A DNA stretch of 64,000 nucleotides from Nitrospira sp. ND1 (GTDB lineage: Bacteria; Nitrospirota; Nitrospiria; Nitrospirales; Nitrospiraceae): assembly GCF_900170025.1 (NCBI RefSeq), contig NZ_FWEX01000005.1:735774-799773 (forward strand). Reading direction: 5' to 3'. Made by a program: the position numbers and the translations under genes. Numbering within the stretch: the first letter of the stretch is position 1; each line of letters starts with the position of its first letter. The notes under the pieces were generated by a model. The model had not been told where the DNA came from and did not search any database. It saw only the letters and a list, made by a program, of their open reading frames with translations. Of this stretch, positions 1 through 64,000 are shown piece after piece.

Positions 1-978
1 CGTTCCCTGTGCCAGCATGTTCATGATCAGGCGGATCATCGTGTCTTTATGGGATGGGTTGGATTCGGCAACCAACAGCGCCAACGCCGCCAAACCGATG
101 TCGTTGATCACCGGTTGCCCGGTGCGATCCAGCAGGCGGCCATTGCGATTGAGGAAATCGACGAATAGAAAGGCCCCGCTCCGTTTGTTGCCATCCGCAA
201 ACGGGTGATTCTTGATGACGAAGTACAGGAGATGGGCAGCTTTGGACTCCACGCTCGGGTAAGCCGGTTCGCCAAACACACTCTGGTCGAGGTTCCCAAG
301 CAGCGCCTCAAAAGCCTCTTGCCGTTCCTGGGCGAAGAGCGTGGACGCTTCGCCGCGAGCGATCAGGTCTGCCTTGAGCCCGGCCAATGCCGCACGAGCT
401 TCCGCCACTGTAAACAGCGTTCCGCCCGTCGTCGTCGGTGGCTCAGTCAGCAGCCCTTCGTCATAGCGTTGCAGCAGCACAAAGGTCTGCGCATAGCGCG
501 TGACGATATCAACCAGCCCACGCCCCATGTCGGCTTGAAGTTCAGGGCTGCGCGCGGCTTTTCGCACCAGTTGCAGGGCCGCTTCCAACTCGCGGGCATT
601 GGCTTCGAACCGCTGGCGACTGATGGTATACCCTTGGGTGAGGTGCTCGCGCAGAATGCGGGTGGCCCATTGGCGGAAACGGGTCGCACGGGTGGAATTC
701 ACTCGATAGCCGACAGAAATGACGGCATCCAGATTGAAATGCTCTATCTGTCTGGCAATCCTGCGTTTTCCCTCCTGTTGAACTGTTTCCATTTTGGAAA
801 CAGTTGAGTCTCGCTCCAATTCCCCACTGGCGAAGATGTTTCTAAGATGTTTCGAGACCGCCGCCTTCTGGACATCGAACAAGGCAGCCATCTGCTCCTG
901 AGAAAGCCAAACCGTCTCGCGTTCAAGCCTGACTTCGATGCTGCCGCTGTTCGTTTCGTAGATGCTAATCTCGCTCAT
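1..978 (-). CDS. RhuM-Fic fusion protein, 3' end beyond window
   Basis: Reading the minus strand from an ATG at 978 gives 326 uninterrupted codons that run off the left edge. Residues about 1-150 resemble the RhuM family (DNA-binding-like, with VWLSQEQMAALF and IARQIEHFNLDAVISVGYRV). Residues about 185-326 form a Fic/DOC domain with the motif HPFADGNKR at 258-266, whose His is the expected catalytic base for NMP transfer. RhuM-Fic proteins are usually about 330-350 aa, so little is missing. The gene begins 13 bases after the hsdS stop and is probably co-transcribed with it; rhuM-like genes are common passengers inside type I restriction loci. The target is unknown. A regulatory or toxin-like role is inference. 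Confidence 0.88.
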   Translation of the reverse strand, partial: MSEISIYETNSGSIEVRLERETVWLSQEQMAALFDVQKAAVSKHLRNIFASGELERDSTVSKMETVQQEGKRRIARQIEHFNLDAVISVGYRVNSTRATRFRQWATRILREHLTQGYTISRQRFEANARELEAALQLVRKAARSPELQADMGRGLVDIVTRYAQTFVLLQRYDEGLLTEPPTTTGGTLFTVAEARAALAGLKADLIARGEASTLFAQERQEAFEALLGNLDQSVFGEPAYPSVESKAAHLLYFVIKNHPFADGNKRSGAFLFVDFLNRNGRLLDRTGQPVINDIGLAALALLVAESNPSHKDTMIRLIMNMLAQGT

Positions 979-991
979 GAGGGTGCTCTTG

Positions 992-2212
992 TTATAGCTG
1001 TCCGCTGAAGGCCTGGTGCAGCAGCGACTTCTTTAACTCGCCCAGCGCGGCGAGCTTTTGCCGGCAGATGGATTCGAGGCGTTGAGTTTCGGCCCTGAGC
1101 TTATCAAGCCGGTTTGTCATTCGTTCCTGTTCAGAAAGAGATGGCAAGCTGATTGGGAAGGAAGGGAACTCCTTAAGTGCGATGCGATCCACGGTCGCAC
1201 CACGCACCGTCTTGCTATCGACGAACTTCCGAAAAGGTGGCGAAATGTATTGGTAGACAAAAAATCGAGGATCTACTCGCTTTCGATTGACGCGAACCAA
1301 TCCCATGCGCCTGCCAAGACAACATTCAAGCCCTTCCGGAATGATCGCCGCCTGACCTAGCCGTGTTTCATATGAGAAAACAACGTCATCAGACTGTGGC
1401 TTGACGCGGCGAGTCCACTGCCGGAAATCTTGTAGCGTTACATGCCGGGTTTCTCCGAGGTTGATCTTTCCATCTTGGAGCGCGCTAATCCCTAAAAACA
1501 CCGGGCCAGCATCAACCGTTTTGGGAGTCGCATGCGGTCCGTCGAACACTTCTGCAACATCGCCAATCGGCACTACGGGACTATCGCCGCGCCTGGTGAA
1601 GACGGATTCGAGGTGGCTTTCGAAGAGGGCGCGGGCGTTGCGGAGGTTCCGTTCGGCGTTGGCCGTGGCGATGGCGAGGCCGTCAAATGCTTCCTCCAGC
1701 TTCCCCACGATCTGCTGCTGCTCCGCCAGTGGGGGGACGGGGACTGGAAGGGAGCGAACGATAGCAGAATTTAACCCCTTCATGATCGCGCCGTGGGCTT
1801 GGGCTTCAATCGCATCAAGGACAGCGGTGCTGCCCTGAATTGCCCAAGCCAAGTAATCTGTTCGGATGACGCGCTGGTCGGGCCTCATTCTCAACAGATG
1901 CGAGTCCATGATTGACCGACGTATCGATGGAGGAACAACGGCAACCTTGCCAATTGTCCCCATCATGGTGAGCAACAAGTCGCCGGGGACAACCTCGACA
2001 GACTCCAATGTCTGAAACTTTTCCTGTGAGATGTAGCGTTCACCTAGTTCGTCAAATTTACCGCTAAGTACGTTCTCAATGCCGAGGACGTGAATCCCAT
2101 TGGATACCAGATCGCACTTCTTTAGCTGGCTTCCGAATGGCCCGATCTTGATGCCGGCTTTGTCCTGCACAACGAGCTCTTCGAGCGGGCGTATTTGCCA
2201 CCCCCTCTTCAT
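992..2212 (-). CDS. hsdS: Type I restriction-modification specificity subunit HsdS
   Basis: This 406-residue protein has the two-repeat HsdS layout. A first target-recognition domain (about 1-150) is followed by a conserved helix containing LAEQQQIVGKLEEAFDGL. A second recognition domain (about 215-345) ends in a matching helix with PSLSEQERMTNRLDKL and the usual C-terminal LLHQAFSGQL. HsdS selects the bipartite DNA target for methylation by HsdM and cleavage by HsdR. The start codon overlaps the hsdM stop by 4 bases (ATGA), so the two are translationally coupled. The recognition sequence cannot be predicted from the protein alone. hsdR is not in the window and would be expected to the left of the RhuM-Fic gene. 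Confidence 0.95.
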   Translation of the reverse strand: MKRGWQIRPLEELVVQDKAGIKIGPFGSQLKKCDLVSNGIHVLGIENVLSGKFDELGERYISQEKFQTLESVEVVPGDLLLTMMGTIGKVAVVPPSIRRSIMDSHLLRMRPDQRVIRTDYLAWAIQGSTAVLDAIEAQAHGAIMKGLNSAIVRSLPVPVPPLAEQQQIVGKLEEAFDGLAIATANAERNLRNARALFESHLESVFTRRGDSPVVPIGDVAEVFDGPHATPKTVDAGPVFLGISALQDGKINLGETRHVTLQDFRQWTRRVKPQSDDVVFSYETRLGQAAIIPEGLECCLGRRMGLVRVNRKRVDPRFFVYQYISPPFRKFVDSKTVRGATVDRIALKEFPSFPISLPSLSEQERMTNRLDKLRAETQRLESICRQKLAALGELKKSLLHQAFSGQL

Positions 2213-3666
2213 TTCAGCAGCGCCTTGATGTTCCCAAGCACTTCAGCACTCTCAGCGTCCAGCAAGGCAATTTCTTGCATGATCTCTTGCGGGCTGCGGT
2301 GCATGACTTCCTCGTCGCCGTTCGGGTTCTTCACGGAGAGGTCGAAGGTCTTCTGGTCGATGCTTTTGACGTCCAGACTCCAGGACTTGGGCGAATCGGC
2401 TGAGGTCTTTTGCAGCTTGATGAACTCTTTGAGATCGTCGTCATTCAGCGGGTTGGTCTTGCCGAGGCTGCGGCCCGGGTCGAGCTGGTAGTACCAAACC
2501 ATTCTCGTCGGTGCGCCCTTTTCGAAAAATAGGACAACGGTTTTCACGCCCGCGCCCTGGAACGTGCCGCCGGGACAATCCAGAATTGTGTGGAGATTGC
2601 AGCTTTCCAGCAGCAGCTTCCGCAAACTCACCGAGGCGTTATCGCCGTTGGAGAGAAACGTATTCTTGATCACCACACCGCCGCGTCCGCCCGCCTTAAG
2701 GCTCTTGATGAAATGCTGGAGAAAGAGAAAGGCCGTCTCGCCGGTGCGAATGGGGAAGTTCTGCTGCACTTCCTTCCGCTCTTTCCCGCCGAAGGGCGGA
2801 TTGGCCAGCACGACGTCGTAGCGATCCTTCTCCTGAATGTCGGCGAGGTTTTCGGTAAGCGTGTTGGTGTGGATGATGTTCGGCGCCTCGATGCCGTGCA
2901 GGATCATGTTCATGATCGCGATCACGTAGGCGAGCGACTTCTTCTCTTTCCCATAGAAAGTCTTTTCCTGCAGCGTCTTGAGATCCTTCGTCGAGCGGTT
3001 GCCCTTGGCGGTCAGATAGTCGAACGCTTCGCAGAGGAAGCCCGCCGATCCGCAGGCGCCGTCATAGATGCGCTCGCCGATCTTCGGTTTCACCACCTGG
3101 ACCATCGCGCGGATCAGCGGGCGCGGGGTGTAGTATTCGCCGCCGTTGCGCCCGGCGTTGCCCATGTTCTTGATCTTGGCTTCGTAGAGGTGCGAGAGCT
3201 CGTGCTTCTCTTTTTGCGAGAGGAAGCGCAGTTCGTCGATGTGGTCGATGATCTCGCGCAGGTTGTAGCCGCTCTGGATCTTGTTTTTGATCTCGCCGAA
3301 GATCTCGCCGATCTTGTATTCGATGGTGTTCGGTCCGCTGGCCTTCTGCTTGAAGCTATGGAGATAAGGAAACAGCTTGAGAGTGACGAAGTCGCGCAGA
3401 TCGTCGCCCGTCATCGCCTTGTTGTGATCGAGTTTGCCGTCTTTACCTTTCGGTGCGGCCCAGCTTTCCCATCGGTAGTCTTTGTCCAGGATGAAGCTGT
3501 AGCGTTTGCCCTCCAGCTTGGCCTCGTCTGCCCTATCCTGCTCCAGCCCATCGAGGTACTTGAGGAACAACAGCCAGGAGGTCTGCTCGGTATAGTCCAG
3601 CTCGGTCGTGCACCCGGCTTCTTTTCTGAGTACGTCGTCGATATTTCTAAATGCTTGTTCGAACAT
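2209..3666 (-). CDS. hsdM: Type I restriction-modification DNA adenine methyltransferase HsdM
   Basis: A 485-residue N6-adenine methylase, normal length for HsdM. The N-terminal HsdM_N helical domain covers about 1-140. The methylase domain carries GEYYTPR (176-182), the SAM-binding motif I DGACGSAGF (202-210) and the catalytic NPPF at 289-292. It methylates adenine in the target read by HsdS and protects host DNA. It is the first gene of the visible hsdM-hsdS-rhuM/fic operon. The 170 bases upstream presumably hold the promoter, but I see no convincing -35/-10 pair there. No truncation or frameshift is evident, so modification activity is likely. Confidence 0.96.
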   Translation of the reverse strand: MFEQAFRNIDDVLRKEAGCTTELDYTEQTSWLLFLKYLDGLEQDRADEAKLEGKRYSFILDKDYRWESWAAPKGKDGKLDHNKAMTGDDLRDFVTLKLFPYLHSFKQKASGPNTIEYKIGEIFGEIKNKIQSGYNLREIIDHIDELRFLSQKEKHELSHLYEAKIKNMGNAGRNGGEYYTPRPLIRAMVQVVKPKIGERIYDGACGSAGFLCEAFDYLTAKGNRSTKDLKTLQEKTFYGKEKKSLAYVIAIMNMILHGIEAPNIIHTNTLTENLADIQEKDRYDVVLANPPFGGKERKEVQQNFPIRTGETAFLFLQHFIKSLKAGGRGGVVIKNTFLSNGDNASVSLRKLLLESCNLHTILDCPGGTFQGAGVKTVVLFFEKGAPTRMVWYYQLDPGRSLGKTNPLNDDDLKEFIKLQKTSADSPKSWSLDVKSIDQKTFDLSVKNPNGDEEVMHRSPQEIMQEIALLDAESAEVLGNIKALLK

Positions 3667-3838
3667 GCAGCTTCATTCCCCCAGACACAATCGTGCAGTT
3701 TGCGCCGCAGGATACTCTTTCCCACGCCTTTATTCACTCGCGTTTTTACCGGCAACAGCGACTGGTGGGTGCCTAGGGGACTGGGGATCGTCGCTCGTGA
3801 AGCGTCGTTCGCTGGAATGGGGAAAGGCATGTGTCGCC

Positions 3839-4204
3839 TCACCGCCTCTTCCCCATCCCTCCCCCACCATCCAACGGCGCAAACGGTACGGTGGGATTGA
3901 ACTCATTGATCGGATTCAACGGATTCTCGGGGCGGTAGCGATTGACCGGGTTGAAGGGATTGTTGAAGTTGAACTGGTTGATCGAATTGGCTGGGTTGTC
4001 TGGATCGAACCGGTTGATTGGATTAAATGGATTCGCCGGGTCGTAGGCATTGATGGGATTCAGCGGGTTAGTGGGCTGATACTGGTTGATGGGGTTGAAG
4101 ATATTAAAGTCTCGCTCGTACTTCTCGTCGAAGCCGGGCTCTGCCCGCCCTGTCCCGGTCATTGCCATCAGCAGGAATGCGCCGATCAGTGCTGCGTGTC
4201 GCAT
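3839..4204 (-). CDS. Secreted Asn/Pro-rich 12-residue-repeat protein
   Basis: The chosen ATG at 4204 lies 5 bases after a strong GGGAGG; an ATG one codon upstream is too close to it. The 121-residue product starts with a signal peptide (about 1-21, hydrophobic IGAFLLMAM, likely cleavage after GRA). Six back-to-back 12-residue units follow at 36-107 with the pattern [F/L/A]-N-P-I-N-x-[Y/F]-x-P-x-N-P, then a Gly/Arg/Lys-rich tail. I do not recognise a family. The regular Asn, Pro and aromatic spacing suggests an extended, perhaps solenoid-like or polysaccharide-contacting secreted protein, but that is inference. It sits alone, 172 bases upstream of hsdM on the same strand. Confidence 0.72.
   Translation of the reverse strand: MRHAALIGAFLLMAMTGTGRAEPGFDEKYERDFNIFNPINQYQPTNPLNPINAYDPANPFNPINRFDPDNPANSINQFNFNNPFNPVNRYRPENPLNPINEFNPTVPFAPLDGGGGMGKRR
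3884..4099 (-). repeat. Six tandem 36-bp coding repeats
   Basis: Six in-frame 36-base units encode the 12-residue Asn/Pro units of the secreted repeat protein. On the plus strand they show as recurrent GGATTGAA/GGGTTG cores. The units have diverged at the nucleotide level but keep exact 36-base spacing, which suggests selection on the protein repeat. Confidence 0.8.
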
Positions 4205-4434
4205 CATTGCCTCCCTTCTGTCTGTGTACGTCATGCCGACAGCATACTCCCCTGCCGTGACATCCGGGGTCATAATGGGGGGCGAGACGGGAAAAAGATG
4301 AAAGCAACAGAGCACTGTTCGGATCAGGAACGGAGGGACATGAAAGGTGTTGCAGTTGAGTGATGGGTGCTAAATTGGGAAACGGGGAGACGGATAGGAG
4401 CCTCCACAGACTAGCGACAGGTAGGCCATGGGAG

Positions 4435-4713
4435 TCAGTGGATCGCTTTGGCTTCGTACTTGGGAAGCGGCGCCCCGGTGATCCGCGTGTAGAGCACAAC
4501 CGGATCGAGATCGGCACCGTTGGGCCAGTAAATGGTCCCCAGATCTGGATGGACTGCGAGTTCTCTGAACCGAACCAGGTCCTTGAGTGGAGCGAAGACA
4601 CCCTCAAAGTGAATGATTGTGGCTAGGTCCAGCTCGCCCTCGATGCCGTCTTCAAATCGCAGCCGCACTCGATACCCGTCAAGAGGCGCGGCTTCGACAA
4701 GGTCTTTGAGCAT
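4435..4713 (-). CDS. DUF2442 domain protein
   Basis: A 92-residue protein matching the DUF2442 pattern: a short beta-rich domain with VRLRFEDGIEGELDLATI near residues 16-33, then FAPLKD, and IYWPNGADLDPVVLY near 61-75. The molecular function of DUF2442 is not established. It begins 5 bases after the stop of the DUF4160 gene; the two families are often found together, which suggests a paired function, possibly toxin-antitoxin-like (inference). Start and length fit the family, and there is no sign of damage. Confidence 0.85.
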   Translation of the reverse strand: MLKDLVEAAPLDGYRVRLRFEDGIEGELDLATIIHFEGVFAPLKDLVRFRELAVHPDLGTIYWPNGADLDPVVLYTRITGAPLPKYEAKAIH

Positions 4714-4718
4714 GGCTC

Positions 4719-4979
4719 TTACTCCAGCGGTTTAATTTTTTTCAGCGGCGCTCGCTGTTCGGCCAATGACCAGTCTTCCCACAATTCATCCCGGTGTAAG
4801 GCGCCCCACTCCGCAACCAGTCCCAATGCCCGTGGAGGCAGGTATCCATCCAAGAGCATGAGAGAATCGATGCCCATGATTGCCTTGTAATCCCCATAGC
4901 GAATGTGAAAATGAGGCGGTGCATGATCGTCGTAATACATCGTGATGATCATCCCCAAAAAACGGCAGAGTTCAGGCAT
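4719..4979 (-). CDS. DUF4160 domain protein
   Basis: From the ATG at 4979 the protein is 86 residues and begins MPELCRFLGMIITMYYDDHA, the usual opening of DUF4160 proteins, followed by PPHFHIRYGDYKAIM. The reading frame continues upstream to an ATG at 5075. The extra 32 residues do not match the family and overlap the remains of a HEPN gene, so the internal start is preferred even though no strong ribosome binding site precedes it. Function is unknown. It is paired with the downstream DUF2442 gene. Confidence 0.8.
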   Translation of the reverse strand: MPELCRFLGMIITMYYDDHAPPHFHIRYGDYKAIMGIDSLMLLDGYLPPRALGLVAEWGALHRDELWEDWSLAEQRAPLKKIKPLE

Positions 4980-5034
4980 CACGAGGTAGTCTAGCCAATT
5001 CCTGCCTAGAACGCCAGCAATGGCACGTGAGATG

Positions 5035-5082
5035 TCAGACGCGGGCCGAGGGACATAGAGAGCGGTTTCGATCATCCTTCAT
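5035..5082 (-). pseudogene. HEPN-domain gene remnant (15 codons)
   Basis: An ATG at 5082 overlaps the stop of the MNT frame in the ATGA manner typical of MNT-HEPN pairs. The frame opens with MKDDRNRSL, which resembles the start of HEPN toxins, then hits TGA after 15 codons. A neighbouring frame reads AIAGVLGRNWLDYL, faintly like the HEPN C-terminal helix but without the Rx4-6H motif. I read this as a toxin destroyed by deletion. It is too short to be certain. Confidence 0.4.
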
Positions 5083-5368
5083 AACGCGATCGCGTCTTTC
5101 AAGACCTCTGTTCGAACCACACGTCGAAGCCCGCGTTCGGAGGCCACATCGACCGACCGTTTCAGCAATCGCTCCAGATCGAGGATCAGTGCCGCATGGT
5201 CAGCAGGCTTCGACCTTCCTCCATCTCAACGAGGAAGTCGATGTCACTGCTCGGACGAGCGGTTCCACGCGCGACCGATCCAAACACTCTCACCTTCCGC
5301 GCACCGTGGCGTGCAGCAATGGTGAGAATCTGCGCTCGCTTGGACTGGAGTGATTGTCGGATGCTCAT
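5079..5368 (-). pseudogene. MNT-type nucleotidyltransferase (antitoxin), frameshifted
   Basis: From the ATG at 5368, preceded by AGGAG, the frame encodes a minimal nucleotidyltransferase domain with the active-site pattern GSVARGTARPSSDIDFLVE. It then reaches a premature stop at about 5186. A shift of one base near 5190-5200 restores the expected family C-terminus (LDLERLLKRSVDVASERG, then LKDAIAL) ending at 5079. Such proteins are usually the antitoxin of MNT-HEPN systems and modify the HEPN toxin. The partner next to it is also broken, so the whole module is probably decayed. A sequencing error cannot be excluded. Confidence 0.75.
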
Positions 5369-5457
5369 CACCTGTCTCCTGTGCATAGTGTAGCCAAAAC
5401 CCGTGGGGAAGGCCAGCTGGAAAGCCCCCGCTAGCAGTGTAGCTCGGTCGGAAGCGA

Positions 5458-5535
5458 GAGCTGATAGCTTATGGCGTATGGCGGGAGGAAGCGCATCGTG
5501 CTAGAGGAAGAGCTCATGGCTTATGGCCGATGGCC
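5458..5535 (+). repeat. Degenerate intergenic repeat, family A (two copies)
   Basis: Copies at 5458-5483 and 5510-5535 share the core GAG-CT-(G/C)-AT-(G/A)-GCTTATGGC. The same core recurs at 7844-7867 and 8250-8276. It lies only in intergenic DNA and has no coding potential. Confidence 0.65.
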
Positions 5536-5562
5536 GGACCTCGAAATCTGGGGGATCGTATC

Positions 5563-5665
5563 TCGTGAACCGTATCTCGCTGGGGGACAGGATGCCGTGA
5601 AAGGTGAACTGTGAGGCGTAAAACGTAGATCGGGAACTGTAAGACATACGACGTAAAATACGAGG
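5563..5665 (+). repeat. Degenerate intergenic repeat, family B
   Basis: The block at 5563-5579 matches the reverse complement of 47147-47163 at 16 of 17 positions. It is followed by loosely repeated GTGAAaGGTGAAC and CGTAAAACGTA units. The second family B copy sits inside a cobalamin riboswitch. Confidence 0.6.
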
Positions 5666-5769
5666 GAAATAGAAACATATGAGCGATAGCGGGAACAAAA
5701 AAGACTGAAGCTTGGGAACAGGCTTTGAACATGTTTGGCGTATACGGCGGTATGGGCACGACCGTAAAG

Positions 5770-6111
5770 TTACGCTGCCCGCCCCTTTTTGCTGCGGCCT
5801 TCGACGCTGATCGCTTTGGCAAGATCGGCGGAGCTGGCGCCGAGGAGCAAGAGCGAGCTGACCAAGAGGTCAATGGACACGGAGGGGTCGCCGGCTTCCA
5901 TCTTCGCCACCCTGGATTGGCTGGATTGGAGGCGCTCAGCCAGTTGAACTTGTGACACACCCTGTTTAGTTCGTCGATCTTTCAGACTCCGACTGAGCGC
6001 TAACTTTATATCGATGAGCGCAGACTCTGCCTCGGACAGGCCCAGGCACTCCTTCACCGACCCGACAGCCCATCCGGCCGCTTCCAGCTTGGCTCGTTTT
6101 GTGTTCTTCAT
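5770..6111 (-). CDS. Xre-family helix-turn-helix regulator
   Basis: A 113-residue protein with a central HTH_XRE domain (about 45-100: LKDRRTKQGVSQVQLAERLQ, then SSQSRVAKMEAGDPSVSIDLL). The N-terminal 40 residues (KLEAAGWAVGSVKECLGLSEAE) match the leader often seen in stand-alone antitoxin-like Xre proteins. It starts 21 bases after the brnA stop, so it may be co-transcribed with brnT-brnA and help control that module (inference). It probably binds DNA as a dimer. No RelE/HigB-type toxin lies beside it. Confidence 0.85.
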   Translation of the reverse strand: MKNTKRAKLEAAGWAVGSVKECLGLSEAESALIDIKLALSRSLKDRRTKQGVSQVQLAERLQSSQSRVAKMEAGDPSVSIDLLVSSLLLLGASSADLAKAISVEGRSKKGRAA

Positions 6112-6132
6112 TTGAAGTGCCCGCGGAAAGTT

Positions 6133-6426
6133 CTACGCAGCTTTTGCGGCCGCTTTCGCTAGGAGTTCATGAATCAAGGATTGATACGGCTTCCCCTGCT
6201 TGGCAGCCATCCTGCGCAGCTGGCTCAGAAGTTTCGGGGACAGACGAATGGCGATCAACTGCTTGGCCATGCCGCTGGCCGGCCGGCCGACTCGACGCAT
6301 ACGTTTCAACTCTGCGTCCGTCGCTTCCGGGATATCGGAGAAATCAATTTGCGAGTCCGGTATATGCTTGACGCTCTTTTCTACTCGCCTGCCTTGCGCT
6401 GATGAGCCGGATAGTTTCTTTTTCAT
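6133..6426 (-). CDS. brnA: BrnA-like antitoxin
   Basis: The 97-residue product begins at an ATG preceded by AAGGAG. Its N-terminal part is a flexible toxin-binding region containing SDIPEATDAELKRMRRVGRP. The C-terminal part is a ribbon-helix-helix-like segment (KQLIAIRLSPKLLSQLRRMA, then YQSLIHELL). This order fits BrnA antitoxins, which neutralise BrnT and repress their own operon. The start lies inside the 3' end of brnT, giving an 83-base overlap that is longer than usual. Family assignment rests on both the protein and its brnT partner. Confidence 0.82.
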   Translation of the reverse strand: MKKKLSGSSAQGRRVEKSVKHIPDSQIDFSDIPEATDAELKRMRRVGRPASGMAKQLIAIRLSPKLLSQLRRMAAKQGKPYQSLIHELLAKAAAKAA

Positions 6427-6634
6427 GGCCTCTCCTTCGTATCGTATACACCACAAACAAGATTCGCCCTGACAGAGATCGGCCTATGCGCCGGCGGCGG
6501 CGTTCATGCGCAGAGTGTCGCAGATCATCCCCGTCCAGCGCATCGGCATCGACGAAAATGGTGGTTGCCTCTTCAAACGAAACGCCATGTTTCTTATGGT
6601 TGGTAATGGCCTTCGTGATGTCCCACGTAAACAC
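6344..6634 (-). CDS. brnT: BrnT-like ribonuclease toxin
   Basis: A 96-residue protein with the BrnT signature: an FTWDITKAITNHKKHGVSFE start, an acidic middle, and LFVVYTIRRRG followed by RLISARQASRKERQAY. BrnT is a RelE-fold ribonuclease that inhibits growth and is bound by BrnA. The start is GTG at 6634 with only a weak purine stretch upstream. A perfect 10-bp palindrome lies 5 bases before the start codon, a plausible operator. The toxin looks intact, and its partner is encoded just downstream with a large overlap. Confidence 0.85.
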   Translation of the reverse strand: MFTWDITKAITNHKKHGVSFEEATTIFVDADALDGDDLRHSAHERRRRRIGRSLSGRILFVVYTIRRRGHEKETIRLISARQASRKERQAYTGLAN

Positions 6635-6639
6635 ATTCT

Positions 6640-6649
6640 CGTATATACG
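6640..6649 (-). promoter_or_regulatory. Palindrome upstream of brnT, candidate operator
   Basis: CGTATATACG is a perfect 10-bp palindrome ending 5 bases before the brnT GTG. BrnA-type antitoxins repress their own promoters, so an operator here is plausible. No binding evidence exists. Confidence 0.35.
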
Positions 6650-6769
6650 CTAATACAGCCTCCATCGCAAGGCTGACGGCTGGATCACAGGGCCTGTATG
6701 CAACAACCCGCGCACTACAGGGTCAATTCTTCAACTTCGGCCTTGTCTTATGGCACCCCTATCGCCCCC

Positions 6770-7759
6770 TCACTCCCCTTGCGCCGCGATTCGTTGCGCT
6801 TCCTGACGCACGGCTTCCCGCAGGCTGTCGGGCTTGAGCACCTTCACCCCGCTGCCGAAGCTCAGCACCCACCCGACCAGTTCCCGGGTATCGGCCACGG
6901 AAAGGGTCATCCGCAGGCCTCCGCCTTTGGTTCGTTTGGTTTCCTGCGTAGCGTGCCAGACTCTATCTTTCACCCAGGCGGCAGTGGCCTTGTTGAATTC
7001 CAATTCCACCTCGATGCGCGGCCCGCGCATGACGGTCAGCGCATCCTGCACGAAGGCGTCGAGATCGAAATGCAGAGGCATCTGATAGGGATGGTCGGTG
7101 GGCGTGACGGACTTGATCCGCTCCACGGCAAACATGCGCGGCTCACGCCGCAGATGGCAATAAGCAATCAGGTAGAGGCCGCCGGTGGCGTACCAGAGGC
7201 GATAGGGATCCACTTCGCGCCTGGTCGTTCGCCCGCGCGACGCGGAGTCGTAGCGGATCTGCACGGTCGTGGCGTCGGCGATGGCTCTGGTGAGGCGGTC
7301 GATGGTTTCGCGATGTTGCCGATAGCGTTTGTGCGGACCGAGACCCACGCTGAAGGTGCCGTCGAGTTGTTGGACCAGGGCCACGCCCTGCGGCGGCAGC
7401 GCGGCGGCGGCCTTGCCTAACGCAGACTGCAACGAGGTGTGGAGTTCGGTGCCTTCCAGCGGGGTGATGAGCCGACGGCTGAAGGTCAGCGCCATCAACT
7501 CCGAGGGTGAGAATCGCAGGCCGGGGACGTTCCGAAATCCCTCCATCAGACGCCAGCAGGTCTGACCGTTGATGCGTTCGGTGACGAGGGGGTAACCGGC
7601 TTCTTCCAGCGCGGCGAGATCGCGACGCAAGGTGCGAGGATGCCGGGTGGAGCCTGGTGCGAGCGACTCAGCCAGCTGTTCCAGCGTGAGGCCCTGCCGC
7701 GACGCCTCCAGCTGCTTCAACACCACCAACAGACGCACCGCTTGATCGTTGCGCGCCAT
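6770..7759 (-). CDS. WYL-domain transcriptional regulator (YafY-like)
   Basis: The 329-residue protein has an N-terminal winged HTH (about 1-65: LLVVLKQLEASRQGLTLEQL, then RTLRRDLAALEEAGYPL). A WYL domain follows at about 160-235 (VQIRYDSASRGRTTRREVDP, then LWYATGGLYLIAYCHLR), and a WCX-type C-terminal extension lies at about 245-320. WYL domains sense ligands, often nucleic acids or nucleotides, and many such regulators control defence or DNA-damage genes. Here it borders the toxin-antitoxin and restriction region, but the target is unknown. It appears to be a single-gene unit with normal length and no damage. Confidence 0.9.
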   Translation of the reverse strand: MARNDQAVRLLVVLKQLEASRQGLTLEQLAESLAPGSTRHPRTLRRDLAALEEAGYPLVTERINGQTCWRLMEGFRNVPGLRFSPSELMALTFSRRLITPLEGTELHTSLQSALGKAAAALPPQGVALVQQLDGTFSVGLGPHKRYRQHRETIDRLTRAIADATTVQIRYDSASRGRTTRREVDPYRLWYATGGLYLIAYCHLRREPRMFAVERIKSVTPTDHPYQMPLHFDLDAFVQDALTVMRGPRIEVELEFNKATAAWVKDRVWHATQETKRTKGGGLRMTLSVADTRELVGWVLSFGSGVKVLKPDSLREAVRQEAQRIAAQGE

Positions 7760-7843
7760 CGTCTCTCCGTTCCCGTCCCGGTCGATTGCGGCGCCAGTCT
7801 ACCAGGAAGGCCCGAGGGGAGGAAGAGCGTCGGAGAGGGAAAA

Positions 7844-7867
7844 GAGCTGATGGCTTATGGCCGATGG
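7844..7867 (+). repeat. Degenerate intergenic repeat, family A
   Basis: This 24-base copy differs from the copy at 5510-5533 at one position only (GAGCTG versus GAGCTC). It is followed at about 7888-7915 by related CTATACGCTAT units. Confidence 0.6.
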
Positions 7868-7937
7868 TAGGAAGTGGCGCCTCCCGACTATACGCTATCA
7901 GCTATACGCTCTTGCGCCTCTTCCCGGAGTCGCCTAC

Positions 7938-8216
7938 TCAAGTAGGAATATCGGTGGTGCCGTCGTAGGAGGCGCGGGATTGGTGGGAGATTTTTAAGAC
8001 ATCGCCGTCTTTCACCACGGAATCGAGCGAGCCGACCTTGCGGTTCACGGTCACGAGCAATTCGCCGCGCACCACGAACGGCGCCAGGGCATCCATGAGA
8101 TCGGCATTGCCTTCGATGAGTAGCTTAATGGGCACCGATCCTTCCACTTCCACATCCATTTCCGGTTCCGTCACCCGCTGTTGTAATGTCGGCCCAAGAA
8201 TCAACACTTTGACCAT
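7938..8216 (-). CDS. MoaD/ThiS-like ubiquitin-fold protein
   Basis: A 92-residue beta-grasp protein. MVKVLILGPTLQQRV, then LLIEGNADLMDALAPF, and a C-terminal half with VTVNRKVGSLDSVVKDGDVL match the MoaD/ThiS fold. True sulphur carriers end in Gly-Gly. This one has a 16-residue tail after the last strand and no terminal Gly-Gly, so thiocarboxylation is doubtful unless the tail is cleaved. It may instead be a small adaptor. The start is supported by an A/G-rich region (CTGTAGATC) but not by a strong binding site. Upstream on the same strand is the FAD/Fe-S oxidoreductase plus cytochrome pair. Confidence 0.7.
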   Translation of the reverse strand: MVKVLILGPTLQQRVTEPEMDVEVEGSVPIKLLIEGNADLMDALAPFVVRGELLVTVNRKVGSLDSVVKDGDVLKISHQSRASYDGTTDIPT

Positions 8217-8249
8217 GATCTACAGTTCCTTCATGAGATTAGTAATTAG

Positions 8250-8276
8250 GAGCGTATGGCTTATAGCATATGGCTA
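8250..8276 (+). repeat. Degenerate intergenic repeat, family A (diverged)
   Basis: GAGCGTATGGCTTATAGCAT and the following ATGGC repeat the TATGGC/TTATAGC core of the copies at 5458 and 7844. Confidence 0.5.
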
Positions 8277-8338
8277 AGAGTCGGCGACGGAGTTCCGATA
8301 CAAGAGACGAACGACGCTTGACGAACGACGGCCCTCCA

Positions 8339-8581
8339 TTACCCTTGCGCGCGCGCGTGGCAATGCAGGCAATCCTGCCGCTTGGGATGCTGCACCGGCA
8401 AGGGGCGCGCGCCAGCCGGCGCATGGCAGGTCGTACACTGGCTCTCTACCGCGATCGCTTGGTGCGCGCTGTTCGCCGGCACCTTCGGGTTGCGGTCGCG
8501 CGGCGACGGCAGCAGGGCCACGCCTCCGACCACGAGCAGCGCCAGCACCACAAAAATGATATCCACTTTGCGAAAAGTCAT
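8339..8581 (-). CDS. Small membrane-anchored di-heme cytochrome c
   Basis: An 80-residue protein with one N-terminal membrane segment (about 7-24, IIFVVLALLVVGGVALL) and a short periplasmic part with two heme-binding motifs, CTTCH and CLHCH. It starts in a 4-base ATGA overlap with the stop of the FAD/Fe-S oxidoreductase, so the two are translationally coupled. A likely role is to pass electrons from that dehydrogenase, or from its quinone partner, to the respiratory chain (inference). At this size it carries little besides the hemes and anchor. No close named family is recognised. Confidence 0.82.
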   Translation of the reverse strand: MTFRKVDIIFVVLALLVVGGVALLPSPRDRNPKVPANSAHQAIAVESQCTTCHAPAGARPLPVQHPKRQDCLHCHARAQG

Positions 8582-11418
8582 TGGCCGGCTCCTGGTCGGG
8601 TCTCTGTTGCAGCCCCCGCCTCATAGGCGTCGTTGAGTAATTGCGCCACATGTTTCACCGCCACGCGGCCGCGCATGCCGTTGCTGAGCTGAATCATGCA
8701 GGCCGGGCAACTGGTGGCCACCGTCTCCGCCCCGCTCTGCTCGATATTCCGCCGCTTCCGGTCGAAGACCTTCTGCGACGTCTCGTAATCTTTCACGATG
8801 TAGGTGCCGGCGCCGCCCGCACAACGATCGGCGTCGGTCATCTCCACATAGTCCGATCCCGGCAGCTGTTTGAGCAACTGCCGCGGTTCTTTGGTCACCC
8901 CGGCGGCTCGCAGGTGACAGGACGAATGGTAGGTGACCTTCCCGCCCTGGCCTTCCGGCGTCCCCATCGGTGGATGCTGGTCGGATCGCGCCACGAATTC
9001 CGTGATGTGTACCACCTTCTTCGCCAACACATCCGCCGCCTGCTGTTCCGGCCCGCTCTCGAAAAACTTTTTGTATTCCTTGAGCATCAGCGTGCAGGAG
9101 GCGCAGCCCGTGACGACCTGATCATAGCCCGCCAGGGATTGCAGATTGAAGCGGGCGTTGTCTTTCACCAAATCTACATGCCCGTAGGTTTCGATCGGCG
9201 TCCCGGAACAACGCTGCGGTGGAAGCTCCGGCTCTACGTGATGTTTGCGTAAGACGGAAATGACCGCGTCCCCCACCCCATCGTCGAAGTAGTTCGCCGC
9301 GCAGCCATGGAAATAGGCGACGCGAGGGCCAGCCTTTTTCGCCGACGGTTGCGTGAGCTCCGGATACCGATTGCGCAAATGAGTCGTCGCGAGCTTGGGC
9401 AGGACCATGTCCGCCGGAAGTTTGGCTGTGGAGGCGATGCGCTTCATCACCGGCGCGGCCAGGCGTTCGAGCAGGGCGCGTGGAGCGGGCCGATCCCACC
9501 ATGACTGCGTCCTGGCCAATAGTTTAAGTATCGCTTCAAATACCGGCAACTTCGCCTGCAGGGCAAAGAGCCAGCGCGAGCCCTGATTGGGATTCTCGGC
9601 GCGCCGCTGCAGGATCAGCTCCGACACATCCACCCCGGCCGGACAGATCGTGCGGCAGGATTTGCAATTCAAGCAGGCTTCCACCACCCGCTTCGAGTCG
9701 AGGTAGCTGTAGTCCTTCGCCGTGACGATTTCGAACCAACCGCGCGAGCTCATGTCTTCCGACTGGAACACGTCGTAGACCGGACAGACGGAGTTACACT
9801 TCGCGCAGGTCGCACAGGATTTCGACAGCCGCTGGTAGTCGATGTGTTCGGTAAACGGCGTCTCGCTGATCTTGATGCCGGGGTTCATCACGTTCGCGGG
9901 ATCGAGCGTCTGCTTCACCTGCACGAAGAGTTGATACAACTCCTCCCCGAACATCTTGCGCACATATTCCGCCCGCACACGGCCGTCGCCGTGCTCGCCG
10001 CAAATGGACCCGTCGAACCGGGAGAGCACCGCGCCGTGGATCTCATGATAGGCCCGCACCATCTTGTCGAAGTCCTGGCGGTCGTTCACGTCGAGCAAGG
10101 GCGTGATGTGGGCGTTGCCGTTGCCGATATGGCCGAAGATTGCCACCGGCACATGCTGCCCCTCAAAGAAGGTTTCCAGGTAGCGGATCAACTCGCTGAT
10201 CCGTGTGGCGGGCACGACCACGTCGTCCACGAAGTTGATCGGCTTCTTGCGCGGATCGAACCGGTAGAGCGTGGGATACAGGGCCTTTCTGGCTTTCCAG
10301 AGTTGGTCGCGCTGCTCCTTGTCGTAGGCGATGGTGAGATCGCCGCACAGTTGATAGCGTCCGCAGATGGCAGCCATTTGATCGGCCCGTTCGCGCAGGT
10401 CGCCCTCGCCTTCGCTGCTGTCGAGTTCAGCCAGCAGCGTGGCGGCCGCATCGGCGGGAATGCCATGCGCCGACCGCCCGATCAAGTTCAGCGTGTTCGC
10501 ATCCATGACTTCCAACGCGCTCGGCCGGAGGCTCAACAAATGCGGCACCGCTTCCCCCACTTCTTCAAGGCGGCGAAAGTGAATCAACGCCGTCAGCGTA
10601 CCCTGTGGTTTCGGCACGAGACGAAGCGTCGCTTCGCTCACCACTCCCAACGTACCCTCACTGCCGACGAACAGTTTAGGGAGATCAAAGACACCGCGAC
10701 TCAGGCCGTCGACGAGGCCAAACAGGTTATACCCGCAACTATTCTTGCTCACCGTCGGCTTCTTGCTGTCGATCAGGCTGCGCTGCCGCTGGACGAGGTC
10801 GAGGATCGGCTTGAGCGACGGATGGGCCGCGAGGGTCTGATCCAGTCCCGGATCGTTGAGGTTGATCGAGGAAGCGGAGAGCCAGGAGCCGGACGGCAGG
10901 CAGACACGCATGGCCTGGACGTTATCCTTGACGGCGCCGTAGATCAGGGTGTGGGGCCCGGCCGAATTGTTGGCGAGCATGCCCCCGAGCTTGCACATGT
11001 CTCCGCTGGACGGGTCGGGACCGAAGAGAAGATTGCGTCGCCCGAGCTGCTTGTTCAATTCAGCCAGGACGATCCCCGGCTGCACGCGGGCCCAGCGTTC
11101 CTCCCCATTCACTTCGAGGATACGATTCATCTTGGAGATATCCAGGATGATGCCGGAGCCGATCGCAGAGCCGGTCAGATTGGTGCCGGCCGCGCGCGGC
11201 GTGAGGGGGATGCCCCGCTCCACCGCAAATCGCACGACGGTATCGATGTCGCCTTCATGCTCCGCGAGCACGACGGCTTGCGGCTGCATCCGGTAAATGC
11301 TGGCATCGACGGCGTAGGCGGTCAGCGTGGGCACGTCGTTCCGGACCTTCGCCTGTCCGAGGAGTTGCCGAAGGCCGCTGACGACGACGCATGAGGTGTT
11401 GGGAAGGATGAGGGTCAT
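8578..11418 (-). CDS. Fused FAD-linked D-2-hydroxyacid dehydrogenase / Fe-S oxidoreductase
   Basis: The 946-residue protein joins a GlcD/Dld-like half to a GlcF-like half. The FAD-binding domain covers about 40-230, with the flavin loop PRAAGTNLTGSAIGSG. The FAD-oxidase C-terminal domain runs to about 520 and contains GEHGDGRVRAEYVRKMFG. Two 4Fe-4S motifs follow (CATCAKCNSVCP and CLNCKSCRTICP), then two cysteine-rich CCG domains (HGCAANYF...RCSGTP and SSCHLRAAG...RCAGGAGTY). Such fusions (YdiJ-like) oxidise D-lactate, D-2-hydroxyglutarate or glycolate and feed electrons through the Fe-S centres. The substrate cannot be read from the sequence. The coupled di-heme cytochrome suggests a respiratory acceptor. 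It is transcribed divergently from a NAD-dependent D-2-hydroxyacid dehydrogenase. Confidence 0.92.
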   Translation of the reverse strand: MTLILPNTSCVVVSGLRQLLGQAKVRNDVPTLTAYAVDASIYRMQPQAVVLAEHEGDIDTVVRFAVERGIPLTPRAAGTNLTGSAIGSGIILDISKMNRILEVNGEERWARVQPGIVLAELNKQLGRRNLLFGPDPSSGDMCKLGGMLANNSAGPHTLIYGAVKDNVQAMRVCLPSGSWLSASSINLNDPGLDQTLAAHPSLKPILDLVQRQRSLIDSKKPTVSKNSCGYNLFGLVDGLSRGVFDLPKLFVGSEGTLGVVSEATLRLVPKPQGTLTALIHFRRLEEVGEAVPHLLSLRPSALEVMDANTLNLIGRSAHGIPADAAATLLAELDSSEGEGDLRERADQMAAICGRYQLCGDLTIAYDKEQRDQLWKARKALYPTLYRFDPRKKPINFVDDVVVPATRISELIRYLETFFEGQHVPVAIFGHIGNGNAHITPLLDVNDRQDFDKMVRAYHEIHGAVLSRFDGSICGEHGDGRVRAEYVRKMFGEELYQLFVQVKQTLDPANVMNPGIKISETPFTEHIDYQRLSKSCATCAKCNSVCPVYDVFQSEDMSSRGWFEIVTAKDYSYLDSKRVVEACLNCKSCRTICPAGVDVSELILQRRAENPNQGSRWLFALQAKLPVFEAILKLLARTQSWWDRPAPRALLERLAAPVMKRIASTAKLPADMVLPKLATTHLRNRYPELTQPSAKKAGPRVAYFHGCAANYFDDGVGDAVISVLRKHHVEPELPPQRCSGTPIETYGHVDLVKDNARFNLQSLAGYDQVVTGCASCTLMLKEYKKFFESGPEQQAADVLAKKVVHITEFVARSDQHPPMGTPEGQGGKVTYHSSCHLRAAGVTKEPRQLLKQLPGSDYVEMTDADRCAGGAGTYIVKDYETSQKVFDRKRRNIEQSGAETVATSCPACMIQLSNGMRGRVAVKHVAQLLNDAYEAGAATETRPGAGQ

Positions 11419-11525
11419 GCTTGTGATTACGTTGCGTCATTGTAGTCGCTCGGCAGAGAGCAGGACAAGTGAGTTGTTGCGTCGCACACGATTCGCTAAG
11501 ATACGTGCCATTCGAACGAGGCGCC

Positions 11526-12497
11526 ATGTCACCTCCCATCCTCTACATCTCCCGACTGTTGCCCGATCCGGTCATGGCGGCAGCACGCCAGCAGTTTCAG
11601 CTCTTCAATGAGCCGCGCGACATCGCGCCCTCGTGGGAGACCTTCAAGGCAGGCCTTCGCGAAGCCGATGCGGCCATCTGCACCCTGACCGATCGCGTGG
11701 ATACAGCTCTGCTGGCCGAGCCGACCAGACTCAAGATCCTGGCGAACTACGCCGTGGGTTACAACAATATCGACCTCGCCGCCGCGACGGCCAAGGGCAT
11801 TGTCGTCACGAATACTCCGGACGTCTTGACCGACTCCACTGCCGATCTCACCTGGGCCTTGATCCTGGCGGTGGCGCGGCGGGTGGCAGAAGGCGATGCC
11901 TACGTGCGAGCCGGCGCTTGGCCCGGTTGGGCACCGACTCAGATGCTGGGGACGGATGTCTCGGGCAAGGTGCTGGGGATCGTCGGCATGGGCCGGATCG
12001 GACAGGCGGTGGCGAAGCGGGCCGCCGGGTTCAACATGCGCATTTGTTACAGCTCACGGACCCCGCATGCGCCGGGACAGGGCTCATCGCAATGGGAACA
12101 GCGCGCCCTGCCCGACCTGCTGAGGGAGGCCGACTTCGTGACTCTGCATGTGCCGCTCAGCCCGGAGACTCATCACTTGATCGGTCCGCGGCAGCTGGCA
12201 CTCATGAAGCCCACGGCGTTTCTGATCAATACCTCGCGAGGTCCGGTGGTGGATGAAGGCGCGTTGGTCGATGCGCTCCTGCGACGTCGGCTGGCCGGCG
12301 CGGGGCTGGATGTGTTTGAACAGGAGCCGGTCTTTCACCCCAGCCTGCGCGACCTCCGGCAGGTGGTGCTCCTCCCGCACCTCGGCTCCGCAACCCTGGC
12401 GACACGTGTGCGCATGGGGATGATCTGTCTGGAGAATGTTGCCGCAGTCTGCGCCGGGAGGCTGGCTCCGAATCAGGTGAATCGCACGCAGGCGTAG
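11526..12497 (+). CDS. NAD(P)-dependent D-2-hydroxyacid dehydrogenase (glyoxylate/hydroxypyruvate reductase type)
   Basis: The start at 11526 is preferred because GAGG precedes it and the protein then opens MSPPILYISRLLPDPVM; a longer frame to 11469 lacks support. At 323 residues it is normal family length. The Rossmann motif GMGRIG lies at 154-159. The catalytic set is visible as an Arg in NTSRGPVVDE, a Glu in the FEQEP segment and a His in LPHLGSAT. These enzymes reduce glyoxylate, hydroxypyruvate or other 2-oxoacids. The divergent neighbour oxidises D-2-hydroxyacids, so the two may act on the same pool in opposite directions (inference). Substrate is not determined. Confidence 0.9.
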   Translation: MSPPILYISRLLPDPVMAAARQQFQLFNEPRDIAPSWETFKAGLREADAAICTLTDRVDTALLAEPTRLKILANYAVGYNNIDLAAATAKGIVVTNTPDVLTDSTADLTWALILAVARRVAEGDAYVRAGAWPGWAPTQMLGTDVSGKVLGIVGMGRIGQAVAKRAAGFNMRICYSSRTPHAPGQGSSQWEQRALPDLLREADFVTLHVPLSPETHHLIGPRQLALMKPTAFLINTSRGPVVDEGALVDALLRRRLAGAGLDVFEQEPVFHPSLRDLRQVVLLPHLGSATLATRVRMGMICLENVAAVCAGRLAPNQVNRTQA

Positions 12498-12552
12498 GAC
12501 CTCTACCCTCGCATCAGCCCATCAGCAGCAGGATTTCTAGGTAAAGCGAGGT

Positions 12553-14472
12553 TTAGTGGCCCGCTAGTGGCAGGGGACTGGTCTGACTGGAAGCCGGACG
12601 TTCCGGATGGGCGACCCCGTTGGTGCCGAGGGTGCGCAGCGCTTCAACCCGGCGGGGCACGTCGTGAAACGAGGGAATGGACTGATACATGGCGAGTGCT
12701 CGATCGCGGGCGCCGGTTTTCTCGTAGAGCATGGCCAGTTCATACCGCACAAGCTGCGCATTGCCTCCCCGGCAGCGCGAATCGGCGATGAGCTTCTCCA
12801 GCAATTGAATGGCCTGATCGAACCGGTTCTGCTCCTTGAGGCAAAGTCCCAGCATCAGGCAGGAATCGACGAAAAACCCGGAGTCCTTCATCGAGGAGAC
12901 GAACTCTTCCTTCGCTTCTTCCAACAACCCCATGTCCTTGTAGGCCATGCCCAGCGCGTACTGCGTTTCCGCGTCCACCTGGGCGATGGGTTGCGCAGCA
13001 GGAACGGGGGCCGGAGTAGGCTCGACGGGAGTGGCCTGGGCAACGGGCAGCGCCGGAGCCGGAACGGGTGGAGGCGGCGGGGCGACCTGAGCCAGCACAG
13101 GCGCCGCCGGGGGCGCTGGAGCGGCAGGAGTAGCCGAGCTGTCCTGCAATCGGAACGGCATGTCTACCGCAGGCGCGGCAATGACCGGAGCGGGAGCCGG
13201 TTCCGGTTGTGGTTCCGGTTCGAGCTGGATCGCGACAGGCTCCGGTGTCATCACCATCGGCTCTGTGACTTCCGGTTCGGTGGACGATGAGGCAGTCGGG
13301 TCGAACGCCGGCGCGAGCTTGCGGGCAATGGCACTGCCCGGGGCCAAGGCCTGGACCTTCTCGAACAGCTCAGCCGGCAGCGTGGGCATGCCCGGTTCCG
13401 GATGTTCCAGCAAAATTTCCACGGCCCTGCCGAAATGCTGCGCTGCCGTGGCGGCATCCCCTTTTTCCTGATAGAGCTCGCCCAGCAGTTCCAACATCGG
13501 CACGGATGCCGGTTCGACCTTGAGATAGTCGTTAATCAACGACTCGGCCATGACATAGTCTTGCGCGCGCAGCGCGGCGCCGGCCAGGAATCGATATTCA
13601 CCCAACGCGACCTGCAAATTTCCCTGCAACAGATGCAGCCGCGCCAGCAGTTGGCAGATTTCCGGATTGCCCGGCTCCCGGCTCAGCAGCTGGGTCAACA
13701 TGGCTTCGGCACCGGCATACTGCCCTTCTTCGATCCGGCGCGTCGCTTCAGCCATGAGATCGCTGCCTTCACCCGGCTTCGCCGCGGCCGCAGACGGTTT
13801 GGCGACGCGTGCCAGGTTCAAGGGCGCGCCTCCGCCCGCCTCGATCATGGTAACGATTTCTTTGGCTTCGGCGTTCTCCGGATTCAGGCGCAAGACCGCC
13901 GCATACATGGCATTGGCCTGTTCATACTGTTGGGCGGCCGAACGCTCCCGCCCGAGTTGGAGATACACGCGAATCGCTTCGTCGACTAATTGTTCCTGCT
14001 CACAGAGTTCCGCCACGCGCAGCTGCGCATCCAGGTTCGACGGATCCTGTGAAATGATTTTGCGGTAGATCTCCAGGGCTTCTTTGTTGCGGCCGTCCTT
14101 AAAATAGTGCTTGCCCAGGGTCAAATAATCCTGAACGGCGCTGCTCAACAACCCTCGCTCCGCATTCAAGTCGCCGAGGTGTCGATAGATGTCGATCTTG
14201 GTGGGATCGACCTTGAGAATTTTTTTATAGGCGGCAATGGCCTTGAGGACAGACCCTTCGGAGCGGAAGGCGCCGGCGGCCTGAAGAAAGGCGGCGACGG
14301 CGTCGGGCGTGGCATTGCGTTTCAGCTGGAGGTCGCCGATGGAGTTGAAAATCGTCCCGTCGGCCGGGGTATCGGTGGTGAGTTTTCGCCATTCGGCAAT
14401 GGCAGCTTCGTACTGCCCCTTGGAGGCAAAGAGCTGCGCGTTTTGGAGAACTGTTCGGCGATCGACAGCCAA
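12553..14472 (-). CDS. Large tetratricopeptide-repeat protein
   Basis: The 639-residue protein carries about eight TPR units in two blocks: about 1-385 (for example AQLFASKGQYEAAIAEWRKL and YLTLGKHYFKDGRNKEALEI) and about 510-615 (YALGMAYKDMGLLEEAKEEF). A Pro/Ala/Glu-rich linker of about 110 residues (about 395-505) joins them and is probably disordered. There is no signal peptide or membrane segment, so it is likely cytoplasmic. TPRs mediate protein contacts; the partner is unknown. It stands alone between the hydroxyacid dehydrogenase and cspA. Confidence 0.85.
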   Translation of the reverse strand: MAVDRRTVLQNAQLFASKGQYEAAIAEWRKLTTDTPADGTIFNSIGDLQLKRNATPDAVAAFLQAAGAFRSEGSVLKAIAAYKKILKVDPTKIDIYRHLGDLNAERGLLSSAVQDYLTLGKHYFKDGRNKEALEIYRKIISQDPSNLDAQLRVAELCEQEQLVDEAIRVYLQLGRERSAAQQYEQANAMYAAVLRLNPENAEAKEIVTMIEAGGGAPLNLARVAKPSAAAAKPGEGSDLMAEATRRIEEGQYAGAEAMLTQLLSREPGNPEICQLLARLHLLQGNLQVALGEYRFLAGAALRAQDYVMAESLINDYLKVEPASVPMLELLGELYQEKGDAATAAQHFGRAVEILLEHPEPGMPTLPAELFEKVQALAPGSAIARKLAPAFDPTASSSTEPEVTEPMVMTPEPVAIQLEPEPQPEPAPAPVIAAPAVDMPFRLQDSSATPAAPAPPAAPVLAQVAPPPPPVPAPALPVAQATPVEPTPAPVPAAQPIAQVDAETQYALGMAYKDMGLLEEAKEEFVSSMKDSGFFVDSCLMLGLCLKEQNRFDQAIQLLEKLIADSRCRGGNAQLVRYELAMLYEKTGARDRALAMYQSIPSFHDVPRRVEALRTLGTNGVAHPERPASSQTSPLPLAGH

Positions 14473-14600
14473 GAAGACTCCTCACCCGACGTTGAGAGTC
14501 AACGCTAACAGTCTGCCTTTTCTTTGTCAAACAAATGGATAAAAGAGCAACACCGCGAACGCGGCGTCCAGAGCGGACGAAATCAACGATGGCAAACCGG

Positions 14601-14627
14601 CGGCCCCTCCGGAACACGGAGGGGCCG
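14601..14627 (-). terminator. Hairpin downstream of the cold-shock gene
   Basis: A perfect 10-bp GC-rich stem (CGGCCCCTCC/GGAGGGGCCG) with a 7-base loop lies 22 bases after the cold-shock stop codon on the minus strand. The following T-run is weak, so termination strength is uncertain. Confidence 0.65.
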
Positions 14628-14648
14628 CGGATTACGATGCCCCGGCAA

Positions 14649-14867
14649 TCAGGAGGCCGTTGCGAGATCCTTCAACACGTTCGCCGCTTGCGGCCCCTTG
14701 GCTCCCTGCACGATGTCGAACTCGACGTTCTCCCCCTCTTTCAACGTCTTGAATCCCTCGCCCTGCAGCGCGGAATAATGCACGAAGACATCGTCTCCGC
14801 CATCGAGCCGGATAAACCCGAACCCCTTACGATCGTTGAACCATTTCACTGTCCCCTTGGTCTTCAT
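14649..14867 (-). CDS. cspA: Cold-shock family RNA/DNA-binding protein
   Basis: A 72-residue single cold-shock domain with both nucleic-acid motifs, KGFGFI (14-19) and DVFVHY (26-31). It binds single-stranded RNA or DNA and melts secondary structure. A strong AAAGGGAGG site precedes the ATG. The region upstream to about 15060 has no other gene and may provide a long 5' leader of the kind that regulates csp genes, but I could not define its promoter. A hairpin terminator follows. The paralogue number (cspA, B and so on) cannot be assigned. Confidence 0.95.
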
Positions 14868-15177
14868 ACGGTCCTCCCTTTCTCAACGCACAGACATAAT
14901 GAGCGCATCAGCTCGCCGGCTGAGTCGCATGGCATGGTAATGATGACGATAAAAGGAGAAATAAAACCGACGAGCGTGAAAGCTCTTGCGAGGCGTTGAG
15001 ACAATATTCAACCCGAACCATCGTGACCTACTGAAAAGTGCGCAGCGATGTACCATGGGGTGAAAATCTTGTCAAGCGGGAAGTTTCGAGAATGGCTCTC
15101 AGATCTGTTTACAAGCTCCGTAGACTCTTCTATAGTGCGGCAACTCAAGTCTCCGATGTAGGATTTCGACCGCCCTC
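14868..15177. other. Divergent intergenic region between cspA and lptF
   Basis: 310 bases without a gene. The left part is the probable 5' leader of the cold-shock gene. The right part holds the lptF promoter at 15108-15136. No repeat was seen. Confidence 0.7.
15108..15136 (+). promoter_or_regulatory. Sigma-70-type promoter for lptF operon
   Basis: TTTACA (15108-15113) and TATAGT (15131-15136) are separated by exactly 17 bases, each one base from consensus. The GTG of lptF lies 42 bases further on. Confidence 0.7.
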
Positions 15178-16263
15178 GTGCTGCACACCATCCTCGATCG
15201 CTATATTTTCCGCGAGCTCTTCTCCCCGTTCGGCATCAGCCTGGCGGCGCTCTGTTTCGTCATGCTCACGAAAGAGCTGTTGCGGCTGGTGGAACTGCTG
15301 GTGACGAAGGGCATCGGCTTTCTCTCGGTGCTGAAAGTGTTCGCCCATTTGCTGCCGTCGTTTCTGGTCCTCACCCTGCCCATCGCGGGCATCATTGCCA
15401 CCATTACGGCCTTCGGCCGGTTATCCCTCGACAAGGAACTCGTGGCGATGCGCGCCGCCGGCTTCAGCCTCCTGCGGCTGTCTCAGTCGGTGTTTCTTTT
15501 CGCCGGGCTGGTCTGCGGCCTGACGCTGGTGATGGCGCAGTACGGGCAACCCTGGAGCAACGTCAATCTCAAGAAGGTGGCGCTGAACCTGTTGCGCGAC
15601 GAACTCGTGTTGGAACTCGATCGCGGCGTCTTTAATGAAGCCATTCCCAAGATGACGATCTACGTACCGGACGCCCAGGAGGGACAGGACAACCGGGGCA
15701 TTTTCGTGGCCGATGAACGGAACCCGGCCGATCCACGTATCATCGTCGCGCAGCAGTATCAGGTCATGACCGATCCGGCCAGCAGCCAGGTGGCGCTACG
15801 GCTGATGAACGGCGTCATCCATAGTCGCCCCCAGAATCCGGAGGAGTATCAGAAGATTTCGTTTACGTCCTACGACTTGAAGCTGAGCTTGAGCGCGAGC
15901 CTGTACGGCGCGGAGGAACGCACGCCGATCGACGTCATTCGCGCCAAGCTGGAGAGCACCGGCTGGACGGATACCAACGCGTTGCGGCGCTTGATGGAAT
16001 ATTATAAGGACCTGGCCTTCCCTGCGGCCTCGCTGGTGTTCTGTATCCTGGGAGTGCCGGTCGGCATCGTGTCCAAACGTTCGGGCAGCATCGGCGGGTT
16101 TGCGGTGGGCGTGCTGGTGGTCATCGCCTACTATGTCCTCAATGTGGCCTGCGAGTTCCTGGTCACCACCCTGTGGATTTCCCCGTTCGCCGGCGCCTGG
16201 TTACCCAACGTGATGTTCACCCTGGTGACCATTCTGTGGTTCTATCGGGTGAGCCGCCAATAG
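15178..16263 (+). CDS. lptF: LPS export ABC transporter permease LptF
   Basis: The 361-residue protein is a YjgP/YjgQ-family permease. Six membrane helices are arranged as three N-terminal (to about 120) and three C-terminal (from about 285), flanking a periplasmic beta-jellyroll domain (about 130-265). The N-terminus LDRYIFRELFSPFGISLAAL is typical. With LptG and LptB it extracts lipopolysaccharide from the inner membrane and passes it to LptC/A. The start is GTG, downstream of a clear promoter. lptG follows after 4 bases. Assignment as F rather than G rests on gene order. Confidence 0.93.
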   Translation: MLHTILDRYIFRELFSPFGISLAALCFVMLTKELLRLVELLVTKGIGFLSVLKVFAHLLPSFLVLTLPIAGIIATITAFGRLSLDKELVAMRAAGFSLLRLSQSVFLFAGLVCGLTLVMAQYGQPWSNVNLKKVALNLLRDELVLELDRGVFNEAIPKMTIYVPDAQEGQDNRGIFVADERNPADPRIIVAQQYQVMTDPASSQVALRLMNGVIHSRPQNPEEYQKISFTSYDLKLSLSASLYGAEERTPIDVIRAKLESTGWTDTNALRRLMEYYKDLAFPAASLVFCILGVPVGIVSKRSGSIGGFAVGVLVVIAYYVLNVACEFLVTTLWISPFAGAWLPNVMFTLVTILWFYRVSRQ

Positions 16264-16267
16264 TCCT

Positions 16268-17359
16268 ATGAACATTCTGTTTCGCTATATGCTGCGCGAG
16301 TACGTGAAGATCTTCGGCATGTGCTTCGCCGGGCTCATGACGATTTACCTCGTGATCGACTTCTTCGAGAAGGTGCGCCGCTTCCTGCGGTACGACGCCC
16401 ATGCCCTCGATGTGCTGGCCTACTTCGTCCTCAAGATGCCCGCTATTTCGTACCAGATCGCGCCGCTCGCGGTCCTGATGGCGACCCTGCTCACGATCGG
16501 CCTGTTGTCGCGCAGCCATGAAATCACCGCGATGCGCAGTTGCGGTATCAGTCTCTACTGGATTACCTCCCCGTTCCTGTTTCTCGGTACCGTGCTGGCG
16601 ATGGTCCTGTTCCTCTTCAGTTCAACCGTCATTCCCCTCGCCCTCGCCAAGGCCGAGCAGATCAAAACGACCCGGATCGAAAAACGAGAGTTGCCGGTCT
16701 CGGTGAAAGCAGCGCAGCCCTGGGTCAGCCTGGGCGGCCAAACATTGATGAACATCGACACCATCGACCCCGGCGGAGCCGTGTTGCGAAAAATCCGCCT
16801 CTATCGCTTGAGCCCCACGTTCGAGCTGGAGCAGATTGCGGAGGCACAGCGCGCGGTGTATTCGCCGCAGGGCTGGGTCCTGGAAGACGGCATCCGGCGC
16901 TCGTTCCGGCAGGATGGGACGGTCTCGGTGAACAGTTTTCAGACGGAACCCCTGCCGCTCGCGCAAATTCCCGACGACTTCACGACCTGGCTGGAGTTGG
17001 ATTCGGAAACGATGACGCTGCCGGAGATTCGTGCCTATGTCGATCGGCTGCATCTGGGCGGCACGATCCTCCCGCGCCTGCTGACTGATTATTATGGCCG
17101 GATCGCCTTCCCCTGCGTGACCTTTATTATGGTGGTCGTCGGCATTGCCTTGAGCCTCCGGCGCACCGGCGTGCGCGGCAGCGGCATGGCCATGGGCATC
17201 GGACAAGCCATGGCCGTAGGATTCTTTTATTGGTCCACCCATTCCGTGGCAATTGCGCTGGGACGCGGCGGGGCACTTGCGCCGATGCTGGCCGGCTGGA
17301 TGGCCAATCTGGTATTTCTGACGTTTGGCTTTTATCTGCTGTTGAAGGTCCGTTACTGA
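16268..17359 (+). CDS. lptG: LPS export ABC transporter permease LptG
   Basis: A second YjgP/YjgQ permease of 363 residues with the same layout: three helices, a periplasmic beta domain (about 130-270) and three helices. The start MNILFRYMLREYVKIFGMCF and the region TDYYGRIAFPCVTFIMVVVG are family-typical. It pairs with LptF as the membrane half of the LPS extractor. It lies 4 bases after lptF, in the same operon. lptB, lptC and lptA are not in the window. Confidence 0.92.
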   Translation: MNILFRYMLREYVKIFGMCFAGLMTIYLVIDFFEKVRRFLRYDAHALDVLAYFVLKMPAISYQIAPLAVLMATLLTIGLLSRSHEITAMRSCGISLYWITSPFLFLGTVLAMVLFLFSSTVIPLALAKAEQIKTTRIEKRELPVSVKAAQPWVSLGGQTLMNIDTIDPGGAVLRKIRLYRLSPTFELEQIAEAQRAVYSPQGWVLEDGIRRSFRQDGTVSVNSFQTEPLPLAQIPDDFTTWLELDSETMTLPEIRAYVDRLHLGGTILPRLLTDYYGRIAFPCVTFIMVVVGIALSLRRTGVRGSGMAMGIGQAMAVGFFYWSTHSVAIALGRGGALAPMLAGWMANLVFLTFGFYLLLKVRY

Positions 17360-17513
17360 GAGGATCGCGAAATAGTCCGCCAGCGGCGTTCGCCATTCGA
17401 CAGTCGCAGCATCGCTCGCGAGTGCCTGATGCTTACAGCATTGACTGTGGCGCCACCGTACGGTAAGTAGACAGGCCGCACAAGGCATCACCGGCAAGCA
17501 GTGAAAGGGTTCT

Positions 17514-18770
17514 ATGTCGACGAGAGTCGTCATCACAGGTCTGGGAGTCGTCTCCCCCATCGGCATCGGGGTGCCGCAGTTCTGGAAAGCGGCATTGGAA
17601 GGCCGGTCCGGGATCTCGGCCATTACCTCCTTCGATCCGTTCCCGTTGGAAGGGTACCGGTCGCGCGTGGCCGGACGCATTCTCGGATTTTCCCCCGAAC
17701 AGTATCTCCCAGCCGGTCAAGGCGACCGGGTGGACCGCTACGCCCAGTTCGCCCTTGTGGCCGCCAAGGAAGCGCTGGCGGACGCCGACTTCCGCATGGA
17801 GCGGGAAGAGCCGCACCGTGTCGGGGTCATCGTCGGCGCCGGCATGGGCGGCATGGTGATGGGCGAACGGGAAATCACGCAGCTGTATGAACAGAAACGC
17901 CCGCACCGGGTACATCCCAACTTTATTCCGGTCATTACACTGAATTCGGCTTCCGGCATCGTGGCCATGGCCTATGGGGCCAAAGGACCCAACCTGACGA
18001 TTTCCACGGCTTGCTCATCGAGCGCCCATGCCCTTGGTCAGGCCATGCACGCCATTCGCGCCGGCACGGCGGATGCGGTGATCGTCGTCGGCGCCGATGC
18101 CAGTATCACGCCCCTGGTCTTTGCCGGATTTTGCTCGCTGCGCGCACTTTCGACCAAGTATAACGATGCACCGGAACGAGCCTCACGACCCTTCGATCGC
18201 GGACGGGATGGCTTTGTCATGGGTGAAGGCGCCGGCGCGCTGATTGTCGAATCGCTCGCCCACGCCAAGAAACGCAAGGCCCGGATGTACGCGGAAGTGG
18301 CCGGATACGCCGCCACCAGCGAAGCTCATCACATGGTGATTCCACGCGAGGACGGCGAAGAGGTGGCCATCACGATGCGCCTGGCCTTGAAGGATGCGGG
18401 CGTCACGCCTGCGCAAGTCAATTACATCAATGCCCATGCGACTTCCACGACGGTGGGTGATGCGGTCGAGGTGAAGGCCATTCGTCTCCTGTTCAAATCC
18501 CGGGCGGATAAGCTGGCGGTGAGCGCCACGAAGTCACTCGTGGGGCATACGCTGGGTGCCGCGGGATCGCTGGCCGGGATCGTCTCGGCCCTGACCCTTA
18601 CCAGCGGGCAGATCCACCCGACGCTCAACCTTGACGATCCGGATCCGGCCTGCGCCCTCGCGGGGCTGTCTGCGCAACCGCAAACCCGCAAAACCAAGGT
18701 CGCGCTGATCAACGCGTTCGGCTTCGGCAGTAACAATGCCGCGGTCGTCTTAAAATCTCTGTCGACCTGA
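17514..18770 (+). CDS. fabF: Beta-ketoacyl-ACP synthase II
   Basis: This 418-residue thiolase-fold condensing enzyme has the full Cys-His-His triad: C167 in STACSSS, H308 in NAHATST and H345 in VGHTLGAAG. It elongates fatty acyl chains by condensing acyl groups with malonyl-ACP. AAAGGG precedes the ATG. It is followed by an acyl carrier protein gene and lpxD, so this block may supply or channel acyl chains to lipid A (inference). Because the companion ACP has an unusual tail, FabF could belong to a specialised acyl-chain set rather than being the only housekeeping copy. Confidence 0.93.
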   Translation: MSTRVVITGLGVVSPIGIGVPQFWKAALEGRSGISAITSFDPFPLEGYRSRVAGRILGFSPEQYLPAGQGDRVDRYAQFALVAAKEALADADFRMEREEPHRVGVIVGAGMGGMVMGEREITQLYEQKRPHRVHPNFIPVITLNSASGIVAMAYGAKGPNLTISTACSSSAHALGQAMHAIRAGTADAVIVVGADASITPLVFAGFCSLRALSTKYNDAPERASRPFDRGRDGFVMGEGAGALIVESLAHAKKRKARMYAEVAGYAATSEAHHMVIPREDGEEVAITMRLALKDAGVTPAQVNYINAHATSTTVGDAVEVKAIRLLFKSRADKLAVSATKSLVGHTLGAAGSLAGIVSALTLTSGQIHPTLNLDDPDPACALAGLSAQPQTRKTKVALINAFGFGSNNAAVVLKSLST

Positions 18771-18833
18771 CCCGCGTCGGGCGACGACATTCGTGCACCT
18801 GCGATGTGCCGGCAAGAAACGAAGGAACCGGTT

Positions 18834-19175
18834 ATGGCTAAGACTTCAGACGTTTCCGACAAGATCATTCAGGCGCTGGCGGACTATCTCAAGCGGGATG
18901 CGGCGTCGATTCAGACGACCCATCACCTGCGGGACGACCTGGGTTTGGATTCGATGGCGGTGATCGAAATGCTGTACCGCATCGAAGAAGTCTTTAATCT
19001 CCAGATCCCCGACCAGGACCTCGTCGGCCTGACCACCGTCGGCCAGGTGATCGCCTATGTGCAAGGCCGCGTCGCCCCTCCGAAGGCTCCCGCGAAGGCG
19101 GCCGCGAAAACTCCGGCGAAAGCCGCCGCGAAGCCACCTGCCGCCAAGCGTTCTACCAAGAGCAAGAAGGCCTAG
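18834..19175 (+). CDS. Acyl carrier protein with basic Ala/Lys/Pro tail
   Basis: The ATG at 18834 follows AAGGA. Residues 1-80 form a normal acyl carrier domain with the phosphopantetheine site at S40 (DLGLDSMA). Residues 81-113 are an extension made almost only of Ala, Lys, Pro, Ser and Thr, with nine Lys, one Arg and no acidic residue, resembling histone H1-type tails. Ordinary ACPs are about 78 residues and strongly acidic. The tail may bind membrane, nucleic acid or an acidic partner (inference). The gene sits between fabF and lpxD, so the carried chain is probably destined for lipid A or a related lipid. It is a good ACP call but the tail function is unknown. Confidence 0.9.
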   Translation: MAKTSDVSDKIIQALADYLKRDAASIQTTHHLRDDLGLDSMAVIEMLYRIEEVFNLQIPDQDLVGLTTVGQVIAYVQGRVAPPKAPAKAAAKTPAKAAAKPPAAKRSTKSKKA

Positions 19176-19179
19176 CCGT

Positions 19180-20262
19180 ATGACGACCGCACCGAGACAC
19201 ACGCCGCTGACACTCCGGGAACTCCACAGCTATGTCGGAGGAGAGCTGGTCGGTTCACCGGATGCGACCGTCACCGGAGTGGCAAGCCTGGAAGAGGCCG
19301 GACCGGACGACCTCGCCTTCCTGACCTCCGAACGCAATTTGAAATCTCCGCAGACCGCCACTATCGGGGCCCTGCTCGTGGGACGTCGCCTGCCGGATTG
19401 TCCGTCACCGCAACTCGTGGTGGACAATCCTGCGTATGCCTTTGCGCGGGCCGCCCAGCAGTTTTTTGCGCGACCGACCCGCATGCGCGGCATCGCCCAG
19501 GGCATCACCCGTGGCGAGGACGTGACCATCGGCGCGGATGTGTCGATCTGGCCCGGCGTGACCCTCGGGGACCGCGTCTCCATCGGCGCGCGGGTGACCC
19601 TCTATCCGGGGGTCTTTATCGGCGACGATAGCGCCATCGGTGATGATGCCCTCCTCTACCCCAACGTGGTGGTTCGTGAAGGCTGCCGTCTCGGAGCTCG
19701 CGTGATCGTGCACAGCGGCACGGTGATCGGCAGTGACGGATTCGGCTACGTCCAGTATCAGGGACGTCACCAGAAGATTCCGCAATTGGGCGGCGTGCTC
19801 ATCGAAGATGACGTGGAACTGGGCTCCAATGTGAGCGTGGATCGCGCGACGTTCGGCAACACCGTCATCAAGCGCGGGACGAAAATCGATAACCTCGTGC
19901 AGATCGCCCACAACGTGGTGGTGGGTGAGCACAATATTCTCGTCGCGCAAGTCGGTATCGCGGGGAGTACGACGCTGGGAAAGTATGTGATGGTGGGTGG
20001 CCAGGCCGGCCTCGCCGACCATTTGCAGATCGGCGATCAGGTGATGATTGCGGCTAAGTCCGGCGTCACAAGAAGTCTGGAGCCCAATCAAATCGTCTCC
20101 GGCGCGCCGGTGATGCCCCATGCGACGTTTCTGAAGGCCCAGGCGGTGATTCCGCAGTTGCCGGAACTACGCCAGCGCGTCCGCGAGTTGGAAGAGCGCC
20201 TTGCGAAACTGGAACAGATCCGACAACCTCCCGCCAAGTCCCGCAAGCCCCGTCGCAAATAG
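19180..20262 (+). CDS. lpxD: UDP-3-O-(3-hydroxyacyl)glucosamine N-acyltransferase LpxD
   Basis: The ATG at 19180, 4 bases after the acp stop, is chosen over longer frames that overlap acp. The 360-residue protein has the LpxD N-terminal domain (about 1-100), then a left-handed beta-helix of hexapeptide repeats (about 105-315: IGADVSIWPGVTLGDRVSIG). The expected catalytic His lies in NLVQIAHNVVVGEHN. A C-terminal coiled coil (LRQRVRELEERLAKLEQ) ends in a basic tail, PPAKSRKPRRK. LpxD transfers the N-linked acyl chain from ACP to the lipid A precursor. It forms an operon with acp and fabF. Confidence 0.95.
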   Translation: MTTAPRHTPLTLRELHSYVGGELVGSPDATVTGVASLEEAGPDDLAFLTSERNLKSPQTATIGALLVGRRLPDCPSPQLVVDNPAYAFARAAQQFFARPTRMRGIAQGITRGEDVTIGADVSIWPGVTLGDRVSIGARVTLYPGVFIGDDSAIGDDALLYPNVVVREGCRLGARVIVHSGTVIGSDGFGYVQYQGRHQKIPQLGGVLIEDDVELGSNVSVDRATFGNTVIKRGTKIDNLVQIAHNVVVGEHNILVAQVGIAGSTTLGKYVMVGGQAGLADHLQIGDQVMIAAKSGVTRSLEPNQIVSGAPVMPHATFLKAQAVIPQLPELRQRVRELEERLAKLEQIRQPPAKSRKPRRK

Positions 20263-20280
20263 CCCGCGTCAGCCGCATCG

Positions 20281-20805
20281 TTAGTTCTTCAGCATCGACT
20301 TCCAAAAGAACAGCTTGGCCCAGAAAAATCCCGCCCAGGGCAGGAAACAGGCCGCGATCGGATGGACCGCGCCATAGATCATGCTGACCATTGAGCCCGC
20401 GAGCAATACCGCCAGGCCGACCATATAGGCGCCCGGAGCCCAGGGTGACCCGCTGGCCTGTTCCTGACTGGCCGCACTCTCTCGTTTGGGTTTGCCGCTC
20501 TTACTGACCGTCGGCTGCCGCATGCGCGCCGCAAACACCTCCGGGCGATTGGTCAAGATCCACCGGTGGTACGTCGTCTGCACCCACCCGAGCACCCCGC
20601 CCAGCAGCAACAACCCGGAACTTTGGAGAAAGGTCCACCACGTGTAGCTGTCGGTAGCGATGAGCTGATACCCGAGCCCGCCGACCCCGCCGATCATGGA
20701 AATCAGGCCAAGGATGCCGGCAGGAAATAACATGTATGCTTTGATGTAGGCCGTCGCACGCGCGTCGTGCCCTTCCTGCTGCTTGAGAGAGATCAGTTTT
20801 GCCAT
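20281..20805 (-). CDS. Conserved four-helix membrane protein, unknown function
   Basis: I do not recognise this 174-residue protein. It shows about four membrane segments: two near 25-75 (MLFPAGILGLISMIGGVGGL and SSGLLLLGGVLGWVQ) and two near 125-170. A Ser/Lys/Gln-rich cytoplasmic loop lies between them. The gene is convergent with lpxD, with 18 bases between stops, and seems to be a single unit. Its long empty upstream region would contain the promoter. Confidence 0.7.
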   Translation of the reverse strand: MAKLISLKQQEGHDARATAYIKAYMLFPAGILGLISMIGGVGGLGYQLIATDSYTWWTFLQSSGLLLLGGVLGWVQTTYHRWILTNRPEVFAARMRQPTVSKSGKPKRESAASQEQASGSPWAPGAYMVGLAVLLAGSMVSMIYGAVHPIAACFLPWAGFFWAKLFFWKSMLKN

Positions 20806-21292
20806 GGGCGTGATGGTCGTACAATCGCAACCTCAACCGCAAGCGAAAATGTGTCGGACCGGGACAAATTTCAGCGAGCAGCGAAGCAAGCATACCTTTT
20901 CCGTGCAGGGCCCCTCGTCACTCGACGAGCAAGAGGCGTGAGCACAGGGGGCGCAGGCCGACGGAGTTGATTCCCTCCAAGCTCGCACGGCAACACGTGT
21001 TCAGCAGGCGGTGGATCGATCGTTCAGGATTGACGTGGGGAACCGGCGATCTCAACTGAGTGGCATCATTCTTCCCTGTCCACAAGAACTGTGGACGGAC
21101 TGTGCGCAACCATGTGGACAGACCTCCGCCGACAGTGGCTGCGTAGGAATGCCCGCAATGTGCTCAATAATTAGGCGGCATCACGTGAGATTTCTCAGCA
21201 GGATGGAACAGTGTTCATCTTTGAGCGGTTGAGGGCAGGCGACGCGGAGAGGCAGGCAAACCGGCTATCAATTGGGAGCGCTTCGTCAACCG
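20806..21292. other. 487-bp intergenic region with a repeated TGTGGAC motif
   Basis: No convincing gene is seen. GTCCACA-AGAAC-TGTGGAC (21078-21096) is a perfect 7-bp inverted repeat, and TGTGGAC recurs at 21113-21119. The copies match 6-7 of 9 bases of the DnaA box, but too few are present to call an origin. The region separates the membrane protein gene from the end of the chemosensory operon. Confidence 0.5.
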
Positions 21293-23365
21293 CTACGCCA
21301 TGGGGAGGATGTCAAAAATGGCCGCCCGTTCCACGCGGCCGACATCGACCCATTGCTGGGCCAGCGGAATGAGCGTGGCCAATCGTTCTTCCACGGCTGC
21401 CAGTCGCTCGCGGATGACCACCGGTTTGTGCTGGGCCGTGACGCGGAGGAATGTACGCAGGCCATGCAGGAACAGGCTGATATTCGCCGCGGCCACCCGG
21501 TCGGCCGCATCGAAAAGCGCCTCGATCTCGACAAAAATGGGTTCCAACGCCTGGGGTGGGAAGACGCGATCCTCACTGGTGAGAGCGACATGCCTGAGCG
21601 TCGCGATCACCGCCGGGATATGCGCCTGCATGTGCGCGAGAAATCGCTCGTCCAACTCATCCAGCTCCTGCAACAGTCGCCCGATGGCACGCGCATCCAC
21701 CACGCCTGTCCCTCGCGCCATCTCCTGCTCGGCACGCTGAATCACGGTTTCCAACACATCGCGCACCGGTTGCAGCGATCGACCTCGCGCCTGATGCAAC
21801 TGCCGCAAGGCGTCAAGAATAGATGCGGCCGGCAACGAAGTGGAAGGCGCGTCGCACGGAACGTCAGCCTCGACAGGGGCCGGCGCTTCAGCGACCATCG
21901 GCTCAGGCATTTCAGTCACAGGCTGCTGCACAGCGACGGCAGCTTCGAGATGATCCTGGGGTGGCCGCTCGAGCGCCTGAAGCGCCTGCACCGTCTTGCT
22001 GATTTCGAGCAGCCCCTCCCGAAGCGACGCCACATGATGAGCCGCCACGGTGCGCTCATGTTTTGCGGCGGCCTGAAGGAGCGGAAGCAGTCGGGTCGCC
22101 ATGTCTTCCACGGCCGTCAACCCGACGGTCGCGGCGGATTGCGCGAGGTTGCTGACGCTCTGCCATAAAATCGTCGTCAACTTGGCGCGGCGCCCCTGTT
22201 CACTTGTCGTGTCGAGCCGCTCAAGCGCCGTCTGGATCTGATTGAGCCATTCACGGGCCTCCAATACAAACAGGCCGAGAATTTCCCGCCGGACATGCGG
22301 GCCCTGGTCAGGCGCGTCGATCGTCGACTGGACCTGCGCAGGCTGCGCAGCTGCCTTGGGTTGCTCCACCGCGGCCTGAATCACGCCGGCGATCGCATCC
22401 AGACTTTCGAGCAAGGCGGCAAACTGATCCGATGCGCTCGTCGGCGTGGCGGGCTCGGCAGCCATCGGTGCGGGTGCAAACGTGAAGCGCTCCAATGCCG
22501 GTGAATCGACAGTTTCTGCGACCGACACCTGGGGCAACTGACTGAGATCGAGAAACCGCGGCGGATCGGTCACCCCTGTCTCCTGTGCGCCGGTCACACG
22601 AAGCACCGGACGAGATGGGTAGCGAGGCGTGATTCGCACCACCACCCCTTCTTCGCCGCTGCTCAGGCGCACTTTGGTACCCAGCGGGTAGACCGAGAGT
22701 TGCTCGACCAATCCTTTCATGATTTCACGGGGAAACGCAGTACGCTCCGTGTTCAATAACTCACGGATCGCCTCGTGCGGGAGGAGGCGCCGGCGGTAGG
22801 GGCGCGGACTGACCAACGCATCGAAGATATCGACGAGCCCGATGATCTGCGCCAGCTCATTAATTTCACGCCCCTTTAAACGGTTTGGGTACCCCTGCCC
22901 CTTCCCGCGCTCATGGGCCTGCAATACCACTTCGGCCAGCCAGGCATAGTCCGCACCGAGACGTTCGATCACCCCATACCCCGAACGCGGATGTTGCTCG
23001 ACCAGAGCCCGCTCATCGGAGCTCAGACGGCCGGTCTTCGTCAGTAGATGCTGCGGCACGGCAAAAATGCCGATGTCGTGCAGGAGCCCGGCCAACGCCA
23101 AACGCCGCAACTCCGCGCCGTAATAGCCGAGGCCGATCCCGACCTTCGTCGCGAGAATGCTCACATTGACTAGATTGGTAACCAGCGGAGGGCCGACAGG
23201 ACTGGAGAGGGCTTCAACGACTAACTGATCATTTTCCTGAATCGACTCGACGATGCTGCCGGCAAGATGGGTCAACTCCGTCAGGTTCACCGGTTCCTGC
23301 CGTTGCACGGCGGCAGCGACCCGCATCAGCGCATCCTCAGCCTGCCGGTAGTGATTCTGCTCCAT
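21293..23365 (-). CDS. HD-GYP protein with C-terminal histidine-less Hpt module
   Basis: Residues about 60-225 of this 690-residue protein form an HD-GYP domain: HD at 96-97 in LLHDIG, HERGKGQGYP at 151-160 and VDIFDAL at 179-185. The usual HHExxDGxGYP is altered: the first His is Ala and the Asp is Lys. Activity against cyclic di-GMP is therefore uncertain. A beta-rich segment follows to about 265, then a Pro/Ala-rich linker. Residues about 358-690 are homologous along their length to the next gene upstream. They include an Hpt-like motif in which the phosphorylatable His is replaced (S405) and the conserved Lys is Ala. It is the last gene of the chemosensory operon and a probable output or scaffold protein. 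Confidence 0.85.
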   Translation of the reverse strand: MEQNHYRQAEDALMRVAAAVQRQEPVNLTELTHLAGSIVESIQENDQLVVEALSSPVGPPLVTNLVNVSILATKVGIGLGYYGAELRRLALAGLLHDIGIFAVPQHLLTKTGRLSSDERALVEQHPRSGYGVIERLGADYAWLAEVVLQAHERGKGQGYPNRLKGREINELAQIIGLVDIFDALVSPRPYRRRLLPHEAIRELLNTERTAFPREIMKGLVEQLSVYPLGTKVRLSSGEEGVVVRITPRYPSRPVLRVTGAQETGVTDPPRFLDLSQLPQVSVAETVDSPALERFTFAPAPMAAEPATPTSASDQFAALLESLDAIAGVIQAAVEQPKAAAQPAQVQSTIDAPDQGPHVRREILGLFVLEAREWLNQIQTALERLDTTSEQGRRAKLTTILWQSVSNLAQSAATVGLTAVEDMATRLLPLLQAAAKHERTVAAHHVASLREGLLEISKTVQALQALERPPQDHLEAAVAVQQPVTEMPEPMVAEAPAPVEADVPCDAPSTSLPAASILDALRQLHQARGRSLQPVRDVLETVIQRAEQEMARGTGVVDARAIGRLLQELDELDERFLAHMQAHIPAVIATLRHVALTSEDRVFPPQALEPIFVEIEALFDAADRVAAANISLFLHGLRTFLRVTAQHKPVVIRERLAAVEERLATLIPLAQQWVDVGRVERAAIFDILPMA

Positions 23366-23564
23366 TTCCTCTTAGCCTCCAGCCTCGACGCGCTTCGTCA
23401 CGCGGCACGCCTTTGTTTTCACCTCTGCATGGTCCAACGCTCCGAGTCAGGCGAATCAGCGAAGCCGTCCGGAATGATCCCCATGGTGGAGGTGCGCCTT
23501 CAACTCAACAAAGCCTGTCCTGGAAGTCCTGTCCGAGGCCGGTCGCGCGCTGTGAGGAGCGTCC

Positions 23565-24536
23565 TCAGGCGGCAGGCAGCAGCCGGCTCATCAGATCATG
23601 TTCCTGTTGTCCGGCGGTGATCCAGTCCTCGATCGTGGTCATCACGGCGAGAATGCGTGCTTCGACGGCCTGGACACGTTGGGACGCGATCACGATACGA
23701 CGCTGGACAATCAAGGCCAGGAAGTTCTGAAGGCCGGTGAGAAAGGTCACCAGCGGGGTGGCATTGACCTGCTTGGCAATGCCTTGGAGTTGTTCGATCT
23801 GTTGCATGCAGGTGCCGAGCACGTTGCCTGGTTCCAAAACCGTCAATCCCTCGACCCGGAGCCTGTTCAGGTTCTGCGCAATGCCGGGCAATGCTTGTCG
23901 TAGTGAGTCCAGGCATCGGGCGTCCGTGCTTTGGAGCTCACCCAGCAGCTGCTGAAACGCGGTCATCTGTATCTGGCTCTCCCCTTGTCTCGCTTCCTGC
24001 TCCAATCGGTGCATGACTTGTGGAATCAAACTGCGGGAAGGGACTTCCTTGGCAACCTGCTCGTCTTGAAGCATGCGAAGCGCGTTCAGGAGCGTGAGGA
24101 AATCGATGGCCGGTTCCGGTTGTGGAGGCGCGCCCTGCTCAGGACCAAGGTCCAGCGTAATGCCAGTGGCCATGGTGACGGACGCGATGACGAGACAGAA
24201 CTGTTCACGGACCGTGCCGAAATCCTGCTTGGTCGCCGTCGTCCGGTCTTTCAGGGTGTCGATGAAGGGAAGCAGTGCGAAGGTAGCGCGTTCGACATCG
24301 GGAAGGTTCACCGTGGCGGCAGAACCACCGAGACTGGTGATGCCCCTCACCACGGCATCCACCAGTTGCGCATGCCGATCGGTATCCGGCTGGCTTTCCA
24401 GTTCGGTCAGGGCGGAATGGATTTGGATGAGCCACTCTTGCGCCTCTTGACCGAACAGTTCAATCAGTTCTTTTTGAAAATCGTCTTCGGTCTGTTCTGG
24501 TTCGGTCGACACAGTGGCGCCCTGCCTCTGACCCAT
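23565..24536 (-). CDS. Histidine-less Hpt-like chemosensory protein
   Basis: A 323-residue soluble protein. Its N-terminal helix pair (ELIELFGQEAQEWLIQIHSA) matches Hpt domains of the nearby CheA and residues about 361-380 of the HD-GYP protein. Aligned without gaps to the CheA motif RVAHTLKGSAYTVGF it reads RGITSLGGSAATVNL: the His is Thr67 and the Lys is Gly. It therefore cannot be phosphorylated as an Hpt. The remaining 240 residues are helical and also paralogous to the HD-GYP C-terminus. It may dock on CheA or receivers as a decoy or scaffold (inference). It lies 35 bases after the receiver/coiled-coil gene in the operon. Confidence 0.72.
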   Translation of the reverse strand: MGQRQGATVSTEPEQTEDDFQKELIELFGQEAQEWLIQIHSALTELESQPDTDRHAQLVDAVVRGITSLGGSAATVNLPDVERATFALLPFIDTLKDRTTATKQDFGTVREQFCLVIASVTMATGITLDLGPEQGAPPQPEPAIDFLTLLNALRMLQDEQVAKEVPSRSLIPQVMHRLEQEARQGESQIQMTAFQQLLGELQSTDARCLDSLRQALPGIAQNLNRLRVEGLTVLEPGNVLGTCMQQIEQLQGIAKQVNATPLVTFLTGLQNFLALIVQRRIVIASQRVQAVEARILAVMTTIEDWITAGQQEHDLMSRLLPAA

Positions 24537-24571
24537 GCACTCGCCTGAACATACGGACGAGTGACGGCCTC

Positions 24572-26062
24572 CTAGCGTTTTCCATTACCGAGTTGGGAGG
24601 CCAGCCCCGCGATCTCCCCCAGCTTCCTCGCCATATCTTCGAACCGGCGAGTCGACTGCTCCGCCATGTGCTCGGCTTCCATCGCCCGTTTCTCGAGCTG
24701 CATCGAACGCTCCTGCTCGCTGACCAGGGCGAGATCCAGCTCACTGGCACGTTGCGCCGTCGCTTCCAACTGTTTGACCTGAACTAACAGCGCCGCCGCA
24801 GCCTCCCGTTCAGCCGAGAGCGCCGCGTCCAGCTCGGTGATCTGAGCATGGGCTTTCGCACAGGCCTCTTCCAGCGCCGGCACCTTGTCTGCAACCTGTT
24901 CCAGCTCGACACGCTCCCGTCGCTGCAGTTCCGCTTGCTCACGTTCAGCGGCCAAGGTCGTTTCGAGCTCGTGCACGCGCGTTTCGACCTGCTCAAGACC
25001 GGTAATCTGCTGCACCAATTGATTCGCCGCTTCCCGCTCTGCCTCCAGATGGGCCTCCAATTCCACGATGCGCGCGGCATGACGGGCCCCTTCCGAAACC
25101 TGTTGGGACAATTGCTGGGCACGATGCTGCTCATCGGCCAGAGCCGTCTCCAGTTCGCCGATCCGGTGCATCTGTCTCGAGACTCCATCCAACTGTTCTG
25201 CGAGAGCGGTTCGCTGCGCCCGCTCGTCGGCTAGACTCTGGTCCAATGTGTGTGCATGTGACGACAGGGCTGCAACCTGCTCGTGCTGCTCATCCAACGC
25301 ACGCTGGATGTGCCCGATCTGCTGGGTCTGCTCCAGACTCCGCCGACGCTCCTCGTCCAACTGCGCTTCGAGTTCGCCGATCCGCGTGTCACGTTCCGCC
25401 AGGATTGCATGATGATGCTCATGATCATGCGCCGGCGTAGCCGGCTCAGCGGCATGGAATGCAGGGGCCGCATCCACCATCGTGTCGCGGGTCATCGTCG
25501 CCGGTATGGCGTGAGGATCGTCAAGACTGCTCGTGATCGGCTCGAGCGACGGCCGATGCTCCTGAGTGTCTACGCGGGCCTCTTCGAGTTCTTCCGGCAC
25601 ATGAATGGCGGGTGCGGCCGCGACCTCTGCCACGATAGATGGCTCCACGGCCACGTGCTGCTGCGGCAGTTCCGGAACCGGAGCAGGCTTTTGTGGGCGC
25701 TTCGTCAACAGGTCCAGCACACGGTCCTTGAGTGAGGAGCCCTGAAACGGCTTCTTCAAGACCCCGTCGGCCTTACAGGACTCCGCTTGTCGGGACACTT
25801 CATCGTTCACGATACCGCTGATCAGCAGCACGGGAAGATCCGCGAGGTTTGCCTGTCCCCGAATGTACGCACAGACCTCATAGCCGCTCTTGTCCGGCAT
25901 GATGACATCGGACACGATGAGGTCGGGGCGATCCTTACTTAACAGCGCCAGAGCCTCAGATCCGTTCGCCGCAAGTGTCACCCCCATGCCGGCCTCGGTC
26001 AGGAGACGCTCGGCCACCTTACGGACTGCGATACTGTCGTCGGCAATCAAGATCTTTGGCAT
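24572..26062 (-). CDS. Response regulator with long C-terminal coiled coil (FrzS/AglZ-like layout)
   Basis: Residues 1-120 are a complete receiver: acidic pair D8-D9, phospho-acceptor D52 (DLIVSDVIMPD), a Ser in LLISG and a Lys in LKKPF. An acidic/Pro linker (about 125-215) leads to a nearly continuous coiled coil (about 220-485) with repeated L-E-x-x-L and RIGELE/RIVELE blocks. Receiver plus long coiled coil is the layout of Myxococcus FrzS and AglZ, which set cell polarity for motility. Unlike those pseudo-receivers, this one keeps all phosphorylation residues. It is probably the phosphorylated output of the adjacent CheA (inference). There is no DNA-binding domain. Confidence 0.88.
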   Translation of the reverse strand: MPKILIADDSIAVRKVAERLLTEAGMGVTLAANGSEALALLSKDRPDLIVSDVIMPDKSGYEVCAYIRGQANLADLPVLLISGIVNDEVSRQAESCKADGVLKKPFQGSSLKDRVLDLLTKRPQKPAPVPELPQQHVAVEPSIVAEVAAAPAIHVPEELEEARVDTQEHRPSLEPITSSLDDPHAIPATMTRDTMVDAAPAFHAAEPATPAHDHEHHHAILAERDTRIGELEAQLDEERRRSLEQTQQIGHIQRALDEQHEQVAALSSHAHTLDQSLADERAQRTALAEQLDGVSRQMHRIGELETALADEQHRAQQLSQQVSEGARHAARIVELEAHLEAEREAANQLVQQITGLEQVETRVHELETTLAAEREQAELQRRERVELEQVADKVPALEEACAKAHAQITELDAALSAEREAAAALLVQVKQLEATAQRASELDLALVSEQERSMQLEKRAMEAEHMAEQSTRRFEDMARKLGEIAGLASQLGNGKR

Positions 26063-26090
26063 GTCGTTCCTCTACACAAGGCAAGGCTCA

Positions 26091-26567
26091 TCACGCGGGG
26101 CGGTTCGATGAGACCCCCAAGGTTGTCAGGTTGATGATAGGAAGTTCTTCTTCGCCGGCGATGCACGTTCCCGCGATGTCGGGATCGTTGCCGGCGCGAT
26201 ACTGCACTGCCGAGCGTGCCACCATGTGCAAGGAAGGAACCTGGGAATCGATACAGATTGCCAGCGGTCCATCCACATGTTTGACAACCAGACACAGCGG
26301 TTCACCATCCTGCAGGGAACGCTTGAACTTCGCCGCCAGGTCGAATACCGGAAGACATCCCTTCTCCTGTCGGACGAGAGCGCGCACAAACGGCGTATCG
26401 CTGGGAACCGCCGTCGAGCCCGTCCACGGCATCACCCCGCCGATCTCCTCGGTTCTGGCGGCCAACCGTTGCCCGCCCACCGAAAACACCACCATGTGCT
26501 GCATCCGCGCCTCGGTCGCGCCTTTGCTACCCTTGTGCGGTTGTCTGCCTAGCTGAGTACGTAGCAT
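26091..26567 (-). CDS. cheW: CheW-like coupling protein
   Basis: The ATG at 26567 follows AAGGA with 7-base spacing and gives 158 residues. A CheW domain spans about 25-150: MVVFSVGGQRLAARTEEIGG, then FVRALVRQEKGCLPVFDLAA, and ends with GEEELPIINLTTLG. CheW proteins link receptors to CheA. This is one of three CheW-type genes in the operon, so different receptors or arrays may be served. It starts 16 bases after the preceding CheW-like gene. Confidence 0.82.
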   Translation of the reverse strand: MLRTQLGRQPHKGSKGATEARMQHMVVFSVGGQRLAARTEEIGGVMPWTGSTAVPSDTPFVRALVRQEKGCLPVFDLAAKFKRSLQDGEPLCLVVKHVDGPLAICIDSQVPSLHMVARSAVQYRAGNDPDIAGTCIAGEEELPIINLTTLGVSSNRPA

Positions 26568-26583
26568 GGTCGATCCTTGTGAC

Positions 26584-27156
26584 CTACTTGGCCGATCCGG
26601 CTGACATCGCCGACGCCTCTTCCAAGGCCGCCGAAGGCAGGCGGAGTCTGGAATCGAATTCGCCCGGCCGGCGCTCCGACACCCGAAGGGCAAACACATC
26701 CAAGACATTGGTCCGGGAGGGGAGCTCGAGCACCCAAAACGGATTGGCGATCAGCGCGATATACGACGACTCAACAAACAATCCGAGCAATCGCTCCCGC
26801 TCCCCTCCCCGAAACTGCGCAGGGAGCGGCTGGATCAGCGTCCGTTCGACATCGATGAGGCCCACGACCTTGTCCACCGCAAAGGACCGCGATCGTTGCT
26901 CATTGGCATAGAGCACGATCCGGGTCTCAGCCGTGACGCCTTTGGCCTGGATCGTCAAACGACGGGCGAGATCGGTGCGTTCGTAGGAAGCATTGGCCCA
27001 GGTGACATGCCCGTCCTGGCCCCCCTCAGCCGGAGTCACAATGCCGCGAACCCAGTGGGAGGGAAAGGCCACATGCGTGGGGCCCATGAGCGCCACGAGA
27101 AATCGGACCGCCAACCCGCTCGACACCACTGCTGCCTTATGTCCCCGGAGCCCCAT
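26584..27156 (-). CDS. Divergent CheW-domain protein
   Basis: The 190-residue protein has a CheW-like core at about 15-160: VRFLVALMGPTHVAFPSHWV, then FAVDKVVGLIDVERTLIQPL, and LLGLFVESSYIALIANPFWV. It is more diverged than the two other CheW genes and carries a C-terminal extension of about 35 residues. It directly follows cheA in the operon (47-base gap). A coupling or receptor-array role is likely; a specialised adaptor for the histidine-less Hpt proteins is possible but unsupported. Confidence 0.7.
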   Translation of the reverse strand: MGLRGHKAAVVSSGLAVRFLVALMGPTHVAFPSHWVRGIVTPAEGGQDGHVTWANASYERTDLARRLTIQAKGVTAETRIVLYANEQRSRSFAVDKVVGLIDVERTLIQPLPAQFRGGERERLLGLFVESSYIALIANPFWVLELPSRTNVLDVFALRVSERRPGEFDSRLRLPSAALEEASAMSAGSAK

Positions 27157-27203
27157 GCCTGTCCTTCATTCTGCCAGTAACGGTACGAATCGACAAAACG
27201 TTC

Positions 27204-30200
27204 CTATTTTTTCACGACGCTTTCGCGGCCTGTCCACTTGCGGACTTCCTGGATCAGGGCGCGTTCTTCCACCGGCTTGGCAATGTACCCCGAGGCCCCC
27301 ACACTCACGGCCATCTGGCGATGCTTTTCACCCGCCCGCGTGGTCATGACGAGAATCGGTGTGGCCTGAGTCTGCGGCCTGGCGCGAAGCGCCTGAATGA
27401 CTTCAAAGCCGTTCAACTTCGGCATTTCGAGATCGGTGATGATGAGCTGGTACTGCTGCACCAATGCCTTGCGACAGCCTTCTTCTCCGTCGGTCGCCGT
27501 TTCGACGATATACCCGGCCGACTCCAGCATGCGTCCGACAAACTTTCTGATGCTGAGCGAGTCATCGATCAACAAGAGCGGAAGCTGCGTATCCGGAAGC
27601 TGCGGCGAAGCGGGCTGCGCCGGTCCCTCAAGCATCGGCGAGGAGGCGGGGTTTTGAATGACCGACATGGCCTCATGGTATTCGCGAGTCGTCAACCGGC
27701 TGACGTCCAGAACCAGCACCACACGCCCCTCGGGATCGATAGTCGCGCCACCGAACACGGACCGTTCATACGGCCTCAGCCCACCCAATGATTTAATGAC
27801 GATTTCCTGCCGGCCCAGCAATTCATCCACCGCGCAACCAAGCGCGCCGGTCGAGGTTCGAACGACGACCACGGGAGTCGCTCCCTCAATGGTGCCGGCA
27901 TCCCGGCGAATGAGGCTGCCGAGCGGATAGACCTCAATGGCTTCGTCGCCGATCTGCAGCACCGATCGATCCCCCATCTGCTGGATCGTCGACGCCGTCG
28001 ACATTGTGACTTCACGCACGCTCGGAAGCGGAATCGCGTAGCGCTCTTTCCCGACCCGAACGAGCAGCGCAGTTGCGATCAAGAGGGTGAGTGGCAAATG
28101 CATCGTGAACTTGGTGCCCTGCCCGTAGACGGATTCCACCTCGATGTGGCCGTTCATCGTCTCGATGACCCGCTTCACCACATCCATGCCGACGCCGCGT
28201 CCGGCCTGATCCCCGACCGCCTCGGCAGTGGAAAACCCCGGCAGGAAGATGAACTTGATAATTTCGCTCTCCGGCAATGAGTCCGCGACATCCGCTCGTA
28301 CCAGACCCAGCTTGACCGCTTTGGCCTTGATCTTGACGATGTCGAGCCCCGCTCCGTCGTCTTCGACTTCGATAAGCACCGAGTTCCCTCGATGCGCGGC
28401 GTGGAGATAGATCGTACCGGCCGCCGGCTTCCCTTGGCTGCGACGGATGCCCGCAGGCTCGATCCCGTGGTACACCGCATTTCTGACCAGATGGACAAGC
28501 GGATCGACAAGCCGCTCCACGACACCGGTGTCGATTTCGGTATGTTCGCCGGACGTGACTAAATTGACTTCTTTTCCGGTAGCGCGGGCCATCTCACGGG
28601 CCGCGCGGCGGAAGCGCGTGAACGGCGTCCCGATCGGCACCATGCGGGCGCGGGCAATTTCATCGCGCATGCCCAAGGTCAACTGTTGCAGCGACCCCAT
28701 GTCGTCCTGGGCGCGATGGATCGATCCGCTCAGCTGCGACATCGATTCGGTGATGTCCGCGGTGACCTCGCTGATTCGCCGGGCCAGGATGTTGAAGTCG
28801 TCGTACTTGTCGAATTCCAGGCTGCCGAAATCACTGACGCCCGGATACGCCTGCGGCGCGCCTTCGCTCGAGGACGCGGGAGAGGGCTGAAAGGAAAAGG
28901 TATGTTTATCTTCGAAGGTGCGTACGGCATCGGTCAGCCGGTTCTTGTTGGCCAAGACCTGTGTGGCCAATTGATCCAACGTGCGCAGCCGCTGCTCCAG
29001 CCGGCCGCGATCGATAACCAATTCGCCGACCAGATTGAGGAGGCGTTCCAAACGATCACGGCTGACCCGGATCACCTCTCGCTCTTCGCCGGTCTTCCCA
29101 TCGACGCCTTTGGCCGAATCCTGTCCGTCGGCTTCGCGAATTTCTTCCACCGAGGCGCCTTCGGCAATCGATGAGACGATGGGGTGATCTTGGTCCGGTG
29201 CCGGCTGAGCCTGTCCCAGTTGCTTCAACTCCTGCAAGGAGTTCGCAAACCGTTGTCTCGTTCGCCCCACCATGGATACATCCCGTCGCATCAAGGCGCG
29301 AATGACATCGATTGAGCGCAACAGGACATCCGTGTGACCGGGAAGGAGCACCAGCTGCCCTTCGCGAACGGCGCCCATGAAGTCTTCAATGTGATGAGTC
29401 AGATCACCGATCGCCTGAAAGCCTACGGTATAGGCCGAGCCTTTCAGCGTATGGGCTGTGCGGAACAGTTGGTGGATCGTGTCGGGATTGCCCGCGTCCT
29501 TATCGACTCGCAGCAAGTCGGCTTCGAGGCTTTCCAAATATTCCTGCGCTTCCGGCGCGAAATAGGACATCACCTCAGAATCGAGGGCCGGGATCAGATA
29601 GGCCTCGGAGAGCTCCTGGGAGTCCGCCTCGCTCATGGAGTGCACAGCGGATTCGGGACCGGATGTGGCGGCAGGCACGGCCTCCTGCACCGACTTCTCT
29701 TCAGGCCGCCTCGTCTCAGCGGCAGCCGCTGCAGACTCACCCTGGCTCACACCCTGCTCCAATTCTCTGAGCTTCGTCCTGATGCGAGGCACCTCCTGAC
29801 GCAAGCGCGTCAGTGATTGAGCGTCCCGCGCCATCAGGGAACGGATCACATCCACCGCCTGCCGCAGAACGGCGATCCAATGCGGCGCGATCGTGACAGC
29901 GCCCTCGCGAACGGCCATCATGCAGGATTCAATCGGATGAGAGAGATCTCCCACGACCTCAAATCCAACGGTATAGGCCGACCCTTTCAGCGTGTGCGCC
30001 ACCCGATACAATTGATGAATCGTGTCGGCATTTGCCAAGTCAGAGTCCAACCGTTGGAGCAGGGTCTGGATCGTGTTGAGGTATTCTTCTGCCTCCGGCG
30101 AGAAGTAGGACAGCACCTCTTCGTCCAGGACAGGAATGAGGTACTCATCCGCCGGCTGATCGGAACGCTGCACAGACGCTGCCGACGGGTCGCTCGAAAC

Positions 30201-30593
30201 GGCCGGCATCAAGTCGGAGTGGCGCCGGACAAATCCCTCAACCACGGAGGCATCTTCCCCTCCCCCACGCCCGATCTGCTCGACCTGCCCTCGAAAAGAG
30301 GCGGCAATCTCGCGCATCAGTTGCATGGCTTCGGGCCAGCGCGCCGCCGGAATCTCCTGCACTCGTTCGAGCGTATCTTCGAGTAGGGCCCCGAGTTGCC
30401 CGAGCGCCGGGAACCCGTAGAGGAGCGCCGCGCCTTTGAGCTTGTGGCCGACCGTGTGAAACTCGGCGACGTCGCCCGGCTCCGGATGCGCCTTCCCATC
30501 GGGATGCAACGCTTTCCAGAAGCGCCCCATATCGTCGCCGGCCTCGGCCACGAAAATGTCCAGCAACTGGTCGCGATCGAAATCAGCGCTCAT
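27204..30593 (-). CDS. cheA: Hybrid chemotaxis kinase CheA with three Hpt domains and a receiver
   Basis: The 1129-residue protein reads, in order, Hpt1 (H50 in VGHKLKGAAL), Hpt2 (H200), Hpt3 (H381), dimerisation helices (about 510-570 and the region to 650), HATPase (HLVRNAVYHG, EDDGAGLD and GRGVGMDVVK), a CheW domain (about 830-960) and a C-terminal receiver (about 1000-1120, phospho-Asp in IITDLEMP). Hpt2 and Hpt3 are close copies with the same YLIPxLD lead-in, pointing to internal duplication. The layout resembles PilL/ChpA, the kinases of type IV pilus systems. It autophosphorylates and passes phosphate to the receivers of this operon and to its own. All three histidines are present. Confidence 0.95.
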   Translation of the reverse strand: MSADFDRDQLLDIFVAEAGDDMGRFWKALHPDGKAHPEPGDVAEFHTVGHKLKGAALLYGFPALGQLGALLEDTLERVQEIPAARWPEAMQLMREIAASFRGQVEQIGRGGGEDASVVEGFVRRHSDLMPAVSSDPSAASVQRSDQPADEYLIPVLDEEVLSYFSPEAEEYLNTIQTLLQRLDSDLANADTIHQLYRVAHTLKGSAYTVGFEVVGDLSHPIESCMMAVREGAVTIAPHWIAVLRQAVDVIRSLMARDAQSLTRLRQEVPRIRTKLRELEQGVSQGESAAAAAETRRPEEKSVQEAVPAATSGPESAVHSMSEADSQELSEAYLIPALDSEVMSYFAPEAQEYLESLEADLLRVDKDAGNPDTIHQLFRTAHTLKGSAYTVGFQAIGDLTHHIEDFMGAVREGQLVLLPGHTDVLLRSIDVIRALMRRDVSMVGRTRQRFANSLQELKQLGQAQPAPDQDHPIVSSIAEGASVEEIREADGQDSAKGVDGKTGEEREVIRVSRDRLERLLNLVGELVIDRGRLEQRLRTLDQLATQVLANKNRLTDAVRTFEDKHTFSFQPSPASSSEGAPQAYPGVSDFGSLEFDKYDDFNILARRISEVTADITESMSQLSGSIHRAQDDMGSLQQLTLGMRDEIARARMVPIGTPFTRFRRAAREMARATGKEVNLVTSGEHTEIDTGVVERLVDPLVHLVRNAVYHGIEPAGIRRSQGKPAAGTIYLHAAHRGNSVLIEVEDDGAGLDIVKIKAKAVKLGLVRADVADSLPESEIIKFIFLPGFSTAEAVGDQAGRGVGMDVVKRVIETMNGHIEVESVYGQGTKFTMHLPLTLLIATALLVRVGKERYAIPLPSVREVTMSTASTIQQMGDRSVLQIGDEAIEVYPLGSLIRRDAGTIEGATPVVVVRTSTGALGCAVDELLGRQEIVIKSLGGLRPYERSVFGGATIDPEGRVVLVLDVSRLTTREYHEAMSVIQNPASSPMLEGPAQPASPQLPDTQLPLLLIDDSLSIRKFVGRMLESAGYIVETATDGEEGCRKALVQQYQLIITDLEMPKLNGFEVIQALRARPQTQATPILVMTTRAGEKHRQMAVSVGASGYIAKPVEERALIQEVRKWTGRESVVKK

Positions 30594-30645
30594 TCACCCA
30601 CTCAGCATCCGAGCGGAGGTCGGTCACCGCTCTTCAAGAATTCTC

Positions 30646-32520
30646 TTACGCGAGCTTGAACTGAGCGACCGAAGAGTTGAGGCCTTCGGCCAGTTTTGCC
30701 ATGTCTTCGATCGTGAGTCGCGTCGAGTCCGTCTGCTTCTGCGTCGCCACGGCGCCGCCCGTGAACTCCTTAATGGCTCGACCGACTTTTTCCGTCGAGG
30801 CGGTCTGTTCGGACGCCGCGCTCGCGATGTTCTGGGCCAACTCGGAAGACCGTTTCGCAATGTCTGAAATTTCAGCGAACACGTCGCCGGTCCGGAGAGC
30901 CGAAGCGGATCCGGCTTCCACCGCCTGCGTTTCATGCTCCATGGCCACCACGGCATCCTGCGTTTCCGTTTGAATCACTTTCACGAGGTCGGCGATTTCA
31001 CGTGTGGCTTGCGTGGAGCTTTCCGCCAGCTTTCTGACCTGGTCGGCGACGACGGCGAATCGTGCGCCGGCCTCACCCGCGCCGGCCGCCTCAATGGCGG
31101 CGTTGAGCGCGAGCAGGTTCGTTTGATTGGCGATATCGCGGATCGTCGACACGATCTGTGAAATTTCGAGTGAACGGTCACCGAGGCCCTTCACCTGCTT
31201 GGACATACGTTGCACCGCCGACCGGATGCTCTGCATGTCGCGCACGGTTTCCTGCACCGCGACGTTGCCGCGTTCCGTGGCCGACAGCACCTGCTTGGCG
31301 GAGTCGGAGGATGCGCCGGCCGTAGTGGCCACTTGACGCATACCGGCGGCCAACTGTTCGACCGCGCCCAGCGTACGCACGGATTCTTCCGCCTGCACCC
31401 GGGCTGTTCCGGACATTTGACCGGCTGAATCCCGCAGGGTACCGGCTGACTTGTTCACCCGATCAGCCGCCTCGCGCACCTGCTTCAACAATTGTCCGAA
31501 CCGCGCGATCATGAGGTTGAACCCGTCCGCAAGGTTGCCGAACATGTCGGCCGTCACTTCGCCTCGCCGGGTCAAGTCTCCTTTACCGACTTCGGAGACC
31601 AGCACGAGGAATTGCATGAGCCGTTTCTGCATCAGGTCGCGCTCTTCCTCCGTCGACACCAGGGCGGTAATACGATCGAGCATGGAGTTGAACGCGGTGG
31701 CCATCTGGCCCAACTCATCGTGCGACTGAATCTTCGCGCGGGCCTGCAGATTGCCGCCGGCGGCCTGCGTCGCGACATTGGCGATGTGGCTGATGCTCCG
31801 GGAGAGGAATGTGGCGAGCAGATATCCGACGAACAATCCGAGGGCCACGGCGACCAGACCGCCGGCCACCAGAATCAGGGTACCGTTGTTGGCCAGGCTT
31901 TGCGCATCATCGTTGAGGTCCTTGGCGACGGCCTCGATGGCCGTAACCTGCTCATTGTGGCGTTTGACGGCATTTTCGAATGAGGGCGTCAAATTGACCG
32001 TTAAGGCCAGGATACCGAGGGCCCGCATTTGCTCCGCTTGCGTCGATGACAGGACGTTACGATCGAAGCTATCCGCCATGGCGCTCAGTGCGCCGTCGGC
32101 ATCCTGAAAGTATTTTTTCAATGCCGGCTCAAAGAGGGTCAGATCCTTCGCCTCGTCCCGGCCCGATCGCGATACGCGCAGCGTCGTGCTCTTATAGTTG
32201 TTCACCACCTTGTCGATCTGGGCCTTCAGGGGCGGCAACTTGGTCACTTCCTGGGCGAAGTCGCCTTGTTTGGTGGCGGACGCGATATCCAGCAGAATCT
32301 GGTGATGTTTGGTCAACGCGGTTCCCATCTGGGCGAACTCAGCCAACGGCACCGTATAGTCCGCATACACCGTTTGCGACTGGGTGCTGAGTTGGCGCAG
32401 GGTGAGCACACCGACGCTGGCCATGATCATGATGATGACACTCACGAGACCGAAGCTGACCAGCAGCTTCGTCTTTGTTTTCATGTCCTGAAATTGATTC
32501 TTGACGCCTTGCCCGATCAT
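30646..32520 (-). CDS. PilJ-like methyl-accepting chemotaxis protein
   Basis: A 624-residue receptor. A first membrane helix (about 19-42) and a second (about 215-240) enclose a helical periplasmic sensor of about 170 residues. A HAMP domain (about 240-290) and a second HAMP-like segment (about 305-355) follow, then the signalling domain with the hairpin tip [20 protein letters not shown]. Double HAMP and helical sensor resemble PilJ. It presumably signals to the CheA encoded next. Whether it is methylated is unclear since no cheR or cheB lies here. Start at 32520 has AGGAGG some bases upstream. Confidence 0.93.
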
Positions 32521-32615
32521 GGTGCGCTCCTCCTTGTTCTGCTTTCCTCAACATCCGGTGGCCGGTCGCACAATCTTCGATGACGCAGGTTCGCAATGAC
32601 CCGCGCGCCTGCGCT

Positions 32616-33161
32616 TTACGCGATCGACAATATCGCACTCCCTCCGTCAACCTGTGCAAAGACCTGCGGCACCTCCAGTACTCCACCCAGACGTTCATCC
32701 AGGCGAAGCACAGCCGAGACACAAGGACGCGCCCCCGCCGGTCCCGCTTGCATGGCCGGCAACAGGTGCTCGCGACTGACGGTGTGAATTTCAGGAACGT
32801 GATCGACGAGCATTCCCACCTGTCGGCTGCCATGGCGAATCACGACCGCGAAAGGCAGCACGGTCCCGGTCACGGGCAGGCCCAGGCTTCCTCGCAAATC
32901 GACGAGGGTAATGACCGTTCCCCGGAGATTGGTCACTCCGGTCAACAGGCCCGGCATGCTGGGCACGACGGTGACCGCTTCCACCTCAAACACTTCACTG
33001 ACGTGGCGGAGATCGATGGCGAACAACTCGCCTCCCAGCGTGAGGACACACATACGCAGCGTGCCTTCGATCGACGCGGCAGAAGACCTCGATGGGCTGG
33101 AGGGTCCGTGAGCCGGAGTTGAGTCCGAGGAGTGAGCCTGGATCGTTGGCACGTCGCTCAT
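32616..33161 (-). CDS. cheW: CheW coupling protein
   Basis: The 181-residue protein has a full CheW domain (about 32-165): MCVLTLGGELFAIDLRHVSE, then VTNLRGTVITLVDLRGSLGL, VVIRHGSRQVGMLVDHVPEI and a C-terminal region. A Ser/Pro-rich leader precedes it. It is the most canonical CheW of the operon and probably the main coupler between the PilJ-like receptor and CheA. It starts 3 bases after the cheY stop. Confidence 0.93.
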   Translation of the reverse strand: MSDVPTIQAHSSDSTPAHGPSSPSRSSAASIEGTLRMCVLTLGGELFAIDLRHVSEVFEVEAVTVVPSMPGLLTGVTNLRGTVITLVDLRGSLGLPVTGTVLPFAVVIRHGSRQVGMLVDHVPEIHTVSREHLLPAMQAGPAGARPCVSAVLRLDERLGGVLEVPQVFAQVDGGSAILSIA

Positions 33162-33164
33162 GGG

Positions 33165-33527
33165 TTAGTTCAACGCCCGTTTGACTGCGGCGACCAGATC
33201 TTCGGCTTTAAACGGCTTCACCACGTACCCGTTGGCACCCTGCTGTTGGCCCCAGAATTTGTCGCTTTCCTGCCCCTTGGACGTGCAGAGGACGATCGGG
33301 ATGCCCTTGAAGCGGTCATCGCTTTTCAGGTCGCGGCAGGCCTGGAACCCGTTACGCCCGGGCATCACGACATCCAGCACGATCAGGTCCGGCTTATCCA
33401 ACGCCAGTTTGTCCTCGAGTTTGTCGGTGTTCGGATACGACACGACTGTGTGATTGGCAGACTTCAAATAGCCTTCGATCAACTGCAGTTCGGCGTACGA
33501 ATCATCGACGACAACGATCTTGCTCAT
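33165..33527 (-). CDS. CheY/PilG-like single-domain response regulator
   Basis: A 120-residue stand-alone receiver with D8-D9, phospho-acceptor D52 (DLIVLDVVMPGRNG), a Thr in VLCTS and a Lys in VVKPF. It should accept phosphate from CheA and act by binding a motor or other target; it has no output domain. Position at the head of a Pil-Chp-like operon suggests a PilG/PilH role (inference). A strong GGGGG-rich purine tract precedes the ATG. Confidence 0.92.
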   Translation of the reverse strand: MSKIVVVDDSYAELQLIEGYLKSANHTVVSYPNTDKLEDKLALDKPDLIVLDVVMPGRNGFQACRDLKSDDRFKGIPIVLCTSKGQESDKFWGQQQGANGYVVKPFKAEDLVAAVKRALN

Positions 33528-33591
33528 GAGTACGTCCCCCCTTCAAACCAGCTAAATGTGTGCGCGATAAAGACATTTGATCCGGTTGCGG

Positions 33592-34326
33592 CTATCGCAT
33601 CGGAATCACGATGCTGATCGCACCGGCCAGATCGCCCTCGTGCCATCCTTCTTTCTTGGCGCCGGTGATGTCGCGCTCCCCTTTCGGGTCGCCATGGCAA
33701 CTCAGGCACGTGCTCGCGGCATATTCCGGATCCATCATGCGCAGTACCGGCTTCCCGTCCAACATCGTGGTCTTGCTGTACGGCTGGCCTTTCGGATGGC
33801 GCGTGTCGGCAAAAATTCTCAACACTTCCGACTCAAACTCGTCCGGCCGATTGCTCGGAAACCGATAGTCGGTGCCCGTCAACTTCACACGAATTCCGGT
33901 CTTCCGATAGAACCGTTCGCCGGACTTGCGGGCGAAGACGGCGGGGATAATCCCTTTGAAGCCGACGCCCTGCTTATTGATGACGGGCTGCGCCTCGTCG
34001 ATGACTTCTTTTTCGGATTCCACCATGGCGAGAAAAAGCGGCGCTTGCGGAACCGTGGCGGGCCGGCTCAGATCGATCTTGGTGGCTTTGCGAAATCGTT
34101 CAATCACCTGATTGGACACAAAGTCGCCGCTAAACCCTTTGTCGCCCTTGCTGGCGTCATTGATCGTGGCTTGGTATTCGGAAATCACCCCACGACCGAC
34201 TTGCAACAACTTGATGAGCAACTCGGCCGTTTCCACCTCGGTATTGGCCGACGCGGGAGCAGCCGCGCCCATGCAGGTCACGGTCAATGCAGCCATCACG
34301 ATTCTCTTGATGATATGTTTCGCCAT
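33592..34326 (-). CDS. Periplasmic DUF3365 c-type heme protein
   Basis: A 244-residue protein with a signal peptide (about 1-28, VMAALTVTCMGAAAPASA) and a DUF3365 (Tll0287-like) domain. A single heme motif, CLSCH, lies near residue 205, followed by GAISIVIPM. Related domains occur as sensory heme modules on kinases and receptors. It is the first gene of the chemosensory operon, 64 bases before cheY, so it may be the redox or gas sensor feeding the receptor (inference). It has no membrane anchor other than the signal peptide. Confidence 0.88.
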   Translation of the reverse strand: MAKHIIKRIVMAALTVTCMGAAAPASANTEVETAELLIKLLQVGRGVISEYQATINDASKGDKGFSGDFVSNQVIERFRKATKIDLSRPATVPQAPLFLAMVESEKEVIDEAQPVINKQGVGFKGIIPAVFARKSGERFYRKTGIRVKLTGTDYRFPSNRPDEFESEVLRIFADTRHPKGQPYSKTTMLDGKPVLRMMDPEYAASTCLSCHGDPKGERDITGAKKEGWHEGDLAGAISIVIPMR

Positions 34327-34396
34327 GCCGTCTCCTCCTGCCTGCCTCGTAGCGCCCGGTCAACCCAATTCCCCTAAGTCAGCCAATCCCTTGTCA

Positions 34397-34424
34397 AAGA
34401 TAGCGCAAAATTCTTCGTTGACAA
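34397..34424 (-). promoter_or_regulatory. Candidate promoter of chemosensory operon
   Basis: Read on the minus strand, TTGTCA and TATCTT are separated by 16 bases, about 70 bases before the DUF3365 start. Each hexamer has one or two mismatches to consensus, so support is modest. Confidence 0.35.
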
Positions 34425-34595
34425 TTTCATCGACGCATGGAACCACGCCAGGACCCTGCAGCCCAGGCAGACGTTGTGCACGATCGGTGCCAAACAAAAC
34501 AATTAGTTAGGATTGCGGAGCGGAAAGAATTCGAACCGATGAAGTCGGCGATTTTGCGGATGATTATGTGTGGATGGTCTACTATACCCACTATG

Positions 34596-34610
34596 GTCAG
34601 CTAGGCTGAC
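34596..34610. promoter_or_regulatory. Inverted repeat GTCAGC-TAG-GCTGAC
   Basis: A perfect 6-bp inverted repeat with a 3-base centre. On the minus strand a TATAGT (34586-34581) lies just downstream, so it could be an operator over the -35 region of a second promoter. Speculative. Confidence 0.3.
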
Positions 34611-34721
34611 ATGGGTGCGTAATTGTTCACGATGGAAGTCGGAGCGCCAAAGTTTGGTCGCTTTTCGAGGGAAGCGTCAAAGTCCCTTCAGAACTTCGAC
34701 GAAAAGAGGATTGCGGCTGGC

Positions 34722-36293
34722 CTAGACCGTCCCACCTTGACGAAGGAACGCCAGGATCGGGGCGAGATCTAGATGTCGTTCGACGTGATCGGCCCATCGA
34801 TCCATCGCACCGGATCGCTGTCGGTTCACCTGTTGCGACAAGGCCATGTCGGCGGCTGGAAGCCCTTTTCTGATACGCAACCGGTTTAACCATGCACGTC
34901 GACAGAGTGGCTCGTCGAACAGGCCATGGATGTAGGTCCCCCAGACCAGACCGTCATCGCTCATCGCGCCGTCGAGCCACGCATCATCCCGTTCGGTGAC
35001 GTCGCGTGGGCCTGCGGGCGACGGTTCTTTGCCCTGCAGTTCGAAGCAAGCTCGATGTCCATGTCGATCCGTCCGTCCCATGTGAATCAAGTACCCTCGA
35101 ACCGGTGGCGCCGCCGGCCCACCGAGATACAAGGCACGCCCTTCGACCTGCTCGGTGATTTTCTCCCGCATCAACACCGTCGTCACCTGCAGCAGGCCGA
35201 GCCCCTCGCCGCTCCCGCCTGATTCGACCGCATCCGGATCGGCGATCCGGCGCCCCAACATTTGATACCCGCCGCAAATGCCGACCACTTCTCCCCCGCG
35301 GTGGACATGACCATGTAGGAGTGATTCGAACCCCTTGCCTCGCAGATAGGCGAGGTCCGCCAATGTGGTTTTGGAACCGGGAAGCAGAATCGCATCAGCC
35401 CCGGCCGCTTCTTCGGGGGTCGCCGCATATCGCAACGCCACATCCGGTTCACCGGCCAGCGCATTGAAATCGGTGAAGTTGCTCATGTGGGGCAGGAGGA
35501 TCACCGCCAGGTTGATATAGTCACGCTGAAACGCGACCTGTCGTCGGATATCGACGTCCAGACTGTCCTCTTGATCGAGTGCCAGGTCGCGCAAAAACGG
35601 CAAGATGCCCAGGACAGGAATCCCTGTCCGCTCCGTCAAAAAACGGACGCCGTCGGCAAAGAGCGCCGCGTCTCCCCGGAACTTGTTGATGACGATCCCG
35701 CAGACCCGGTCACGCTCCTCCGGCGTGATGAGATCGAGCGTGCCGATAATCTGTGCGAACACGCCGCCACGATCGATATCCCCGACCAACACTACCTGGG
35801 CATCGGCCATCTCGACGACCGGCCAGTTCACCAGGTCGCGATCTCGCAGATTGACCTCTGCAGCGCTGCCGGCGCCTTCGATGACCATGACCTCATACTG
35901 CGAGGCGAGGCGGTTGTAACTGCGTTCCACCGGCTGGAACAATTCAGAGTCCCGGCTGCGCGCGAAATAGGCCCGGGCCTCGCGCGTGGCAAACACTTTT
36001 CCCTGCACGATGATCTGAGCCCTGGAATCGGATTCCGGCTTGAGCAGAATGGGATTCATATCCACATGGGGGGGAATTCCACAGGCTTCGGCTTGCAGAG
36101 CCTGAGCACGCCCGATCTCACCGCCCTCCGGCGTGACAAAGGAGTTCAACGACATATTCTGCGCCTTGAAGGGCGCGACGCGGAACCCGGCGCGGTACAA
36201 CAGCCGGCAGAGCCCCGACGTGATCATGCTTTTCCCGACATCAGAGCCGGTCCCCAGAATCGCAATGGCTTTGGCACGAGAAGGATGAGGCAT
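34722..36293 (-). CDS. cobQ: Cobyric acid synthase
   Basis: A 523-residue amidotransferase. It has an N-terminal dethiobiotin-synthetase-like ATPase with a P-loop at 14-22 (GTGSDVGKS), and a C-terminal class I glutamine amidotransferase with Cys in GICGGYQMLG and His in GTYIHGLFDE. It amidates four side chains of adenosylcobyrinic diamide to give cobyric acid. It is the last gene of the 13-gene B12 operon, 15 bases after cbiZ. Length and motifs are normal. Confidence 0.96.
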   Translation of the reverse strand: MPHPSRAKAIAILGTGSDVGKSMITSGLCRLLYRAGFRVAPFKAQNMSLNSFVTPEGGEIGRAQALQAEACGIPPHVDMNPILLKPESDSRAQIIVQGKVFATREARAYFARSRDSELFQPVERSYNRLASQYEVMVIEGAGSAAEVNLRDRDLVNWPVVEMADAQVVLVGDIDRGGVFAQIIGTLDLITPEERDRVCGIVINKFRGDAALFADGVRFLTERTGIPVLGILPFLRDLALDQEDSLDVDIRRQVAFQRDYINLAVILLPHMSNFTDFNALAGEPDVALRYAATPEEAAGADAILLPGSKTTLADLAYLRGKGFESLLHGHVHRGGEVVGICGGYQMLGRRIADPDAVESGGSGEGLGLLQVTTVLMREKITEQVEGRALYLGGPAAPPVRGYLIHMGRTDRHGHRACFELQGKEPSPAGPRDVTERDDAWLDGAMSDDGLVWGTYIHGLFDEPLCRRAWLNRLRIRKGLPAADMALSQQVNRQRSGAMDRWADHVERHLDLAPILAFLRQGGTV

Positions 36294-36308
36294 AGGAAAT
36301 GAAGAACG

Positions 36309-37037
36309 TTACGTGCGATGTGTTGCCGCCCACTCTGTCGCGCGCGCCAGACCTTGCGTGAGGCACTCGGCGACGACCCGTCCGATCAAGGATCCGATCG
36401 GAGTATGGGTTCCGGCATAGTCCGACCGGGGAGCGCTCCCCCGCAGGGCACAGGCGACAACCACGGCGTCCGTCCCCGTGCCGGTCGCGCCGGGACGACC
36501 GGTCCAACTGGGCACCGCATGGTCACGCAGCACTCCGGTCTTGCTCTCCGTCACCACCTGTACCGCACAGACCAGGGCCGGCACGGCGAGGCAGGCATTG
36601 GTGACCACCATCAGATTGATCGTCCCGGCTCGACGGACCGTGCTGTCAGCTTCTTCTCGCGGCGGCGGCTCACCTGCCCGCACCGCGTTGGTGACACCGA
36701 CGGTGGCAAAACACTCGACCCAGATTCCATCCTGCGCCTCACGGCACGTCACAACCTGTTTCATCGGAACTGCCGTCATCAGGCCGACACAATCGGGATC
36801 CACTCCCAAATCCACCGCGATTCGCTTGAGGTAACGGGCAGGATGTTCCCACTTCGAGTGAGTCGCCTGCCGAACAGGATTGGAGGACACCTGATGATTC
36901 ACTATGTAGCGCGTCGTTCGAAGCCCTCCCCCCCTTGGAGCGGACGACAACACCCGCATGCGGGTTCCCAGATCGAGGATGAGCGTGTCCTTGGCAATTC
37001 GGTAGCGAGTGGTGAAACCATCCGGCCACATCGTCAT
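36309..37037 (-). CDS. cbiZ: Adenosylcobinamide amidohydrolase CbiZ
   Basis: The 242-residue protein matches CbiZ, with VGLMTAVPMKQV, then VTNAVRAGEP, GTINLMVVTNACL and GTGTDAVVVAC. CbiZ removes the aminopropanol or nucleotide-loop arm from adenosylcobinamide or pseudo-cobalamin, giving cobyric acid that can be rebuilt with the correct lower ligand. Finding it beside cobD, cbiB and bluB points to corrinoid salvage and remodelling. It overlaps cobD by 4 bases. CbiZ is best known in archaea and some bacteria with imported corrinoids. Confidence 0.92.
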   Translation of the reverse strand: MTMWPDGFTTRYRIAKDTLILDLGTRMRVLSSAPRGGGLRTTRYIVNHQVSSNPVRQATHSKWEHPARYLKRIAVDLGVDPDCVGLMTAVPMKQVVTCREAQDGIWVECFATVGVTNAVRAGEPPPREEADSTVRRAGTINLMVVTNACLAVPALVCAVQVVTESKTGVLRDHAVPSWTGRPGATGTGTDAVVVACALRGSAPRSDYAGTHTPIGSLIGRVVAECLTQGLARATEWAATHRT

Positions 37038-38143
37038 GCGCCACCCTTGTGAAGGAGAACCGACAGGGTTCGCAGGAGGCGATCATTGTCGGCCCTGGGA
37101 CGCACTGCGACGCGCACCGAACGGTCATTCAATCCAGGCACTTGCGAACAATCCCTTATCAGGAGTCCCTGCCGGCGAAGCGCGGCCACCACGGCGGTCG
37201 CTTTCTGCCCGACCGGCACCTCTATCAGCAGAAAATTGGCGGCAGAGGGAAAGACCGTGCAACCGGGCAACCGGGTCAGTGCCTTCTGAACGCGGGTTCG
37301 CTCCCGCTCCATGAAACGAAGGCTTCGCCCGGCGTGTCGCACATCTTTCAAGGCGGCGACCGCAGTTCGCTGCGCCAACATGTTCACCGACCAGGGCGGC
37401 TGCTGCGCCGCGATTCTGGCAATCACAGCAGGCTTCGCCGTGGCATAGCCCACACGCAGTCCGGGCAACCCATAGAACTTGGTAAAGCTGCGCAGCACGA
37501 CGGTCCGTGGGGGAAGAGGCTCTGACAAGATCGACGCGTGATCCGCATATTCGGCGAAGGTTTCGTCCACGATACACCAGAGCCCCCGGCGAGCCACCAG
37601 ACGCGCACACTTCCTTACCGCGGCAGCCTCGCAGGCGCGACCGGTCGGGCTGTTGGGATTGCAGAGGAGTACTGCATCAATAGGAGAGGCGCCGCTCGCA
37701 GACTGCCGCCGCTTCTGCAACGCCGCGAGGACCGACTCCAGCGGAGGACGATATCCGTCGGCACGATCCGCCATCAGCATGGTGACCCGTCCCCCGGCGC
37801 GTGTCATCGCTTCAGCATATTCGGAAAAGGTCGGGCCGATCAGCAGGAGATGTCTGATCCCCAATGTCCTGGGAAGGAGATGGATCAACTCGGTCGATCC
37901 GTTGCCGACCAGAAACTCCTCACTCGGGCGTTTCCAATACGCGGCCAGCGCCTGCCGCAGTGCCCAACAAGCCGGGTCCGGATAATGACCGAGCAACACC
38001 TCGGCTGTCCGCAGGGTTCGCACTGCGGCGGGAGACGGTCCCAAGGGATTGATGCTGGCGCTGAAATCCAGGAGTCGATGGAGATCTCGCCCTAACTCAC
38101 GGGCCGCCGCATACACATCCCCGCCATGACCGATGCGCGTCAT
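37034..38143 (-). CDS. cobD: L-threonine-O-3-phosphate decarboxylase
   Basis: A PLP enzyme of the aminotransferase I/II family (369 residues). The opening TRIGHGGDVYAAARELG, then LLDFSASINPLGPSPAAV, is characteristic of CobD. The PLP lysine is in LRSFTKFYGLPGLRVGYA. It makes (R)-1-aminopropan-2-yl phosphate, the linker used by CbiB. The ATG at 38143 is chosen because it overlaps the cbiB stop as ATGA; a start three codons earlier is possible. A histidinol-phosphate aminotransferase reading is unlikely in this context. Confidence 0.93.
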   Translation of the reverse strand: MTRIGHGGDVYAAARELGRDLHRLLDFSASINPLGPSPAAVRTLRTAEVLLGHYPDPACWALRQALAAYWKRPSEEFLVGNGSTELIHLLPRTLGIRHLLLIGPTFSEYAEAMTRAGGRVTMLMADRADGYRPPLESVLAALQKRRQSASGASPIDAVLLCNPNSPTGRACEAAAVRKCARLVARRGLWCIVDETFAEYADHASILSEPLPPRTVVLRSFTKFYGLPGLRVGYATAKPAVIARIAAQQPPWSVNMLAQRTAVAALKDVRHAGRSLRFMERERTRVQKALTRLPGCTVFPSAANFLLIEVPVGQKATAVVAALRRQGLLIRDCSQVPGLNDRSVRVAVRPRADNDRLLRTLSVLLHKGGA

Positions 38144-39096
38144 GATACCCATAGGGAGAGCAGCGCAAAGAAAAGCCCCAGTCCGGCAGCGACCACCACA
38201 ATGCCAGTGGCCTGATCGATGTGCCCGGACGTCAACGCGGTGCCGGCATCACCGATCAATTCACCCTCGTGAGCCACACCGTCGTAATAATTCCGCCCGC
38301 CGAGTTGCACGCCCAATCCACCGGCCATGGCCGCTTCCGGCATGCCGCTGTTCGGGCTGGGATGTTTGTCGCCGTCCCGATGCAGGATGTACCAACTGTC
38401 CTGCACACGATGCCACTGAGCGGTCGCCAGACCCGAAGCCAGCGCGATGAAGCCGCCAGTCAGCCGGGCAGGCACCCAATTCATCACATCGTCCAATCGG
38501 GCAGAGGCCCAGCCGAAATGTTCATACCGCTCATCGTGGTGTCCCACCATCGAGTCGAGCGTATTCACCGCCTTGTAGGCCAGCGCGAGCGGCGCGCCGC
38601 CAAGGGAGAGGTAGACGAGCGGCGCAATAATGCCGTCGGCGGTGCTTTCGGCGATCGTCTCCACCGTGGCGCGCACGATTTCCGGTTCCTCCAACGTGGC
38701 GCTGTCCCGGCCGACGATCCTGGCCACGGCCTCACGCGCTCCGGCAAGATTCCCCTGCTGCAGCTCACGACTGACTGCCTGGACATGATCGAAGAGGTCC
38801 CGGCCCGCCAGTGTGGTATAGGCCAGGCCGATGCCGACCAGTTGTCCGAGGAGCGGAGAAAATGCAGCCGCCTGCGCAATCAGCCAGGTGGCCGCCGCAT
38901 AGACCGCCGCCGGTAACCCCAGCGCGAGACAGGCCCCGGCGATTTGTAAGGATTGATCACTCCGGCAGAATGTTCTGACCTGATCATCGAACCAGGAAAT
39001 GACCACGCCCATGCCCCGCACCGGATGAGGCAACCAACGGGGATCTCCCGCCACGACATCCAGCGCCGCCGCCAGTACCAACTCGCCGCCGGTCAT
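38140..39096 (-). CDS. cbiB: Adenosylcobinamide-phosphate synthase
   Basis: The 318-residue integral membrane protein opens with AAALDVVAGDPRWLPHPVRG, a CbiB hallmark, and has about five membrane segments. Conserved loops include ESTADGIIAPLVYLSLGGAP and YKAVNTLDSMVGHHDERYEH. It attaches aminopropanol phosphate to cobyric acid. It overlaps cobS and cobD by 4 bases each, showing tight coupling. Confidence 0.95.
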   Translation of the reverse strand: MTGGELVLAAALDVVAGDPRWLPHPVRGMGVVISWFDDQVRTFCRSDQSLQIAGACLALGLPAAVYAAATWLIAQAAAFSPLLGQLVGIGLAYTTLAGRDLFDHVQAVSRELQQGNLAGAREAVARIVGRDSATLEEPEIVRATVETIAESTADGIIAPLVYLSLGGAPLALAYKAVNTLDSMVGHHDERYEHFGWASARLDDVMNWVPARLTGGFIALASGLATAQWHRVQDSWYILHRDGDKHPSPNSGMPEAAMAGGLGVQLGGRNYYDGVAHEGELIGDAGTALTSGHIDQATGIVVVAAGLGLFFALLSLWVS

Positions 39097-39848
39097 CGCG
39101 CCATCACCAACACCGGGATCAACAAGAGGAAGAGAATTTCGATCAATTCATTCGTGGCACCCAACAGATCTCCCGTCACTCCGCCGAACCATGCCCGACA
39201 ACCGCGCCGAACCACGACCACCACCAAGGCTCCCGATGCGATAGTCGCCGTTGCCGCAATCACTCCCATTCCGGCCATCAGCGCACAGGCCAACACGAGA
39301 CTCGAGAGCAACACATGCTGCCAGGAGAGATGAGTCAAAAACGCGGCCGCTAGCCCGCCTTCGCTCCTGGCATAGGGAGACGCCCAGGCGACTGAGACCA
39401 TCGCCCAACGGCCCAGCGCCGGCATACAGAGCAGCACGGGAAGACGAACCGGTTGAGGGAGGGCGAGCAATCCGGCATACCGCAACAGCAGCGAGAGAAA
39501 GAGACCGGTCGCACCCAGTGCCCCGACGCTCGGATCGCGCATGATGCGCAGCCGATCTGCCGCGGTTCGCCCGCCGGCCAGTCCATCTACAGTGTCCGCC
39601 AGCCCGTCTTGATGCAGCCCGCGTGTCATGAGCACCAGTAGCACGATCAGCAAAACATTCACCACCTCGGCCGCCAAAAACAAGCGCAAGCCCTGGTCAG
39701 CCGCCGCGAGAAATCCGCCGATCAGAAGCCCGACCGTGGAGTACCAGGCCATCGACGTAGCCAACTCCGCGGACGACGGCGCATGGTGGCTCCGGCTGAT
39801 CGGAATCGCCGTGAGGAAATGCCAGGCAAACACAAAGGGTCTGGTCAT
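39093..39848 (-). CDS. cobS: Adenosylcobinamide-GDP ribazoletransferase (cobalamin synthase)
   Basis: From the ATG at 39848 the 251-residue membrane protein starts TRPFVFAWHFLTAIPISR, as CobS proteins do. The acidic motif GLHQDGLADTVDGL and GALGATGLFLSLLLR are present. It joins alpha-ribazole to AdoCbi-GDP. An ATG at 39857 and a GTG at 39878 overlapping cobT are alternatives; no strong binding site decides between them. Confidence 0.93.
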   Translation of the reverse strand: MTRPFVFAWHFLTAIPISRSHHAPSSAELATSMAWYSTVGLLIGGFLAAADQGLRLFLAAEVVNVLLIVLLVLMTRGLHQDGLADTVDGLAGGRTAADRLRIMRDPSVGALGATGLFLSLLLRYAGLLALPQPVRLPVLLCMPALGRWAMVSVAWASPYARSEGGLAAAFLTHLSWQHVLLSSLVLACALMAGMGVIAATATIASGALVVVVVRRGCRAWFGGVTGDLLGATNELIEILFLLLIPVLVMAR

Positions 39849-39858
39849 GGCCGCCATC

Positions 39859-40911
39859 TCAGTCACGTTGCGAGACACCCGCTTCCTCGAACGTCGCCAT
39901 CTCGGTAAGAATCTTGATCGACGCCTGCACGAGGCTCATCCCGAGGCAGGCTCCAGTCCCTTCGCCTAACCGCAGATCGAGATCGAGCAGCGGCTTCAAG
40001 CGCAGATGCTCCAGAATCGCCTGATGACCACGTTCCACCGAACGGTGCGAGGCGATCAGATAGTCCCGACAGAGCGGCTGCAACCCCACCGCGATCAACG
40101 CCGCAGCGCCGGCAATGAACCCATCTAACACCACAGGGACTCGTGCTGCCGCCGCACCCAGGATCAGCCCGGCCAAACCGGCAATCTCCAGACCGCCGAC
40201 CTTCGCGAGCACATCGATGGCGTCGGCCCGGTTCGGACGATGCCGGTCGAGCGCCTGCTCAATGACGCCGACTTTGCGGGCATGGCCCGCCTCATCGATG
40301 CCGGTTCCTCGACCCGTGACCTCAGCCACCGGCCGCCCGGTCATGACTGCTGTGATCGCTGCACTCGGCGTCGTGTTGCCGATGCCCATCTCGCCGGTCC
40401 CGATCAAACCGATCCCCTCACGCGCAGCCTCCGTAGCCACCTCGATCCCGACCTGCAATGCTTGCACCGCCTGGTCACGACTCATGGCGGATTCCACCAG
40501 GAGATTGTTGGTTCCCGCCATCACCTTCTTGTGAATCAGGCCGGGGACCGACCCAAAGTCGTAGGCGACTCCAATATCCACCACCCGCACCTCGACTCCG
40601 GCGTGACGCGCGAGCACATTCACGCCGGCGCCGCCACGCAGGAAATTCAGCACCATTTGCGGCGTGACTTCGCGCGGATAGGCGCTCACCCCTTCAGTCG
40701 CCACACCATGGTCGGCCGCAAACGTAAACACGACTCCGCGCGGCACAGCCGGTTTCACTTCGCCCGTGATCGTGGCATAACGCACCGCGGTTTCTTCCAG
40801 CCGCCCCAGACTACCGAGAGGTTTGGTCAACCGATCCAGGCGCGCTTGCGTCTGCGCTGCGATCGCCTGATCCACCGGTTGAATGCGTGTCAACACTTCC
40901 TGGAGCGTCAT
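39859..40911 (-). CDS. cobT: Nicotinate-nucleotide-dimethylbenzimidazole phosphoribosyltransferase
   Basis: The ATG at 40911 follows GGGGAGA and gives the usual 350 residues. Typical segments include [48 protein letters not shown] and the catalytic-Glu region [15 protein letters not shown]. CobT activates dimethylbenzimidazole as alpha-ribazole phosphate. It lies 16 bases after cobU. The longer frame starting at 41034 overlaps cobU and is rejected. Confidence 0.96.
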
Positions 40912-40927
40912 CGGGTCTTCTCCCCTG

Positions 40928-41464
40928 TCATTTGAGTTTGAGCGACTGGCCGCTGACGACAAAGTAGACTTCGTCGGCCGCTGCCGCGATCTGTTGGTTG
41001 ACCCGACCGGCGACATCGCGAAACGCGCGCGCACTGCGACTCGTCGGTACCAGCCCGAAGCCCAATTCGTTGCTCACCAACACGACCCGCGCCTGGGTGC
41101 CGCGAATAGCCTGCAGCACTGCTTCCACACGAGGGACCATCTCCTGCCCGGCAATGCGACGCCCGCACACGTTGCTCAACCAGAGTGTGAGGCAATCCAC
41201 CACGACGGTGCGATAGGCCTGTCCTTCCGTTCGAAACCAGGCAGCCAGGTCACGCGGCACCTCGGCGGTGATCCAGTCGGTGGGACGGGTCTCGCGGTGC
41301 CGCGCAATACGCGCCTTCATTTCATCGTCCAGCGCCTGCCCGGTCGCGACAAAGGCCCTCGGGCCTCGACGGCCCGCCTGATCTAGCGCTGCCTCACTTT
41401 TTCCCGAGGCGGCGCCGCCAAGCACCAGAATAAGATGGGATCCTGTGGCCGAGTGCTTCTTCAT
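40928..41464 (-). CDS. cobU: Adenosylcobinamide kinase / guanylyltransferase
   Basis: A 178-residue enzyme with P-loop GGAASGKS (16-23), [13 protein letters not shown] carrying the guanylylated His region, and [12 protein letters not shown]. It phosphorylates AdoCbi and adds GMP to give AdoCbi-GDP. It starts 4 bases after the PduO-type adenosyltransferase stop. Length and motifs are standard. Confidence 0.95.
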
Positions 41465-41468
41465 CGGT

Positions 41469-42065
41469 TTACTCGGCGGTTGCGCCGGATTCGCGTTGCC
41501 ATAAGAATTCCGGTTCGCCTTGGGTCTTCGACACCCAGCGGGCCAGGACGAACAGCGCGTCGCTCAACCGGTTCAGATACTTATTGAGCTCGGCTGCCAC
41601 CGGTTCCTCGCGGCTCAACCGGATACAGATTCGTTCCGCGCGGCGGCAGATCGTTCGCGCTTGGTGAAGCGTCGCCGAGACCTTACCGCCACCGGGTAGA
41701 ATGAACTCCTTCAGCGGGGCAAGCTCCTCCTGGCATCGATCGATCATCTCTTCGAGCTTTGTCACATCCTTGGCCGTTACCTCCGGCATGTTGGGAAAGG
41801 TCTGGCCCGGCGCCGTGGCCAGAATACTCCCGACATCGAAAAGCTTGTTCTGCACCCAGCGCAAATCCGCCTCCAATTGCGTCGACGCGGCGGACCCGCT
41901 CCCGGCTTCAGCATTCATCGCCCGCACCAATCCGACGGACGCATTCAACTCATCGACTGTGCCGTAGGCCTCGACCCGCAGACAGTCTTTCCAGACCTGT
42001 TGTCCGCCGGCTAACCTCGTTTGGCCCGCGTCGCCCGTTCTTGTATAGACCTTGGTGATTCGCAT
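41469..42065 (-). CDS. pduO: PduO-type ATP:cob(I)alamin adenosyltransferase
   Basis: The 198-residue protein shows the PduO/MMAB signature: KVYTRTGDAGQTRLAGG for ATP binding, AYGTVDELNASVGLVRA, FILPGGGKVSATLHQART, RRAERICIRL and YLNRLSDALFVLAR. It adds the 5'-deoxyadenosyl group to cob(I)alamin. It starts inside the last 55 bases of bluB, a long overlap. The operon also encodes the unrelated CobO-type adenosyltransferase, so the two may serve salvage and biosynthesis separately (inference). Confidence 0.94.
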   Translation of the reverse strand: MRITKVYTRTGDAGQTRLAGGQQVWKDCLRVEAYGTVDELNASVGLVRAMNAEAGSGSAASTQLEADLRWVQNKLFDVGSILATAPGQTFPNMPEVTAKDVTKLEEMIDRCQEELAPLKEFILPGGGKVSATLHQARTICRRAERICIRLSREEPVAAELNKYLNRLSDALFVLARWVSKTQGEPEFLWQRESGATAE

Positions 42066-42787
42066 CCCGGTAGTCTCTCCTTCCCTTCGACTCTCTTACC
42101 CCATGCCTCATAGTGCACCAGATCTTGCACAGAAAGCCTGGCTCGCCACCCGGCGGCTTCAAGGTCCGGCTTCTTCGCAAACTCCGACACATACCCGAGA
42201 CAGAGGTAGGCCAGCACCTTGACCGACTTTGGAATACCCAACACGCGCTTCAGCGCCGCATGATTTAAGATACTGACCCACCCAACCCCGATCCCTTCGG
42301 CGCGTGCCGCCAGCCAGAGATTCTGAATGGCACAACAGGTGCTGTAGAGATCTGTATCCCGCACGGTGGAACGGCCTAACACGTGCGGGCCACCTCGTTG
42401 GCGGCTGCAGGTCACACAGAGATTGAGCGACGATTCTTCAATACCTTCCAGCTTGAGCGTTCGATACAGATCCGCACGAGGTGTTTTGTACCGGAGCGCC
42501 GCAGCCGCATTCGTGTCCATAAACAGCTGCTTCACCGCGCGCTTTGTCTCATCTGTACGGACCACCACAAAGTCCCAGGGCTGCATGAGCCCCACCGATC
42601 CGGCATGATGCGCGGCATTCAGTAATCGCGCGAGCACTTCGTCGGGAATCGGCGTCGGCAGAAAGTTTCTGCGCACGTCCCGGCGCTCGAAAATTGCCCG
42701 ATAGACCGCCTCTCGCTCGGCCTTGGAAAACGGTTCTGAAGGCTCGGCCGTTGTTCGAGTCAACCGCTCTCGTTTGTCACGTGCCAT
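42011..42787 (-). CDS. bluB: 5,6-dimethylbenzimidazole synthase BluB
   Basis: A flavin nitroreductase-fold protein (258 residues from the ATG at 42787). It has the BluB-specific features AIFERRDVRRNFLPTPIPDE, HHAGSVGLMQPWDFVVV and SLNLCVTCSRQRGGPHVLGR. BluB uses oxygen to break down FMNH2 into the lower ligand of B12, so the cell makes B12 under oxic conditions. The start overlaps the CWC gene by 11 bases; other in-frame ATGs upstream lack better signals. The C-terminus overlaps pduO by 55 bases. Confidence 0.93.
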   Translation of the reverse strand: MARDKRERLTRTTAEPSEPFSKAEREAVYRAIFERRDVRRNFLPTPIPDEVLARLLNAAHHAGSVGLMQPWDFVVVRTDETKRAVKQLFMDTNAAAALRYKTPRADLYRTLKLEGIEESSLNLCVTCSRQRGGPHVLGRSTVRDTDLYSTCCAIQNLWLAARAEGIGVGWVSILNHAALKRVLGIPKSVKVLAYLCLGYVSEFAKKPDLEAAGWRARLSVQDLVHYEAWGKRVEGKERLPGCESPRSIQERATRAKRG

Positions 42788-42992
42788 GAGGCATTTCATT
42801 CGAAGACTGCGGTCCAAGTACTCCATCCGCCACCTGCTGCAAACAGACGGGGCAAAGGCAGTCCTTAAAACGTGCCGCAATCCAATCCATCTGCTCCTCG
42901 GTAATACCGATCTTCCCGCACCAGCATTGATACCCGACACACTCGAACGTCTTCCGGCAATGCTCACAGGTCTTGGTCACCGGCCCTCTCAA
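42777..42992 (-). CDS. Small cysteine-rich CWC-family protein
   Basis: A 71-residue protein with seven Cys, including CEHC, then FECVGYQCWCGK and CLCPVC, matching the Cys-rich CWC family of unknown function, probably zinc-binding. It overlaps cobO by 4 bases upstream and bluB by 11 bases downstream, so it is embedded in the B12 operon. A chaperone or metal-related role in corrinoid handling is conceivable but unsupported. Confidence 0.8.
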   Translation of the reverse strand: MRGPVTKTCEHCRKTFECVGYQCWCGKIGITEEQMDWIAARFKDCLCPVCLQQVADGVLGPQSSNEMPHGT

Positions 42993-43588
42993 AACTCCAC
43001 CCCCGCCTGCGCCTTGATGCCTTTTCGGAACGGATGTTTCACCTGCTTCATCTCCGTCACCAGATCTGCAGCCTCGATCAATTCCTCCGGAGCCCCTCTG
43101 CCGGTGATCACGACATGTTGCATCGCCGGCCGCTGCTGCAAACGCGGCAGAACTTCAGTCACCGCCACATAGCCGTGGTGCAGTGCAATATTGAATTCAT
43201 CCAGGATCACCATCGCATAAGACGGATCACGCATGAACTGGCAAGCCTTCGCCCAGGCCGCTTGCGCATGGCTCGTATCCCGCTCCCGATCCTGCGTCTC
43301 CCAGGTATACCCTTCGCCCATACGGAGGAACGTCACGCGATCGCCGAACGATTTCAGGATGCGCTCCTCTGCCGTGTCGATCGCCCCCTTGATGAATTGC
43401 ACGATCGCCACCTTCATGCCGTGGCCGAGGCAACGGAGGGCCATCCCGAGCGCGGCGGTCGTTTTTCCCTTTCCCGCGCCGGTGTAGACGATCAGAAGCC
43501 CCTTCTCGTCCTGGGCCGCTTCGATCCGCCGATCCACGGAGGCCTTCAAGCGTTGCATCTTCGCCGTATGCTCGTCCTGTTCCGCCAT
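42989..43588 (-). CDS. cobO: Cob(I)yrinic acid a,c-diamide adenosyltransferase (CobO/BtuR type)
   Basis: The ATG at 43588, one base after the cbiA stop and after AAGGATGAG, gives 199 residues. It has P-loop YTGAGKGKTTAALGMALR, VQFIKGAIDTAEE, ILDEFNIALHHGYV and HVVITGRGAPEELIEAADLV. It adenosylates corrinoids during synthesis and salvage. It is coupled to cbiA and to the CWC gene. The longer frame to 43699 lies inside cbiA and is rejected. Confidence 0.96.
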   Translation of the reverse strand: MAEQDEHTAKMQRLKASVDRRIEAAQDEKGLLIVYTGAGKGKTTAALGMALRCLGHGMKVAIVQFIKGAIDTAEERILKSFGDRVTFLRMGEGYTWETQDRERDTSHAQAAWAKACQFMRDPSYAMVILDEFNIALHHGYVAVTEVLPRLQQRPAMQHVVITGRGAPEELIEAADLVTEMKQVKHPFRKGIKAQAGVEF

Positions 43589-43589
43589 C

Positions 43590-44987
43590 TCATCCTTTCG
43601 TGGCAGAGGCCTGCGCCCCGCGCAGTCGACGGGCAGTCCCCAGCAGATCAGCCACGACAGCCGGATGACTGCCGAAGTGCAAATGGCTGTACAACGCAAG
43701 GGTATTCCCCATCGTCAACCCGTCCTGCCCGACGGGTTTCCCCGCTGCATCCGACAAGGTACAGGCATGATGGAGTTCGCCGGTTGGTTCGAGCATCGAA
43801 TAGTGAAACTCATGCCCGCGCACCACTGTCCCGGCTCCGCCCAGCATGCAGGATTCAGCGATCTCCACGGTTCGATAACCTAACGTCATCCCGTTTTTCC
43901 GCATGACCGCTTCCGCCGGAAACACCCCGACCATTTCATGTCGAGCGCCGGCCCCGTCACGAATGGCCTCCGTCAAGTACATCAGCCCGCCACATTCGGC
44001 ATACACAGCCCCACCACGCCGGGCAAATGTCTGCACGGCCGAACGCATGGACATATTGGCCGCCAATGTCTCGCCATACAGTTCGGGGTAGCCTCCGCCG
44101 AAATACAGCAGATCTGCGACCGGCAACTCGTCATCGTGCAAGGGCGAAAACCTTACGATCTCCGCGCCTACCGATTCAAGTAACTCCAGATTATCCTGAT
44201 AGTAAAAACAAAAGGCCGCATCGTAGGCCAGGCCGACTCGAACCGGTTGTTGCGTTGCCGCCGGCCTCGTGATCGGGAGATCTTCTCCCGGACATTCCCC
44301 GGCCGATCGAGCCATGGCCTCGACCCGATCCAAATCGATCGTCTGTGCAGCGGCTCTCGCCAATCGGTCATACAGATCGCCCTGCCCCTGCTCGATGGCA
44401 GTCCTCAGCCCGAGATGGCGATCCTGAATGGTCACCGAAGCATCGGGCTGCAGGTATCCCACAACCGCCAGATCCGTCTCCGACTCTACCGCCTGCCGCA
44501 ATAACTGGTAATGGCCCTCACTCCGCACGCGATTGAACAGCACTCCACGAACCTGTACGGCCGCGTCGAATTTCGCATACCCGGATGCCATGGCTGCAGC
44601 CGATCTCGCCATGGCACTCCCGTCGATGACCAGCAGCACCGGCGCGTTGAGCTGCTTCGCCAGTTCAGCCGTGCTGCCCTGCTCATGCACCGGTGAGCTG
44701 CCGTCAAACAGCCCCATCATGCCTTCGATGATCGACAGGTCCGCATCGACCGAGGCGCGCGCGAAGATGGCCCGGTTGGCGCTCTCCCCCAACATCCAGC
44801 CATCCAGATTTCGCGACGGCCGTCCGGTCACCGCTTGGTGATGTCCGGGATCGATGAAGTCCGGCCCGGCCTTGAACGGCTGCACCACCAGCCCCCTGGC
44901 CTTCAAGGCTGCCATGAGCGCCAGGGTGACCGTGGTTTTGCCGGCACCACTGTGGGTGCCGGCGATGACGAGACGAGGACGTGACAT
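43590..44987 (-). CDS. cbiA: Cobyrinic acid a,c-diamide synthase
   Basis: A 465-residue amidotransferase. P-loop AGTHSGAGKTT lies at 9-19, KAGPDFIDPGHH follows, and the glutaminase domain has Cys in YAECGGLMYL and His in SHLHFGSHP. It amidates the a and c side chains of cobyrinic acid or its hydrogeno form. It lies 24 bases after btuB. Its presence means that ring synthesis probably exists elsewhere in the genome, because salvage alone does not need it. Confidence 0.95.
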   Translation of the reverse strand: MSRPRLVIAGTHSGAGKTTVTLALMAALKARGLVVQPFKAGPDFIDPGHHQAVTGRPSRNLDGWMLGESANRAIFARASVDADLSIIEGMMGLFDGSSPVHEQGSTAELAKQLNAPVLLVIDGSAMARSAAAMASGYAKFDAAVQVRGVLFNRVRSEGHYQLLRQAVESETDLAVVGYLQPDASVTIQDRHLGLRTAIEQGQGDLYDRLARAAAQTIDLDRVEAMARSAGECPGEDLPITRPAATQQPVRVGLAYDAAFCFYYQDNLELLESVGAEIVRFSPLHDDELPVADLLYFGGGYPELYGETLAANMSMRSAVQTFARRGGAVYAECGGLMYLTEAIRDGAGARHEMVGVFPAEAVMRKNGMTLGYRTVEIAESCMLGGAGTVVRGHEFHYSMLEPTGELHHACTLSDAAGKPVGQDGLTMGNTLALYSHLHFGSHPAVVADLLGTARRLRGAQASATKG

Positions 44988-45011
44988 TACAGTACGGCGC
45001 TCATCTCTTCC

Positions 45012-46994
45012 TCACGACTTTCCGCCAAACGTGACCCGCACACCGCCAAAAATCGAGCGGATCGGTGTGCCGGCGCTGGCGACTTCTTCATACTTTTCAT
45101 TAAACAAATTCTCAGCCCGGAGATAGGCCTGGAGCTGCTTCGTGACATCGTACGTGACTGCCAACGACCACACATCGAACGCCGGCAGCGACTGCCGATC
45201 CCCGGTGGTATTGTATCGGGAACCCACGTACCGTCCGATCAGCGTGATCCAGAGCGGATCGATGGGTTGATAGCTGACCGAGGCACTCCACTGGTCGGTG
45301 GCCCAACGCGGTAGACGAGTCTGAGTGACCAAATCCCGAGTCATGGTGTTGGTATAGTTCGCCTGTACCACAAGGCCCTTGAGGAACGGACGGTCGCTGG
45401 AATAGGTGTACGAGAGTCCAGCCTCCCAGCCCTTCGTCGAGGCTTCACCGATCTGCTGAGGGCAAAACCCGAACGTGCTGAACGGCGCGCAAAACGTCGG
45501 ATCAAACGTAGTGGTGATGAGATTCCGGTAGCGGTTCCAGAAAAACCCTCCTGTGAACTTCAGCTGCTTCGAGAAGAAATACTGGTCGATCCCCACGTCC
45601 ATACTTTGGCTTTTTTCTGTGCCCAATTGGGAATTGCCAAAATTGGGAAAATACAATTCGTTCATCGTGGGGGCCCGGAAGCCAGTGGAATAGCTGCCTC
45701 GGATTTTCGTGTCGGTTTCCTTGTGGAGATACCCGCCGGTCAGCCGATAGGTCGTCGCATCGCCGAACACGTTGTAACTGTCATGGCGAATGCCCGCGGT
45801 GGCGAACAGGCGATCCCACAAATTGAATTGTGCCTGCGCGAATCCGGCATTGGAACTCAAAATCCGGTTGGTGAGTCCCGTATCATTCTCGCCCTGTTGT
45901 TCGCGAAATTGATACCCCGCACTCAACAACAACAGCTTCGTGATTTGGAAATTGTGCTGCCACTCCAACCGATTCGAGAGCACACGAATTTCGTTGTTGG
46001 AGTTGAACGGCGTGCTGAATGCCCCGGTGATCAGACTACGCTGCAACGTGCCTGACAAAAACTGCGAGGCCTCCTGTGCACGCGCAAGCGTGAGCTTCTG
46101 GGACCACCAGCCGGTGAGCGGCTGTTCATAACTACCGCTGAACACATATTCCTGACTCCGATTTTTTGAGCCATAGACGTCGCTTGGAGAGGTCGCCGAT
46201 ACACTATCGAGTTGCACGTCGGAATTCATCCAGCGCATCGTGAAATCAAGACGGCCGTCCTTTGGAAGGTCTACACCGATTCGCCCTGATCCCTGCCAGT
46301 TACGATAGGAGTCTCGCTCGCTAGCGCCACGCCGATAATTGACGGCCGAAAAACTCGAGGTGTCCCAGCGGGACAGCGAGAAGCTGTAGTCGACCGCGCC
46401 CTGTTTCCCGGACACCATGCCACCTTCACGCAGGGAGGCGAAGGATCCGTATTCCATGAACCCGGTGGCGGAGAGCGGACCCTGGCCGCGCTTCGTCACG
46501 ATGTTGATGACGCCTCCCATGGCATCCGATCCCCACAACATGCTCTGCGAGCCGCGGAGAATCTCTACTCGCTCGATATTGTCGGTCGTCAGGTTGGCAA
46601 AGTTGTAACTACCGACGGTGCCGCTGTTGACGATCGCGCCGTCGATCAGGACCAAGGTCTGATTCGCACTGCCTCCTCGAATCTTGGCCGTGACCTCGGT
46701 GCCGGGCCCGCCGTTTGAAAACACCGCCACACCTTGGGCCAACCGAAGCGCGTCCACCACACTCCGGATGTTCTGTCGCTTCATGTCCTGTGCCGTAATG
46801 ACTTCGACCGCACTGGTGACCTGGGTAACCGGCAACGGGGTTTTGGTTGCCGAGACCACCACTTCCTCGGCTTGTACGACAGGATCAGGCTCCAAAGGCT
46901 CTCCGGCAGTGGCCACTGCCGTCCAGACAGGCGGGACACTTGCGACACACAGCAACACGAAATAGGCAGACCATTCCCTGACAATACCCGACAT
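45012..46994 (-). CDS. btuB: TonB-dependent vitamin B12 receptor BtuB
   Basis: A 660-residue outer-membrane receptor. A signal peptide (about 1-30) is followed by the TonB box region EEVVVSATKTP (about 43-53), a plug domain (about 55-165: AQGVAVFSNGGPG, then LRGSQSMLWGSDAMGGVINI) and a beta-barrel ending in GGVRVTFGGKS. It imports cobalamin with TonB energy. A cobalamin riboswitch lies directly upstream, and AAAGGGAG precedes the ATG. It is first in the large B12 operon and is followed closely by cbiA. Riboswitch control supports a corrinoid substrate. Confidence 0.95.
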   Translation of the reverse strand: MSGIVREWSAYFVLLCVASVPPVWTAVATAGEPLEPDPVVQAEEVVVSATKTPLPVTQVTSAVEVITAQDMKRQNIRSVVDALRLAQGVAVFSNGGPGTEVTAKIRGGSANQTLVLIDGAIVNSGTVGSYNFANLTTDNIERVEILRGSQSMLWGSDAMGGVINIVTKRGQGPLSATGFMEYGSFASLREGGMVSGKQGAVDYSFSLSRWDTSSFSAVNYRRGASERDSYRNWQGSGRIGVDLPKDGRLDFTMRWMNSDVQLDSVSATSPSDVYGSKNRSQEYVFSGSYEQPLTGWWSQKLTLARAQEASQFLSGTLQRSLITGAFSTPFNSNNEIRVLSNRLEWQHNFQITKLLLLSAGYQFREQQGENDTGLTNRILSSNAGFAQAQFNLWDRLFATAGIRHDSYNVFGDATTYRLTGGYLHKETDTKIRGSYSTGFRAPTMNELYFPNFGNSQLGTEKSQSMDVGIDQYFFSKQLKFTGGFFWNRYRNLITTTFDPTFCAPFSTFGFCPQQIGEASTKGWEAGLSYTYSSDRPFLKGLVVQANYTNTMTRDLVTQTRLPRWATDQWSASVSYQPIDPLWITLIGRYVGSRYNTTGDRQSLPAFDVWSLAVTYDVTKQLQAYLRAENLFNEKYEEVASAGTPIRSIFGGVRVTFGGKS

Positions 46995-47034
46995 ACTGAC
47001 ACTCCCTTTCGCTCGAAGGGTTCAGTTACAAACC

Positions 47035-47273
47035 CGTCAGTTGGGTCTCCTGACTTGCGGATCATCGTTTCTCTGCGCCTTCCCAGCTGAGCGTGAAACG
47101 TAAAACGACGTTCGTGAAACGGTCGGAGGGAACCTCCTGCGCTTCACGAGATACGATTCACGAACCACGCCACTCGCCAGTGGCTCAATGCAGAGTCACT
47201 CCCCGCTTACAGTGGCGGCACCGTGATGGTTTTGCACCATCTTCCCCGACGCTGACGGCGTCTTCCTGACACT
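47035..47273 (-). promoter_or_regulatory. Cobalamin riboswitch 1 (upstream of btuB)
   Basis: On the minus strand the conserved core is present in order: GGGAAGATGGTGCAAAACC, GCCGCCACTGTAAGCGGGG, CCACTG...GGGAAGGCGC and the B12 box AAGTCAGGAGACC. The outer pair GTCAG/CTGAC closes it. The peripheral arm after CCACTG is 92 bases, versus 16 in riboswitch 2, because of an inserted hairpin-forming repeat. Binding of adenosylcobalamin would reduce btuB-operon expression. No T-run terminator follows; GGGAG of btuB lies within 45 bases of the B12 box, so translational control is likely. Confidence 0.92.
47089..47178 (-). repeat. Family B repeat inside riboswitch 1 peripheral arm
   Basis: The block reads CGTGAA-TCGTATCTCGTGAA, a central AGGAGG/CCTCC pair, then TTTCACGAACG and ACGTTTCACG, so it folds on itself. 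The part 47147-47163 matches 5563-5579 at 16 of 17 positions in the opposite orientation. Confidence 0.6.
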
Positions 47274-47347
47274 CCGCTCTCCAATGATGACGCGCCCCTT
47301 CTCTTCACACGGGTGGGCCGGGCACGAACCCATCCCGCAACACGTGA

Positions 47348-48244
47348 TCATCCCCTGAACGGCACAGCCTGCCTCGGCAAGGTAATCCTGGGCAGTCCCG
47401 ACTCCGGATGGGGATCGATCAAGACCTCACAGCCATAGACCGCCCGCAATGCCTCCACCGACAACACCTCAGCCGGCGTGCCCATCGAATACATCGACCC
47501 TTCCTTCAGCATGACGATCCGGTCGCAATACTGGCTGGCCAGGTTCAAATCGTGCGACACGATGACGACGGTCAGGCCCTGCTCGTCGGTCAAACGACGC
47601 AGCACCGAGCAAATTTCGAGTTGATGCTGAAGATCGAGAAAGGCGGTCGGCTCATCGAGCACGAGGACCCGGGGCGTTTGGGCCAAGGCCCGCGCAATCA
47701 TCGTACGTTGACGTTCACCGCCGGACAGGTCGGTCACCGCACGCGAAGCCAGATGGCCGATGTCCATCGTGGCCATGGCCTGAGCGGCCGCCGCACAATC
47801 CTCCCGATCTTCCCAGCCGAACCCAAGACTCCACCTGGTCTGTCGGCGATGCGGATACCGTCCCATCAACACCGTTTCCGCCACCGTAAAGGAGAAAGCC
47901 GGCGGACTTTCCTGCGGGACGAACGCCACGGTCCGCGCCGTCTCCTCTCGTGAAAGGTCAGCCAGGTTTCTTCCGAAGAGCGAGAGGGTTCCCCGTTGAG
48001 GCACGGCAAGCTTGGCCAGGAGTTTCACGAGTGACGTCTTGCCCGATCCATTGGGCCCGACGATACCGAGTATTTCGCCTGGCTCGACGTGCAGGCTCAC
48101 ATCGCTGAGGACCCACCGGCTTTCCCGCCCAGACAACTTGCCATAGCAGAACGAGGCCCCCTGCACATCGTAGGCATGGTGCCGGTCCGAGTAGACACCA
48201 GCCGCAACATCAGCCGTACACATCGGGTCTACAGGAAGCCTCAT
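47348..48244 (-). CDS. btuD: Vitamin B12 ABC transporter ATP-binding protein
   Basis: A 298-residue ABC ATPase with Walker A GPNGSGKT (63-70), signature LSGGERQR, Walker B VLVLDEPTAFLD and the switch His in IVSHDLN. It powers import through BtuC. Overlap of 4 bases with btuC shows coupling. Iron-siderophore importers look alike; riboswitch control of the operon supports B12. The N-terminal 25 residues are an extra segment before the ABC domain. Confidence 0.92.
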   Translation of the reverse strand: MRLPVDPMCTADVAAGVYSDRHHAYDVQGASFCYGKLSGRESRWVLSDVSLHVEPGEILGIVGPNGSGKTSLVKLLAKLAVPQRGTLSLFGRNLADLSREETARTVAFVPQESPPAFSFTVAETVLMGRYPHRRQTRWSLGFGWEDREDCAAAAQAMATMDIGHLASRAVTDLSGGERQRTMIARALAQTPRVLVLDEPTAFLDLQHQLEICSVLRRLTDEQGLTVVIVSHDLNLASQYCDRIVMLKEGSMYSMGTPAEVLSVEALRAVYGCEVLIDPHPESGLPRITLPRQAVPFRG

Positions 48245-49401
48245 ACGAGCCGATCCTTTCGCCAGACCAGCAGGTAGACAAAGAACGGGCCGCCCGCGAG
48301 GGCCGTGATGATTCCGACCGGGACTTCCGACGGCACGAAGAATGTCCTGGCCATGGTATCGGCCACCATCAAAAATATGCCGCCCACGAGCGCTGAAGCC
48401 GGCAGGAGCAATCGATGATCCGCCCCGATCACCAGGCGCACCGCGTGAGGAATGATCATCCCGATGAATCCGATCATGCCGCTGACGGACACCACGGCGC
48501 CGGTGAGCAGCGCCGACACCAGAAAGATCACCCGTTTGGCGCGTTCGGTATCGATTCCCAACGACCGTGCCGGCTCTTCACCCAAGGCAAGGATATTCAG
48601 GACCCGTACCTGCTTGAAGAGCAGGACGAGACCGGCCAACAGATAGACTGAGAGCGCAGCCAGCGCGGGATAGGCCGGGGCCGTGAGCGATCCCATGAGC
48701 CAGGCCATCATGCCGAAGGAACGATTCGGTTCCATAATCGAGGTGATGAACATGATCAGCGCCGAGAAAATTGCGTTCAGGATCACACCGGCCAACAGCA
48801 CGGAATGAATCGGAAGCCGGTCGTAGGTGGCCGCCATACGATAGACCACCAGCAGGGCCACCAGTCCGCCTAAAAACCCGCAGACCGGCAGGAGCGAGAA
48901 GGCGAGGACCGTGGTCCCGATCCCGAACAGCACCGCGACAGCCACACCCAGCGCGGCACCGCTCGACACCCCGAGCACGTAGGGATCGGCCAGAGGATTT
49001 CTGAGCAGGGCTTGCAGCGCCACCCCGACCGATGCCAGGCAGACTCCCACCAGAAATCCCAGAAAGACTCGCGGCAGACGCACCTGCAGTAGGATGACGC
49101 TGGTCGTCTTGAGCACGTCGTTGTCGGTAGGCTGGTCGAGCAGCGCGGACGACAGCACGCTGATAAGTTTCCCGAGTCCGATGTACTGTGTCCCGAGTTG
49201 CAGACAGACGACAGCCAGGATCAGCGCGACGACCGACAAACTGCCCATGATGACGCACCAACGCACCGGAGTCAGGATGGCCCCCTGAAACGGCCGTTCA
49301 TGTCCGGTCATTGGAGCGGAACTGTGACGGCTCGTGGAAGGCAACGGGGGCGAGGTCAATGCTGGAGCAGGTGACGTGGAGTGGCCGACCGAAGGCATCA
49401 T
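48241..49401 (-). CDS. btuC: Vitamin B12 ABC transporter permease
   Basis: The protein (386 residues from the ATG at 49401) is an FecCD-family permease. About ten membrane helices run from 55 to the end, with LRLPRVFLGFLVGVCLASVG, NPLADPYVLGVSSGAALG, GMIGFIGMIIPHAVRLVIG and PSEVPVGIITALAGGPFFVY. The first ~45 residues are a Ser/Pro-rich extension; an internal ATG at 49311 would remove most of it. The upstream ATG forms an ATGA overlap with the btuF stop, so it is preferred. Confidence 0.92.
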   Translation of the reverse strand: MMPSVGHSTSPAPALTSPPLPSTSRHSSAPMTGHERPFQGAILTPVRWCVIMGSLSVVALILAVVCLQLGTQYIGLGKLISVLSSALLDQPTDNDVLKTTSVILLQVRLPRVFLGFLVGVCLASVGVALQALLRNPLADPYVLGVSSGAALGVAVAVLFGIGTTVLAFSLLPVCGFLGGLVALLVVYRMAATYDRLPIHSVLLAGVILNAIFSALIMFITSIMEPNRSFGMMAWLMGSLTAPAYPALAALSVYLLAGLVLLFKQVRVLNILALGEEPARSLGIDTERAKRVIFLVSALLTGAVVSVSGMIGFIGMIIPHAVRLVIGADHRLLLPASALVGGIFLMVADTMARTFFVPSEVPVGIITALAGGPFFVYLLVWRKDRLV

Positions 49402-50420
49402 GGCTGGACCGGTACCGATTCGGGAGGAAAGGCCTCGGGGTGAATCACCCTCACGAGTTCTTCCAACCCTTCCATTACACGAGGCCCGGGACGATTGAGC
49501 GCATTGGCCGAAACCTCGCGCAACCGGTTCTGCTGCACAGCGGTCAGGGTCGTCCAGCGCCGCCACTCCTGCTGTTCGCGTCGAGGCACCGTTTCAACCG
49601 ACCCCATTGGGAAGATCAGCACTTCGGGATCTTCTTTCAGGACCGTTTCCATGGTCAGCCGTGGATAGGGTGTTGCAGCTCCGGAGGCGATATTGGTTCC
49701 CCCGGCCAGGCCGATCATCTGGTGGATGTAACTGCCGGGACCAACCGTGATCAAGGGCTGGCTGTTGATCACATACAGCACGCGGATGCGCGGCAGGTGC
49801 TCGGTTCGACTGCTGATCTCGGCCATTCGACTCCGCATGGCCGCGGTCATGGCATGGGCTTCCGTCGAACGATCGAAAATGCGTCCCAGCGTGTGAATGT
49901 GCGAGAAAATGTTCTCCACCGAAGTGGCTTCCAGCAGGAGCACCGGAATCTTCAATTCCTCCAGCTTGGCCAACACATTCGCGCGGTGGAACTCCCGCGG
50001 CGCAATGATCAATTCCGGCCGGAGGGCCACGAGGGATTCAAGATTGGGGTTGGCGTACCCGACCTTGGATTTAGCCTTGGCTGCTGCCGGGAAATCGCAA
50101 AACTCCGTGACCCCGATGATCTGTTCGTCCAGCCCCAACGCAAACAACATCTCCGTGATGCTCGGCGCCAATGACACGACCCGTGTGGGCGCCTTGGCGA
50201 CATAGAGTTTTCTGCCCGCATCGTCGATGAAGGTGCGCGGGGTAATGTTGGCCATGAACGGCATGCCCGTAAGGATGCCTTGCTGACGACGTTTCATCAC
50301 CGTGTGATCTTCCTGGGTCTCTCCGAATGCGAAGGCAAGGCAGGCCAGCAGCACAGACGCGACCACGCCGATGCATGCGGCTGCGAACCGGCGACTGGAG
50401 ACGATTCGAACGGCGCGCAA
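49398..50420 (-). CDS. btuF: Periplasmic B12-binding protein (BtuF-like)
   Basis: A class III solute-binding protein: RVVSLAPSITEMLFALGLDE, VGYANPNLESLVALRPELII, LGRIFDRSTEAHAM and a C-terminal lobe with NALNRPGPRVMEGLEEL. The frame stays open to 50540, but that part lies in the riboswitch and terminator. A TTG at 50420, just after the terminator T-run, gives 340 residues with a basic n-region and hydrophobic stretch (FAAACIGVVASVLLACLAFA), i.e. a signal or lipoprotein signal (LLAC). I infer this start; ATG 50297 would leave no signal peptide. It delivers B12 to BtuCD. Confidence 0.85.
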   Translation of the reverse strand: MRAVRIVSSRRFAAACIGVVASVLLACLAFAFGETQEDHTVMKRRQQGILTGMPFMANITPRTFIDDAGRKLYVAKAPTRVVSLAPSITEMLFALGLDEQIIGVTEFCDFPAAAKAKSKVGYANPNLESLVALRPELIIAPREFHRANVLAKLEELKIPVLLLEATSVENIFSHIHTLGRIFDRSTEAHAMTAAMRSRMAEISSRTEHLPRIRVLYVINSQPLITVGPGSYIHQMIGLAGGTNIASGAATPYPRLTMETVLKEDPEVLIFPMGSVETVPRREQQEWRRWTTLTAVQQNRLREVSANALNRPGPRVMEGLEELVRVIHPEAFPPESVPVQP

Positions 50421-50421
50421 A

Positions 50422-50460
50422 TAAAAAAATCCCCAGGGCCAACATGGAACCCTGAGGATT
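50422..50460 (-). terminator. Intrinsic terminator of riboswitch 2
   Basis: An 11-bp stem (AATCCTCAGGG/CCCTGGGGATT, one G-T pair) with an 11-base loop runs into a T-run on the minus strand. Placed between the aptamer and btuF, it is the likely B12-controlled attenuator. Confidence 0.88.
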
Positions 50461-50517
50461 GCACCCGCAATATCATCCTCGCCTATTCCCCAGCCCACGA
50501 GGGAATAAAGGGTCTCC

Positions 50518-50672
50518 CTCAGGCAGGTCTTCTGGCTCATGGTTCATCCTACTCCCCGCGCCTTCCCACTCACCGAACGGTGAACAGTGGCGCCTGCGGG
50601 TTTCGTCCCCATTTACAGCGGCGGGACCGCGAGGGTTTTTCACCCTCTTCCCTTGACCCGAGGTGTCTTGAA
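50518..50672 (-). promoter_or_regulatory. Cobalamin riboswitch 2 (upstream of btuFCD)
   Basis: The minus strand shows the full consensus: GGGAAGAGGGTGAAAAACCC, GCGGTCCCGCCGCTGTAAAT, CGCCACTG with a 16-base arm, TGGGAAGGCGC and the B12 box GAGCCAGAAGACCTGCC. A terminator hairpin follows 58 bases later, so control is transcriptional attenuation. A strong promoter lies just upstream. Confidence 0.95.
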
Positions 50673-50681
50673 AAGAGACAA

Positions 50682-50711
50682 ACTTTAGGAGCGCATGGCC
50701 GATCTTGTCAA
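50682..50711 (-). promoter_or_regulatory. Sigma-70-type promoter for btuFCD
   Basis: TTGACA (perfect) and TAAAGT are separated by 18 bases on the minus strand. The start of transcription would fall a few bases before the riboswitch. Confidence 0.7.
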
Positions 50712-50786
50712 GTTCAAACTTGCCGTCACGACGTTCGATGGAGCAGCATAGGATATTGAACTGCATACCCAGACACCCTGCAGCCC

Positions 50787-51044
50787 CTACGAGCGATACC
50801 GGAGCTTCAGGATGAGAATCGCCAGGGTCAACACCAGGGTCACGAGATTCGCCAGAATAATGGGCAAGGCGCCGAGCATGAGCCCATAGATCAACCAGAG
50901 AAAGACCCCGGTCACGAAGGTGAGCAACATTCCCAGCGACACGTCCTGGGCGGAACGAGTGCGCCAGGTCTGTTGCAGCTGAGGAATGAACGCGATGGTG
51001 GTGAGGGTCCCTGCCAGCAATCCGATGAGCGTGACCTGATCCAT
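50787..51044 (-). CDS. SemiSWEET sugar transporter
   Basis: The ATG at 51044, after GAGG, gives 85 residues with three membrane helices. The PQ-loop region AFIPQLQQTWRTRSAQDVSL and LTFVTGVFLWLIYGLMLG are typical of bacterial SemiSWEETs. These dimerise to move sugars passively across the inner membrane. It is a single gene between riboswitch 2 and rpmB, transcribed opposite to rpmB. The sugar is unknown. Confidence 0.9.
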   Translation of the reverse strand: MDQVTLIGLLAGTLTTIAFIPQLQQTWRTRSAQDVSLGMLLTFVTGVFLWLIYGLMLGALPIILANLVTLVLTLAILILKLRYRS

Positions 51045-51117
51045 ATCTGCAACCTCAGTGGAGTGAGCGGCGCGAGCGGGAGAGGGCATCCTGGTAGGGA
51101 GAATTCACCTCAGCAGC

Positions 51118-51147
51118 TTGTCATGACCTGTGACGCTATGGTAGCAT
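51118..51147 (+). promoter_or_regulatory. Candidate promoter for rpmB
   Basis: TTGTCA (51118-51123) and TAGCAT (51142-51147) lie 18 bases apart, about 55 bases before the rpmB start. The -10 is a weak match. Confidence 0.3.
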
Positions 51148-51202
51148 CCCCTCCCATCCAAGGACTAGTCGTTGAAAGACGCCGCAACAAAGGAGTAGGG
51201 CC

Positions 51203-51394
51203 GTGGCATTTGCCTGTGATCTCTGTGGGAAAAAGCATCAAACCGGTAATAACGTCAGCCACGCAAACAACAAGACGAAGCGCGTCTTCAATCCCAACCT
51301 GCAGCGAGTGAAGGCGCTCGTGAACGGGTCGGCCTTGCGCATTCGGGTTTGCACGCGTTGCCTGCGGTCCGGCCTGGTTAAAAAAGCCGTCTGA
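51203..51394 (+). CDS. rpmB: 50S ribosomal protein L28
   Basis: A 63-residue L28 starting at GTG 51203, preceded by AAAGGAG. The sequence [20 protein letters not shown], then [13 protein letters not shown] and [16 protein letters not shown], matches the family. It is the zinc-binding form, with CDLC and CTRC ligands. It is transcribed as a single gene. Confidence 0.97.
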
Positions 51395-51652
51395 TTGCTC
51401 CGCATTTCTCCCCCATCTCGTCAGCTCGTGATCTGATCTCACGCCTAAGTTGCGCCTTCTCCCCGCTCGCTCTTCTTCAGATTCGGTACGGCCTCACACA
51501 CCCCCACGAATAGTCTGCCGCCTCGGACTCACGGAGACCGGGGACGATGCAGGAAATCTTCTCCAAAGGAGACGCGCCCCCGCTATCCGTGTACAATCCC
51601 CAGCCAGACAAGCGGGTGAAAAAAACGGATCCCAGTCGAATCGGGAGGCAAC

Positions 51653-52027
51653 ATGATAAAGATCAGTCGGTCGCTCAGCCTCATCATCATCTCCATGCTG
51701 CTCGCGGCATGCAGCCATTTTCAGAACCGGGAAGCGGCCTATCTGGATTCCGCCAAGGGGTGGGCCACTCAAGCCCAGGTGCGGGAGAAACTAGGCGCTC
51801 CCAAGACTGTTCGACAGGATGAAGGCGGAGCCACCGTGTGGGTGTATGAATTACGCGAGCAACAGTCCGGGAACCGTCTGACCGCACCCGGAATGTGGTG
51901 CGAACAGTACCTTCTCACCTTCGACGACAAGGCCGTGCTCCAGAAATGGAGACAGGTGTCCCATTTCCATGGCGGCGAACTCATGCCACAGGAATGCATT
52001 CCGGGGACTGAGCCGGAGAAATCCTAG
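51653..52027 (+). CDS. Small lipoprotein, SmpA/OmlA-like fold possible
   Basis: A 124-residue protein with a lipoprotein signal (LIIISMLLAAC, lipid on Cys20). The mature part has LDSAKGWATQAQVREKLGAP, like the start of SmpA/BamE-type domains in which a helix pair precedes a small sheet, then VWVYELREQQSG and a final strand. Two further Cys in the mature part could form a disulphide. I cannot name a function. GGGAGG lies before the ATG. It stands alone. Confidence 0.7.
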   Translation: MIKISRSLSLIIISMLLAACSHFQNREAAYLDSAKGWATQAQVREKLGAPKTVRQDEGGATVWVYELREQQSGNRLTAPGMWCEQYLLTFDDKAVLQKWRQVSHFHGGELMPQECIPGTEPEKS

Positions 52028-52202
52028 GGAGCCAACGCTACTGCCTCCAAGCGAATTCCCATCGGCAATGTGTAGTGAATGGTCCCCCCCGCGTTCTGTT
52101 CAAGAATGTGCCTGGCTCCCGGGGGTATGATCGTAGGTAACTGCCGTTTTTCCATGAATTTTTGAGTTTGGATCCCTTTCTCCGCATGGTACGACCCTTG
52201 CT

Positions 52203-52223
52203 GAGTATCAGGACTAGATACTC
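52203..52223 (+). promoter_or_regulatory. Inverted repeat just before GH26 gene
   Basis: GAGTATC-AGGACTA-GATACTC is a perfect 7-bp inverted repeat that abuts the ribosome binding site (GGAGGG). It could be an operator or an RNA hairpin affecting translation. Confidence 0.45.
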
Positions 52224-52235
52224 GGAGGGCTTATC

Positions 52236-53630
52236 GTGAAAATACACCTTACAGCAATCCTCGTTCTCAGCTTTATTGCTGGCATTTGGGTCTCGTTCGA
52301 CTCGTCCACACCGGCCGACGCCCAAACACGCTTATTTCGAAAACGCCAGCTACAAACGCAGCCTGTCACACCTCCCGTGAGTCAAACCACGACCGCACGA
52401 GACTATTCGGTCCTCAAGATCGTTCCTCCTCCCGCAGGCGGCCTATATCTGGGACAATACGAATGGCTTCAGAACGATATCGCAACATTCGAATCGGCAA
52501 GCGGACGCAAGACTGCGCTATGGTCCAAATATCGAGGGACCTGGGCCAACGGATATGATGCAGCGGGACAGCCCCATTTCGACGTGCAAGCTGCCAACCT
52601 CGCTTGGCAGGATGGGAAGGTGATCGTCGTCCAAGCCTACAACACTCACCCTGCACCGGGGGAGTCAGAGGCTCCCGAAGGTTTCACGGTCGACAAATTA
52701 CTCAACGGAGTCTATGACGCGGAACTTCGACGGTTCGCCGGTGAGCTCCGGCAATATGGAAAGCCGACGTTTTTTATCTCGGGCCGCGAACCCAATGGGA
52801 TCGGAGCTGACTACTTCGGCGGCTTCGGGCCGATCGGTGACAAATCGTTACAGTGGGCGATTGAAAACAAGCGAGGCTTTGCGGAGTTTAACCCGTCCAC
52901 GCTTCCCTACAGCGCTCTATACAGTGACATCGGAACCCCTCAAGTATGCGATGGGGTAGAACGCCTCAAAGCGGCCCAACGGTACTACTATGATTTTTTT
53001 GTTCGTCGGGAAGGTCTGAAATTTCTTACATTCGATTCGATGGGGTGGGCGGTCCACCAACTGAATCAGATCGATTATGACGTGGCGGATCTTCCGGCTA
53101 CGGTCGACAAAACTTACGCGAAACAACTCCTGCAGAGCTGCCACTCCTTCGCCAATTTTTATCCGGGGGATCAATATGTGGACTGGGTCAGCCTCGACTT
53201 CTACATGATCGATTACTATGCGAAGGACTGGCCTGGGCTCACCCAAGACTATGTCATCCCCATCGACAATCACTTCGCGGCACTGGACTCGGTATTGCGA
53301 GAAGTAAAAACGGTGGCTCCAACCAAGCCGGTGTTCTTTATGGAGCTTGGATTTCCGGATGGAACTCAGCAGAATTCAAACTGGGCGGCACAAAAAATCG
53401 CCACCGGTTTGTCGCGTCTCATTGTGGGTTACCCGCAGATTAATGGGTTTACAATGTGGTCTGCACATCCGTCGTGGATGATCCCCGGGGTGTTTCCCTT
53501 CGATTGCCTGATCCGTCCAGGAACACAGCAGGCCACGGCTCTGAAAAACACGATCACAGCAAACCCAGCCATGTTTCACTCGTGTGTGTATTTGTCAGAT
53601 GGGAAACTGCACCCGAACTGCGTCAATTAG
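52236..53630 (+). CDS. Secreted GH26-like glycoside hydrolase
   Basis: A 464-residue exported protein starting at GTG (after GGAGGG) with a signal peptide (about 1-30, LTAILVLSFIAGIWVSF, cleavage near ADA). The rest fits a GH26-type TIM barrel: general acid Glu185 in ISGREPNG and nucleophile Glu370 in PVFFMELGFPDG, with YPQINGFTMWSAHPSW after it. GH26 enzymes cut beta-mannans and related polymers. It lies beside the exopolysaccharide cluster, so it may trim or release the cell's own polymer (inference). The family match is remote, and the usual His before the acid Glu is Arg here. Confidence 0.68.
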   Translation: MKIHLTAILVLSFIAGIWVSFDSSTPADAQTRLFRKRQLQTQPVTPPVSQTTTARDYSVLKIVPPPAGGLYLGQYEWLQNDIATFESASGRKTALWSKYRGTWANGYDAAGQPHFDVQAANLAWQDGKVIVVQAYNTHPAPGESEAPEGFTVDKLLNGVYDAELRRFAGELRQYGKPTFFISGREPNGIGADYFGGFGPIGDKSLQWAIENKRGFAEFNPSTLPYSALYSDIGTPQVCDGVERLKAAQRYYYDFFVRREGLKFLTFDSMGWAVHQLNQIDYDVADLPATVDKTYAKQLLQSCHSFANFYPGDQYVDWVSLDFYMIDYYAKDWPGLTQDYVIPIDNHFAALDSVLREVKTVAPTKPVFFMELGFPDGTQQNSNWAAQKIATGLSRLIVGYPQINGFTMWSAHPSWMIPGVFPFDCLIRPGTQQATALKNTITANPAMFHSCVYLSDGKLHPNCVN

Positions 53631-53726
53631 CCGGCTACATTCATGACCGTGTTCGGTCGATCGCAGATATGGTTACACGGTGGCAGGTGAGGTCGTGCTT
53701 ACGGCTTCACAACGAACCGCAGTCAT

Positions 53727-53769
53727 ATCCATGCTAAACGGGACGCGGCAGCTCCCGCTTAGCATGGAT
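53727..53769. terminator. Long inverted repeat between convergent genes
   Basis: Two 17-base arms (53727-53743 and 53753-53769) pair with one mismatch around a 9-base loop. It lies between the convergent GH26 and fcl genes and may end transcription from both sides, though neither side has a T-run. Confidence 0.6.
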
Positions 53770-53783
53770 GCGAATCGTGAAAA

Positions 53784-54743
53784 TTAGAACACCACCTCTC
53801 GCACCCGCGCCCGATTGGCTTGAAACCAGGAAACGGTCTTCTGAATGCCGTCCGTAAAGGCTGTAGTTGATTCGAACCCAAACAATTGTTTGGCGCGACT
53901 CACTTCCAGGCAGCGACGCGGCTGCCCGTTCGGCTTTGCGGTATCCCAGACGATCTCACCGGTAAACCCAACTGCATCGGCGATTAAATGAGCCAATGCC
54001 TGGATAGTAATCTCATGCCCGGTTCCCAAATTGATCGGCTCATTCCCGTTGTAATGCTCGGCGGCCAGCAAAATGGCGCGAGCGGCATCATCGACGTAGA
54101 GGAACTCGCGGGACGGTGAGCCGTCACCCCACAACACAACCCGGCCGTCACCTCGCTCCTTTGCTTCCATGCATTTCCTGATCAAGGCCGGAATCACATG
54201 CGAGGTCTGCATATCGAAATTGTCCCCCGGACCATACAAGTTTACCGGAAACAGAACGATCGCATTGAATCCATACTGCTGCCGATACGCCTGGGCCTGG
54301 ACGAGCATCATCTTCTTGGCCAATCCATAAGGGGCATTGGTCTCTTCCGGATATCCCGTCCAGAGCTCCTCCTCACGAAAAGGTATCGGCGTATATTTGG
54401 GATACGAACAGATGGTCGCCAAGGCCACAAATTTCTCCAAGTTCCGTTGGCGCCCAACCTCCATTAACTGAGTTCCCATCATCAGGTTGTCGTAAAAAAA
54501 CTGACCGGCATGGGTTTGATTCGCCCCGATCCCACCCACGCGGGCAGCCAGGTGCAACACCAAATCAGGGGTTGCGTCCGCATACAGCCGCCTGACGGCG
54601 CTCATGTCCACAAGATCATAGTCGATGCTCCGAGGGACCACGATGTTGCGACAACCCTGCTGCCGAAGCTGTGCCACCACTACCGCCCCCAAGAACCCGG
54701 CTCCACCCGTCACCACCACTCGTTTGTCCGTCCAATACGACAT
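53784..54743 (-). CDS. fcl: GDP-L-fucose synthase
   Basis: A 319-residue SDR-family epimerase/reductase. It has NAD(P) motif TGGAGFLG, the hallmark [20 protein letters not shown], the active-site Ser/Cys in ATICSYPK, and YGLAKK with the catalytic Tyr and Lys. It converts GDP-4-keto-6-deoxymannose to GDP-L-fucose. It follows gmd with a 2-base gap. It is the last gene of the visible EPS cluster. Confidence 0.95.
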
Positions 54744-54745
54744 GA

Positions 54746-55753
54746 TTAGCGTGCTCCCCTGGTGCCATTGAGAATGCCCCGTTCGGCGCGTAGATCACCC
54801 TCAACCATCATCACGATGAGCTCTTCGAAAGACACCTTCGGCTCCCAACCCAGGATCTTTTTCGCCTTCGTGGCATCGCCGATCAACAGGTCGACCTCGG
54901 TCGGACGGTAGTAACGCGGATCGATTTTCACGTATTGGTTCCAATCCAGGTCAAGGTAGCCGAAGGTGCGGTCGAGAAATTCCCGCACCGTATGCGTTTC
55001 GCCGGTCGCGATCACGTAGTCATCCGGTTGATCCGCTTGCAACATCATCCACATCGCCTGCACGTAATCGCCGGCGAACCCCCAGTCGCGCTTGGCGTCG
55101 AGGTTCCCGAGATACAGATCCTGTTGCACCCCCAGCTTGATTCGGGCCGCCGCTCGCGTAATTTTCCGGGTGACAAACGTCTCTCCTCGCCGGGGCGATT
55201 CATGATTGAAGAGAATGCCGCTACAGGCGAACAGGTTGTAGGCCTCACGATAGTTGACCGTAATCCAGTGTGCATAGACCTTGGCGGCGCCATAGGGGCT
55301 CCGGGGATAAAACGGTGTGCTCTCCCGTTGCGGAATCTGCTGCACCTTGCCGAACATCTCGCTGGAGGAAGCCTGATAAAACTTGGGCTGGATACCGGAT
55401 TCGCGAATGGCTTCCAACAGACGGACGGTCCCCAATGCCGTCACCTCCGCAGTATATTCAGGCACATCGAAACTCACGCGCACGTGGCTCTGCGCGCCCA
55501 GGTTGTAGATCTCATCCGGCTGAATCGTACGCAGAATTTTATTGAGCGAACTGGCATCGTTGAGGTCCCCATAGACCAGCCGCAGTCTCGGTTCGGCAAC
55601 ATGTGGATCCTGATAGATCGCATCGATGCGGCCGGTATTGAAGGAGCTGGAGCGCCGGATAATGCCATGGACCTCATAACCCTTCGCCAACAATAACTCT
55701 GCGAGATACGACCCATCCTGCCCGCTGATGCCGGTGATCAATGCTTTCTTCAC
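54746..55753 (-). CDS. gmd: GDP-mannose 4,6-dehydratase
   Basis: A 335-residue SDR enzyme with [43 protein letters not shown], and [20 protein letters not shown] with the catalytic Tyr/Lys. It makes GDP-4-keto-6-deoxy-D-mannose, the precursor of GDP-L-fucose or GDP-rhamnose. Coupled to fcl, it indicates fucose in the polymer. Length is normal. Confidence 0.96.
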
Positions 55754-55858
55754 GGTGTTGCCTCACTTCATTGTTACAACTGGGATACTCGGACCCAGCC
55801 AGCCTGGGCCATCACACATTCAGTTCGCTGGATCTACCTGAGAGAACCCGGCCGCTTC

Positions 55859-56869
55859 CTACCGCCCTACGCTTTGAAAGACCTGGCGTTCACACCAGGC
55901 ATAGGTCCGCTCAAGTCCTTCCTGTATACTCGTCGTGGGCGACCAATCGAGGATATCGCGCGCTCTGGTCCAATCGGCCGCTCGGTCGACATCACCTTCG
56001 GGCTTGCTGGTGTCGAACCGGATATCGATCTGCTTTCCAGAAATGGCACACACCAGTTCCGCGATCTCCTTGATCGAGGTGCTGTAATCGGGGCCAATCT
56101 GAATCACTCCCTGATTCATGCCTTTGGTGGCCACTGACACCAACGCGTCCACGATATCGCTTACGAACACGAACGCGCGGCGCTGCTTGCCCGATCCCCA
56201 TACCACGAATTCCTCGTCGGGATGCCGGACGGCCTTACGGATCAGGGATGGAATCACCTGCGATTTTTCGGGGGACATTTCACAGTGGGGCCCGTAGACA
56301 TTGTGGAACCGAAGAATTCCGATATCCAGCAGCTTCTCCTTGCGGGCCAAATCACAGCCCATTTCGCCCATCAGTTTGCTCCACCCGTAGGATGACTCCG
56401 GTGATGCGGGATAGACATCGTCTTCCTTGAAGGGCGGCGGGTTCAATTTGCTTTGGCGTTCAGCCGGATAGCTGCATGCGGTTCCCACATACACATAGGA
56501 CGACACCTTGCTGGCGATGGCCGCCCGCAGCATATTGGAGTCGACGATCAGGTTCGTGTTGAACAGCGAGAACTGGTTGCCGAACACATAGTTGATGCCG
56601 GCGACCACATCGGCCAGGTGATAGACGATATCCTGCCCCTCTGTCGCCCGTTCGCAATTCCGATAGTCGCACAGATCCAGTTCCAAGAACCGGCTTTCCA
56701 TGTCGATCACCGGCGCCCCGTCCTCACCGAGCAGATTCGACTTCTTTCCACGCCACAGATTGTCCACCACGGTTACCTGCGCGCCCGCAGCAGCGAGCCG
56801 CGCCACGAGATGGGACCCGATCTGACCCGCGCCCCCGGTGACAAGTACGCGTTTGTTTTTCCAATACAT
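55859..56869 (-). CDS. NAD-dependent sugar epimerase/dehydratase (GDP-mannose 3,5-epimerase-like)
   Basis: The ATG at 56869 follows AGGGG and gives 336 residues. Extended SDR features are LVTGGAGQIGSHLV, DVVAGINYVFGN, GTACSYPAE and YGWSKLMGE. The active-site region with Cys in ACSYP is like GDP-mannose 3,5-epimerases, but the exact substrate is uncertain. Upstream is the GMC oxidoreductase, and downstream is gmd after 105 bases. Confidence 0.85.
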   Translation of the reverse strand: MYWKNKRVLVTGGAGQIGSHLVARLAAAGAQVTVVDNLWRGKKSNLLGEDGAPVIDMESRFLELDLCDYRNCERATEGQDIVYHLADVVAGINYVFGNQFSLFNTNLIVDSNMLRAAIASKVSSYVYVGTACSYPAERQSKLNPPPFKEDDVYPASPESSYGWSKLMGEMGCDLARKEKLLDIGILRFHNVYGPHCEMSPEKSQVIPSLIRKAVRHPDEEFVVWGSGKQRRAFVFVSDIVDALVSVATKGMNQGVIQIGPDYSTSIKEIAELVCAISGKQIDIRFDTSKPEGDVDRAADWTRARDILDWSPTTSIQEGLERTYAWCERQVFQSVGR

Positions 56870-56899
56870 AGTGTTCCCCTTTCCCACAGAAATAATTTC

Positions 56900-58558
56900 T
56901 CAGACTCGCGTGACGCCGGAATGTATTGCCTTGAGATGATCGGCGAGCCGCAGCGCCATGGCGACGATCGTCAACGTCGGATTGGCGTGGCTGGATGTCG
57001 GAAACACCGAACTGCTGGCGACAAACAGATTCGCCACTCCATGCACACGGCACTGCTCGTCGACCACGCCCTGCGAGGGGTCTGCAGACATACGAGTGGT
57101 TCCGATGTGATGACCCAGCACCGCCTTCACGTCGCGCATCAACTGCGACACATCGTTCTCCAAATAGGTCAAGTACCCGCAATTCTGCCGGCGTAGTTCC
57201 TGATCGATAAGCTCATGCGCCCGTTGCACACTCTGCCGATCCTGCTCAGTGACTTCGAAATGAAGCCGCAACCGCGGCATGTCGAACTCGTCACGCGCAT
57301 CATCCAACATCACGCGATTGTCCCGATGAGGCACCTGTTCACTCTGGAAGTAGAGGTAATAAGTGTTTGAGCGGGACCGCATGAGCAGCGAAGGAATCCG
57401 TCGACGCTGGAGCAGCCGCTTTCGACCGAACTTTGGGAGTACCGACAAGGCCTGGGGGGAACCCGCCAGGATATTTTTGATATGCCGCCAATAGAGCGAG
57501 TACTTCCCCTTCCCTAACTCCTCCTGCTGCCTCCCTCCCAACAAACGTTTGAGCAAAAACGCTGCAGAAAGGACCGCATTACCGTGGCCCGGATCCCCCA
57601 CCAAGGGGCGGTCCAACAGCATGTACAGATTCAAGAGACGGTGCCGACGCTGAGCCTCTTCCGAGAACGCGATGCGACGTCTGCAGAAGACACCCTGCGG
57701 ATCGGCCTCGTACCCGAACATGACATCCTGTCCTGCCGTGAGCGTGACACTCGCGATGACGCCGTGAATATGCGACATATACCCACGTCCCAACCAATCC
57801 GAATGGTTGCCGATTCCCTCCCGATGCACACGTCGAGAAGCCAACAGCAGTCGCGTCGTTTCCAACCCGCCGCCGGCCAACACCGTGGTGTGCGCGCGTA
57901 CGGTAAAGCGACGGCCGCTAAAGGTTGCCACGTCGACCGAATCGATCCGCTTGCCGTCCGATGAGGGCTGTAATTCAACCGCAAGGGCGTGCAGCAGAAC
58001 ACGCAGATTGTCCGCACGTGTGAGAATCGGCCGATAGACCTTCCCGAATTGCGTCGGCGGACTCCATCGCTCGATGCCCGACGTATTCACATCCCCGTCC
58101 TCAAAACCAGGCAGCATCGAAGGTGGCGCACCGGGGAGCGCGGTCGACACACGGTAGTCGTACTCGCCACACTCACAATAGGAATGGGCACGTCGGTAAT
58201 AGCCGTCGATCTCCTTCTGCGGAAACGGCCAGCCGCTGTGCGAGATCCACTCGCGTTGATCAAAATCGAGGGAATCGAACGGAATGCAGCGTCCACCCCA
58301 CAGAGATGTCGTGCCTCCGAGTTGGCGATAACGAGCCTGATCCAACGGCAAGTGACGGACCGGATCGTTTAGCTCTCCCTGGTAGAGGCCCTGACTCGGT
58401 CCGGCTTTCGACTTCCCACCGGCTTCCAATACAATAATGGTCAGACCGGTGGCCAGCAGCTCCATCGCCAGGGTAATACCGGCGGCACCTGCGCCCACAA
58501 TGCACACGTCGGCCGTGAGGGTCTCTCCGTCGGAAATCGATCGCGCATCAAGCAACAT
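56900..58558 (-). CDS. GMC-family FAD oxidoreductase
   Basis: A 552-residue flavoprotein with an N-terminal dinucleotide fold, CIVGAGAAGITLAMELLATG (about 21-40), and LGGTTSLWGGRCIPFD. The C-terminal GMC domain contains GHHIGTTRMS and SSSVFPTSSHANPTLTIVAMAL. These enzymes oxidise alcohols and sugars. It overlaps the aldo/keto reductase gene by 11 bases and lies 30 bases before the epimerase gene, so it is part of the EPS operon. A role in oxidising a sugar unit is inference. Confidence 0.9.
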   Translation of the reverse strand: MLLDARSISDGETLTADVCIVGAGAAGITLAMELLATGLTIIVLEAGGKSKAGPSQGLYQGELNDPVRHLPLDQARYRQLGGTTSLWGGRCIPFDSLDFDQREWISHSGWPFPQKEIDGYYRRAHSYCECGEYDYRVSTALPGAPPSMLPGFEDGDVNTSGIERWSPPTQFGKVYRPILTRADNLRVLLHALAVELQPSSDGKRIDSVDVATFSGRRFTVRAHTTVLAGGGLETTRLLLASRRVHREGIGNHSDWLGRGYMSHIHGVIASVTLTAGQDVMFGYEADPQGVFCRRRIAFSEEAQRRHRLLNLYMLLDRPLVGDPGHGNAVLSAAFLLKRLLGGRQQEELGKGKYSLYWRHIKNILAGSPQALSVLPKFGRKRLLQRRRIPSLLMRSRSNTYYLYFQSEQVPHRDNRVMLDDARDEFDMPRLRLHFEVTEQDRQSVQRAHELIDQELRRQNCGYLTYLENDVSQLMRDVKAVLGHHIGTTRMSADPSQGVVDEQCRVHGVANLFVASSSVFPTSSHANPTLTIVAMALRLADHLKAIHSGVTRV

Positions 58559-59414
58559 GGCTACACCTCATCGCGACGTCCATCGCACGCACATTCTCCT
58601 GCACATGCCGCCGGCAACTCATTCCCGCCAGCACGACGCCGATCTCCGCACGCTCCACCAGCGGACCTAATGCATCGGACACGGAGCCTTTGGCCAGTAC
58701 ATCATGCGCAAACACCTCCCGCGCGATCACGCCCACCTGTTGGGCCTGTGCGCGCTCCAACACCGGGATGGCCGCCTCGATTCGGCTGCGGTCGATCGGA
58801 ATTTGGACACAAGTGACGTCCGGCTGTCCGAGCCAGACTTGGGCTTCGTCCAACGACCGACAGGACACGCCGAACTGCCGAAGTTTACCTTGCGCCATGA
58901 AACGGGTCAGCAGCTCGAACACCGCATCACGTTGCGGCACATCGACCGGGGGGTTGTGCAACAAGAACAGATCGATCCGATCCACGTTGAGCCGACGCAA
59001 GCTCCCCTCGATTCGTCCGGAAAGATAGTCCGGTTCAAAACACTGCCGTTCCTGCCGGCGACGCGCCTGCGTCGTCGCGACTCGTGCAGTCCGCCAACGC
59101 CGCAGGATTGAATTCACAACCGGCTTTGCCAGTCGTACCACAGGTTCCATCGAACCGACCGTCAACCCGGCCTTGGTACAGAGAATCATTCCTTCGCCCC
59201 CGCTCCGAAACAGCTTCCCAAGCAGGCGTTCACTATCACCCTGACCATAGACATCGGCTGTATCAAAAAACGTAATACCCGCCTCCCTGGCCTCACGAAG
59301 ACTCGCCTCCACTTCGGTGCGCGAGTACCGTGTCGCCAGCGAAGCGATCATCGAGCATCCGAACCCCAGCACCGACGGCGTCAGGCCGGTGTTACCGAGC
59401 TTGCGATACTGCAC
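58548..59414 (-). CDS. Aldo/keto reductase family protein
   Basis: The 288-residue TIM-barrel protein has MQYRKLGNTGLTPSVLGFGC, FFDTADVYGQGDSERLLGKL and a catalytic-type Tyr in DVYG. The middle part (RRLNVDRIDLFLLHNPPVDV) is standard. It overlaps the GT4 gene by 23 bases and the GMC gene by 11, a tight unit. It may reduce a keto-sugar made by the GMC or epimerase enzymes (inference). NADPH use is expected from the family. Confidence 0.9.
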   Translation of the reverse strand: MQYRKLGNTGLTPSVLGFGCSMIASLATRYSRTEVEASLREAREAGITFFDTADVYGQGDSERLLGKLFRSGGEGMILCTKAGLTVGSMEPVVRLAKPVVNSILRRWRTARVATTQARRRQERQCFEPDYLSGRIEGSLRRLNVDRIDLFLLHNPPVDVPQRDAVFELLTRFMAQGKLRQFGVSCRSLDEAQVWLGQPDVTCVQIPIDRSRIEAAIPVLERAQAQQVGVIAREVFAHDVLAKGSVSDALGPLVERAEIGVVLAGMSCRRHVQENVRAMDVAMRCSHVA

Positions 59415-60543
59415 AATCCGCTCCGATCCCTACGACGTCCGCGTACCGAGCCGCGGTAATCCGTGCAATCGCCTCCCACGAAATCTCCGCGGCTGCCTGC
59501 CGAACATTCGTGACCATGCGCGCATACAGCACATCATCGCGCAACAGTCGAACGATCGCCTGCGCCAGCACTGCCGGATCCTTCGGGGGCACGAGCAACC
59601 CCGTCGATTCGTCGCTCACGACCTCATCGAACCCACCCACTCGCGTGGCAATCACGGGTTTCCCGAATCCGAAGGCAGAAGCCAAGACACCGCTATTCCA
59701 TCCGTTTTCGTACGGCAGCACCAAGAGCCGCGCGGCAGTAAAATAGCCGGCCATCTGCGCAAAACTCACGTACTGCGGCACCAATCGCACCCGCTCCTGC
59801 AAGCCCAAATCGGTGAGCTGCCGCTGCAACGGCGCAATGTCCATCAGCGGCTTCCCGACAATCAACAACAAGGCATCCGGCACCTGCCGAAGTACCTCCG
59901 GCGCGGCGGAGAGGAGCGTATGGATCCCTTTCCTCGGCTCAATCAATCCGAAACACAACACCACCCGTGACGCGGCAGGAATGTCCGGCGGCTCACCGGC
60001 CACGTGTTCCCGCACAAACGCCGTAAGATCGGCGATCGGAAGCACCGTGATCCGGTCACGCGGCACCGCGAAATGCTCGACGACCAGCGGCTGATTCTGT
60101 TTGGCATTGAGAAACACATGCCGCATGCGGGCATAGAGAAAACGGAACGCGCGGATATGATAGGGTCGTAATGAGTTGGGCAAGACGTCCTGGGGAGTAT
60201 AGACGAACGAGGCGCTGCCCAAGAGCCGTAACATCGCCCATAGAAGAATGTACAGGGCCGGATGTTGCGCCCCCTGCAGATGGATAATCTGCGGCCGGAA
60301 AGTCAGGCAATGCCAGACAAACCGACAGAGCCGCAGCGGCCTGGGCCGATACCGATCAAAGACCTCCAACGCCTTATACTTTCTCGGATAGTCTGCCAAT
60401 TCGAATCCAATACCTGTGACCAGCGTGACGCGATGCCCCCGTTCCACCAGCGCATTGGCCAAATTGTGGGTATATTGCACCGTCCCGGCACGCGGAGCCG
60501 GCGCGATAAAGAGGATACGAAGCTCGCCACTCACTGTTGCCAT
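59392..60543 (-). CDS. Glycosyltransferase family 4
   Basis: The ATG at 60543, after GAAGGG, gives 383 residues of the GT-B fold. The N-terminal domain has FIAPAPRAGTVQYTHNLANA. The C-terminal nucleotide-sugar site has LCFGLIEPRKGIHTLLSAAP and GWNSGVLASAFGFGKPVIAT. It adds a sugar to the EPS repeat on its lipid carrier. The preceding GTG is not favoured. Donor sugar is unknown; GDP-mannose or GDP-fucose is plausible from neighbours. Confidence 0.92.
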   Translation of the reverse strand: MATVSGELRILFIAPAPRAGTVQYTHNLANALVERGHRVTLVTGIGFELADYPRKYKALEVFDRYRPRPLRLCRFVWHCLTFRPQIIHLQGAQHPALYILLWAMLRLLGSASFVYTPQDVLPNSLRPYHIRAFRFLYARMRHVFLNAKQNQPLVVEHFAVPRDRITVLPIADLTAFVREHVAGEPPDIPAASRVVLCFGLIEPRKGIHTLLSAAPEVLRQVPDALLLIVGKPLMDIAPLQRQLTDLGLQERVRLVPQYVSFAQMAGYFTAARLLVLPYENGWNSGVLASAFGFGKPVIATRVGGFDEVVSDESTGLLVPPKDPAVLAQAIVRLLRDDVLYARMVTNVRQAAAEISWEAIARITAARYADVVGIGADCAVSQAR

Positions 60544-60616
60544 ATTCCCTTCCACCTTACTGCTCTGCTTTCGGAGTCTCCCCGGGTTTCACCGATTCCT
60601 CAGCGTACGCACAACG

Positions 60617-61969
60617 TCAGAATGTCGCGATCATCCGCAGGCTGACCTTGTTCGCAAGGCGATTGGCAGACGTGCCCAAAATGTCTTCACGCTGGTCGAA
60701 CATGTCGTACCCCAGTCTAGCCACAAGCCAAGATGCCGGCGTGTACGAAATGCCGACATTCCATTTCAGCGTGTGTACCGTCAAATCGTCAGATCTGGTG
60801 CTCGTGAGAATCCACGTCAGCCCGGCATCAAAGAGAAAATTATTCGCGAGGCGGATTTTGGTCGACGCGCGGATAAAATCTCCGACCAGCGGTTGACTCA
60901 GTCCCCCCGACGGAGGAAACACATCGCGCATATAACTCAGCTCATACAACGCGTCCCCGATCGACTTCTTGATTGACGCCTGTGCGAGAACTTCGACCGT
61001 CGAAGGGTTCGGCTCCACACGAACCGCGCCGATTGTTCCGCTGAGTACCAGTGTCTCCGACAGATCGATCTCCTGGGCAACCAGCGCGGAATGTGACTGA
61101 AAATCTCGCCCCTGCTGGAAATCGAAAAATCGAAACCGATACTTCACGGTGGTGCGCCCCCACTGCGTCTCACGAACTCTCGCCCCCACCTCGCCTTCAT
61201 GGGTCATACTGTTGATGGCTCCCGGAGCATCGGTCGACCATAGAAAGTTGGCATAGTTAGCCAAGAGATCAACCGACGGTGTCAGACGATGGCGCATCAT
61301 CAAGGCGCCGAGGTTGATCGAGGTTCGCCCGAATGCAGCCATGACTCCGGGTGTCACTTGCTCCGTAGGATCCTGAAACGATTCAAACCGCTCAAACAGC
61401 GTCAGCGTCGTCCGGTCGCTAACATTCCACAGTCCGAACAGTTCCCCGTTCTGCCGCGACACGGCTCGGTTCTGATTCGTGTTATTCGCGTAGACTCTGG
61501 ACTCTACCGAATAGTCCATGGAAAGTTGTCCATCTCGTCCGAACGTCCGGTAACCCAGCCCCGGCGCAATCTTGGTGATGTAGTCCGTCCCACGATTCTG
61601 CGCCGTAAAGAAGACGTTGTCCGTATACTCTTCAGTGATGGTGAGTCGCGGCGTAAATCCCTCGCGGCGAATCGGCGCTCCTAACAATAACTTTTCCGAA
61701 ACCGGTATCCGCTCATACCCCATCTGGTTCTGCCACGAGGGCAATTCGCCAAACTCACGCTGAGGCCGAACAAACTCTGCGTTGTCCGGTTCCTGCGCCG
61801 TCAAAATGGGCGGAGCCAGCCCTACGCCCGCAGCCAATGCCACCGCCGCCACCGGAAGACGCAACCAACGGAAGCCCGCCCCGGCCGGCGCTTTTCTCCC
61901 CGTCAGTCCGCTACCTCGCCCGCCCTTGTCCCCCACAGCTGTGAGCAGGCACTGCATTCTCTGTGACAC
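60617..61969 (-). CDS. Outer-membrane beta-barrel protein of EPS cluster
   Basis: A 450-residue protein. A basic N-terminus leads to a hydrophobic stretch (about 37-58) that is probably a signal. After about 95 it is made of alternating strands (RLTITEEYTDNVFFTAQNRG, then DGQLSMDYSVESRVYANNTN) and ends in Phe, typical of outer-membrane barrels. Similar barrels lie in exosortase-type EPS loci and are thought to help export polymer. Start is GTG at 61969, with ATG 61957 as an alternative. It sits between the exporter and GT4 genes. Confidence 0.8.
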   Translation of the reverse strand: MSQRMQCLLTAVGDKGGRGSGLTGRKAPAGAGFRWLRLPVAAVALAAGVGLAPPILTAQEPDNAEFVRPQREFGELPSWQNQMGYERIPVSEKLLLGAPIRREGFTPRLTITEEYTDNVFFTAQNRGTDYITKIAPGLGYRTFGRDGQLSMDYSVESRVYANNTNQNRAVSRQNGELFGLWNVSDRTTLTLFERFESFQDPTEQVTPGVMAAFGRTSINLGALMMRHRLTPSVDLLANYANFLWSTDAPGAINSMTHEGEVGARVRETQWGRTTVKYRFRFFDFQQGRDFQSHSALVAQEIDLSETLVLSGTIGAVRVEPNPSTVEVLAQASIKKSIGDALYELSYMRDVFPPSGGLSQPLVGDFIRASTKIRLANNFLFDAGLTWILTSTRSDDLTVHTLKWNVGISYTPASWLVARLGYDMFDQREDILGTSANRLANKVSLRMIATF

Positions 61970-62011
61970 GTGACTTCGCTTTCGTCCCGGATTATTAAGA
62001 GATTGCCTATG

Positions 62012-62614
62012 CTACGGAACGATCACGGTATCTCCCGGACGAAGCATCACATTTTGATTCGTATCTTCTCCTTGAACAAACTTGCTGTAACTGAACGGAA
62101 TCCGCTGCTCGTTGCCGCGAGCGGGATTGACGATGAAAATCTTGTTTCGAGAGGCAAACGTGGTGAGCCCCCGCGCCATCGCCAAGGCCTGAATGACGGT
62201 CACTGGCCCCTTGAGATCGAAGACGCCAGGCTGCATCACTTCACCCAGGACGAAAATGCGAAAGCTGTGCGTCGCCTCCAAGATCACCGTGACTTGCGGA
62301 TCCTGGATGTGCTGCTTGAGCTGCTTGTTGATCCGTTCCTCGATCTCACCCAGCGTGAGCCCCTTGGCCTCGATCTCGCCGATCAACGGATAGTTGATTT
62401 TGCCGTCCGGTCGAACGGTGACCATGGTCGACAGTTCTTTGTGCTTCCAGATGAACACATTGAGCACGTCGCCCGCACCCAATCGGAAAGGACCGCTCCA
62501 ACCTGCCTCTGGGGATGGAACAGCGACCGGCTCGGTTTCGGATGCCTGCACGGCGGCCGCCAGGCACAGAACCATGAAACATACAGCCCAGCATGTGTAA
62601 CGAATTCGTCGCAT
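62012..62614 (-). CDS. Wza-type polysaccharide export protein
   Basis: The ATG at 62614 follows GAGGGAGG and gives 200 residues with a signal peptide (about 1-26). A Poly_export domain lies at about 45-115 (LGAGDVLNVFIWKHKELSTM, then RPDGKINYPLIGEIEAKGL), and a SLBB domain at about 120-198 ends with RPGDTVIVP. It forms the periplasmic/outer-membrane channel for EPS. There is no lipobox Cys, unlike E. coli Wza. It lies 30 bases after the GT2 gene. Confidence 0.93.
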   Translation of the reverse strand: MRRIRYTCWAVCFMVLCLAAAVQASETEPVAVPSPEAGWSGPFRLGAGDVLNVFIWKHKELSTMVTVRPDGKINYPLIGEIEAKGLTLGEIEERINKQLKQHIQDPQVTVILEATHSFRIFVLGEVMQPGVFDLKGPVTVIQALAMARGLTTFASRNKIFIVNPARGNEQRIPFSYSKFVQGEDTNQNVMLRPGDTVIVP

Positions 62615-62643
62615 GACTCGCCTCCCTCTCGATAACATGAATC

Positions 62644-63648
62644 TTAGTTGGTCTTACTCATCAATAACGGCACGGTTCGCATCAACCCAGTTGCCATGAC
62701 GGCGGCCCGGCACACCAACAGGAATGGTGCGGCCAGTCGCAATCCCGGATCCTCGCGAGGCAGTTGCCAGAGAAACGGCAACGCTGTGACCGTGAAGAGG
62801 CCACCGGCCAGTGCCGCCACATAGCTGGCATGTGGCACCAGCGGAATCAGCGCAAGCGCCCCCACACCGAGCACGACAGAGCCGATCTGAAGCTTGAGTG
62901 TTTGTGGAGTGTAGGAATCACGGATGGCCTTGCTCGGAAACCGTTTGTACACCATCACCCGCCAATAGGCCCGGCTATGTTTTTTCCGAAGATACTGTTT
63001 CAGTGTCGCAGGATGTTGATGATAGATAATCGCTGCCGGCTTGAACTTGATCTTGTAGCCGGCGGTCGCGACCCGGTAGGAGAGGTCTGTGTCCTCGTTG
63101 TCGGCGACAGGAAAACTGGTGTCGAACCCGCCGATCGTACGGAACACCTCGCGACGGAACCCCGCCGAGTAGGAAAAGACCACGTCCACATACTCGGCAG
63201 CCGCCAACTGGCGATACCGGGCCTCAAACTCGGCCTGCGCAAAGCGAGCCACAAGGCTGCGTTGTTTTGTCTTGTAGGCCCCTTTCACGGCGGCTATTCC
63301 AGGTGACTGAAACGGCGCCACCATTTCCTTAATCCAGTCAACGTGCGGCACACAGTCGGCGTCAGTGAACAGGAGAAACTCTCCTTGAGCCGCTTCTGCA
63401 CCGAGGTTCCTGGCCGCCGCCGGCCCCCGATGAGCTTGGCGAAGTACGCGCACCCTCGGGTGCGCGCCCCCCCAATCCTTGACGTAGTGTTCGATATACT
63501 CTGGCGTGCCATCCGTCGATTCATCATCGACGATGATCAGCTCGACCTCGTCCGCCGGGAACGATTGCCGCGCAAATGAATCCAATCCGTCGTGAATCGT
63601 CTTCGTGGCGTTGTAAGCCGGTATGACTACTGTTACACGTATTGCCAT
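62644..63648 (-). CDS. Membrane glycosyltransferase family 2
   Basis: The ATG at 63648 follows GAGG. The 334-residue protein has a GT-A domain (VTVVIPAYNATKTIHDGLDS, the DDE motif LLFTDADCVPHVDW and a catalytic-type NEDTDLSYR). Two or three membrane helices follow at the C-terminus (about 255-330). It transfers a sugar at the inner membrane in EPS assembly. Longer frames to 63726 lack a binding site. Confidence 0.92.
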   Translation of the reverse strand: MAIRVTVVIPAYNATKTIHDGLDSFARQSFPADEVELIIVDDESTDGTPEYIEHYVKDWGGAHPRVRVLRQAHRGPAAARNLGAEAAQGEFLLFTDADCVPHVDWIKEMVAPFQSPGIAAVKGAYKTKQRSLVARFAQAEFEARYRQLAAAEYVDVVFSYSAGFRREVFRTIGGFDTSFPVADNEDTDLSYRVATAGYKIKFKPAAIIYHQHPATLKQYLRKKHSRAYWRVMVYKRFPSKAIRDSYTPQTLKLQIGSVVLGVGALALIPLVPHASYVAALAGGLFTVTALPFLWQLPREDPGLRLAAPFLLVCRAAVMATGLMRTVPLLMSKTN

Positions 63649-63756
63649 GAGTACCTCATCTCCGTCCCGCCGCCACGCAAGCGGCTTGTACGCGTACGTC
63701 TCCGCACGTGGGACGTCCCCCCGCACCGACCCCCACTGTGCGACTTCGGCCCTATA

Positions 63757-64000
63757 TCACGCCTCCGCCCTCGCCATGCGCCCAATCGCGATGGCCATGG
63801 GTAGCGTCAGCCAAATCTCGCGCACCATCGGTGTGATCATCAAGAATGCCATCTGCCCGAGAATGATGCTGCACATGAGGATGGCATAGGAGCGCAATTC
63901 CGGGTGACGCAGGGCGCGTTTGGCGGAGATCAAGGCCCAGCTCCACATCCCAAGAAATGCGGCGAGCGCAAACATCCCCAGTTCGCTGGCCACCTCCAGA
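63757..64000 (-). CDS. O-antigen ligase/polymerase family protein, C-terminal end
   Basis: The frame stays open to the right edge, so only the last 81 residues are in the window. LEVASELGMFALAAFLGMW is the typical Wzy_C/ligase motif start, followed by two membrane helices and the end RMARAEA. Members ligate or polymerise glycans on the periplasmic face. It is the first EPS gene seen in this window; more of the cluster should lie to the right. Confidence 0.8.
   Translation of the reverse strand, partial: LEVASELGMFALAAFLGMWSWALISAKRALRHPELRSYAILMCSIILGQMAFLMITPMVREIWLTLPMAIAIGRMARAEA

Follow-up and report, generated by a model that had tools for sequence, protein, structure and literature searches.

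Hpt domains that lack the phospho-accepting His are already known inside the kinases ChpA and CheA3, and as the protein FimL (published sources are cited throughout from extracts of their text). FimL has Gln in place of His (PMC3019171), and together with ChpA it recruits PilG to the poles (PMC10519157). Scaffolding has been proposed for the His-less domains of ChpA (PMC12632253, PMC10542144), and a 2025 review of the Pil-Chp system states that it is unknown what the non-phosphorylated domains of ChpA do (PMC12632253). CheAs with several Hpt domains belong for the most part (about 93%) to the Tfp and ACF classes (PMC10542144). DvhD, a protein with an HD-GYP-family domain, binds c-di-GMP but leaves it uncut (PMC13090378). 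Among the matches listed by our literature search, which covered a minority of subscription journals, there was no paper that links Hpt and HD-GYP to chemosensing in Nitrospira.

Here we describe two proteins, P0002 and P0001, encoded within the window (the whole stretch of DNA that was analysed, 64,000 nucleotides from Nitrospira sp. ND1). Both carry a predicted Hpt-like domain that has lost its phosphotransfer site, and P0001 joins this domain to an HD-GYP region that also looks dead.

Two paralogous proteins in a chemosensory operon

Both proteins, like all of the neighbours named below, are encoded on the minus strand. P0002 (23565..24536; 323 amino acids from ATG) is a solo pseudo-Hpt protein, and P0001 (21293..23365; 690 amino acids) consists of a degenerate HD-GYP region, a linker, a pseudo-Hpt module and a C-terminal helical domain. 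An earlier note, made from the sequence of the window, had called these two open reading frames paralogous; both stand as placed, and BLASTP aligns P0002 with the C-terminal half of P0001 at 27% identity over 332 amino acids (E 3e-28). The DNA does not bear out an alternative start of P0002 at codon 9 with a ribosome site, and promoter and terminator scans gave signal no greater than in shuffles.

In P0002 the four-helix Hpt-like domain (residues 17-125; 24162..24488) is supported by a Pfam Hpt match, a profile match to CheA P1 and the predicted fold, and the all-helical C-terminal domain common to P0001 (residues 140-323; 23568..24119) by BLASTP and the helices of the model. In P0001 the HD-GYP region comprises residues 1-290 (22496..23365), the Hpt-like domain residues 357-464 (21974..22297) and the C-terminal helical domain residues 515-690 (21296..21823). 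The further shared helical region described in the earlier note is real, with about 180 ordered residues in P0002, or about 200 with the linker.

The gene of a response regulator (24572..26062; Pfam Response_reg, 81.5 bits), the putative partner of the module, lies 35 bp from that of P0002; it encodes a receiver domain, whose Asp pocket is judged by eye to be kept, and a long tail that shows weak matches of coiled-coil type. Beyond it are the genes of two CheW-like proteins (26091..26708 and 26584..27156), a CheA (27204..30593) that has a C-terminal receiver (Response_reg at residues 1007-1117) and three Hpt domains bearing the His, seen as three Hpt stretches, a methyl-accepting chemotaxis protein with a 4HB sensor and HAMP (30646..32520), and a CheW (32616..33161). 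A small protein encoded downstream of P0001 (20281..20805) has the same place in many relatives; its membership in the operon is unsure, because 487 bp separate it from P0001.

We collected relatives from genome contigs with patterns made from the query, by which distant relatives could be missed; 235 pattern matches yielded 103 relatives, and the best 80 of these, at 79 loci, were taken. These 80 carry Nitrospira or Nitrospirota-type titles, except L133 (Omnitrophota) and L115 and L174 (Nitrosospira). Immediately upstream of the solo gene is a receiver gene in 95 of the 96 loci judged (the sole exception, L070, is a solo ORF whose start was taken far upstream), and the order CheA-CheW-CheW-receiver-solo recurs in 80 of the 82 examined loci in which CheA is present. 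The HD-GYP occurs without the module in 30 relatives, indicating that the fusion of the two is not needed for operon function there. A single clean duplication was considered as the origin of the two forms and set aside: in the tree, L179 and L180 each have a fused copy that clusters with its own solo (support 90), which calls for two solo/fused changes, though the starred branches force only one.

The module as an Hpt-like domain

Judged by its sequence profiles, the assignment of the module to Hpt is beyond chance. The Pfam Hpt model (PF01627; cut-off 24.6) scores P0002 above its cut-off, at 29.0 bits, and P0001 below it, at 11.5 bits, and matches 64 of the 82 members of our module alignment (A2) at E 0.1. 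The module profile matches the CheA P1 structures 2ld6 (E 5.1e-5) and 1tqg (E 7.5e-5), and its profile-profile score of 57.0 against the Hpts of the operons' CheAs was higher than those of all 40 of 40 block-shuffled controls (largest 37.0).

With these profiles in support, the Hpt-like domain is predicted to have a four-helix P1-like fold. Structure prediction and superposition, proposed as a check in the earlier note, gave folds for P0002 and P0001 that match CheA P1 (1tqg) at Z 13.4 and 15.4, respectively, with unrelated helical bundles scoring nearly as high; Foldseek returned nothing with an E value of 0.001 or lower. Helical bundles in general reach high fold scores by chance.

The C-terminal helical domain has no significant profile similarity to Hpt. 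A second Hpt within it, suggested by four consecutive helices, was dropped, as its profile score of 20.1 fell within the shuffled range (11.0-28.7) and a reversed control outscored the real comparison.

Loss of the phosphotransfer site

The His column of the domain is occupied by Thr in P0002 (T67; 24336-24338) and by Ser in P0001 (S405; 22151-22153), and the Lys column by Gly and Ala, respectively, confirming what the earlier note had claimed, that the phospho-His is lost in both. A search for homologues that keep the His found none in the module family: it is present in 0/104 solo and 0/54 fused rows (158 rows, plus the fused copy of L180, which has Thr and had been sorted into the CheA class), and only CheA-type Hpts keep it. 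This count dropped rows with a motif gap, loci below L033 and the repeats L072-L092, with identical ORFs counted once. Three sets of controls made without pattern choice all retain the His, namely the CheA Hpts of the same loci (91 of 91), the 13 other Pfam Hpt matches of this genome (the His was flagged by the pattern in the three of CheA and in 7 of 10 single loci, and identified by eye in the printed sequences of L185-L187), and 19 of 19 genomes examined, out of the 27 outside the order that were listed with a match.

The Lys and Glu of CheA P1 support its phospho-His. The Glu is found in none of 100 solo and none of 53 fused members, versus 138 of 138 CheA Hpts (chosen by an HTLKG/HKLKG pattern that fixes His, Lys and Gly by construction and leaves just the columns of Glu and the second His free to vary), and the Lys in one of the 100 and none of the 53. 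The second-His column of CheA P1 is also lost in the module family, and the columns of CheA H45, K48, H64 and E67 are mostly T, G, F and L among the 100 solos. On sequence and model together, the Hpt-like domain is one in which the CheA P1 fold is kept and the phosphotransfer site is lost.

These columns bear on whether T67 of P0002 and S405 of P0001 might accept phosphate themselves, in the manner of some ChpA Xpt domains. Thr is present in 93 of the 104 solo rows and Thr or Ser in 38 of the 54 fused rows; ChpA of P. aeruginosa has both Thr and Ser versions (PMC12632253), and its receiver has been reported as a possible phosphoryl source for two His-less Hpt domains (PMC10542144). Nevertheless, the column also holds Met, Ala, Ser, Asn or Gly (Met, Ala or Asn in eight of the 104 solos; Asn, Gly or Ala in 16 of the 54 fused rows), which argues against a Thr/Ser phosphorelay, and ChpA Hpt domains without the conserved His are reported to show no phosphorylation in vitro (PMC10542144). 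Changes between Thr and another residue number at least nine on the tree (its alignment kept the His column itself, one of 310, and it left out the solos L162 and L170, both with Thr, for which the motif pattern failed). Because the residue changes so often and the supporting residues (Glu, second His, and all but one Lys) are gone, phosphotransfer through Thr or Ser is not our leading reading, and we consider it very unlikely.

The same residues weigh on a second alternative, in which the pseudo-Hpt occupies the P4 domain of CheA or the receiver and so keeps the three real Hpts from phosphotransfer, acting as an inhibitor and not as a positive scaffold. Such a decoy would fit a domain that shares the P1 fold, is encoded in one operon with a CheA whose three Hpts bear the His, and has changed the surroundings of its site and kept its core; with the H45/K48/E67 cluster of P1 gone, however, docking to the kinase should weaken, and we regard competition of this kind as unlikely.

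A degenerate HD-GYP region in P0001

The fusion of one copy to HD-GYP, described in the earlier note, is borne out; the degenerate state of the HD-GYP had been missed, as had its occurrence without the module in 30 relatives. On its residues, the HD-GYP of P0001 also looks dead, which is new beyond that note. The columns of the PmGH metal ligands H189 and H276 (the PmGH numbering is the printed chain index offset by 6, and all 18 residues used agree in letter) hold N64 (23174-23176) and A150 (22916-22918); Asn occupies the former, and Ala or Val the latter, in 87 of 87 relatives, and the D183, E185 and K225 columns are also changed in the family. Five PmGH ligands are retained; H221 and D222 (HD), G284, Y285 and P286 (GYP), H250, H277, D305 and D308 are all kept in 87 of 87, and R314 in 86 of 87. 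The eight other HD-GYP-family proteins of this genome all keep H189 and H276. Partial sites are not unique to P0001, since E185 and K225 vary among these other proteins and two of them lack other ligands (L194, H250 and D305; L196, H221). The best fold match of the predicted HD-GYP part is Bd1817 (Z 21.6, rmsd 3.1, 210 residues). From the residues kept and lost, the degenerate HD-GYP probably binds c-di-GMP without cutting it.

P0001 could instead have kept phosphodiesterase activity on c-di-GMP or pGpG, using a smaller metal centre and under regulation by the pseudo-Hpt. The unbroken retention of HD, H250, H277, D305 and D308 agrees with this, and so does RpfG, which is without the E185 and H189 ligands, yet is cited as the protein in which activity was first demonstrated (PMC4159591); ligand loss is therefore not proof of a dead enzyme. 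Against it stand the replacement of both H189 and H276 in every relative, the changes at D183, E185 and K225, and the mutants H189A, H276A and K225A, each of which abolishes PmGH activity (PMC4159591). We judge continued catalysis to be improbable, somewhat more so than the decoy.

Proposed role

Our favoured reading, held with moderate confidence and drawn by analogy, is that P0002 and P0001 are non-catalytic docking scaffolds of a multi-Hpt chemosensory system, FimL-like and perhaps gated by c-di-GMP. The Hpt-like domain would hold the neighbouring response regulator, or CheA, without phosphate transfer, in the way that FimL acts on PilG in Pseudomonas. P0001 joins this module to the degenerate HD-GYP that probably binds c-di-GMP uncut, and because of this link c-di-GMP could switch the place or time at which the regulator is held. 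The overall reading of the earlier note is supported in part, namely in a duplicated His-less Hpt-like module, fused to HD-GYP in one copy and encoded beside CheA and a receiver. A more specific version, possible but rather doubtful, makes P0001 a double pseudo-enzyme in which a c-di-GMP-sensing dead HD-GYP is wired to a regulator-holding dead Hpt, with the free sister copy competing for the partner.

The system may act on type IV pili or on flagella, given that the genome has genes of both kinds (six matches to T2SS/T4P-family ATPases and two to FliM/FliN-type proteins). If P0001 is such a double pseudo-enzyme, it would be a phosphate-free physical link from a CheA pathway to c-di-GMP. Among the homologues examined the module family is found solely in its His-less state, and in 95 of 96 loci its neighbour is a response regulator; with its natural variants (a column residue of Thr, Ser, Asn, Met, Ala or Gly, and an HD-GYP with or without the module), a role as scaffold and not relay is directly testable. 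Nitrospira include nitrite oxidisers and comammox organisms, and a scaffold of this kind would also suggest how these bacteria tie surface or chemosensory behaviour to c-di-GMP.

Comparison with known systems

FimL of P. aeruginosa resembles the module, by description, in being stand-alone and Hpt-like with its His replaced (PMC3019171), and in being tied to a multi-Hpt CheA with a receiver and to a response regulator (PMC3019171, PMC10519157). It differs in having Gln and two Hpt-like domains, where the family described here has mostly Thr and shows one, and the extracts of both papers mention no HD-GYP, which P0001 has. No FimL family was among the Pfam families listed (25 of 54). The fold lists likewise contain no structure of FimL, an absence that carries no weight.

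Among HD-GYP proteins, DvhD of Desulfovibrio vulgaris is like P0001 in that its HD-GYP-family domain has lost metal ligands (PMC13090378); as extracted, DvhD reads SQ where P0001 retains HD, and its further domains are periplasmic and PAS, whereas that of P0001 is a pseudo-Hpt. Bd1817 of Bdellovibrio bacteriovorus, known here by its title, is named HDG"Y"P, so its GYP differs, whereas the GYP of P0001 is full.

The His-less Xpt domains of ChpA and the Hpt2 and Hpt3 domains of CheA3 are, like the module, Hpt folds without phospho-His in chemosensory systems (PMC12632253, PMC10542144). Those domains lie inside the kinase, whereas P0002 and P0001 are separate proteins, and a Thr or Ser as in the ChpA type is not kept across the family, although P0002 has Thr and P0001 Ser. 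With Tfp/ACF-class systems the CheA of the window shares several Hpts and a C-terminal receiver.

Genomic setting of the pair

A chemosensory gene run occupies the minus strand at 20281-33161 and is transcribed in the order CheW, MCP, CheA, two CheW-like proteins, a receiver protein, P0002 (the stand-alone, or solo, pseudo-Hpt protein; 23565-24536, minus strand), P0001 (in which the same module is fused to an HD-GYP domain; 21293-23365, minus strand) and, across a gap of 487 bp, a small protein. The CheA has three Hpt domains and a receiver, and the receiver protein has a long tail. The genome comprises 4.45 Mb in six contigs; because P0002 is 93% identical to a Candidatus Nitrospira defluvii protein (locus L104), the Nitrospira carrying the window is, judged from this protein sequence, close to that organism. 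The start of P0002 (24512-24536) is uncertain: in certain orthologues, such as L104 (315 aa), the mechanical ORF begins 8 codons after the ATG used here, and a search of the DNA ahead of codon 9 found no clear ribosome site. Immediately upstream of the CheW that heads the run lies a gene for a Tll0287-like protein (33592-34326), of a haem-binding kind, which is a candidate sensor input of the run. The window also contains a cobalamin synthesis and salvage cluster (CbiA, CbiZ, CobD, CobS, CobU and CobA-type) with a TonB-dependent receptor (34722-46994), and the specificity and methylase subunits of a type I restriction-modification system (992-3666).

Loss of the phosphotransfer site

The earlier note had proposed that both proteins lack the phospho-histidine of an Hpt domain, and the proposal extends to their relatives. 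At the loci examined, the His column is occupied by other residues in all 104 solo rows (Thr 93, Met 4, Ala 3, Ser 3, Asn 1) and all 54 fused rows (Thr 26, Ser 12, Asn 9, Gly 6, Ala 1), so that homologues retaining the His, which the note had named as evidence against its claim, were not found among them, whereas the CheA rows from the same loci have His in 91 of 91 (one extra row classed with CheA, from L180, is a fused copy with Thr). Glu is likewise absent from the Glu67 column (CheA P1 numbering) in 100 solos and 53 fused copies, versus its presence in 138/138 CheA Hpts, a set whose selection motif prescribes His and Lys but leaves Glu free; the Lys48 column has Lys in 1 of 100 solos and in none of 53 fused rows. 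Among the 15 Hpt matches of the genome that carries the window, His is absent only from P0002 and P0001, and outside the order an Hpt motif with His was found in all 19 genomes retrieved, of 27 listed with a match. The alignments establish loss of the predicted phosphotransfer site in the module; as His is missing across solo and fused rows and present in CheA and other Hpts, the loss is, on this evidence, a property of the whole family, which rules out sequencing error or recent decay as its cause. That the Thr or Ser of the module itself accepts phosphate is very improbable in our estimate: the ChpA receiver has been reported as a possible phosphoryl source (PMC10542144), but a tree of 150 modules requires at least nine changes between Thr and other residues, and the position is therefore ill-suited to a required phospho-acceptor.

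Paralogy and predicted fold

Over 332 columns, P0002 shares 27% identity (E 3e-28) with the C-terminal half of P0001, and the His-less paralogous pair of Hpt type described in the earlier note is real. The Pfam Hpt model scores P0002 at 29.0 bits, over its cut-off of 24.6, and P0001 at 11.5, under it. The module profile matches two CheA P1 structures (E 5.1e-5 and 7.5e-5), and the P0001 profile matches the same two (E 3e-6 and 1.3e-5); in a comparison with the CheA Hpts from the operons, the score of the N-terminal domain was 57.0, and 40 of 40 block-shuffled profiles fell below it. In AlphaFold models (mean pLDDT 87.4 for P0002 and 73.4 for P0001), residues 19-125 of P0002 superpose on CheA P1 (1tqg) with Z 13.4 and rmsd 2.4, and residues 357-464 of P0001 with Z 15.4 and rmsd 2.1, over 104 residues each, as the earlier note had expected, although unrelated helical bundles give near-equal scores. 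Foldseek alone returned zero matches at E 0.001 or better, and for both reasons the sequence evidence outweighs the fold evidence; profiles and models together demonstrate a predicted Hpt fold for the module.

Distribution and gene order

With P0002 as the query, 41 of 61 near genomes gave matches; an alignment search gave them in 101 of the phylum's 295 genomes. The solo module is tightly linked to a receiver gene, which lies directly upstream in 95 of the 96 cases judged (96 of 100 distinct solo proteins had upstream room); in the exception, L070, the solo ORF was read from a far-upstream start and overlaps the receiver. The order CheA-CheW-CheW-receiver-solo occurs in 80 of the 82 retrieved loci that contain CheA (91 were listed), and no CheW was matched in the other two. 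Downstream of the 100 solos stands an HD-GYP gene with the module in 52 cases and without it in 30 (including L144, merely a 127-aa fragment), with none in 5, a contig end in 5 and 8 unjudgeable; the two HD-GYP states require at least two changes on the solo tree. The solo module is therefore constant and the fused one optional.

In many relatives (for example L121, L123, L136, L037 and L131) a gene for an ExeA/GspA-like AAA ATPase lies between solo and HD-GYP. Where solo and HD-GYP lie more than 600 bp apart, 33 of 35 loci have an ORF with this P-loop; where they lie closer together, 1 of 52 does, namely L180, whose ATPase is fused to the HD-GYP (L180:7082-10165). In the window the gap is 199 bp, and the ATPase gene does not lie in it. 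Through this ATPase the operon may be connected with the assembly of pili or of type II secretion. The genome has six matches to PF00437 (T2SS/T4P-family ATPases) and two to PF01052 (FliM/FliN-type proteins), so the output could be either type IV pili or flagella. A 3.6-kb contig labelled Omnitrophota (L133) encodes a solo protein of Nitrospira type (38% identity), adjoined by a receiver and an HD-GYP, and is perhaps mis-binned.

A degenerate HD-GYP domain

Aligned to the reference enzyme PmGH, 87 distinct relatives of the P0001 HD-GYP all have Asn at H189 and Ala or Val at H276, and the D183, E185 and K225 columns are likewise altered; H221, D222, H250, H277, D305, D308 and the GYP residues are retained in 87/87 and R314 in 86/87, with Arg at K317 in 86. 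In PmGH, Ala at H189, H276 or K225 is reported to abolish activity and at E185 to reduce it (PMC4159591). The genome's other eight HD-GYP-family proteins all retain H189 and H276; E185 and K225 vary among them, and these two columns therefore carry little information. By its residues, the P0001 domain is a degenerate HD-GYP. Two of the eight, L194 (without H250 and D305) and L196 (without H221), lack ligands of their own, so P0001 is not alone in having an incomplete site, and such sites may be common in this genome; the two proteins weigh slightly against the favoured reading. RpfG is described as lacking two of eight ligands (PMC4159591), so ligand loss alone is no proof of a dead enzyme.

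Proposed working and known counterparts

The reading we favour, with somewhat better than even confidence, is a non-catalytic docking scaffold for a response regulator or CheA, possibly gated by c-di-GMP; a scaffold seems more likely than a decoy. The module would bind the receiver or CheA with no transfer of phosphate, c-di-GMP would be sensed by the HD-GYP domain, and the solo copy may have the same partner. No report of a His-less Hpt joined to a degenerate HD-GYP appeared among the literature matches listed; each half has a known counterpart. For the ligand-depleted HD-GYP this is DvhD, a solved domain of the family that has lost ligands and is reported to bind c-di-GMP and leave it uncut (PMC13090378). 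For the His-less Hpt the nearest model is FimL, in which Gln replaces the His (PMC3019171) and which, together with ChpA, is reported to bring PilG to the poles (PMC10519157).
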